Virus record (IMG/VR): IMGVR_UViG_3300025009_000330
Coordinates: 1-27,661 of that record
Length of the DNA stretch: 27,661 nt
Direction: 5' to 3' (one strand)
Source of the DNA: a virus
Under the pieces are notes generated by a model. That model was not told the origin of the DNA and ran no database searches. It saw only the letters and a list, made by a program, of their open reading frames with translations. The translations under genes and the position numbers were made by a program. Each line of letters starts with the position of its first letter. Position 1 is the first letter of the stretch. Below, piece by piece: positions 1 to 27,661 of the stretch.

Positions 1-39
1 CGATAGGAATAAGATGTTACGATTGCCATATTGCACACG

Positions 40-61
40 GATGAATTAACTGCAAAAAAAA
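40..61 (+). repeat. Left-end transposase binding site L1
   Basis: GAATTAACTGCAAAAAAAA begins at 43. It is the outermost copy at the left end and is matched in inverted orientation at 27602-27621. Paired inverted end sites are the substrate of MuA-family transposases. Confidence 0.75.
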
Positions 62-95
62 GGCGCGTTTTTGAATTGTTTTGCAAGGGATGTTT

Positions 96-118
96 GCGGA
101 TTAACTGCAAAAAATTTT
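96..118 (+). repeat. Left-end transposase binding site L2
   Basis: ATTAACTGCAAAAAATTTT (100-118) is identical over 19 bp to the inner right-end copy. It lies about 57 bp inside L1. A degenerate version (TTGAATTGTTTTGCAA) lies between at 71-86, and another (GAAACTGCATAAAAAA) at about 167-182; these may be weak extra sites. Confidence 0.7.
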
Positions 119-261
119 AAAAAGCGCATTGCCGGAACAATTTATACTGTAATTACTTACCATTTTGAAACTGCATAAAAAACCCGTTTACGCCACGTAT
201 TACAAACAATTTGGAAATAGATACGCCGCTACCGGCAAAAATGAAACTTGCTGATTTTTGC

Positions 262-339
262 TTATCGGAAATAACGGAAGTGCGAAAATGAGATAAAAAC
301 GTAACCATTTCCGATAATTTTACTTAGTATTTCCGATAA
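262..339. repeat. Cluster of three ATTTCCGATAA repeats
   Basis: The 11-mer ATTTCCGATAA occurs at 307-317 and 329-339 (direct, 22 bp apart, about two helical turns) and inverted at 262-272. The cluster lies between the left end and the end of the leftward SHOCT gene. The stretch 119-346 holds no gene. Possible roles are a regulator or accessory site for transposition; the sequence does not decide. Confidence 0.6.
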
Positions 340-346
340 CAGAATA

Positions 347-1030
347 TTACCCAATCAATTTTCTTTTTTCCAACTCAAATTCTACCATGTCAATTAAATT
401 AGCATCTAGTAACTCTTTTAGTTTCATTAATTGATCGATGGAAGTATTATCATTAGTGGAATTATTGGCCTTCTCCAGCTCAGATATATCTTTGAATAAG
501 TTGTTGAAATTCTCTTTGAAAAAACTATAAACAGATTGTAAGTGCTTGTCTTTACAAGAAAATATTAAAATATGTTCTGTATCGTTTAGCGTTATTGAAT
601 AAAGCAATAAATTATCAACATCGTTTATATTCACTTCTTTATCTTTAATCCCAGACATACCGCCAAGTATAGTCCCAACCGGGCCGAAAAGTAAACTCCC
701 AATTAAGGCGCGTCCAATAATCGATCTGTTTTTTTTAATTTTCATATCAGCTTGCCTTTTGATCGACCAAAAATTCATCTGGTTGTAAAGCAAACCGATT
801 CTGAAATTTTCGAAAGCGAGCATGAAAGTAATTTCAAGGCCTTTAGGTCTCATTGTTAAATTTATAAACGGAGTTGCTGCTGTTATTTTTTTCTCTGCCA
901 GCATGTTATCAATTTGCGATATACCGCCAATGTATTTCACTTTATCAATACATGCGTTTCCGGCTTTGCCACTAAAGAGACCATATTTTCCAAGATAATT
1001 CTCAATTTCTTTTTTTGAAAGTAATCTCAT
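347..1030 (-). CDS. SHOCT-domain protein next to the repressor
   Basis: A protein of about 227 aa. I start it at ATG 1030 because a GAGGTAAAG ribosome site lies just before it; a longer reading from 1066 would overlap the repressor. The C-terminus (DQLMKLKELLD..., ending VEFELEKRKLIG) fits the SHOCT domain, a short helical-hairpin tail found on many bacterial and phage proteins. A glycine-rich hydrophobic stretch, RALIGSLLFGPVGTILGG, lies mid-protein and could touch or cross a membrane. The gene follows the repressor by 7 bp and should be co-transcribed with it, so it is probably expressed in the lysogen. An immunity, exclusion or host-modifying role is possible. The N-terminal region is not recognised. 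Confidence 0.7.
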   Translation of the reverse strand: MRLLSKKEIENYLGKYGLFSGKAGNACIDKVKYIGGISQIDNMLAEKKITAATPFINLTMRPKGLEITFMLAFENFRIGLLYNQMNFWSIKRQADMKIKKNRSIIGRALIGSLLFGPVGTILGGMSGIKDKEVNINDVDNLLLYSITLNDTEHILIFSCKDKHLQSVYSFFKENFNNLFKDISELEKANNSTNDNTSIDQLMKLKELLDANLIDMVEFELEKRKLIG

Positions 1031-1037
1031 CTTTACC

Positions 1038-1382
1038 TCATAATGGTTTATAATCATTAATAACATTAAGGATGTTTTCTAGTTTATCTTTGATTTCAAC
1101 AACCTCTCTATTTAACTTTTCTTGTATAAGATTTTTTTTATAATCATTAGTTGGTTCTGCTATCTTGTAATCACTAACTAATTGTTTATCATCTAAAAGC
1201 CAATTCAAATTACAATCTAATTTCTGAAGCTTTTGAAAAAAATCAAAACCGGGTTTTTGTTTACCAGACAAATAGCGTGATAAAACGGGTTGAGTTATAC
1301 TCATTTCTTCTGCAAAATCTTTCAATTTACCAAACTTTAATTTAGCCCAAAAAACAAGTTTATCTTCAAAAACCAAGCTCAC
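1038..1382 (-). CDS. XRE-family HTH repressor (lysogeny)
   Basis: A 114-aa protein with a helix-turn-helix near residues 17-60: LKDFAEEMSITQPVLSRYLS followed by GKQKPG, the usual recognition helix and turn of XRE/Cro-CI proteins. The tail is charged and probably coiled (KLNREVVEIKDKLENI) and could serve for oligomerisation; there is no LexA-type peptidase domain. It is transcribed leftwards, divergent from the early genes, exactly where the Mu c repressor lies. An 18-bp near-palindrome at 1392-1409, between this gene and the early promoter, is its likely operator. The family call is firm; the repressor role is inferred from position. Confidence 0.8.
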   Translation of the reverse strand: MSLVFEDKLVFWAKLKFGKLKDFAEEMSITQPVLSRYLSGKQKPGFDFFQKLQKLDCNLNWLLDDKQLVSDYKIAEPTNDYKKNLIQEKLNREVVEIKDKLENILNVINDYKPL

Positions 1383-1391
1383 CTCATTTTA

Positions 1392-1409
1392 TTTACCTTA
1401 TAGGGTAAA
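1392..1409. promoter_or_regulatory. Candidate operator, 18-bp near-palindrome
   Basis: TTTACCTTATAGGGTAAA is symmetrical at 8 of 9 half-site positions. It sits 9 bp upstream of the repressor start and 6 bp before the TTGACA box of the early promoter, well placed for a repressor or Ner-type protein to control both directions. Confidence 0.5.
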
Positions 1410-1415
1410 AAACTA

Positions 1416-1446
1416 TTGACAGTAATTACCTAATTCACTAAGTTTG
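1416..1446 (+). promoter_or_regulatory. Early promoter, TTGACA-17-TAAGTTTG
   Basis: TTGACA (1416-1421) and TAAGTTTG (1439-1446) are 17 bp apart. TAnnTTTG is the -7 element of the primary Bacteroidota sigma factor. Start of transcription would be near 1453, about 40 nt before the first early gene. The 8-bp palindrome GTAATTAC (1422-1429) lies in the spacer and recurs at 149-156 in the left end. Confidence 0.55.
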
Positions 1447-1490
1447 TAATAAAATTATTACATAAAATTTTAATCTGATAGAGCCAACGA

Positions 1491-1745
1491 ATGAAAATTC
1501 CTAAAAAAATACAGTTTGAAGATATTCGATTCCACAAAGGACTTATCAGACAAGAAGAATTGAGAAAGCTAACCGGGTTCAAAAGTCAAGGTTTTATATC
1601 TCAATTACTCAATAGAAAACGTTCAAATCCAAAATCAAAGCGTTCTAAAAAAGGAACAAGAACAATATTGCGAAATGCAATTGTAGAATATCATAAAGCT
1701 ATGGGTATTCCGATTGAATTTGTTCCTATGCAATATAATGATTGA
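1491..1745 (+). CDS. Ner/Cro-like small DNA-binding early regulator
   Basis: An 84-aa very basic protein, first of the rightward early operon. Residues about 20-45 (IRQEELRKLTGFKSQGFISQ, then LLNRKRSNP) look like a helix-turn-helix, and a lysine/arginine cluster (KSKRSKKGTR) follows. Its position, directly downstream of the early promoter and divergent from the repressor, is that of Mu ner, which shuts down early transcription and the repressor. Similarity to Ner itself cannot be shown by eye, so the role rests on size, charge and position. Confidence 0.55.
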   Translation: MKIPKKIQFEDIRFHKGLIRQEELRKLTGFKSQGFISQLLNRKRSNPKSKRSKKGTRTILRNAIVEYHKAMGIPIEFVPMQYND

Positions 1746-1784
1746 ACTGTAAAAATTGTATTAAAATAAACCGGGAAGATTTCC

Positions 1785-2261
1785 ATGCGGGAACTTGAAG
1801 ACATTAAAACCGTTATCTATAAAACTATTCATAAAAACAAAAGCAAAAAATCCATTGAGCAAATAGCCGATGAAATGGGTATTGATGTAATGACTTTATA
1901 TAAATATCCATTGCCGGAACCAAGCGGCAGCAACATGCCGCTTAAGAGACTTATACCTTTAATGAAAGCAACCGGCGATTATTCTTTGTTGAAACACATT
2001 GCCGCAATGTGCGAATATATAGTAGTAAAAGTTCCGCGCTTCAAAGCCAGCAAAGGCGACAGCAACGAAATTATTTCCAGCTACCAGGCGACGAGCTGTA
2101 AAGCCTTCAATGATATGATAGAATTTTTTAAGAATAGATCGAAAGAAAATTATCAAAAAGTAACAGAGAGTTTACGCGCTGTAATGGAAGAAAGTGTAGG
2201 AACGCAAAAATATATTGACAAAGAATTCAGCGGTCAACTGGACGCATTCGAACAAGACTAA
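1785..2261 (+). CDS. CII-like phage regulatory protein
   Basis: A 158-aa protein. The first half, KSIEQIADEMGIDVMTLYKY followed by PLPEPSG...MPLKRLIPLMKATGDYSLLKHIA, has the form of the phage regulatory CII / CP76 family: a helix-turn-helix, a substrate loop, then the 'tgD-x-x-L-l-x-x-iA' helix. The second half is helical and charged. Such proteins act as transcription regulators or replication-associated DNA-binding proteins in temperate phages. It is second in the early operon, before the transposase. Family assignment is moderate; the regulated target is unknown. Confidence 0.55.
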   Translation: MRELEDIKTVIYKTIHKNKSKKSIEQIADEMGIDVMTLYKYPLPEPSGSNMPLKRLIPLMKATGDYSLLKHIAAMCEYIVVKVPRFKASKGDSNEIISSYQATSCKAFNDMIEFFKNRSKENYQKVTESLRAVMEESVGTQKYIDKEFSGQLDAFEQD

Positions 2262-2271
2262 GGAGAAAAAA

Positions 2272-2502
2272 ATGAAAAACAAATTATTAACCGGCTTAGA
2301 ACAAGCAAAAAAACTTGTTAAAGAAATTTCTCAGAATAATAAAATCTCGGTTAATTCTGTAGTGATAGAAAGATCGGTGTTGACTGAAAAAATAGTAAAC
2401 ATTGAACTATCACTCTCTCTCTATCGAGAAGAACAAAAACCCGGAGCTGGAAAAGTTGAAGGCTCGTTTATTTCTACCGAACCAGCGGATTCCGAGGATT
2501 GA
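2272..2502 (+). CDS. Small hypothetical early protein
   Basis: A 76-aa protein. The start at 2272 is chosen because AGGAGAAAAA precedes it; an in-frame upstream start at 2215 would overlap the previous gene. The N-terminus is lysine-rich and helical, the C-terminus acidic (EPADSED). No domain is recognised. It lies 10 bp after the CII-like gene and is the last rightward gene before the gap preceding the transposase. Confidence 0.55.
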   Translation: MKNKLLTGLEQAKKLVKEISQNNKISVNSVVIERSVLTEKIVNIELSLSLYREEQKPGAGKVEGSFISTEPADSED

Positions 2503-2677
2503 GGATTTCATTTTGATACTGCTGCAAAATCAATTTAGCGTGTTTAATATAATAATTCATACTGCCTCTTTTGGCAGGTTCTTCAAGCAACATTAATTGT
2601 TGAGCGATGATAACAATGCCCATAGTTAAGAGATCGTTTTTAGCAATGTTAAAATTTTTTTCAAATTCTTCGTTCAT
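2474..2677 (-). CDS. Possible small leftward gene upstream of the transposase
   Basis: A 67-aa reading frame with protein-like composition (NIAKNDLLTMGIVIIAQQLM, then LLEEPAKRG...YYIKHAKLILQQYQNEI) fills most of the otherwise empty gap 2503-2769. It overlaps the end of the rightward gene by 29 bp. Only a weak ribosome site (GAGAA) precedes its ATG, and no promoter is obvious. It would be antisense to early transcription. It may be real or a remnant; no family is recognised. Confidence 0.4.
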   Translation of the reverse strand: MNEEFEKNFNIAKNDLLTMGIVIIAQQLMLLEEPAKRGSMNYYIKHAKLILQQYQNEILNPRNPLVR

Positions 2678-2707
2678 ACGAATTCTCGATTAGTTGAATA
2701 AATAAAG

Positions 2708-2746
2708 AGTCCCGCCTCTCTGCCGGCCAGCGTCAGGCGGGACTTT
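2708..2746 (+). terminator. GC-rich hairpin before the transposase (attenuator or repeat)
   Basis: AGTCCCGCCT (2708-2717) pairs perfectly with AGGCGGGACT (2735-2744), with a 17-nt loop and a short T run. It stands 24 bp before the transposase start, so read-through would set transposase level. The loop sequence CTGCCGGCCAGCGTC resembles interspersed host repeats, so it may be an inserted repeat rather than a dedicated terminator. Confidence 0.5.
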
Positions 2747-2769
2747 AACACTACATAAAGGATCACTTT

Positions 2770-4761
2770 ATGCAACTCAAATCTAACGATTATACAAGTC
2801 TTCTTCCATCCCCCGAAGTTGCTACAACCAGCAAACAATATAAAATTTCTCAACTAGCAGTAAAGCTTAATGTTACAGATAGAGCAGTTCGTTGGATGAT
2901 CGAGAATAATAAGCTACCCGAACAATATGAGTTGATAAAGATTTCCGATAGGAAAAGAATTATTGTAGAAAAGGAAGCGCTGAAGAAAGAGGAACCGAAA
3001 TACATTCACCCTTCCGAACTACCGGCTGATGCAATACTAAATATTACAAATTGTTTGAACGATGCACTCTTTATAAAACCGAGCGGCAAAGCAAACGTTG
3101 CAAAAATTGCAGAGCATGTAAACCAACACTACTGGACTGTAAAGAGATACCTTGAGGGAAATTACAAAGCAAAAGATGAAGCCCGCGCCGATAAAGGAAT
3201 AAGCAGAAAGTACAAACAATACAAACCGCAATCTCAAAAAATTATAAGAGCATGTTTTGAAAAACATTTTCAGAGTTCCGCGCAAATAAATGTACAACAA
3301 GCTATCCGCGCGGTTTACAATGAACTTGGAGAAAGAATACCGGTGCGGCTTGCAACTGAGTGGAAGCATTCTCTGTTAGGCACGCATACGATGAAACATT
3401 ACTACCGAACATTTATAAAAAAATATGTTCCGCATATCCGGCGCGATTTATGGGGAGAAACAAGAAACTTTTTAGATGTTGTAGAATGCGACGTATGGCC
3501 GGTGGATGTTCCTTTTGTTGATGATGAAACAAGAAAACAAATTGATGCAGAGCTGCAAGAATTAAAAAATAAAAATTACGGACAGTGGGAAGAGCAAAGA
3601 ACAAAAGCATACCGCGCGGAAATGTTGGCATTCATTGACCGCAAAACACGCTACCCTTTGCAAATATTAATTTGTCCTCATTCAGTTAGCGCCGTTGATG
3701 TAAAAAAAGGTTTGATGTTATTGATACGCGAATGGGGAATGTTCAAACAACTTTACATTGACAACGGAAGTGAATTCTTTAACGAAACAATAATTGATTT
3801 TATACATGGCATTCATTACAGCGATTCTACATGGACGGAAGGCGGACATAACCAAAAAGTTATTGAGTTAAAACAAGCTGAACAAATTGGAACCGCTAAA
3901 GCATACTCGCCGTACGGAAAAGGTTTAGTTGAAAGATTCTTCCGCGAGAATAAAGACAGATGGGCATCATATCAAATTGCTTATTCACCAAACAGATTTG
4001 AAAGTAGAAAACCAACCTTAAGACTTTCCGCCGTACAACCAACATTGAATTTTAATGAGCTTGCTTTATCGTTGATGAACTTTGTTTACAATGATTATGT
4101 GAACGAAGAGAGACCGGAAATGTTTTTGAATCCGGCTCGGACGAAAGCGGCTGATTGCAACATTGACAGACCGAAAACAATTAAAGAAGCTTTCGACAGA
4201 GCATATGCAAGAGAAGAATATCAAAAACAAATTGTTTCCGATTATGTACTTGCGTTCTACTATGCAGAAAAATTCAAAGTAACATTCCGCGAAGGCTGCA
4301 TAAGATTAACCTACAAAACTTTTGTGATGAGATACATTCCGGTTGATGATGATATTGAAAATATTATCGAATACACTGAAAAGAAAAAAGCTCTCACTCT
4401 CCTACTCAATCCATCTAACATTTATGAATGCTGGTTATTTGACGGCAACAATAGAATAGCGCACGCGCTTGATATTCATTACAACGAAAAGTTAGGTGTT
4501 GGAATGGATAGAGCAAACTACATTCAGAAAATTCAAAACAAAGTTATTGCCGCAACACGTAAGCAGATGAAACTTGTTGATGAATACGAGCACTTAGTAC
4601 GCCACGAAACAATTACAAACAAGTTTACCGAAAGCGATTTTAACCCGAGTGTAAAAATAACCGAGCAACAAAATTTTGAAGAAGAGTTAGCAGTAATTGA
4701 AAAAGAAGCTGATTCCGAATGTGTAAAAAGCATTTGGGATATTGATTTAGATGAAGATTAA
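2770..4761 (+). CDS. MuA-like DDE transposase
   Basis: A 663-aa protein, the same length as Mu A. Residues about 25-75 form a winged-helix DNA-binding domain (KISQLAVKLNVTDRAVRWMI), probably for end or enhancer sites. The RNase H-fold catalytic core follows: D241 in VVECDVWPVD, D331 in QLYIDNGSEF and E388 in GKGLVERFFRENKDRW. The last two are 57 residues apart (56 in Mu A); the first two are 90 apart against 67, so this core has an insertion (about 250-280, charged). The C-terminus is acidic (WDIDLDED) and lacks the basic tail by which Mu A is recognised by ClpX. It catalyses integration and replicative transposition using the end repeats. An AAGGA site precedes the ATG. Confidence 0.93.
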   Translation: MQLKSNDYTSLLPSPEVATTSKQYKISQLAVKLNVTDRAVRWMIENNKLPEQYELIKISDRKRIIVEKEALKKEEPKYIHPSELPADAILNITNCLNDALFIKPSGKANVAKIAEHVNQHYWTVKRYLEGNYKAKDEARADKGISRKYKQYKPQSQKIIRACFEKHFQSSAQINVQQAIRAVYNELGERIPVRLATEWKHSLLGTHTMKHYYRTFIKKYVPHIRRDLWGETRNFLDVVECDVWPVDVPFVDDETRKQIDAELQELKNKNYGQWEEQRTKAYRAEMLAFIDRKTRYPLQILICPHSVSAVDVKKGLMLLIREWGMFKQLYIDNGSEFFNETIIDFIHGIHYSDSTWTEGGHNQKVIELKQAEQIGTAKAYSPYGKGLVERFFRENKDRWASYQIAYSPNRFESRKPTLRLSAVQPTLNFNELALSLMNFVYNDYVNEERPEMFLNPARTKAADCNIDRPKTIKEAFDRAYAREEYQKQIVSDYVLAFYYAEKFKVTFREGCIRLTYKTFVMRYIPVDDDIENIIEYTEKKKALTLLLNPSNIYECWLFDGNNRIAHALDIHYNEKLGVGMDRANYIQKIQNKVIAATRKQMKLVDEYEHLVRHETITNKFTESDFNPSVKITEQQNFEEELAVIEKEADSECVKSIWDIDLDED

Positions 4762-4786
4762 CACACACATATAAAGGAGTAGTACA

Positions 4787-5155
4787 ATGGCAAAAGGTTC
4801 AATGGTGGTATCGGAAAGCGGAAAGCTAACTTCTCAAAATGATGAGATTAAAAAACTTACCCGCTCGTTTATGAAAGCCAACAATAAAATTGCTGAATAT
4901 GTTGAGGAACAAAACATTCACGAAAAAACATTGAAAGAACTCAATGAAAAAAAGAAAGCATTAACGGCAAAGGTTAATGAAGAGATCAAAGAAATAAAGC
5001 AAAATCAAAAGCAGTTGCGGGACAAAGTAATATTCCAATTAGGTGAACGCTCCGCACAGGCAAAGATATTGAAAGAGCTAGGTGCATCGGTAGAGGATAA
5101 AGAAACACTGAAACGCATTCCGCAAAACTTAAAAGTGGAGATTGAACATGAATGA
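4787..5155 (+). CDS. Coiled-coil protein in the MuB position
   Basis: A 122-aa lysine/glutamate-rich protein predicted to be mostly coiled coil (residues about 15-90, with KELNEKKKALTAKVNEEIKE). It follows the transposase by 25 bp after a strong AAAGGAG site. In Mu the next gene is the AAA+ ATPase B; this protein is far too short and has no Walker A (GxxxxGKT) or Walker B, so it is not MuB. It could be a transposition accessory protein. No named family is recognised. Confidence 0.65.
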   Translation: MAKGSMVVSESGKLTSQNDEIKKLTRSFMKANNKIAEYVEEQNIHEKTLKELNEKKKALTAKVNEEIKEIKQNQKQLRDKVIFQLGERSAQAKILKELGASVEDKETLKRIPQNLKVEIEHE

Positions 5156-5666
5156 AGTTGATGAGGTAAAAGCGGTTGGCATTATGAAGAAAATGAGAAC
5201 CGATTTACACCGGGCAATTGTAACGCACATGAATGTTATCGGTTTGACAGAGAGCGAAGAAATTATAGAACGCTTCAAGCGCTGGTATTTGTTCGATTAT
5301 TTCAATGTTGAAACAAGCCGCGCTCTTAGCATTGAAGGGTTAGAAGCTGCAAAGAAGCAATTGAAAACAGTAACACTTGAGGAAGCGCTAAAAGGTATCA
5401 CGAGAAAATATCATTTCTACACAAGCGATAAGCAATTAGTTAGATGCACTCAAGGACAGGTTAATAAAATTTACGCTGTTGCGCTTGGCAGTTTGAAAAT
5501 GGGAAAGGAAAAAATGTTTGAATACATCAACACTTCTTTGCATAGAGAAGTTTGGAAATTCAAAATGTCTATGACGGAAGCGGACACAGTAATAAAGAGG
5601 TTGGAGAATTTTGAAGTAAAGAAAATCCGGGATAAAAGAAATGAACGAGAAAATAATAAAAGGTAA
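5148..5666 (+). CDS. GemA-like (Mu gp16 / DUF1018-type) protein
   Basis: About 172 aa. ATG 5148 is preferred over a TTG two codons upstream because GGAG lies 7 nt before it. The C-terminal part (TQGQVNKIYAVALGSLKMGK, then a region ending WKFKMSMTEADTVIKRLENF) has the pattern of the GemA C-terminal domain: 'Q-x-x-x-I-x-x-L/A...W...lT-x-x-e-A-x-x-v-I-x-x-L'. In Mu, GemA is an early protein reported to influence host gene expression and DNA topology. It overlaps the end of the preceding gene. The match is by pattern only; the N-terminal half is more divergent. Confidence 0.55.
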   Translation: MNEVDEVKAVGIMKKMRTDLHRAIVTHMNVIGLTESEEIIERFKRWYLFDYFNVETSRALSIEGLEAAKKQLKTVTLEEALKGITRKYHFYTSDKQLVRCTQGQVNKIYAVALGSLKMGKEKMFEYINTSLHREVWKFKMSMTEADTVIKRLENFEVKKIRDKRNERENNKR

Positions 5667-5916
5667 ATATTCTTCCGTTGCAAAAATTATTGATGAAGAT
5701 TACAAAGGCTACAATAAACCATTCGCGTTAAAGCACTACATCCAACGTCTTCAAGTTGGTTATCACTATTCATATTCATCGGCAACATTCTTGAAAATTG
5801 TTGCCGCTTACGAACTGTTTTTAATCCACACAGACAGAAAAGACATTCACTATAAAAATATAAAGGACTGGCAAATAATAGCGTGGCCGGTTCCTAAAGT
5901 AATTTCAATTAATTAA
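5641..5916 (+). CDS. Hypothetical early protein
   Basis: A 91-aa protein rich in tyrosine, lysine and isoleucine. It overlaps the 3' end of the GemA-like gene by 26 bp, which suggests translational coupling since only a weak ribosome site is visible. No domain is recognised; it appears soluble. Confidence 0.6.
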   Translation: MNEKIIKGKYSSVAKIIDEDYKGYNKPFALKHYIQRLQVGYHYSYSSATFLKIVAAYELFLIHTDRKDIHYKNIKDWQIIAWPVPKVISIN

Positions 5917-5927
5917 AGGAGAAACAG

Positions 5928-6221
5928 ATGAACGGACAAGTTCCGGTTGAAGTGCTTTCTGTTGAAACTCAAATTCACTACACGCTTTCTATTATCAACA
6001 AAAAGAAAGAGCAGATCGCAAAGAATGAGAGTAAGCAACAGAGTCTTAAAGCAGCGCACGATGAATTTGTTGCGCTGGAAGAAAGCAACAAATCGTTCAA
6101 GAAAGATATTGAACATGATTACAAATCAATAAAACAAGTTATTGATTTCACAGAAAGGAACGCCGGATACATTATTGAAACCGGACCGCTATTTAACCAA
6201 GAAAAGGAAGGTGAGAATTGA
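5928..6221 (+). CDS. Small coiled-coil early protein
   Basis: A 97-aa protein preceded by AAAGGAG. Residues about 20-70 (INKKKEQIAKNESKQQSLKA and on) are heptad-like and highly charged, suggesting a helical hairpin. It overlaps the next gene by 4 bp. It resembles small coiled-coil proteins of other Mu-like early regions in character only; no function can be assigned. Confidence 0.6.
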   Translation: MNGQVPVEVLSVETQIHYTLSIINKKKEQIAKNESKQQSLKAAHDEFVALEESNKSFKKDIEHDYKSIKQVIDFTERNAGYIIETGPLFNQEKEGEN

Positions 6222-6553
6222 AAGCACTAAAAACATACGCGAAATTTTTCAAGAAGAAAGCAGCTTATGAAGAAATTCTTTCGGACATAAAACCGAATGC
6301 TTTACGTGAATTAAAAAAACAACCAGAAGGGAAAGCAGATGTTGATGGAATTGAGTTTCATGTAACAAATAAAACAACAAAAAAATATTCTGAAGAATTA
6401 ACAACACAAATAAAAAAACTTCGTGAAGATGAAGAGGAAGCTGGAAAAGTAAAGACTTCATCAACTGAAAGTTTTGACGCATCAATTCCGAGAAGTGTAA
6501 AAGAATCAGTGTTATCAGATGTATCTGATTTCAAAAAACATTTTGATTTGTAG
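6218..6553 (+). CDS. Hypothetical early protein (TTG start)
   Basis: A 111-aa protein read from TTG 6218, which overlaps the stop of the upstream gene and has GGTGAG a few bases before. It includes the segment VDGIEFHVTNKTTKKYSEEL and a very charged helix with an acidic run (LREDEEEAGK). The pattern of a beta-strand segment inside a helical protein is like small phage Siphovirus-Gp157-type or replication accessory proteins, but nothing is specific enough to name. Confidence 0.6.
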   Translation: MKALKTYAKFFKKKAAYEEILSDIKPNALRELKKQPEGKADVDGIEFHVTNKTTKKYSEELTTQIKKLREDEEEAGKVKTSSTESFDASIPRSVKESVLSDVSDFKKHFDL

Positions 6554-6554
6554 A

Positions 6555-6812
6555 ATGATTGAACCAAGTGGCTTGACTGATGAACTTATTGAAGCGCTGC
6601 AAAATTACGGAGTTAAGCCGTATGAGATTTCGCATTTGAAAAAAGGTTCAACAAACAAGATCGGCAGAGACAGAATGAAAAAAATAACAGCACTCTTAAA
6701 CGCAACACTTGTTAATGCCGATCAGTTTGTTCCCTTTGATGAAACAAAGAAAAAAGAATTTGCCGGGATAAAAAAAATATTCGTTCTACCAGTAAACTTT
6801 GAGAAAATGTAA
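6555..6812 (+). CDS. Hypothetical early protein, possible HTH
   Basis: About 85 aa from ATG 6555, one base after the upstream stop; a longer reading from 6519 would overlap that gene. The N-terminal part (LTDELIEALQNYGVKPYEIS, then HLKKGSTNKIGRDRMKKITALLN) could form a small helix-turn-helix. The C-terminus is basic with hydrophobic strands. No family is recognised. Confidence 0.55.
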   Translation: MIEPSGLTDELIEALQNYGVKPYEISHLKKGSTNKIGRDRMKKITALLNATLVNADQFVPFDETKKKEFAGIKKIFVLPVNFEKM

Positions 6813-7111
6813 TGACGTGTAGAAACTGCGGTCTTGATTACAAAGAAGATTATCAAAACGATTTTAAGATCGTGATGAAAACTTACGACAGTTACGGACT
6901 TCCGTTCATTCACCGCGTTAGAGCTTGTCCGCATTGCAATGATTTAAGCTTGACTGTTGAAAAGCACACCGGGGAAAAAGGTTATCCGACAGTTGAAATA
7001 AAAGAAGTTTTCACCTTGAATAAAGTTCTATTCAACAGCACAGATTTATGGATTGCCCGCTACCCTGGTGAAATAAAATTAATCACTCAAATAAAAAAGT
7101 TGGTAGAATGA
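6812..7111 (+). CDS. Zinc-ribbon early protein
   Basis: A 99-aa protein with two CxxC pairs (C3/C6 and C39/C42), which would bind one zinc ion as a zinc ribbon; the first pair is right at the N-terminus (MTCRNCGLDY), the second in RACPHCND. The remainder is beta-rich. The start overlaps the preceding stop (TAATG) and the end overlaps the next gene by 4 bp, so it lies in a tightly coupled operon. Nucleic-acid binding is possible but not shown. Confidence 0.65.
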   Translation: MTCRNCGLDYKEDYQNDFKIVMKTYDSYGLPFIHRVRACPHCNDLSLTVEKHTGEKGYPTVEIKEVFTLNKVLFNSTDLWIARYPGEIKLITQIKKLVE

Positions 7112-7881
7112 ACCGGTATAGAAAAATAGTTGAAACAATGAAGAAAGAATTTGCGGCGGATATTGAAGCTGGAAAGGAACAATACGTTCATGCCGTTATC
7201 CGTGAAATTGATTATGAATTCAGAAAATATGCGGAGAAAAACAGAGTAATTGATTTCAAAAAGTTTGCAGATAATATGCTAAGGCGCTTAAGAGTTCCGG
7301 CAACAATTCAAACACAATTGAGCAATGATCTTGAAGATATGCAGAGAAAAATAAATACTCTCTGGAAAGAAATGTTTGAAACGGAAACCAATACAAAAAT
7401 TAGCGACCGCGCGATAACAAACCTTTTAGCTTCATATCAAATAGATTTTTCTTCGATAGATATTGGAACAACAATACAAGAGGAAGCAAAGCGCGCTGTT
7501 AATACCGGAACGGGCTACAATACTTTAAGAGCCGCATTGCAGAAAAGAAATTTAGGTTTTGGAGAAATTGAAACATTGAGCAATACAGCAATTGCAATGT
7601 TTGATAATGCGGCACATGTTGAAAACGCAAAGCAAGCGGGAGTAATGTACTACTTGTATGACGGCGCGGAACACCCGAACACAAGAGTTTTTTGCAAAGA
7701 ACATTTGGACCGCGTTTACACCTATACAGAATTAGCAGCAATGAGTAACGGACAAGGTTTGGCTGTTGTTACTTCGCTAGGTGGTTACAATTGCACACAT
7801 TATTTGACTGCATTAATTAACTATGTAAGAAAAGAGTATGGAGAAATATTCAATGCGAATCACTTTAGAAGAGCCGCATAG
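7108..7881 (+). CDS. MuF-like minor head protein (head morphogenesis)
   Basis: A 257-aa protein. Residues about 1-150 are helical; residues 180-235 carry the signature of the Mu gpF / SPP1 gp7 head-morphogenesis domain: D185...H189...R193-x-x-C196, then L219-x-x-V..., GGYNCTHYL (C229, H231). Such proteins bind the portal or lie inside the procapsid and are often injected. In relatives the gene sits directly after the portal. Here it lies in the early operon, on the opposite strand and about 3.4 kb from the portal gene. The C-terminus ends soon after the domain, so no toxin or other effector is fused. Confidence 0.65.
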   Translation: MNRYRKIVETMKKEFAADIEAGKEQYVHAVIREIDYEFRKYAEKNRVIDFKKFADNMLRRLRVPATIQTQLSNDLEDMQRKINTLWKEMFETETNTKISDRAITNLLASYQIDFSSIDIGTTIQEEAKRAVNTGTGYNTLRAALQKRNLGFGEIETLSNTAIAMFDNAAHVENAKQAGVMYYLYDGAEHPNTRVFCKEHLDRVYTYTELAAMSNGQGLAVVTSLGGYNCTHYLTALINYVRKEYGEIFNANHFRRAA

Positions 7882-8137
7882 CTCAGTAATAAAGGTTAAG
7901 GATATACGAGTTGTGTTTTCTATGAATCTGAATACACTTGTTCAGGTATCTACTGAATTAGCAGCAATGAATTCAATTGCATGTGAAATGCCCGGCGGAA
8001 AAGAAATGGTAAAACACACGCCGAGATTAATTAAAAAGTTTTGGAAAGCCGTTCCCGAAAAATTGCGTCGCGAGTTAGTGAAAGAAATGAAATGCACAGA
8101 AATAGCGAATCAACTAAAGCAAGTTGATAAGCAATGA
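7853..8137 (+). CDS. Hypothetical early protein
   Basis: About 94 aa. I prefer ATG 7853 to ATG 7838 because GGAG (7840-7843) lies 9 nt before the former. It overlaps the end of the MuF-like gene by 29 bp in another frame. It contains STELAAMN, coded by a 20-mer that recurs in the major capsid gene. The C-terminal half is basic and helical (KKFWKAVPEKLRRELVKEMK). No family is recognised. Confidence 0.6.
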   Translation: MRITLEEPHSSVIKVKDIRVVFSMNLNTLVQVSTELAAMNSIACEMPGGKEMVKHTPRLIKKFWKAVPEKLRRELVKEMKCTEIANQLKQVDKQ

Positions 8138-8370
8138 ATCAGAACCAACAAATATTAAACTATATGTTGGAAGGAAATAAAATCACTCCGCTTGAAGCGC
8201 TGCAAAAATTTAATTGTCTCCGGTTAGGCGCACGCATTTGGGATTTGGAAAAAGAATATCCGGCGCTAAAAATAAAACATGATCTAATTGAAGTAGAATC
8301 CGGAAAGCATGTAGCGGAGTATTCAATCGAAGATTTAACACTATTGCTTAGGAGTAAAACATGCAAATAA
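8134..8370 (+). CDS. Small HTH protein (HTH_39-like)
   Basis: A 78-aa protein whose core, NQQILNYMLEGNKITPLEAL followed by QKFNCLRLGARIWDLEKEYP, matches the pattern of a small winged-helix family common in phages ('ItpleAl-x-x-fg-x-x-RLaaRI-x-dLr-x-x-g'). It starts inside the preceding stop region (ATGA-type overlap) and overlaps the next gene by 10 bp. It is probably a DNA-binding regulator; its target is unknown. Confidence 0.7.
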   Translation: MNQNQQILNYMLEGNKITPLEALQKFNCLRLGARIWDLEKEYPALKIKHDLIEVESGKHVAEYSIEDLTLLLRSKTCK

Positions 8371-8612
8371 AAGAAGTAGTAACAAGAAATTATTCCAGAA
8401 AAGCTTATGAGTTTGTTGACGGAAGAAACGGTTTTAAGATGCGAGGCTCTTACATAGTTGATGCTAACAACAACAAAACCGGAATTATTGAGCTCTCCGA
8501 AAAGAAAGATCATCAATCGAAATGGAAAGTTGAATACATCTATAAACTGAATAGCTATGATACACTTGGCGAAGCATTGAAAGTATATGAGAGTGAAAGC
8601 AATGTTGGCTGA
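8361..8612 (+). CDS. Hypothetical early protein
   Basis: An 83-aa protein with a good AGGAG site 8 nt before its ATG. Predicted beta-rich and basic in the first half, with an acidic helix at the end (LGEALKVYESES). No domain is recognised. Confidence 0.6.
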   Translation: MQIKEVVTRNYSRKAYEFVDGRNGFKMRGSYIVDANNNKTGIIELSEKKDHQSKWKVEYIYKLNSYDTLGEALKVYESESNVG

Positions 8613-8898
8613 TAGCGAACTAAAACTTAACCGGTTTTACTGGTGCGAAGTGATTGATAGAAGTCATCAGTGTTTCGGAAAGGAATACAGAGTAAAATTC
8701 ACCGGGTTAGTTTTTAGAAATGCTGAATACGAAACCGAACATGTTCACGATTATCTTAATGATGACCGGGAAGCCGCAAGAAAGAAATTGAAGGAAAGAA
8801 ACAAAAACACAAAAGCCGATGCAATTTTTTATTTGTCTCAGATAAATATTTTTAGAGAAGCACCGGCGGATTTGTTCAACAATAATTTTAGGGATTAA
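8602..8898 (+). CDS. Hypothetical early protein
   Basis: About 98 aa from ATG 8602; an alternative ATG lies five codons upstream at 8587, and neither has a strong ribosome site (GAGAGTG lies before 8602). It contains NRFYWCEVIDRS, beta-strands, then a charged helix (DREAARKKLKERNKNTK). No family is recognised. Confidence 0.55.
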   Translation: MLADSELKLNRFYWCEVIDRSHQCFGKEYRVKFTGLVFRNAEYETEHVHDYLNDDREAARKKLKERNKNTKADAIFYLSQINIFREAPADLFNNNFRD

Positions 8899-8905
8899 CA
8901 ATGAA

Positions 8906-9013
8906 TTGTATTTACTCAATAATATTTCTTTGGCTGGACTGTTGATAATCGAATTGTTTTACGGGCTATGCCTATACATACGTTTGAAAAAAATGAGTAA
9001 GCGAAACGGATAA
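8906..9013 (+). CDS. Possible 35-aa membrane micropeptide
   Basis: A short frame from TTG 8906 encodes one hydrophobic segment (NISLAGLLIIELFYGLCLYI) followed by a basic tail (RLKKMSKRNG), the layout of a single-span membrane peptide. AGGGA lies 11 nt upstream; the ATG at 8901 in another frame yields only 14 residues. The stop lies in the outer stem of the hairpin at 9007-9064. Real coding is uncertain. Confidence 0.35.
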   Translation: MYLLNNISLAGLLIIELFYGLCLYIRLKKMSKRNG

Positions 9014-9064
9014 CAAAAGCATAGACCGCACGTTCTTTGTGCCGGTCTCATGCTCAGTTATCCG
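9007..9064 (+). other. Large stem-loop in the early region
   Basis: CGGATAAC (9007-9014) pairs with GTTATCCG (9057-9064). Inside, GCAT/ATGC, AGACC/GGTCT and GCAC/GTGC continue the stem with single-base bulges to a 7-nt loop (9032-9038), in all about 21 pairs. It is much richer in G+C than its surroundings and lacks a T run. It could be a processed RNA, an attenuator or an inserted palindromic repeat. Confidence 0.55.
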
Positions 9065-9067
9065 CGA

Positions 9068-9096
9068 CCCGCTCCAACTGGCGGAGCGAGGCAAGG
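9068..9096 (+). repeat. Short palindromic interspersed repeat, copy A
   Basis: CGCTCC (9070-9075) pairs with GGAGCG (9083-9088); the repeat ends GAGCGAGGCAAGG, a 13-mer also found at 15838-15850 after a different but equally self-complementary stem. It lies just before the AAGGAGGT site of the next gene. Confidence 0.55.
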
Positions 9097-9119
9097 CGGA
9101 AATAATTTAAGGAGGTGGA

Positions 9120-9482
9120 ATGGCAAGCTTAAAAAAAATAATTATGATTGAGCGGATTAGCAGCAGACATTATCAGCTTTTACTTGAGTGCAACCACGCT
9201 GTTGTTAGACAACTTCATTTGCTAGACCAGGAATCATATTTGAAAAACTATAAAGCGCTATGCCGCATTTGTAACAATAAAAACGAGCGAGCTAACATGC
9301 TATTAAGCGATAGTGAAACGAAAAAGTTCTACGAAAAATTTGAAGAGTTGAAAAAAATTGTTTCTAGAATGAATGAAAATAAAAAATATGTAACAAAACA
9401 AATATCAGTAACTCAACTGGAACGTGCAGAAGAGCTAACAGAACAAATTCACAAAATTATTTACGAAAACTTAGAGGAGTAG
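9120..9482 (+). CDS. Small probable zinc-binding protein
   Basis: A 120-aa protein with C24-x-H26 and C48-x-x-C51 (ECNHAVVRQ and CRICNNKNER), a CxH...CxxC layout that suggests one zinc ion. The second half is a charged coiled coil (KKFYEKFEELKKIVSRMNEN). The ATG follows an almost perfect AAGGAGGT site, placed rather close. It comes after the structured gap 8945-9119 and begins a second early cluster. Role unknown. Confidence 0.6.
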   Translation: MASLKKIIMIERISSRHYQLLLECNHAVVRQLHLLDQESYLKNYKALCRICNNKNERANMLLSDSETKKFYEKFEELKKIVSRMNENKKYVTKQISVTQLERAEELTEQIHKIIYENLEE

Positions 9483-9484
9483 AA

Positions 9485-9928
9485 ATGAAAAAAGTTTTGT
9501 TGTTGTTGTGGCAATTGCCGCAAAGTATTATCGGTTTTATTTGCGTTGCGTTCTGGTGCATTGTAACAAGTGAATATTATTACGTTACGTTGAACGGAAC
9601 CGCAATATTTCTTTTCGACAAATTCCCTTCATGGATATGGGGAATATCGTTCGGTACGATTGCGGGAGTTGAAAAAGTTAAATATACATCGAGCGGAATA
9701 AAAACAAATATTGTTTCTTGGGAAACTGTTACTAACATAATGGGGCATGAACTAGGATACGCAACACAAAGTAAAATTTTGGGACCGGTTTATCTTATAG
9801 CAATTTTATTGCAGCATGTTACAATTTGGATTCCTTACGAAAAAAGATTTATGGAAGCATGGGCTAACAAGATTGGAATAAAAGTTACATGCGGTTACAA
9901 CGGTAAAGCATTTAAGATTGTGAATTAA
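9485..9928 (+). CDS. Membrane protein with HELGY (HExxH-like) motif
   Basis: A 147-aa protein. A hydrophobic N-terminus (residues about 4-28, following MKK) and another segment at about 99-115 suggest membrane attachment. The signature is GHELGYATQSKILGPVYLIA, then EAWANKIG. This matches a family I know from Bacteroidota mobile DNA with 'HE-x-GH-x-x-QS-x-x-LGPLYL...E-x-WAdxLG', which looks like a degenerate membrane zinc peptidase. Here the usual second histidine position is Y92, so H88-E89-x-x-Y92 would bind zinc poorly or differently. GAGGAG precedes the ATG. Function unknown. Confidence 0.55.
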   Translation: MKKVLLLLWQLPQSIIGFICVAFWCIVTSEYYYVTLNGTAIFLFDKFPSWIWGISFGTIAGVEKVKYTSSGIKTNIVSWETVTNIMGHELGYATQSKILGPVYLIAILLQHVTIWIPYEKRFMEAWANKIGIKVTCGYNGKAFKIVN

Positions 9929-9984
9929 AATAGAGAGAAACAAAATGGCACAGACAATAGAGAGAAACAAAATGGCACAGACAA
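9929..9984 (+). repeat. 27-bp tandem duplication of a translation start
   Basis: A 27-bp unit containing AGAGAGAAACAAAATGGCAC is present twice in a row (29 matching bases with period 27). Each copy holds a purine-rich ribosome site, an ATG and codons for MAQT, so the downstream gene has two equivalent in-frame starts nine codons apart. Confidence 0.85.
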
Positions 9985-10370
9985 ATGAAATGTTTTTTTA
10001 CAATACAATTAAAGCCGCACAGCAAATATTAGCTGAATGGATTTTGCCGGATAGCAGAATAACAGACAAATTTGCCCTATCGGAATTATTGGGGATACTT
10101 GACTCCCAAGTGCTGGTAAGGAAAATGTGCGAACTAGAAACAAAAGTATTCCCGTTAATACATGAAAAATTTTGGAAAGATAGTCCAAATGTTGAAAGGA
10201 CTTATTATTCTAAAACTGAAAAAACTATGCAAGTAGAATATAAAAATGGAAACAAATACCGATATACCGAATTTCCATTGGAACTGTGGAATGAATTAAT
10301 CAAGGCTGAATCAATTGGTTCGTTTTTGCATAGGTATGTGAAGGGATGTTTCAGTTACTATAAAGTTTAG
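9945..10370 (+). CDS. KTSC-domain protein
   Basis: 141 aa from ATG 9945, or 132 aa from the duplicated start at 9972. The C-terminal 60 residues (MQVEYKNGNKYRYTEFPLEL, then WNELIKAESIGSFLHRYVKG and CFSYYKV) fit the KTSC domain, a small beta domain named for the C-terminus of some lysyl-tRNA synthetases and widespread in phages. The N-terminal part is helical and unrecognised. It is the last gene of the early rightward transcript, 40 bp before a strong terminator. Biochemical role unknown. Confidence 0.7.
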   Translation: MAQTIERNKMAQTNEMFFYNTIKAAQQILAEWILPDSRITDKFALSELLGILDSQVLVRKMCELETKVFPLIHEKFWKDSPNVERTYYSKTEKTMQVEYKNGNKYRYTEFPLELWNELIKAESIGSFLHRYVKGCFSYYKV

Positions 10371-10409
10371 AAGATTTAACAAGAGGTTTATCAAACTCAA
10401 TTACAACTT

Positions 10410-10435
10410 AATCCCGCTACGGCGGGATTTTTTTT
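10410..10435 (+). terminator. Rho-independent terminator of the early transcript
   Basis: AATCCCGC (10410-10417), loop TACG, GCGGGATT (10422-10429), and a T run to 10435: a textbook intrinsic terminator ending rightward transcription where it meets the leftward packaging genes. Confidence 0.9.
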
Positions 10436-10474
10436 GAGACGGGATATTTTTTTTAGACGGGATATATCCCGTCT
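10436..10474. repeat. GAGACGGGATA repeat and 20-bp perfect palindrome
   Basis: GAGACGGGATAT (10436-10447) followed by eight T, then the perfect palindrome AGACGGGATATATCCCGTCT (10455-10474), which runs up to the stop codon of the leftward gene. It can fold on either strand and probably supports bidirectional termination. Its CGTCTCTAC edge resembles a known class of interspersed palindromes (GTAGAGACG...CGTCTCTAC). Confidence 0.7.
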
Positions 10475-11056
10475 CTACTGTAATTTACGAATGATGTTTG
10501 CTGCCATTTCTTTTGATGCAAGTAAGCTTAACTCTTCAATTTCTTTTTTGCTAAAGCCCATGTATATTTTTTTCTTCTTACTCTTACCGGCTCCCATAAT
10601 GTTTTGCCAGATAGAAATTTGTTTTGCGCGTTCATCTTCAAAACCTAATTTTGCTTCGCGCGGTTCAACAGAAACGGCTGCAAGGTTTCTCATTACTTTG
10701 CCGCTCCAACTCATAGTAACAACATCGCTATTCTTTCCGGCTAACTGGCGTATGCGTTTATAACCTTCCGTTACCAATACCCAAAGCGAATTTGTTTTTT
10801 TGCTTCTGAAAAGATGAAACTTATCGGGATCACTTTTTGCAAGTGAATTGATTTTATTGCCGGTCATTTTATTAACAGCGCCAACAGGCATTGCAAAAGG
10901 ATTGGTAGAATAATTTTCGGAACCGGGAGAGCTGCCTTCTAGGTATTGCCCTTTCTTTGTGCGCTGCCTAATTATAAAAATTCCTTGACCGGCAACGCGC
11001 TGCATAATTATTCTATCGGTAACAGCATCTTGTATTTTATTAAGTACCGGTTCCAT
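10475..11056 (-). CDS. Virion morphogenesis protein (Mu gpG-like, tail completion)
   Basis: A 193-aa basic protein, last of the leftward block. It has the ordered motifs I know from the phage virion morphogenesis family: an early GQGIFIIRQRTKKGQYLEGS, mid SWSGKVMRNLA, then LGFEDERAKQISIWQNIMGA followed by GKSKKKK and MGFSKKEIEEL. In Mu, gpG acts in joining tails to heads. Its start overlaps the stop of the preceding small gene, consistent with one leftward operon from gp36-like to here. Good pattern match; the assembly step is taken from the family. Confidence 0.75.
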   Translation of the reverse strand: MEPVLNKIQDAVTDRIIMQRVAGQGIFIIRQRTKKGQYLEGSSPGSENYSTNPFAMPVGAVNKMTGNKINSLAKSDPDKFHLFRSKKTNSLWVLVTEGYKRIRQLAGKNSDVVTMSWSGKVMRNLAAVSVEPREAKLGFEDERAKQISIWQNIMGAGKSKKKKIYMGFSKKEIEELSLLASKEMAANIIRKLQ

Positions 11057-11262
11057 TATTTATTAACCGGTTCCTTTTCAATTTCTTCCGGCTGCATAAA
11101 ATATTTTAATTCGCCGTCGCTGCATTGAACTAAGTATTCAGTTACTTTTTCATTCTTAACGGAAGTTATTAAATAACCGGTTACAATAAATTTAATATCT
11201 TCATAAGCGCGGTGTTGAACCTTATCGCCTTTTTCAAAATCGGTATCGAATACAATTATCAA
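11056..11262 (-). CDS. Small conserved-looking protein after the portal
   Basis: A 68-aa beta-rich protein (GDKVQHRAYEDIKFIVTGYL). It overlaps its neighbours by a few bases at both ends, so it belongs to the packaging operon. The layout (basic turn, valine-rich strands, acidic tail EPEEIEKEP-like) recalls a small barrel. No named family; perhaps a head or neck accessory. Confidence 0.65.
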   Translation of the reverse strand: MIIVFDTDFEKGDKVQHRAYEDIKFIVTGYLITSVKNEKVTEYLVQCSDGELKYFMQPEEIEKEPVNK

Positions 11263-12458
11263 ATTACTTCATCTCCCTCTACCGGTTGTGTAAAGCCGGT
11301 TTTCTCATACACTTCATTTTTCTTAAGAGGAATTTTTGCAGCTCTCAATTCCGAAATTGTACGCGCGTTTGTTTCAAAATCTTGGGCCTCATCAACATTA
11401 GTTTCGTAAACCGGAAAAGCATCGCGCGGCTCGCCGTAATTCATCAAGTAATCTTTCTTGATGTATTGCTCGGACATAACATCATCAAGGTTCAATATAT
11501 CCGCGTACAAATAATCTTCGCGCACATAATTTTGAATTTTGCCAAGCGCGAAGCTTCCAACATTGCCCGATTGTGTTGTTAGATTTTGTCCGAGCATGGA
11601 GATAGACATTTCAGTATTGACACCATTAATAAATTTTTCGTGCATAGTGCCAATACCTTCGCGTACAGCTTCAAGAAATTTTATTTCAACATCTTTACTG
11701 AATGCCGCTTTGCCGTCGTTGCCTAAGTTGCGTAAACCTTCAGTTACTTTTGCAACCTCTTCCGGTTTTGCTTTTATATCATACATAGCAACAATCAAAG
11801 CATCGGAAAATTTTTCATTTGCTTGAGCCCAATAAAATGTATCCCAATATTTCAACAGAATATAAATCATGTTTGTGCGCGCAATAGCTCCGGGAAAATC
11901 ATTGTCAATTCCTTCAAGCGGATTGTAACGCATAAACAAATGAGTATCAATATCAAGCGGAGCGCGGGAAAAGTTTCCGGTTTTATCGGAAGTAATTTTA
12001 TCGAGTCCGTCTGATGTTGTAAGAGAGTAATCCAAATCAGTGAGATCCAAAAAACTTATTTTCTTAACACAAGATTTATAGATGGGATGATTATCCCAAA
12101 GTAAATTTGTTGCACTCAATCCATATACAGCGCCATTCATTAAAACACTTTTCGCTTTGTTCAATTTACCAAAACGAAAACGCTGTTTTATTTCATCAAG
12201 TTTTTTCTTTTCAGCATCGGGAACCGGAACATCATCCGGGAATTTTATCCGATAAGGAAAACCGAGCACAGCAAGCTTGCGTGTTTGCATCAAACCAAAG
12301 AAGTGTCTATCGGCTTGAGGCAAACGTTTTAAGAATGAGAGCAATTTTCTTGTGTCTTTATAGCGGGCATCTTCATTGGTTGCAAGCTTAACATAATTTT
12401 TCACTTGGTCGAAAGTTGGAAGCAATGAACTTTTAAGATCGGGATTGTAGTAAGGCAT
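11259..12458 (-). CDS. Portal protein (Mu gp29-like, DUF935 type)
   Basis: A 399-aa protein, shorter than Mu gp29 (roughly 510 aa). Family features: DRHFFGLMQTRKLAVLGFPY near residue 75 ('D-x-h-x-x-x-l-x-x-R'), then AKSVLMNGAVYGLSATNLLW, and a middle region with HLFMRYNPLEGIDNDFPGAI and KYWDTFYWAQANEKFSDALI. The portal dodecamer forms the DNA entry vertex and docks terminase and neck proteins. AGGAG lies 6 nt before the ATG. It lies between the large terminase and the small gene at 11262, as portal genes do. The C-terminus is short, and the MuF partner normally next to it is far away in the early region. Confidence 0.82.
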   Translation of the reverse strand: MPYYNPDLKSSLLPTFDQVKNYVKLATNEDARYKDTRKLLSFLKRLPQADRHFFGLMQTRKLAVLGFPYRIKFPDDVPVPDAEKKKLDEIKQRFRFGKLNKAKSVLMNGAVYGLSATNLLWDNHPIYKSCVKKISFLDLTDLDYSLTTSDGLDKITSDKTGNFSRAPLDIDTHLFMRYNPLEGIDNDFPGAIARTNMIYILLKYWDTFYWAQANEKFSDALIVAMYDIKAKPEEVAKVTEGLRNLGNDGKAAFSKDVEIKFLEAVREGIGTMHEKFINGVNTEMSISMLGQNLTTQSGNVGSFALGKIQNYVREDYLYADILNLDDVMSEQYIKKDYLMNYGEPRDAFPVYETNVDEAQDFETNARTISELRAAKIPLKKNEVYEKTGFTQPVEGDEVI

Positions 12459-12467
12459 AGTAAACTC

Positions 12468-14102
12468 CTAAAAAACTTTTGTTAAATTTCTTTTAGATAC
12501 GGAAATGTAATTGAAGCGCTCCCGCTTGTTGTATAAATAATCCGCAATGTTTTCAGTAAGCAGAATATGATAGAGACAGATAATCAAATCCGCCGCATCA
12601 TCTTTGCTTCCTTCTTTTTTCGAAACAAATTTGAATACTTGTTTAAGAAAAGTTTTTCCCTCTTCGCTTTCGGAAAAGCCCGGAGGAAAAAGAAAAACAC
12701 CATTTTTCCATTCGTTGCTGCATGGTGTAGAAATGTTATCAACAACTAATCTGTAAAAAGTAATGAACGGGAACATTACATTCTCAAGCGCTTCAAAGTT
12801 ATCAATGTGGTTAGTCCACGAACTTTCTTGAGCTACGTTCCCGTCCATTCCAAATATTTGTATGGAACCTAAATTGTTGCACTGATTAACACACTCCAAA
12901 TAATCTTTAAGAAGATCGTTTGCTTTAGCGTAACTTTTACAGCGCGGGAATAGAATAAATATTTTTTTGCGCGTTGGAGAAAAAAACATTCCGGCTAAAG
13001 CTGTTGTATCTCCCTTTCCTTTCTTAGATAAATTTTGGTCAACATACACAGCGCCGGTTAAATCATCCGGGAAAGATTCCCAATCGAATTCAGCATAGAA
13101 CTCTTTTGGAAATACGTGAGCTGATTTTAGAACCGGTCTTCCTTGACCGTTGCCCGCCCAATCGTAAGAATCATTCATTCCCATTAACTTTTGCATTTCC
13201 GCTTCTGATTTAGCGGGATAGCGCGCAAACCAAATTGATTTATATCTACCGGCTCTGTTTTTATCCCATGCGGCGTAATGATGAACAATAAAATCGGGAT
13301 TAAGAATTCCTTTCTCGAACTCTTCAAGCATATCATTTTGAGCGGTGTCAATATCAAAGTTGTTTCCTTCCGCAATCAAAGTGCCGCGCTTACCAAGTGA
13401 GCCGCGCATTTCATTCAACATTTTTATTCTATCATCACGCATTTCTTTTTTGCTTGAGGAGTTTGTTGATTCCCAATCAGTTAAGAAAATTAAACCGTAA
13501 CGTGAAAAAGAATTTGCAAGTCCGCGTGAGCTTCTTTCCATTGAGAGAGCATCTAAATAAGTTCCGCGCGGATTTTTATTTGTACGGACAAAAATTTGCT
13601 CTTTACTTTTTTGAACGAATGTAATTTCAAAATCATGTTGTATGCGTGGCGAGTTTTGCAGAAAGAAAATAATATCAACAATTCTTTTCTTTGCCGGAAT
13701 TAATGTTTCACTGCCAACAGCAATTTGCCTTCTCTTACCATAAAGAATTATTTGAATTATTTTTTTTATGAAGTTGGAAGTGCTTGCAACATCGCGCGGC
13801 TTAATTAGTATGTGCGCTTTTTTATCTTCCAGTTCTGTTAAAGCAGTAATTTCTTTATGAAAAATTCCGGGAGGACAAAAATCTTCATGCACTTCAGGAG
13901 GAAAATAATTCTTATCGAAAAAGAAAAAATCATTTTCGCTTCGTTCAACTCTTTCGGCTTTAGCTTCCGGCGTTCTCTCTTTAGCTGCAAACTTTGAGGA
14001 AGCCGCATATTCGGAAGCAAGAAAAAGTTTTCTCTCATCAGCACTCCGCTCCGCAATTATTTTGTCAAATTCAGAGCTTAAATCTTGTATGAATCCTTCC
14101 AT
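12468..14102 (-). CDS. Terminase large subunit (Mu gp28-like)
   Basis: A 544-aa DNA-packaging motor. The ATPase half shows LIKPRDVASTSNFIKK (101-113), a deviant Walker A without GK[ST], as seen in some phage terminases, and a Walker B-like GLIFLTDWES (203-212). The nuclease half shows acidic residues D355 (VYVDQN), D420 (FGMDGN) and D501/D502 with D505 (KDDAADLI), the usual metal-binding set. AGGAAG precedes the ATG. It lies between the small terminase gene and the portal in the leftward operon. Mu-type terminases package by headful from the phage end into flanking host DNA. Confidence 0.87.
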   Translation of the reverse strand: MEGFIQDLSSEFDKIIAERSADERKLFLASEYAASSKFAAKERTPEAKAERVERSENDFFFFDKNYFPPEVHEDFCPPGIFHKEITALTELEDKKAHILIKPRDVASTSNFIKKIIQIILYGKRRQIAVGSETLIPAKKRIVDIIFFLQNSPRIQHDFEITFVQKSKEQIFVRTNKNPRGTYLDALSMERSSRGLANSFSRYGLIFLTDWESTNSSSKKEMRDDRIKMLNEMRGSLGKRGTLIAEGNNFDIDTAQNDMLEEFEKGILNPDFIVHHYAAWDKNRAGRYKSIWFARYPAKSEAEMQKLMGMNDSYDWAGNGQGRPVLKSAHVFPKEFYAEFDWESFPDDLTGAVYVDQNLSKKGKGDTTALAGMFFSPTRKKIFILFPRCKSYAKANDLLKDYLECVNQCNNLGSIQIFGMDGNVAQESSWTNHIDNFEALENVMFPFITFYRLVVDNISTPCSNEWKNGVFLFPPGFSESEEGKTFLKQVFKFVSKKEGSKDDAADLIICLYHILLTENIADYLYNKRERFNYISVSKRNLTKVF

Positions 14103-14239
14103 AGCAGAAACTTCCTAAAATCGTTTATAAGGCGGTTTTGCCAAAAAGATGGGGTATAACTCATCTTTGAAGACAAAATCGGTTTTTGAGCGGGTTGGCG
14201 AATTCCAAATTATGGTCATTTTAGCGGTTGTGGTCATTT

Positions 14240-14764
14240 TTACAGTTCCACATTACTTTTTAGCTTTTCATACTCTTCCAAGTATATTTTCTTGATTTCA
14301 TCCAATTCCAATTCCGGTTGTAAGCGAAGCATAATTCTCATCATTAATTCAGCATTCATTCCCTTCATGTGAGATTGTAATTCGAGCGCTTCCAAATTTT
14401 TTAGCAGTGCCGATGCTTTTTGAATTAATGTAAGTTTAACATCCGGTGCATACGTTCTGGTTTTCAAATCTTTAACAGCTTCATGCAAACTTGTTTGCAG
14501 CATTTCTATAAGAGAAATGTTTTCGCGATCGTTAGGTTGAGTTCCTTCGCTTTGCTCAGGATGCCTTTTCGTTCCTTTGTCGGAACGAACGGCACTTTTC
14601 ATTTTTACTTTGCCGTATATAACAGCATTAACCTGGTGAATTGAACAACCGATATAATCTGCAATTTCTTTTGGTTTATGATTGCCGCTATTGAACATCT
14701 CTTTAATTTCTTTGCGTGTACCGGGAGAAAGTTTAGGAGATTTTTTTCTTTTGAGATTTTTCAT
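14240..14764 (-). CDS. Terminase small subunit-like (HTH, Mu gp27 position)
   Basis: A 174-aa protein. N-terminal helix-turn-helix: TRKEIKEMFNSGNHKPKEIA, DYIGCSIHQVNAVIYGK (residues about 16-53). The C-terminal half is helical with a charged end, for oligomerisation and large-subunit contact. It sits directly upstream of the large terminase. Residues about 59-79 (RSDKGTKRHPEQSEGTQPND) are encoded by a palindromic interspersed repeat inserted in frame at 14541-14590. The start overlaps the upstream stop (ATGA). The gap 14103-14239 to the large subunit holds only the ribosome site and a direct repeat TGGTCATTTT. Confidence 0.68.
   Translation of the reverse strand: MKNLKRKKSPKLSPGTRKEIKEMFNSGNHKPKEIADYIGCSIHQVNAVIYGKVKMKSAVRSDKGTKRHPEQSEGTQPNDRENISLIEMLQTSLHEAVKDLKTRTYAPDVKLTLIQKASALLKNLEALELQSHMKGMNAELMMRIMLRLQPELELDEIKKIYLEEYEKLKSNVEL
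14541..14590 (-). repeat. In-frame interspersed repeat inside small terminase gene
   Basis: TTCGTTCC (14568-14575) and GGAACGAA (14582-14589) form an 8-bp hairpin, flanked by CTTCGCTTTGCTCAGGATGC, whose complement reads RHPEQSEG. That peptide is a well-known translation of repeats widespread in bacterial genomes. The frame of the host gene is kept. Confidence 0.7.
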
Positions 14765-15207
14765 TGTGCAAAGTCCATCATGTAGAATAAATTTAATTTT
14801 AGAATTGCTTGATCGGCTCTTTTAGCTATAACATCGAACGGTCTTTTCTTTACACTGATAATCACTAATTCATTTACTCCGCTAGTATTGCTTAACTGAT
14901 AATTACCCGGAACAAGACTTAATATTTTTTTTGCTATTGTGAAACACTCCGCAAGATTTTTGCCCGGCGTACCTTGTTGGGAAGAACAAATTATAATTGG
15001 TGTATCAATTGCAATATCAACGGGAGAACCGGCGCTGTTTTGTTCGTCGCTTTCTTCAGGCATTTCAAAACAATATGTGTAAGGCGGATTAAATTCTTTT
15101 CCGTTTGATTCCTCATTCATTTCTTGAGCGGTTGTTATTCCAATCTGTACAAGATTTGTAGTTTGAATGAGATTTATTTTCTCGATTACTTTATCCGGCG
15201 TTACCAT
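14761..15207 (-). CDS. Mu gp37-like neck/connector protein
   Basis: A 148-aa protein. The N-terminal helix (TPDKVIEKINLIQTTNLVQI), an acidic linker, then alternating strands, CFTIAKKILSLVPGNYQLS and a C-terminal ILKLNLFYMMDF give a layout like the DUF1834/gp37 family, in which 'I...L...' helices flank a beta sheet. It follows a gp36-like gene directly, as gp36-gp37 do in Mu. I infer a head-tail connector or tail terminator; the match is weak by eye and mainly positional. Confidence 0.45.
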   Translation of the reverse strand: MVTPDKVIEKINLIQTTNLVQIGITTAQEMNEESNGKEFNPPYTYCFEMPEESDEQNSAGSPVDIAIDTPIIICSSQQGTPGKNLAECFTIAKKILSLVPGNYQLSNTSGVNELVIISVKKRPFDVIAKRADQAILKLNLFYMMDFAQ

Positions 15208-15615
15208 TTATAAAATTCCCGTAATTCTTTTTGTTGATTCAAACATTGGTGTTAGTGCTGATGTTAAAACAATTGCGGCTCCGGTTGAATCGTAAAGAGT
15301 ATCTTCGCCGCTTTTTATTTTATCAAGATCACTCATTGCATCTTGGTACATATTTTTCCTTTTCTGATAATCCCATGATTCTTTAGTTACACCTTCTTTA
15401 CCGGCGATATACCAAAGACAGATTCTGCAAGCAATATTTTGTAGATAAACGTTTGCTGTTTCGGGAGTTGCGGGAGTATCAACGCCAAGTTTACTTTTTA
15501 TAATTCCATCAATTTGTTTAACGATGGATTCAATGTTTACAAAATCCTCTTGCTTAACCATGAAGGAATTTTCTTGATAAAAACTTTTTAGAACACCCGT
15601 GTCTATATAACTCAT
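15208..15615 (-). CDS. Mu gp36-like head-tail connector (DUF1320-type)
   Basis: A 135-aa mostly helical protein. NVYLQNIACRICLWYIAGKE, then WDYQKRKNMYQDAMSDLDKI and KSGEDTLYD follow the DUF1320/gp36 pattern: a helix with 'aiD-x-i-x-x-yl', then 'R-x-x-Y-x-x-Am-x-x-L-x-x-i-x-x-G'. These adaptors bind under the portal. It is the first gene of the leftward operon, with a TACCTTTG -7 box just upstream. In Mu the homologue follows the major head gene on the same strand; here it is divergent from it. Confidence 0.6.
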   Translation of the reverse strand: MSYIDTGVLKSFYQENSFMVKQEDFVNIESIVKQIDGIIKSKLGVDTPATPETANVYLQNIACRICLWYIAGKEGVTKESWDYQKRKNMYQDAMSDLDKIKSGEDTLYDSTGAAIVLTSALTPMFESTKRITGIL

Positions 15616-15637
15616 AACGTACCTAAAATATTTGTTC

Positions 15638-15645
15638 CAAAGGTA
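15638..15645 (-). promoter_or_regulatory. Leftward promoter -7 box for packaging operon
   Basis: On the minus strand TACCTTTG matches TAnnTTTG; a T-rich run lies at the -33 position. Transcription would begin near 15630, about 15 nt before the gp36-like ATG at 15615. The divergent region 15616-15757 contains no other gene; I see no convincing rightward box. Confidence 0.45.
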
Positions 15646-15757
15646 AATGATGGATTTATAAAAAAGTGTCTATTAGTACCAGTAGCCAACTACATACAAA
15701 TCAATGCTTTAGATTCGCTGGTGAAATTTGAAACGAAAAAAGAAAAGGAAGGAAGAA

Positions 15758-16150
15758 ATGAAAATCATAAAAGGTAATGAGTTGAAAACTGGTACTGATG
15801 AAAAACAGAAAGACGATCAACCCGCTTCGACTAACGTCGAGCGAGGCAAGGATCAAGATCAAGAAAAAGAAAAGAATGAAAATCAGAAAGCTGATGTGAA
15901 CGAAAAATTAAAAGACGATCAAGAGCATGAGCACGATCAAGATCACGAAAAAGAGAAAGATATGAACGGATACGAATTTGAATTTAAGTTTGTTGAAAGC
16001 GGCAAAGAAATTGAAAAGAAAATTTTGTTCGGTTCCGGCAATGAAGCCGATGCAATAAAGGAAGCGAGAAGTAAAGCTGATGAATATAGCGCCGGAAAGT
16101 TTGAAGTAGTATTCACCGGTAACTTTAAGAAAATCATTTCGGAGGAATAA
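15758..16150 (+). CDS. Highly charged late protein
   Basis: 130 aa from ATG 15758, chosen because AAGGAAGGAAGAA precedes it; a TTG reading from 15728 adds ten lysine-rich residues. Residues about 10-75 are a repetitive Asp/Gln/Glu/Lys linker with several DQ and HDQD units (low-complexity, tandem-like DNA). The last 55 residues form a compact domain, YEFEFKFVESGKEIEKKILF, with a strand-helix-strand pattern. Part of the linker is coded by a palindromic repeat (15821-15850). First gene of the late rightward operon, before the scaffold. Role unknown; a capsid accessory is possible. Confidence 0.6.
   Translation: MKIIKGNELKTGTDEKQKDDQPASTNVERGKDQDQEKEKNENQKADVNEKLKDDQEHEHDQDHEKEKDMNGYEFEFKFVESGKEIEKKILFGSGNEADAIKEARSKADEYSAGKFEVVFTGNFKKIISEE
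15821..15850 (+). repeat. Short palindromic interspersed repeat, copy B, in frame
   Basis: CGCT-t-CGAC (15823-15831) pairs with GTCG-AGCG (15836-15843) around loop TAAC, then GAGCGAGGCAAGG, identical to copy A at 9084-9096. The stem differs from copy A in both arms. It is translated as PASTNVERGK. Confidence 0.6.
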
Positions 16151-16154
16151 GATC

Positions 16155-16757
16155 GTGGACGTAAAGAAACTTGTAGCAGCAATAAAAGCATTCTTCGCAA
16201 CTAAAAATATTCAGCTCGGAGAAAATGATGCCGCATTGGAAGCAGAAGTTGAAAGATTGATGAAGGATAATTCTACGAGCGAATTTGATCTATCGAAATT
16301 AGATTTATCCAAGTTTGGAAATTCCGGTACGGAAAAAGTTTTACAAGCCGTGTTAGCTAATCAAACGAAGTTGGAAAATGCTGTTACCAGTATCGCAACA
16401 ATGGTAAAGCAAAGCGCCGATTCGGTTAAAGCTGAAAAAGATGCAATAGAGGCTAGCAAGAAAACGCAACACGAAACCGATGTTAAAAAAGCTGTTGATG
16501 GTTTAATCATAACTAAGAAAGCTTTCCCGGAAGCAATGAGAGAGCATCTTACAAAAGTTGCAACTGCCGATCTTGATTCATTCAACATTATTTATAAAGA
16601 CGCGAAAGCGGGAAAAGAATTTACACCGGAGAAACCGGGCGAGGAAGGAAATAAAAATGTTGCAGTTAAATCAACAAGCGGCAATTCAAAAGCATTAAAA
16701 GCAATTCAAGAGTTTCAAGCAAATTCGGCTTCTGTTGAATCAACGGAAACAAAATAA
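16155..16757 (+). CDS. Capsid scaffold protein (Mu gpI/Z C-terminal-like)
   Basis: A 200-aa protein with GTG start 16155, 5 bp after the upstream stop (GGAGG before it). It is helical and charged, with a central coiled coil (LANQTKLENAVTSIATMVKQ) and KKAVDGLIITKKAFPEAMRE followed by HLTKVATADLDSFN, like the C-terminal scaffold part of Mu gpI ('I-x-P-A-x-r-e-x-l-x-x-lA-x-x-D-x-x-x-F'). It lies immediately before the major capsid gene. Mu gpI has an N-terminal serine protease that is absent here, and no other maturation protease is visible in the window. Confidence 0.65.
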   Translation: MDVKKLVAAIKAFFATKNIQLGENDAALEAEVERLMKDNSTSEFDLSKLDLSKFGNSGTEKVLQAVLANQTKLENAVTSIATMVKQSADSVKAEKDAIEASKKTQHETDVKKAVDGLIITKKAFPEAMREHLTKVATADLDSFNIIYKDAKAGKEFTPEKPGEEGNKNVAVKSTSGNSKALKAIQEFQANSASVESTETK

Positions 16758-16784
16758 TTTTTCAATAAATATTAGGATATAGAA

Positions 16785-17738
16785 ATGAACATTGCACAAA
16801 TTGGAAATCTCGGCCCGCGCGCTCAGGCATTGTTAAGTTTAATCTTAGCGCAATTACAAATTTTCCGCGTTGCTGAATTCAGATTGGACGCATCAACACA
16901 TTTACATGCAGTTGATAAACATAGTGCAACCGGTACTGCTGCAAGAGCTGAGGGAGCCGATACAGTTCAGACAGATAAACAAGCTCCATCAACCGAAGCA
17001 AAGAGTTTGAATCTATATACACGAGATGCAACAATTGATAAAGTTAGAACTCAGGATAAACTTTTAGGGATTGGCACTGAATTCCAAAAGTTGTTTGCAG
17101 ATCAAAGAATGGATTCAAATGTTATTGCTCTAGCTGAGGAAGTCCAGAATCACATGTTCACTGGCACATTGACAAACAATCAAATGCTTGGGCTTCTTGA
17201 ATTAATTAAAGATGCTGATGTAGCCGGACAAACGGCGCGTGGTGGTTTTACTCAAACTGAATTAGCAGCAATGAAAAGTAGAGCTGAACTAAAGCTGGAT
17301 ACGACCGAAAACCAATATGCTTTTGTTGAATTAATTGAAAAGGAATTGGCGAATGTTCCGGGTGCTAATGCAATTTTAGTAAATGCGAATGTTGGTGCAA
17401 GATTATCAACCATTGCTCGAAAAGTTTCCGCGCTAGGAATGACGATGGATCAATTTGGGTTCCCTTTGCAAACATTCAACGAAGTTCCAATTGTAAAAGT
17501 CCCAACCACTGCAATATCTCAGACGATGAGCGACGGAGTAAACGCGGACTGCACTGCTATTGCAATTGTAAGGTTTGCAGAAAGACAAGGAATGTGTTAC
17601 TCGACAAACTCGGGTTTCTTGTATCAAGATTTTGGAGAGATTGCCGGAAGCAGCCATAAGGCAGAGGCCAATTTGTTTTTATCAACAACGGTTGAGAAAC
17701 AAAACGCAGTAAAAATTATTTACAGAATTAGATTATAA
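16785..17738 (+). CDS. Major capsid protein (HK97 fold)
   Basis: A 317-aa protein with AGGATATAGAA before its ATG, right after the scaffold gene. Typical of HK97-fold capsid proteins are the N-terminal helical segment and E-loop region (residues about 60-110), the mid P-domain helix (ELAAMKSRAELKLDTTENQY) and the C-terminal signature NANVGARLSTIARK... GFPLQTFNEVPIVKVP...IVRFAERQGMCYST. The segment 'G-x-P-l-x-t-f-x-g-v-P-i-v' is common to these capsids. Alanine and threonine are enriched compared with neighbours. The DNA for TELAAMK is part of the recurring 20-mer. Confidence 0.82.
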   Translation: MNIAQIGNLGPRAQALLSLILAQLQIFRVAEFRLDASTHLHAVDKHSATGTAARAEGADTVQTDKQAPSTEAKSLNLYTRDATIDKVRTQDKLLGIGTEFQKLFADQRMDSNVIALAEEVQNHMFTGTLTNNQMLGLLELIKDADVAGQTARGGFTQTELAAMKSRAELKLDTTENQYAFVELIEKELANVPGANAILVNANVGARLSTIARKVSALGMTMDQFGFPLQTFNEVPIVKVPTTAISQTMSDGVNADCTAIAIVRFAERQGMCYSTNSGFLYQDFGEIAGSSHKAEANLFLSTTVEKQNAVKIIYRIRL

Positions 17739-17840
17739 TCCCGATTGATGGTCTGGTGCGGGAACCATATTCCTCCCGTGCTAGGCCGTCGTAATTTTTA
17801 TTCAAAATTATTTTTTTGTTCAAACATATTTGAGGTGTTA

Positions 17841-18311
17841 ATGAAACTAAAATTTTTGATTCCGTTACTGCTTATTCTTTTTGCGTTCTCGATAGAGGCG
17901 CAAGTAAGTGTAACAACAACTTACAATCACGACGTGTACAATCAATACAGTTTTTCCGATGCACTTTCCGGTACTGCAAATGATACAACGGCGGGATTTG
18001 CTCCATACACAAAAGGAGCGGTTGAAAATATTTTTTCACTTTATTCCTACACAGATCAAGCTAATGATTCTGTCTACATAAAGATATATAGAGAGATTCA
18101 AGCGATTGACGGAAAGTGGACAAATACAACTTTGGTAGGTATTGATTCGCTCGGAGGTGCGAAGGTTTGGAGCGACACCTTAGCGCATAATTTTTTGAAA
18201 GTAAGATATGTACTTGACGGCTCCAACAGCACCGCAAAGAAAAATGGTTTAGGAACAACTTACAGCGTAAACGTTCTTAACGCGAGAACGAAGAAAATAA
18301 AATTAGAATAA
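17841..18311 (+). CDS. Secreted protein of unknown function in the structural block
   Basis: 156 aa from ATG 17841, supported by GAGGTG; a longer reading from 17745 would mask the signal peptide. The N-terminus is a clear Sec signal: MKLK, hydrophobic FLIPLLLILFAFSI, then EAQ as cleavage site. The mature part is beta-rich and threonine/serine/tyrosine-rich (ATTYNHDVYN-like repeats of polar strands) and ends in a basic segment. Only one of its neighbours on the left is structural; those on the right are lysis genes. It could be exported to alter the cell surface, or be a moron. It is followed by a terminator, so it closes the capsid transcript. Confidence 0.65.
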   Translation: MKLKFLIPLLLILFAFSIEAQVSVTTTYNHDVYNQYSFSDALSGTANDTTAGFAPYTKGAVENIFSLYSYTDQANDSVYIKIYREIQAIDGKWTNTTLVGIDSLGGAKVWSDTLAHNFLKVRYVLDGSNSTAKKNGLGTTYSVNVLNARTKKIKLE

Positions 18312-18333
18312 GTTTTTTACTCCTTGACGAAAG

Positions 18334-18377
18334 CCGGTTGCATTAACACCCGGTAAGCTAATGCAACCGGTGATTTT
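18334..18377 (+). terminator. Terminator-like hairpin between capsid and lysis genes
   Basis: CCGGTTGCATTA (18334-18345) pairs perfectly with TAATGCAACCGG (18359-18370), 13-nt loop, followed by TGATTTTA. The T run is interrupted, so it may attenuate rather than stop transcription. Confidence 0.6.
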
Positions 18378-18392
18378 ATAAACCAAAAAAGA

Positions 18393-18647
18393 ATGATGAT
18401 GAAAACAAAAGATATTTACATGTACGTTTTAGGAATTATAGTAGTGCTTGCGGTGCTTACAATTGTTGCGGCGCTGATATTTGTACCTATACCGTCTATG
18501 AATAAAGACATTTTGAATATTGTGCTCGGTGCATTGCTTGCTCAGTTTGCAAACATCATTCAATATTTCTTCGGTTCATCTCAAGGCAGTAAAGACAAAG
18601 GCGATTTAATTAATCAAATGAAAAGTACAAACGCGGGTGCGCAATGA
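18393..18647 (+). CDS. Holin-like two-span membrane protein
   Basis: 84 aa, with three consecutive ATG codons at the start (18393, 18396, 18399). Two hydrophobic segments (residues about 9-31, LGIIVVLAVLTIVAALIFV, and about 40-61) are joined by a short loop, then a polar tail with FFGSSQGSKDKGDLI. That 'FFGSS-x-GS-x-x-K' ending is common in small two-span proteins of Bacteroidota phage lysis regions. It heads the lysis cluster, 4 bp overlap with the next gene. A holin is likely; an alternative is a phage membrane accessory. Confidence 0.6.
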   Translation: MMMKTKDIYMYVLGIIVVLAVLTIVAALIFVPIPSMNKDILNIVLGALLAQFANIIQYFFGSSQGSKDKGDLINQMKSTNAGAQ

Positions 18648-19135
18648 AAGAATTTATTACAAGCTACCTAAAAAAGTTTGAGAGTGATACTCTCCATTAT
18701 ATCAAAGCGAATATTATTGCTCTTGTAATAATTCTTAGCGCTGTTGTTGCCTTAACAGTTTGGATATTGCCAAACGAAAAACAAGTTGATGAAACCGAAT
18801 ATTCTGTTAACTCCGAGATTGCAAAGAATACGGATTTGCATACGATGGAATATGTTGACGCGAAGCTTGGTTTGAAGCAAGATAAAAAGTTAGCGGAAGT
18901 AAAAGCTGTTAAGAAGCAGAATTTATTTTTTCACTTTGTAGCTTTCATTCCAATTCTTGGTATAGCGGTGGTATTCTTGGCAATGTTAATGCAAGCAATT
19001 TATACAAAAATTCAGTTTACAAAAAACTTATTAGCCGGTATGCGGATATTAAGCGCAACGCTCTATTGCTCCACCTTAATTGTAATTGTTGTTTTTGCTC
19101 TATGGTACATTAAAACCTACTTCCTAATTGCATGA
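18644..19135 (+). CDS. Three-span membrane protein of the lysis cluster
   Basis: A 163-aa protein with hydrophobic segments at about 24-42 (IIALVIILSAVVALTVWIL), 94-115 and 136-160, and a charged loop between the first two (residues 43-90). It overlaps both its neighbours by 4 bp (ATGA), so it is translated with the holin-like and endolysin genes. It could be a second holin, an antiholin or a regulator of lysis timing. No family is recognised. Confidence 0.55.
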   Translation: MKEFITSYLKKFESDTLHYIKANIIALVIILSAVVALTVWILPNEKQVDETEYSVNSEIAKNTDLHTMEYVDAKLGLKQDKKLAEVKAVKKQNLFFHFVAFIPILGIAVVFLAMLMQAIYTKIQFTKNLLAGMRILSATLYCSTLIVIVVFALWYIKTYFLIA

Positions 19136-19662
19136 AAAATATTTTAACAAAAATATTACTGCTTATTCTTTTTACTGCAAGCATTACAGCACAGGCAGAA
19201 ACAACAGAAGTTGGCGTCTCTTTAATAAAATATTTTGAGGGATTGCGGACTAAAACATATAGATGCAGTGCCGGAGTTCTTACAATTGGAATTGGACATA
19301 CCGGAAGCGATGTATTTGTAAACCAAATAATTACAAAAGCGGAAGCGGTTTTATTACTGAAAAATGATTTAAGAAGATTTGAAAATTATGTTGATAAAGT
19401 AGCTGTTAGAAATATTAAATGGCATGAGTTCGACGCGCTTGTATGTTTTAGTTTTAATCTCGGTTATAGAATTGACGCTGTTATGAAAGAAGCAATTAAC
19501 AGAAGTAACACGAAGTTGGTTTTAGTAAAAATGTTGCGTTACAACAAAGCAAAAGTAAACGGCAGTTATATTGTTCTAAACGGATTGATGAAACGAAGAA
19601 AAGCGGAAGCAGCGCTCTATCAAAATAAATTATCAAGCTCTTTGAAGCTTGCAATGATGTGA
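19132..19662 (+). CDS. Endolysin, T4-lysozyme type (GH24), with signal sequence
   Basis: A 176-aa muramidase that cleaves the peptidoglycan glycan strand. The catalytic triad is E36-x8-C45-x5-T51 in KYFEGLRTKTYRCSAGVLTI, with GIGHTG after it. The Cys at the second position occurs in the P1 Lyz type; others have Asp. The N-terminus (MKNILTKILLLILFTASITAQA) is a Sec signal with a likely cut after AQA, so it should reach the periplasm without needing a large holin hole, as signal-sequence or SAR endolysins do. Family features WHEFDALVCFSFNLGY and LNGLMKRRKAEAALY are present. Confidence 0.9.
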   Translation: MKNILTKILLLILFTASITAQAETTEVGVSLIKYFEGLRTKTYRCSAGVLTIGIGHTGSDVFVNQIITKAEAVLLLKNDLRRFENYVDKVAVRNIKWHEFDALVCFSFNLGYRIDAVMKEAINRSNTKLVLVKMLRYNKAKVNGSYIVLNGLMKRRKAEAALYQNKLSSSLKLAMM

Positions 19663-19665
19663 GAA

Positions 19666-20127
19666 ATGGAAAAAGCTAAAGCTGTTGATATTGTACTTGT
19701 GTTTGCTATTCTGATAATGATCGGAGTTGCTATTGAAATGATCTCAAATTGTTCGGGAAGGAAAAGTGTTGTTGAAACAGTTATTGTAAAAGATACTGTT
19801 ACAAGAGTTGATACTATCCGCGTTCCTAAAACTATTTACGTTACAAAGTTGCAAGCAAAACTTGATACAATATTCGTTAATAATAATCCGGTTCAAGTTG
19901 CTAAAGCCGATACAACTTTACAGAAAGATTCAAGCAAAATAGATATTAGTTATTTCTTTCCGCCGTTAAATTATTTTGAAGCAAAGTTTGACATAAAAGA
20001 AAAAATAATTGAAACGTTAAAAACAATTACGGAAACAATAACTGTTACTGTAGAAAAGCCGGTATATCAACAATGGACTTTCTGGAGTACGATAGCGGCT
20101 GTTCTTTTATTATTTGTAGTGAAATAA
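19666..20127 (+). CDS. Spanin-like membrane-anchored protein (candidate)
   Basis: A 153-aa protein with a membrane segment near each end (residues about 8-26, IVLVFAILIMIGVAIEM, and about 137-152, STIAAVLLLFVVK) and a long polar, threonine/valine-rich middle (VETVIVKDTVTRVDTIRVPK). C29 follows the first segment closely. Directly after the endolysin, it is where Rz-type spanins lie, but the C-terminal anchor and beta-rich middle differ from the coiled-coil Rz. A unimolecular spanin or a lysis accessory is inferred from position. Confidence 0.45.
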   Translation: MEKAKAVDIVLVFAILIMIGVAIEMISNCSGRKSVVETVIVKDTVTRVDTIRVPKTIYVTKLQAKLDTIFVNNNPVQVAKADTTLQKDSSKIDISYFFPPLNYFEAKFDIKEKIIETLKTITETITVTVEKPVYQQWTFWSTIAAVLLLFVVK

Positions 20128-20152
20128 AAAACATTAACGAAAGAAAAAGGAA

Positions 20153-20338
20153 ATGAAAACATTGCATAACAATTTTGAAATTCTCAGTGTGAATGGTTTC
20201 TCTGTTGTGTCTGTAATACTTGCATGGTTTACACAATACACCGGCTTACTAACTGTACTTGTTTTGATTTCCAGTTTGGTTTATAACTGTATAAATATTT
20301 ATCGAACATTGAAAAAGAAAAAGAGTGGTGAAAAATGA
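20153..20338 (+). CDS. Small two-span membrane protein
   Basis: A 61-aa protein with hydrophobic stretches at about 15-30 (GFSVVSVILAWFTQY) and 32-50 (LLTVLVLISSLVYNCI), then a basic tail (RTLKKKKSGEK). AAGGAA precedes the ATG. Such size and charge pattern suit a class II holin. It ends the lysis cluster and overlaps the next gene by 4 bp. With the two membrane proteins before the endolysin, the cluster would have several holin candidates. Confidence 0.55.
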   Translation: MKTLHNNFEILSVNGFSVVSVILAWFTQYTGLLTVLVLISSLVYNCINIYRTLKKKKSGEK

Positions 20339-20622
20339 GTGAAGTTGTTGCCGGACAAATTTGGAAATTGAAAGAACCGCTTTGGGCTAAAACATTTGGA
20401 CAAGGTGAGCCGCCTACTGCAATGAAAATGCAGTTTGGTGAAAGAGTAATTGAATTAGAATTTGGAAAAGAATTTAAAGCAAGCGGAAGCTGCGACTATA
20501 ATAATGATCCGCCAATATGTTCGCTTAACCAAACTCCGCCGTTATTGAGAACTGAGTTCATTGAAAAAAACATTGAACAATTTGAATTAATTGAAGATGT
20601 AATTACAGAAGAAAAATTATAA
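20335..20622 (+). CDS. Hypothetical late protein
   Basis: A 95-aa protein beginning MSEVVAGQIWKLKEPLWAKT, with a beta-rich first half and an acidic C-terminus (EQFELIEDVITEEKL). It lies between the lysis genes and the first tail gene, overlapping the former by 4 bp. The start resembles short SH3-like 'G-x-i-W-x-l' proteins common in phages. No function assigned. Confidence 0.55.
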   Translation: MSEVVAGQIWKLKEPLWAKTFGQGEPPTAMKMQFGERVIELEFGKEFKASGSCDYNNDPPICSLNQTPPLLRTEFIEKNIEQFELIEDVITEEKL

Positions 20623-20642
20623 TAAAAAATTAGAGGTAGCCA

Positions 20643-21029
20643 ATGGCAAACAGTAAATATTCCGGTATTAAAAAAATTGAATACGCAGCAACGGGAACTG
20701 CTTTTGCAAGTCCGGTTGAAATTACACCAATCCTTGAAGACAGCGACGGGCATACACCCGAAAGTCAGAAAGAAGGATTGAGTGACGGAAGAAAAGTTTA
20801 CGCCGGAACAAATAACAAGTTCACGGTAAAATGTTTAGACCTTTCAAAATTTGCCGCGCTTGAAACATTGATGAAAGCGGATAGCGGAATTGATATTCGT
20901 GTTACGGATATGGAATCAAATCTCAATACAGTTGTTGTTGGTGCAATTCCAATTGTTTCGAAACCGGCAAATGCAGCTGCGCTTAAGAGAAATTATTTTA
21001 CGCTAGAATGTGAGATTGCAGTAGTATAA
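20643..21029 (+). CDS. Tail-tube-like protein (candidate major tail protein)
   Basis: A 128-aa protein preceded by GAGGT. It begins NSKYSGIKKIEYAATGTAFA, continues through ITPILEDSDG...KEGLSDGRKVYAGTNNKFTV, and ends in NYFTLECEIAVV. Its order of features (KI-x-Y...ATGT...G-x-x-Y-x-G...L...M...) matches the N-terminal half of the next gene, so both seem built on the same fold. Position before chaperones and tape measure suggests a tail tube protein. Function is inferred from position. Confidence 0.55.
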   Translation: MANSKYSGIKKIEYAATGTAFASPVEITPILEDSDGHTPESQKEGLSDGRKVYAGTNNKFTVKCLDLSKFAALETLMKADSGIDIRVTDMESNLNTVVVGAIPIVSKPANAAALKRNYFTLECEIAVV

Positions 21030-21083
21030 CGCTTCGACTTCGCTCAGCGCAAGCTCCGATCCTCTCCTTAAAATAAGGAGAGG
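21030..21083 (+). repeat. Interspersed palindromic repeats between tail genes
   Basis: CGCTTCGACTTCGCTCAGCG (21030-21049) shares CGCTTCGACT with copy B at 15823. Next to it CCTCTCCTTA (21061-21070) and TAAGGAGAGG (21074-21083) form a 10-bp hairpin with an AAA loop. Both types resemble host-genome interspersed repeats. The hairpin has no T run. Confidence 0.6.
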
Positions 21084-21115
21084 GAGAAAAGATTAATTGA
21101 ATAAGGATTTTTGAA

Positions 21116-21952
21116 ATGACAGTAACGGGACAAAAGAAAATATCTATTTACGATCCGGCAACGGGAACGGTTGTTCAACTAAATAATATTTCCGAGGAAG
21201 GTGAGTTCGAAAAGAAAGGCGCATTTATTAAAACAAGCGCGGGCAGCAGAATGTATTCCGGCGATGAAAGCAAAGCGGAATTCCTTTCGCTCGATTGGAC
21301 TGGCTACGATCAACTTGTTACATGGATGAAAGAAAGAACTCCCGTTCGCTTTGTTACTTACGGACTTGATGAACACATACTTTGGTATGAAGACACCTTA
21401 ATAACAGTTGATTTGAAAACTGTTTTCTCACCTTATAAAAGAAGCGGCTTCAAAATATATTTTGAAAAAGCGGGCGGAGTGCATGAGATTTATAAAGGAG
21501 CAAATTTACTGTACAAAGCAAAAGGATGGAAAGATGTAGACACAAGCAACAAGGCGGATAATTATATAATTAACACCAGTGGCGGTAGTTTTACATTTTT
21601 ATTCCAGAACGGCATGCAAAAAATAAGTTGTGTAACAGATGGAAATTTAACTTTCGCCGCAACCCTTGTTTATCCAATATCAGGAATTACGTTAAATTTA
21701 TTCCAGAGATTTGGGGTGGATAACAACATTATACAAGATCAATATACATATATTAAAGATTTTGGTGGTTCACCTCTAACCAATGTTCACGGTCCCAGGT
21801 CAAATGTTCTTTCAGCAACTTCACCGGCAAACGTATATACATTCGAGTTGTATCTTATCAACGCTAATTATTCAATGGTCAGCGGGAACATTATCCAGAT
21901 TTATTCTCCATACTTAGGTTTAGCATCAACAATATTAGAGATTTTATATTAA
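21116..21952 (+). CDS. Tail protein with tube-like N-terminal domain
   Basis: A 278-aa protein with AAGGATTTTTGAA before its ATG. The N-terminal half (GQKKISIYDPATGTVVQLNN, SRMYSGDESKAEFLSL, DWTGYDQLVTWMKER) parallels the preceding 128-aa protein. The C-terminal half (from about residue 120) is unrelated, serine/asparagine/tyrosine-rich and beta-like, possibly a surface-exposed domain. It may be the main tube protein with a decorated domain, or a minor tail protein. It overlaps the next gene by one base. Confidence 0.55.
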   Translation: MTVTGQKKISIYDPATGTVVQLNNISEEGEFEKKGAFIKTSAGSRMYSGDESKAEFLSLDWTGYDQLVTWMKERTPVRFVTYGLDEHILWYEDTLITVDLKTVFSPYKRSGFKIYFEKAGGVHEIYKGANLLYKAKGWKDVDTSNKADNYIINTSGGSFTFLFQNGMQKISCVTDGNLTFAATLVYPISGITLNLFQRFGVDNNIIQDQYTYIKDFGGSPLTNVHGPRSNVLSATSPANVYTFELYLINANYSMVSGNIIQIYSPYLGLASTILEILY

Positions 21953-22380
21953 TGATAACCGGTGCAAAATATAAATCTCTTCGCATGTTGCGGTTAAAGT
22001 ATTCCGGTACAAGCGCACAAGAACAATTTGAAATTATTAACGAATTCAAATTGAATGAAGAGTACAAAGCAATTAATGAGCTGCGAATTCAAAGGGATGT
22101 TATAGAAAATTTTATTGTAAAACTTAAAACGGAAATTGATCTTAATACTCAGTGCAAATTTACCGGCAAAGTAAAAGAACTGGAAACAGAGCTTGCCGCA
22201 ATTGAAACACAACTGAATGAGATTAACAGTGAACTTGCTAATAAAGATGCTGAAAAGATTTCTGTTGTTGAATATTACGAAAGCCTCTTTGAAATTTTAT
22301 TTGGTGAAAAAAAACCGTTCGACGAAATAGATATAGCGGCAGTAAACAAAGCATACAAAGATTTTTTTTTGAGTTTGTAA
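21952..22380 (+). CDS. Tail assembly chaperone, short form (gpG-analog)
   Basis: A 142-aa helical, charged protein directly before the tape measure gene, the place of the tail assembly chaperones. Coiled stretches (RIQRDVIENFIVKLKTEIDL, KVKELETELAAIETQLNEIN) are followed by EYYESLFEILFG and YKDFFLSL. Near its end nine T in a row (22362-22370) followed by G give a slippery TTTTTTG; the stop is three codons later. Ribosomes slipping back one base would add the 89-residue frame to 22640. Chaperone pairs of this kind guide tape measure folding in siphovirus-like tails. Confidence 0.65.
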   Translation: MITGAKYKSLRMLRLKYSGTSAQEQFEIINEFKLNEEYKAINELRIQRDVIENFIVKLKTEIDLNTQCKFTGKVKELETELAAIETQLNEINSELANKDAEKISVVEYYESLFEILFGEKKPFDEIDIAAVNKAYKDFFLSL

Positions 22381-22640
22381 AACAGTTCTCTCAGTTTGTT
22401 AATGATCTTGAAATTCTTAAAGAACTTCCTTCTCCGCCAAAAATTAAACGACCACCGGAATATGAGGATTACGATAACGATGTAAAATTTGTCCGGGAAC
22501 AATATTACAAGATGCACTGGGAATACAAAAGCATACTTCTTAGATTTACTTCCACACCGCAAGAGTTCGATTACCTTTTCAACAAGCCCGTTCACGAAGT
22601 TTCAAAATTCATTATTAAAAAACAGTTAGGCGCAGAATGA
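22365..22640 (+). CDS. Chaperone extension by -1 frameshift (gpGT-analog)
   Basis: From the slippery run, the -1 frame is open for 89 codons (EFVKQFSQFVNDLEILKELP at its start, KFIIKKQLGAE at its end) to TGA 22638-22640. It lacks an in-frame ATG until mid-way (about 22510), so translation by frameshift at T TTT TTG (22365-22371) is the simplest explanation; the fusion would be about 229 aa. The stop overlaps the start of the tape measure gene by 4 bases. Composition is protein-like, with a proline-rich hinge (SPPKIKRPPEY). The same pattern could come from a miscounted T in the homopolymer, in which case it is one long gene. Confidence 0.7.
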   Translation, partial: FFEFVKQFSQFVNDLEILKELPSPPKIKRPPEYEDYDNDVKFVREQYYKMHWEYKSILLRFTSTPQEFDYLFNKPVHEVSKFIIKKQLGAE

Positions 22641-25603
22641 GCGACATAGAATTAAAATTATTACTCGATGGAAAACAACACGACGCCACACTTCTTAACA
22701 GTGATAAAATTTGGCAGCAATTAAGAAGAACCGCGCTTGATACATACAACAAAATGCAAAGCGGAAGTAAACCAGTTGAAGGTTCACTTGGTGCAATGCG
22801 TGAACGTCTCGAAAGATTGAATTCAATTTTTGACAGAACAAAAGTTGGCAGCGATCGTTTTAATTCTATTGCGGCGGAAGTTGGAAAAACAAAAGATAAA
22901 ATTAGAGAAGCAGAAGCACAGGCAGCAATATTTTCTCATAGAACTGAAAGCGTTGCTGATAAATTAAGCATGTGGGGAAATGCTGTTACCGGTTTTAATC
23001 AAGGATTAGAACTTGCAAGAAAAGGATTAGATTTTTTTAGCAAGCCTCTTAACATTGCCGGACAGTTTGAAGATGCGAAAGTTCAACTAAGTGTTTTACT
23101 TGGCGGAGTTGATGCGGCACAAAAAAGAATAGATGAACTCGCTCAATTTAGTGCGAGTACACCTTTTGAATTTCCTCAGATAGTGCAAGCCTCAAAAGTT
23201 TTACAAACATTTGGCGGAGATATACTAGCAGTCGGAAAAAATTTAACAATGATTGGTGATGTAAGCAGTGGAACCGGGCAACCGATTGAAGAACTCGCGT
23301 TACATTTTGGAAGATTGTACGATTCAATACAAAGCGGCAGACCGGCGGGCGAAGCATTAATGCGTTTGCAAGAAATTGGAGCGCTTACCGGAAAGAGCCG
23401 TGAGGAAATTGAGAAAGCTATTTCTTCCAACAAAGATGCCGCCGCAACTTGGGATATTGTTACAAACTCGCTAGGCAGATACAAGGGAATGATGGAACAA
23501 CAAAGCCAAACCTTAAACGGAATGGCAAGTAATATGAGAGATCAAATTACTTTGTTGTTACGCGACGCGGGTAATGAAGTACTGCCAATTGCAAAAGATA
23601 TTTATGATGTGTTGATTCCGGCAATTGGCGACTTGCGCGGGAACCTTGATGTAATTATTCCAACTATGAAAACAATTGCAATCGTAACAGCCGCATGGAC
23701 TTTAGCAATGTATGGAGCGGAAGCGGCTGCAAAAGCTAAAGCAATTGCAACAGCATTGGCGACATATGCGGTTAAGCTTTTCAACTTTACGATGGCAATG
23801 AATCCAATCGCCGCAACTGTTGCCGCGCTTATTAGTTTAGTCGCAATACTTGCTCAAGTAACAGATGGATTTAATTTCACTACTATGGCTGTTAAAGATG
23901 AGATAAAAGCAAAGAAAGAAGAAATTGAATCAACGCGGATTAGTTTAGGATTGCAAGAAGATAATATTAAGAGACTGATTGAAGAAGCAAAAAGAACAAA
24001 CGCTACTGCCGAAACTATTGATAACTTAAATAAGAAACTTGAAGAAACAAATCAACGAAGAATACAGTTAGCAAATACTGAAAGTTGGATTAAAGCAACA
24101 GAAGCAGCAACCGAATATATTGACAGTTTAGAAAACCTTGCCGGTGGTGTAATTGGAAATTTGCTTTCCGGTAAAAGTGTTGGTGAAACTGTTCTTGATG
24201 TTCAAAATGCTTTGAGTCGTGAGGAGTTTGCAAAGACTCAATTATTTACCGGAAGTATTGAAAAGAGAATTCAAGCTGCTAACGTTCGTATGAACGGCGC
24301 TACACTTGAGCAAAAGAAAATATTATTAACATATATTCAAACTCTTCAAAGCATGGATTCTCTAAATGCGAATGCTTCTAAAGTTCCGGTAGTAGGAATT
24401 GTTGCAAAAGATGAAGAGAAAAAAATAGGTGAATTAAAAAAGGAAGTTAATACACTTAAAGCTAGTCTTGATAATTACAAGCCGACTCAGTTAGCTGAAA
24501 TTGAAGCGGTAAATAAACAGATTGAAGCTAAAGAAAAATTGATTAGTGTAATTGAGAAAGAAAAAGTTTCTCGCGGCGGCTCAAGCTCTAACAAAGTTAC
24601 TACAACTGTTGAAACTGTTAAGCGCGATATTACAATTCCAAACTTGCAAGCAAAAGGAGCCGATACGCAATCGAGCAGCTATCAAAAAGAAATTGATTCG
24701 ATGAATATTCTTAATGCCGCGAAGGAAGAATTTTTTAGAAAAGATTTGGAGCGGTATGAAGAAGAAAAATTTAATCAATGGCTGAACGTTGCAACACAAA
24801 CCGAAATAGATAACATGCTGCTTGCAGAGCACCAGAATATTTCATCATTAAAAAGCCAGTTACTAGCGTCGGAAGATTTAGAAAAACAACAAGCTTTAGA
24901 AAAAGATATTCAACGCGCGGAACAAAAGAAAAATGTCTTACAAAATGAAGCTCAGGCATTAAAGAACTATGTAATTCAAGAAATGCAATATGGAACGCAG
25001 CAATATGATGCAAAGGAAAATTTAGGAAAACAATTCAATAGGCTTGCAAATGAAGCCACACGCAACGCGATTTCGAACGCAATTATGGCATCTGTTGCTG
25101 AAGAAATGGCTTGGGTAGTTAAGATTGTTCCGTGGCCGTTTAATATAATTGCCGCACCGGCAGCCGGTTTAGCAATTCAATATTTGTTAGAACAAGCTAT
25201 TCCAAAATTTGCAACCGGCGAAGTTGACATAGTTGGAAGCTCTCACGCGAATGGCGGAAGGATGGTGAACATTGAGGGCGGAGAATCAATTATTAACAGA
25301 AACGCTACTCAAAAAAATAGAGATGTGCTTGAGTTAATAAACAACGGTGCAACTTTATCAGTTTCGGAACAAAATCGTGCCGCAAAAATAAACAGCATTT
25401 TAACAATGCCATTGCCAAATAATACTGTAAATAATTTTTCCAATGTATCCGCAAATTTTGAAGCGGGCATGAATAGAATGTCTGAAAGATTGGAAAGTAA
25501 ATTTGATAAACTTATTGAAGTAGAAAGAAAAATTACTCTATCACTTTCTGAATTTGATGAAAAATACAGCAACTATAAAAAATCAATTGATGAGTTGAAA
25601 TAA
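22637..25603 (+). CDS. Tape measure protein
   Basis: A 988-aa protein that sets tail length and probably aids DNA passage. Helical, alanine/glutamate/lysine-rich. Residues about 130-260 hold the conserved tape-measure segment (AKVQLSVLLGGVDAAQKRID, FSASTPFEFPQIVQASKVLQ, GRLYDSIQSGRPAGEALMRL). Hydrophobic stretches lie at about 345-410 (LAMYGAEAAAKAKAIATALA, MAMNPIAATVAALISLVAIL) and 840-865. Long coiled coils occur at 425-480 and 615-660. The C-terminal part carries FATGEVDIVGSSHANGGRMV, NIEGGESIIN, a motif frequent near the end of such proteins. The start overlaps the chaperone-extension stop, ensuring coupling. A tail of roughly 140-150 nm would follow from the usual 0.15 nm per residue. 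Confidence 0.88.
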   Translation: MSDIELKLLLDGKQHDATLLNSDKIWQQLRRTALDTYNKMQSGSKPVEGSLGAMRERLERLNSIFDRTKVGSDRFNSIAAEVGKTKDKIREAEAQAAIFSHRTESVADKLSMWGNAVTGFNQGLELARKGLDFFSKPLNIAGQFEDAKVQLSVLLGGVDAAQKRIDELAQFSASTPFEFPQIVQASKVLQTFGGDILAVGKNLTMIGDVSSGTGQPIEELALHFGRLYDSIQSGRPAGEALMRLQEIGALTGKSREEIEKAISSNKDAAATWDIVTNSLGRYKGMMEQQSQTLNGMASNMRDQITLLLRDAGNEVLPIAKDIYDVLIPAIGDLRGNLDVIIPTMKTIAIVTAAWTLAMYGAEAAAKAKAIATALATYAVKLFNFTMAMNPIAATVAALISLVAILAQVTDGFNFTTMAVKDEIKAKKEEIESTRISLGLQEDNIKRLIEEAKRTNATAETIDNLNKKLEETNQRRIQLANTESWIKATEAATEYIDSLENLAGGVIGNLLSGKSVGETVLDVQNALSREEFAKTQLFTGSIEKRIQAANVRMNGATLEQKKILLTYIQTLQSMDSLNANASKVPVVGIVAKDEEKKIGELKKEVNTLKASLDNYKPTQLAEIEAVNKQIEAKEKLISVIEKEKVSRGGSSSNKVTTTVETVKRDITIPNLQAKGADTQSSSYQKEIDSMNILNAAKEEFFRKDLERYEEEKFNQWLNVATQTEIDNMLLAEHQNISSLKSQLLASEDLEKQQALEKDIQRAEQKKNVLQNEAQALKNYVIQEMQYGTQQYDAKENLGKQFNRLANEATRNAISNAIMASVAEEMAWVVKIVPWPFNIIAAPAAGLAIQYLLEQAIPKFATGEVDIVGSSHANGGRMVNIEGGESIINRNATQKNRDVLELINNGATLSVSEQNRAAKINSILTMPLPNNTVNNFSNVSANFEAGMNRMSERLESKFDKLIEVERKITLSLSEFDEKYSNYKKSIDELK

Positions 25604-27543
25604 TGGCATTCACTAAATTTGTTGAGACACCGCTTTACTACAACACCGAGCATAATTACAAAGTTGAATTATACATTGATGACGCGGCTCCTCCAGCATT
25701 AAGAACAATGCAAACAACCGGCGATTATAAAATTACGCGCGGCAATGCAAGTCCGGCACATAAGTATGAACCAATAGCCAACACCTTCGCAGATATTCAG
25801 TTTATTGATGAGGCTGGATTTTTGCAAGGAATAATAGAATCGAAACCGGATCACTTATTGAAGTGTAGAATTATTGAAGACGGAACAACGGAAGTGTTTG
25901 CGGGATTTATTACAGCTAATAGATTGAAAAGAAAATTCTTGCAAGAGCTGGAAACAATATCTATCCGCGCTTACGATGGCTTTAATTATCTTAAAACATT
26001 TACAGATTTTACTCTACTGCCGCAAGGCAAACAACCGATTTCGAATATGTTAATGGCTATTCTTAATAAACTAAATCTGAATAGAAACCTTTGGCTCTCA
26101 ATACAAACATATCCAACAACAACTACAACACCCATAAAACCGGCTGATTTTATCGGCTTCGATGTTGCTGATTACTCTTTATTAAATGACGATGCTACTT
26201 ACTACGATTTGTTAGTTGATTTATTGAAGTCGTTAACATGCCAACTTACTTCTGATAGCGGAGATTTTTGGATTAGGCAGATACCTACTTTTGTGAGCGG
26301 GACACTTTATTTTCAGAAAGTAAATTATTCGACCGGTGCTTCAGATTACAGCACATCAAGCGTAACCTTTAGCAGCTTAACTTCGCATCTTGCGGAAGCT
26401 CCAAAGAAATTTAGTATGAAAAGCATTGATAAAATTTCTTTCATTCAATCGGTAAAAAAAGATGATGCTGTTAAGTTCATGCAGCGCAAAAAATATTTAA
26501 CATGGGTAAATCCATTTTTCAAAGATGGTGTGAACGGATGGACGCAATACGGAGCGGCTGGTATATTTGATAATTGTGTCCATGTATATCCCACTAACAG
26601 TTTGGAGCAACTTTCAAGTTATATAACATGCGGCGAAGAAATTGAAATATTATTCTCGTCAACCGTAGTACAGTGGATAAATAGCATATCTGAAAACATG
26701 TATGATATTCCGTTAGTGCGCTTAATTGCATTAGAAACGGGAAGCGATGCTGATGAAGTGAAATATTATAATTTTCAGACTGATACGTGGGATAATTCCT
26801 TCTTAGGTAATGATGCAAAGGTTGATTTGGAAGTTGAGACGCCAAAATATCCGGGGGCATTAGTAAAGAGTTTAGGCATTCCGAATTATTACATGAAGAC
26901 GCTTGTCAAAAATATTTCTACGACGATGCCAAATTTTACTAACGGTAAAGGATCAATTTGGATAGTACTACTTGGAGGCACAGCCTCACCAAACTCTAAA
27001 CCTAAGAACATTACAGCGCAACATAACTACGCAATAGTTAGATATAAAGAAACTGTTGCTGATAATAATAATCCATTCCCCACAGAAGAACGCCATATAT
27101 GTTCAATATCAGTTCCAAAGAATTTGAGTGAGATTAATGTAAAGTTTAACGATACCGATCCATATATTCCTTTATCGTTTTATGACATGAACGATTCGTA
27201 TTGGGAAGGAGCATCCGGAGGAACGACTTACGTTAAAACAGTTTTTTGGACACCCGGAACATTGCCTTTAATGCAGTTACTCTCACAAAATATTCTTGAA
27301 AGTGATGCAAACAATTTGACCGGCTTTGATGTTGTATTCAATACAATGCCTGGTAGTAAGCCGATGTTTTATAATCGCGTTTCTGCCAATTACGAAGGAC
27401 TTGGAGCTAAAATATATTTGCCTGTCTATGAAGAACGTTACCTACTAGGCACAGATTACAAGGTAAGAATGGTATTAATAGAGCACGAAAGGAAGACAGT
27501 TACGAAGACTTATACGAACGAATATGTATTCTCAGACGAATAA
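25603..27543 (+). CDS. Tail tip / distal tail protein (hub-like)
   Basis: A 646-aa protein, last gene of the element, overlapping the tape measure stop (TAATG). Beta-rich N-terminus: YYNTEHNYKVELYIDDAAPP, ITRGNASPAHKYEPIANTFA, ADIQFIDEAGFLQGIIESKP, VFAGFITANRLKRKFLQELE, ISIRAYDGFNYLKTF. The order resembles tail-tip/baseplate hub proteins of Bacteroidota prophages ('y-x-Y...v-x-i-xD-...-G-x-L..., f-x-G-x-v...'). The middle and end are rich in aromatic and polar residues, and could bind a receptor. No other tail-fibre gene follows, so receptor recognition may reside here. Confidence 0.6.
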   Translation: MAFTKFVETPLYYNTEHNYKVELYIDDAAPPALRTMQTTGDYKITRGNASPAHKYEPIANTFADIQFIDEAGFLQGIIESKPDHLLKCRIIEDGTTEVFAGFITANRLKRKFLQELETISIRAYDGFNYLKTFTDFTLLPQGKQPISNMLMAILNKLNLNRNLWLSIQTYPTTTTTPIKPADFIGFDVADYSLLNDDATYYDLLVDLLKSLTCQLTSDSGDFWIRQIPTFVSGTLYFQKVNYSTGASDYSTSSVTFSSLTSHLAEAPKKFSMKSIDKISFIQSVKKDDAVKFMQRKKYLTWVNPFFKDGVNGWTQYGAAGIFDNCVHVYPTNSLEQLSSYITCGEEIEILFSSTVVQWINSISENMYDIPLVRLIALETGSDADEVKYYNFQTDTWDNSFLGNDAKVDLEVETPKYPGALVKSLGIPNYYMKTLVKNISTTMPNFTNGKGSIWIVLLGGTASPNSKPKNITAQHNYAIVRYKETVADNNNPFPTEERHICSISVPKNLSEINVKFNDTDPYIPLSFYDMNDSYWEGASGGTTYVKTVFWTPGTLPLMQLLSQNILESDANNLTGFDVVFNTMPGSKPMFYNRVSANYEGLGAKIYLPVYEERYLLGTDYKVRMVLIEHERKTVTKTYTNEYVFSDE

Positions 27544-27570
27544 AAAGCCGCCAAAATTGCTAAATTTGTA

Positions 27571-27588
27571 CTGCAAAATTTTTTGCAG
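27571..27588. repeat. Near-perfect palindrome at the right end
   Basis: CTGCAAAATTTTTTGCAG pairs CTGCAAAA with TTTTGCAG around TT. It brings an inverted half-site (R3, 27571-27578) against the R2 repeat. It may act as a third transposase contact and as a weak terminator after the last gene, whose stop lies 28 bp upstream. Confidence 0.6.
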
Positions 27589-27598
27589 TTAATTCGCA
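27575..27598 (-). repeat. Right-end transposase binding site R2
   Basis: On the minus strand TGCGAATTAACTGCAAAAAA, continuing into ATTTT; identical over 19 bp to L2. Inner of the two right-end sites. Confidence 0.7.
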
Positions 27599-27601
27599 CA
27601 A

Positions 27602-27621
27602 TTTTTTTGCAGATAATTCGC
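27602..27621 (-). repeat. Right-end transposase binding site R1
   Basis: On the minus strand GCGAATTATCTGCAAAAAAA. Outermost right-end copy; one base differs from the ATTAACTGC core (ATTATCTGC). The spacing R1-R2 is about 23 bp, tighter than L1-L2 (about 57 bp), so the two ends are asymmetric, as in Mu. Confidence 0.75.
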
Positions 27622-27661
27622 AAATGCACAGTATTCGGGTTGGTTTACAGTTCGAGCGAAA

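Follow-up and report, generated by a model that had tools for sequence, protein, structure and literature searches.

A REP-like repeat read in frame within the linker of a probable small terminase of a Mu-like prophage

The probable small terminase subunit (TerS) of a Mu-like prophage very likely contains a single REP-like repeat, read in frame within a flexible linker that is no longer than that of its relatives, next to an RSDKG motif and a hairpin that are in all likelihood ancestral. The repeat would supply about seven to nine residues (HPEQSEG and neighbors), and RSDKG with its hairpin, upstream of these, would be protein sequence that the DNA-binding module inherited from its ancestors. 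Such a repeat could be tolerated since its core has no stop in this frame and since the linker downstream of RxDKG varies freely among relatives; that the repeat is the later arrival and that its effect is close to neutral is what we infer. This analysis tells apart three things lying together at this site, namely a repeat, a hairpin and a conserved protein motif.

The prophage and its probable small terminase gene

The window, i.e. the whole stretch of 27,661 nucleotides analyzed here (G000:C4:32401-60061), lies within a host genome of 4.4 Mb and, judging from its gene content, contains a Mu-like prophage. Indeed, a transposase (2770-4761, plus strand; phrog_310, E 3.5e-15), a Mu-type portal (Portal_Mu, E 1e-45) and a terminase are all present, the large terminase subunit (TerL) being encoded at 12468-14102 on the minus strand (phrog_38, E 2.1e-21). 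The presence of a Por_Secre_tail secretion domain in one host protein suggests a bacterium of Bacteroidota kind. The host genome encodes a second terminase pair (locus L021, 8174-10476 of G000:C11), probably a second prophage, whose TerL is 41% identical to that of the window and whose TerS has no RxDKG.

Directly upstream of TerL, the ORF at 14240-14764 (minus strand, 174 aa) most likely encodes TerS, as judged from this position, from its predicted helices and from phrog_426 (terminase small subunit), which it matches weakly (E 0.0035). Similar ORFs stand directly upstream of TerL in relatives too. Phage small terminase subunits have an N-terminal helix-turn-helix, C-terminal helices and a gene placed before that of TerL, and the probable TerS of the window resembles them in these three respects. 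It differs from them by the lack of a Pfam match (searched up to E 0.1) and by an RxDKG arm after the helix-turn-helix which is common to the transposase of the phage. A structure search with the TerS model gave no match at E ≤ 0.001 among 312 matches listed up to E 10.

The helix-turn-helix region spans residues 14-50 (14615-14725, minus strand; predicted helices 14-25, 31-38 and 42-50). In the structure model (mean pLDDT 77.6, pTM 0.34), it is followed by a linker with pLDDT below 50 (residues 64-80; 14525-14575, minus strand) and by C-terminal helices (residues 85-173; 14246-14512, minus strand), which are presumed to be the oligomerization part. The residues coded by the repeat fall in the linker, that is, in a stretch predicted to be without structure.

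The repeat core and its translated copies

The interspersed-repeat core at 14543-14563 (minus strand) is real. It consists of CATCCTGAGCAAAGCGAAGGA, read as HPEQSEG (residues 68-74), and was delineated by searches of the window, the host and the phylum. Its site is the only place in the window within three mismatches, for 0.01 expected from shuffles, and the exact sequence occurs at one place in the host genome. The degenerate pattern TYCTTCGCTTYGCTCAGRATG matches nine host places within two mismatches, and its reversed control none. Furthermore, the core is found within one mismatch in 86 of 395 sampled genomes of the phylum, with the highest copy number (93 + 106) in G347, while the reversed control yielded one match in one genome (G192). 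This scatter points to a mobile repeat. A search of one open-access library with the letters of the repeat found no paper on it.

Copies in other contexts often read TGTC-ATTCTGAGCGAAGCGAAGAAT-CCA, many of them with an inverted second arm. The core has 21 nt and the whole repeat perhaps 26-28 nt; the window copy, in which both tag and tail are missing, may be decayed or partial. An earlier note on this DNA had described a peptide of TerS coded by an interspersed repeat with an 8-bp hairpin. The peptide, its frame and the hairpin are all present, and the part of the probable TerS that separates the helix-turn-helix from the C-terminal helices does contain an in-frame repeat. The extent given to the repeat, about 20 residues, was too large, as the core covers HPEQSEG and the usual flanks add about two residues by eye.

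The core is also translated elsewhere. Among the 36 of 40 loci examined for open frames (no core lay near the center in L050, L054, L056 and L058), seven, the window included, are open for at least 40 codons either side of the core; these seven include L004, L038 and L060, the last probably not a gene. Within genes, the core is read in frame in the TerS of the window and at loci L006, L042 and L046. Pfam matches place the L042 core between the ATP_bind_3 and TilS_C domains of a TilS-like gene (1126-2454, minus strand) and the L046 core in a LuxE-like gene (1090-2082, minus strand); both belong to other genomes of the phylum and are read as CHSEQSEE. The L006 core resides in a Por_Secre_tail protein (Pfam) of the host genome itself, where it forms part of a loop, FEILRFAQKDKW, whose content and length vary among host paralogs; 13 other host places match its 93-residue query.

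In the same loop, the paralogs L128, L129 and L131 hold a second repeat type, GTCATNCCGAGCGNAGTCGAGG. This type matches 42 host places within two mismatches, 30 of which were examined, and its control none. In secretion-domain proteins, it also occurs as GTCATYTCGAGCGNAGTCGAGA, read as RHLERSRE or SHFERSRE directly before SGVYFY. At this C-terminal site, 6 of 12 distinct matches carry it (L155, L156/L107, L160, L162, L164/L128 and L168, all in the host genome), which is not a frequency, many of the loci having been chosen for holding the repeat; L131 (GHFERSRE) looks like a diverged copy there. Repeat-free paralogs, for instance with the reading LHATSLPSGVYFY, are shorter there by several residues. 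One protein carries both repeat types in succession. The copies in secretion proteins do not count as independent events, as the paralogs may have inherited the site.

Passages of PMC3733652 describe CGTC-tagged REPs, which include Rickettsia RPE-4 and RPE-6, are reported in Chlorobi and Bacteroidetes among others, and have intragenic, translated copies. According to these passages, the tag is CGTC, TGTC or CCTC, the stem of 8-9 bp begins with AT and has a loop of 4-5, the 3' unpaired tail is mostly CCA, head-to-head dimers predominate, and no transposase is dedicated to the repeats. Many copies of the present family are alike, with a TGTC tag, an AT-starting stem, a CCA tail and inverted pairs, and a second inverted arm was seen by eye in many contexts (for example L039, L053, L057, L061 and L063). 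The window copy, in contrast, has AGGC at the place of the tag and CTC for the CCA tail (several family copies have TCCA), the pairing predicted for its core has a 3-nt loop and leaves two G-A positions unpaired, and no dimer partner lies near it. By the energy rules used, the repeat in isolation folds no more stably than shuffled versions, 71, 77 and 47 of 200 of which fold as well as the three forms of the core. Because of the missing tag and tail and of this folding behavior, we use the term REP-like and do not count the repeat among the CGTC REPs.

Rickettsia palindromic elements (RPEs) likewise sit in frame in protein genes, but they measure about 150 bp according to the review PMC10969869, whereas the window repeat, of about 21-28 nt, leaves the protein no longer than its relatives. 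Since intragenic REPs and in-frame RPEs are already in print, the window repeat is a further instance of a known phenomenon. A prophage packaging gene thereby joins the protein genes with a translated repeat; the targets named in the passages of PMC3733652 cited here do not include such a gene.

Linker length, hairpin and RSDKG motif

The relatives compared come from 46 loci taken around TerL, 45 of them with an upstream ORF (46 ORFs). Some are redundant: L009 is the phage of the window, L076-L078 repeat L021, L024 and L023, and the proteins of L065 and L067 are identical. The 11-row alignment holds the window and the ten relatives picked by eye as closest; it leaves out TerS-like proteins of another shape without RxDKG (L023, L024, L068-L073, L075, L082, L083, L085 and L086) and proteins unrelated or uncertain (L074, L087 and L090-L105). 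The relatives are distant: TerL, portal and TerS queries of viral_contigs returned the phage's own contig (IMGVR_UViG_3300001199_000391) and distant relatives only, TerL had no match in phage records, and the TerS profile matches 5 of 395 genomes of the phylum. The core is present within three mismatches at none of the 45 relatives' loci; given this distance, an empty site, i.e. the same site without the repeat, was not seen.

Counted from the G of RSDKG up to where the following helix starts, the linker has 20 residues in the window protein and 21, 22, 22, 22, 23, 27, 15, 26, 26 and 28 in the ten relatives. The distance between the helix-turn-helix anchor and a conserved Ala is 93 residues in the window protein, for 89-101 in the relatives. 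The alignment thus gives no support to a lengthening of the linker by the repeat, as the earlier note had it, and the linker is no longer than those of relatives. It follows that either the linker was short before the repeat came in, or the repeat took the place of other linker sequence.

Replacement, in which template switching or gene conversion would have put the repeat in place of linker sequence already there, at about equal length, is a possibility to which we give less than even weight. Without the seven core residues, the linker would count 13 residues, fewer than in all ten aligned relatives, and in the host a core-type copy fills a variable loop of a protein, three paralogs of which have the second repeat type there. 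However, no donor stretch with matching flanks was found in the host, the shorter repeat-free secretion-protein paralogs at the C-terminal site look like the product of insertion, and the old linker of this lineage may simply have been short.

The hairpin is a matter apart. It is a perfect 8-bp one, TTCGTTCC-GACAAA-GGAACGAA (14568-14589, minus strand), and it encloses the codons of RSDKG (residues 60-64; 14573-14587, minus strand), a motif recognized by alignment with relatives. Six of the ten aligned relatives, none with the repeat, have R-x-D-K-G exactly 15 residues past the helix-turn-helix anchor: RTDKG in L022, RPDKG in L079, RSDKG in L080, L088 and L089, and RRDKG in L081; as L080 and L089 are near-identical, the independent cases number fewer than six. 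At the same position L084 has RSDSH, and the motif is missing in the aligned relatives L021, L066 and L065. Among the 46 ORFs upstream of TerL, all TerS types taken together, R.DKG occurs in seven, the window's own included and the other six without the repeat, so the motif marks one TerS type and not all. As RSDKG is conserved in relatives devoid of the repeat, the hairpin does not belong to the latter.

It is improbable, then, that a single mobile repeat comprising both core and hairpin entered the gene in frame and added about 20 residues to the linker. To the credit of this scenario, the hairpin lies against the core, the core is absent from every relative's locus, and none of 2000 synonymous-codon shuffles places a hairpin at exactly this spot; a hairpin of at least 8 bp with a loop of 3-8 arises anywhere in the gene in 108 of the 2000. 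The hairpin is hence mildly unusual, and its place beside the core counts against the reading favored here. Besides the conservation of RSDKG without the core and the length of the linker, what speaks against this scenario is that hairpin and core are not dispersed together, for which reason we reject them as one repeat unit. In 164 genomes of the order, the 61-base stretch holding both was found in the host itself and, for 24 bases corresponding to the core, in G139 only; it has no match among phage or plasmid records. GGAACGANNRGCATCCTGAGC occurs in seven stretches of genome_contigs, with only L029 of these beside similar repeats, and in viral_contigs in the phage's own contig only. The earlier proposal of a repeat in this segment hence stands for the core, dispersed in the host, and falls for the hairpin half, which is protein sequence conserved in distant homologs at the same spacing.

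Finally, that the 21-base match is a codon coincidence in an ordinary basic and acidic linker can be dismissed: relatives' linkers are likewise rich in charged residues, but for the 8-variant family rough arithmetic gives about 1.6e-5 exact matches by chance in a genome as large as this one, and the shuffle expectation for the window and the empty reversed control in the host, given above, speak against a chance match.

A DNA-binding module common to TerS and transposase

The conserved half of the segment has a counterpart within the same phage, in that TerS and the transposase share a DNA-binding module. Profile matches locate a helix-turn-helix followed by RADKGISRK in the transposase (3091-3231, plus strand), and this region and 14573-14725 (minus strand) both display a helix-turn-helix and then RxDKG at equal spacing. 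SRK follows RxDKG in both transposases (RADKGISRK and RADKGKSRK) and in the TerS of several relatives. A profile of seven TerS N-termini (A4, with no transposase inside), searched against 1375 open frames, taken from the window and from eleven further stretches, retrieved the window transposase (E 4.2e-9) and the G150 transposase (E 3.6e-5). Profile-profile comparison of the TerS and transposase modules gave a probability of 96.2 and an E of 2.8e-9 over 45 columns.

In the stretches from G711, G679, G753, G380 and G689, whose TerS has the RxDKG motif, no transposase-like protein with the motif was found, and the window transposase matches only 2 of 15 genomes searched; in both searches the contigs may be incomplete. 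The absence of a motif-bearing transposase beside several motif-bearing TerS counts against sharing as a general rule.

A wider picture, which we put forward as speculative, is that two or more types of short REP-like repeats in this host have come to lie in frame in protein linkers again and again, both at set places in secretion-domain proteins and within a gene for phage packaging, selfish repeats thereby supplying linker sequence, and that, separately, the helix-turn-helix and RxDKGxSRK shared by TerS and transposase may let packaging and transposition recognize the same phage-end sequence. The shared module leads to a testable prediction on a possible link between packaging and the ends of a Mu-like phage.

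Other features of the window were recorded in passing. Rfam returned nothing at gathering score. A 37-nt inverted repeat, 81% complementary (82-118 and 27575-27611) and adjoined by shorter, partly matching arms, lies close to both window ends and possibly represents the ends of the Mu-like element. A perfect tandem duplication of 27 nt (9929-9982) is located at the start of the ORF at 9945-10370, whose protein owes to it its beginning, MAQTIERNKMAQT.

Follow-up and report, generated by a model that had tools for sequence, protein, structure and literature searches.

A two-frame tail gene in a Mu-like element of Bacteroidota probably encodes a short and a fused form of a tail assembly chaperone by programmed -1 frameshifting

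The window studied here, a stretch of 27,661 nt of viral DNA, carries a Portal_Mu gene (PF06074, E=1e-45) and a phage transposase (phrog_310, E=3.5e-15) together with terminase, major head and endolysin genes. By its transposase and its Mu-type portal and head genes the element is predicted to be a Mu-like transposable phage, in line with the Mu-like context described in the earlier note. The portal and the terminase are encoded on the minus strand (10475-15615) and are read away from the head and tail genes, which occupy the plus strand (15728-27543); the portal and the tape measure are on opposite strands also in G069, G420 and G477. The same genome contains another element that has a Mu-type portal (G000:C11:101970-103022).

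Three consecutive genes on the plus strand of the tail region are of interest here, in the order of tube-like gene, two-frame gene and tape measure, which is the order of lambda-type tails and is common to the relatives. The first gene (21116-21952) encodes a probable tail tube (major tail) protein of 278 aa, as suggested by synteny, weak fold matches and homologues in relatives. Its structure model is beta-rich and of low confidence (pLDDT 49.5), the best PDB matches include phage tail-tube/baseplate proteins with E values of 0.02-0.1, none of them significant, and homologues with 13-38% identity precede the chaperone gene in the relatives. When compared to the corresponding protein of an IMG/VR element (L110:6001-6840), the first ~120 residues are identical and the rest strongly diverged, with 65% identity overall, while the DNA flanking the gene is 99-99.8% identical on both sides; the C-terminal half appears to be either swapped or fast-changing between these two elements. 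One viral contig has two tandem tube-like genes ahead of the chaperone (L112:5134-6837). The third gene (22637-25603) encodes a tape-measure protein of 988 aa (phrog_9959, tail length tape measure, E=5.6e-14).

The anatomy of the gene between these two can be read directly from the sequence. The stop of the tube-like gene overlaps the ATG of the 0-frame ORF (21952-22380), as the neighbouring ORFs of the operon also overlap start to stop. The 0-frame product is a gpG-like protein of 142 aa, predicted to be all-helical, with a low-confidence structure model that gave no significant PDB match. A predicted coiled-coil insert of ~60 residues (about 22057-22245) is present in this product and missing from L111, L112 and L003. 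The ORF ends in the codons ...AAA GAT TTT TTT TTG AGT TTG TAA (22341-22380, plus strand, agtaaacaaagcatacaaagaTTTTTTTTTgagtttgtaa), and so runs into nine T and a G at the coordinates given in the earlier note. The T9 run (22362-22370) is the only one in the window, none being present in the other scored genes, and T9G has 34 occurrences in the 4.4-Mb genome when both strands are counted. The run includes a candidate slippery heptamer T TTT TTT (22362-22368), which would place Phe codons in the P and A sites, and a second, overlapping heptamer T TTT TTG (22365-22371). The 0-frame stop TAA (22378-22380) follows three codons past the second slippery Phe codon.

The -1 frame is open from stop to stop over 22308-22640. 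As previously claimed, it continues for 89 codons past the T run until a TGA (22638-22640) that overlaps the tape-measure ATG at 22637 (ATGA). Counted from the slip, the extension (22368-22640), a putative gpT-like domain, has 90 codons and the TGA. The lack of an early in-frame ATG holds for start codons of any kind, the earliest ATG, GTG or TTG of this frame being ATG 22512, 48 codons after the slip. The second ORF is therefore in a shifted frame, overlaps the 3' end of the first and has no early start of its own.

The coding character of the extension was established directly. By codon log-likelihood it scores +16.7 nats when read in the -1 frame, close to the neighbouring genes (+22); the remaining forward frames score -18.4 and -62.7 nats, and every reverse frame is negative. 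A random stretch with the same dinucleotide content would have 90 codons open with a probability of about 0.002-0.005, and the probability that a T TTT TTN stands in phase in the 24-codon overlap by chance is about 0.017. Homologous extensions were detected by blastp at 22-28% identity in L111 (E 6e-12), L112 (3e-5) and L003 (4e-11), and the protein-like composition noticed before is borne out by these together with the codon usage, which is coding-like in the -1 frame only. The extensions of the remaining relatives are too divergent for pairwise homology.

Searches with the chaperone alone, in viral contigs, genome contigs, class-wide and in phages, gave almost no matches, and the relatives were therefore sought through the tape measure and the tube protein. 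The sole family member from direct search was L003 (28% identity in the extension, E=4.8e-7). Matches to the tape measure gave L087, L088, L089, L091, L102, L103 and L104 as well as more distant loci including L108, and L111 and L112 were reached in IMG/VR via the tube protein, making with the window a set of 12. One of the relatives is a Bacteroidetes MAG. L089, L091 and L108 were assigned to the family from their location and the tape measure next to them, and not from the sequence of the chaperone. At a greater distance, L105, L106, L107 and L109 also have a downstream ORF in the -1 frame, but because their heptamers are different and there is no early-start evidence against separate genes, these four were left out and add nothing to the argument. 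A survey of Portal_Mu elements found many with other tail modules, in which the tape measures could not be recognised by similarity to that of the window.

Every relative has a first ORF and then another in the -1 frame, which fills the gap before the next gene, and an in-phase T TTT TTN stands at the junction in all 12 members of the set. When nine predicted fusions were aligned, the last 0-frame residue fell in one column in all nine. The earlier note had proposed a homopolymeric slippery site to be compared among relatives. The T TTT TTN heptamer is indeed kept, but the length of nine T is not: the run is T9 in the window, L089 and L104, T8 in L111 and L112, T7 in L003, L087 and L091, and T6 in L088, L102, L103 and L108. 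Judged from these sequences, the conserved feature is the in-phase heptamer and not the length of the T run. With the amino acids taken as fixed, the NNT TTT codons would occur jointly with a probability of about 1e-5, and of 39 comparable [DNYAS]F[FL] motifs at other places in these loci only 7 use T TTT TT. The first figure includes non-independent pairs (L102/L103), and both leave out of account some relatedness and the fact that some sites were noted because they are slippery. A stimulatory RNA structure 3' of the slip site was not found in the window copy (z +0.76; +0.77), and downstream structure is inconsistent across the relatives, with z below -2.8 only in L088, L091 and L102.

It is likely, with a probability of roughly 0.87, that this single gene encodes a tail assembly chaperone pair, a short form and a -1 frameshift fusion. 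Integrated in a Bacteroidota genome, the virus would thus probably make two predicted forms of a tail-building helper protein, and a programmed -1 frameshift between the tail tube and the tape measure is strongly supported by comparative sequence data: the 11 relatives keep the split, the -1 relation and T TTT TTN, as would be expected from the claim of a programmed shift in the chaperone gene. The -1 relation, the conserved heptamer and the position between tube-like and tape-measure genes are direct observations, from which we infer that slippage occurs and sets a ratio of products, that it is ribosomal, and that the products function as chaperones. The majority of ribosomes would translate 21952-22380 and release the protein of 142 aa. 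In a minority, the two tRNA-Phe on U UUU UUU (22362-22368) would re-pair one base back, and the slipped ribosomes would go on in the -1 frame to 22640, resulting in a fusion of 229 aa. If the pair works as in lambda, the tape-measure protein would be coated by the short form, and the extension of the fusion would recruit the product of the tube gene that directly precedes it.

The alternative that deserves most weight, although we consider it unlikely, is that the fusion arises wholly or partly from slippage of RNA polymerase on the T9 run, so that the 229-aa fusion would be encoded by transcripts with ten U and the short form by transcripts with nine. The earlier note did not take this possibility into account. 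The length of the run would allow it, as efficient slippage of bacterial polymerase has been reported where nine A or T stand in a row (PMC5009743); T9 is found also in L089 and L104, where it could act as well, such slippage is known for Thermus dnaX, and no downstream RNA structure is seen in the window copy. However, a homopolymer of roughly this length is not kept in the relatives, and the same junction is present with T6, T7 and T8, runs shorter than those reported for efficiency. Furthermore, the tandem-slip heptamer is always in phase, a phase that slipping of the polymerase would not require and that ribosomal -1 slippage directly accounts for. Since relatives with T6 and T7 are not readily explained by it, polymerase slippage is a possible addition in the window and not the common mechanism. 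It is a somewhat more doubtful suggestion that the heptamer of this lineage has lengthened to T9 and that polymerase slippage and ribosomal frameshifting jointly set the ratio of short to fused chaperone. If true, a phage tail gene would be partly or wholly under transcriptional control of its product ratio. The series from T6 to T9 at one equivalent site offers a natural experiment on the boundary between ribosomal and polymerase slipping.

Homopolymers are error-prone in sequencing and one extra T would join the frames exactly, so the real run might be ten T within a single ORF for the 229-aa protein. The earlier note stated that eight or ten T would make one frame, which is incorrect for eight, as this leads to the +1 frame and only ten (or seven) T give a continuous ORF. 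An assembly error is nevertheless highly improbable, because nine T are present also in an IMG/VR contig (IMGVR_UViG_3300001199_000391) that is 99.84% identical in this region and partly diverged upstream, and because relatives with six or seven T, in which errors of length are rare, are split at the same place. Homologues lacking the second frame or starting it on their own had been named as evidence against the frameshift; a continuous version was not found among the relatives, and the first start codon of the second ORF is deep or absent in most of them. The same starts make it equally improbable that the second ORF is initiated independently as a separate protein, from an internal start or by coupling at the 0-frame stop, and conserved residues of the extension precede ATG 22512. 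Least probable of all is gene decay within a degraded prophage, for although indels in homopolymers are a common inactivating mutation, 11 relatives are split alike and the surrounding tail genes are open.

Taken together, the evidence speaks for a -1 shift of the ribosome of the kind described for lambda gpG/gpGT and D3112/PaMx73. The slippery heptamer is G GGA AAG in lambda and T TTT TTT here, and another difference from the lambda gpG/gpGT type is that sequence similarity between the products of the window and catalogued chaperone families could not be detected. The earlier note had suggested searching the extension against tail assembly chaperones, but no Pfam or PHROGs family, the tail-chaperone models included, matched either the extension or the 0-frame product. 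We therefore regard the pair as a sequence family that is new but belongs to a known kind. Across the tailed phages, a tail-chaperone frameshift between the genes for the major tail and tape-measure proteins is widely conserved (PMC5009743). In Thermus thermophilus dnaX, a T9 run gives two products in different frames, as is proposed for the window, but the shift there is transcriptional, whereas the relatives of the window with T6-T8 argue for a ribosomal site. The gp41/gp42 genes of phage Mu share with the window the position in the operon and the Mu-like element, but Mu uses -2 frameshifting (PMC5009743, PMC2628397) and the window -1; in the transposable phage KS10 no tail frameshift was found (PMC2628397).

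Because of the -2 shift in Mu, the closer precedent is D3112/PaMx73, Mu-like siphophages of Pseudomonas with a proposed -1 site T TTT TTC (PMC4378225). Like the window, this group (PaMx73 core ORFs 35/36) has Mu-like head and transposition genes together with overlapping tail genes for which a -1 slip at T TTT TTN is proposed (PMC4378225). The two differ in that the site of PaMx73 is 43 codons ahead of the 0-frame stop and that of the window three, and in that the second ORF of PaMx73 has an ATG at the first stop while the first start in the window is 48 codons in. In annotation, T TTT TTN at D-F-F codons between tube and tape measure could be taken as a rule to annotate one fused product. Although the type of frameshift itself is known, what is new, as far as the predicted proteins can tell, is an unmatched chaperone sequence family in Mu-like elements of one phylum, and the known tail-chaperone frameshift would thereby be extended to the Mu-like elements of Bacteroidota.
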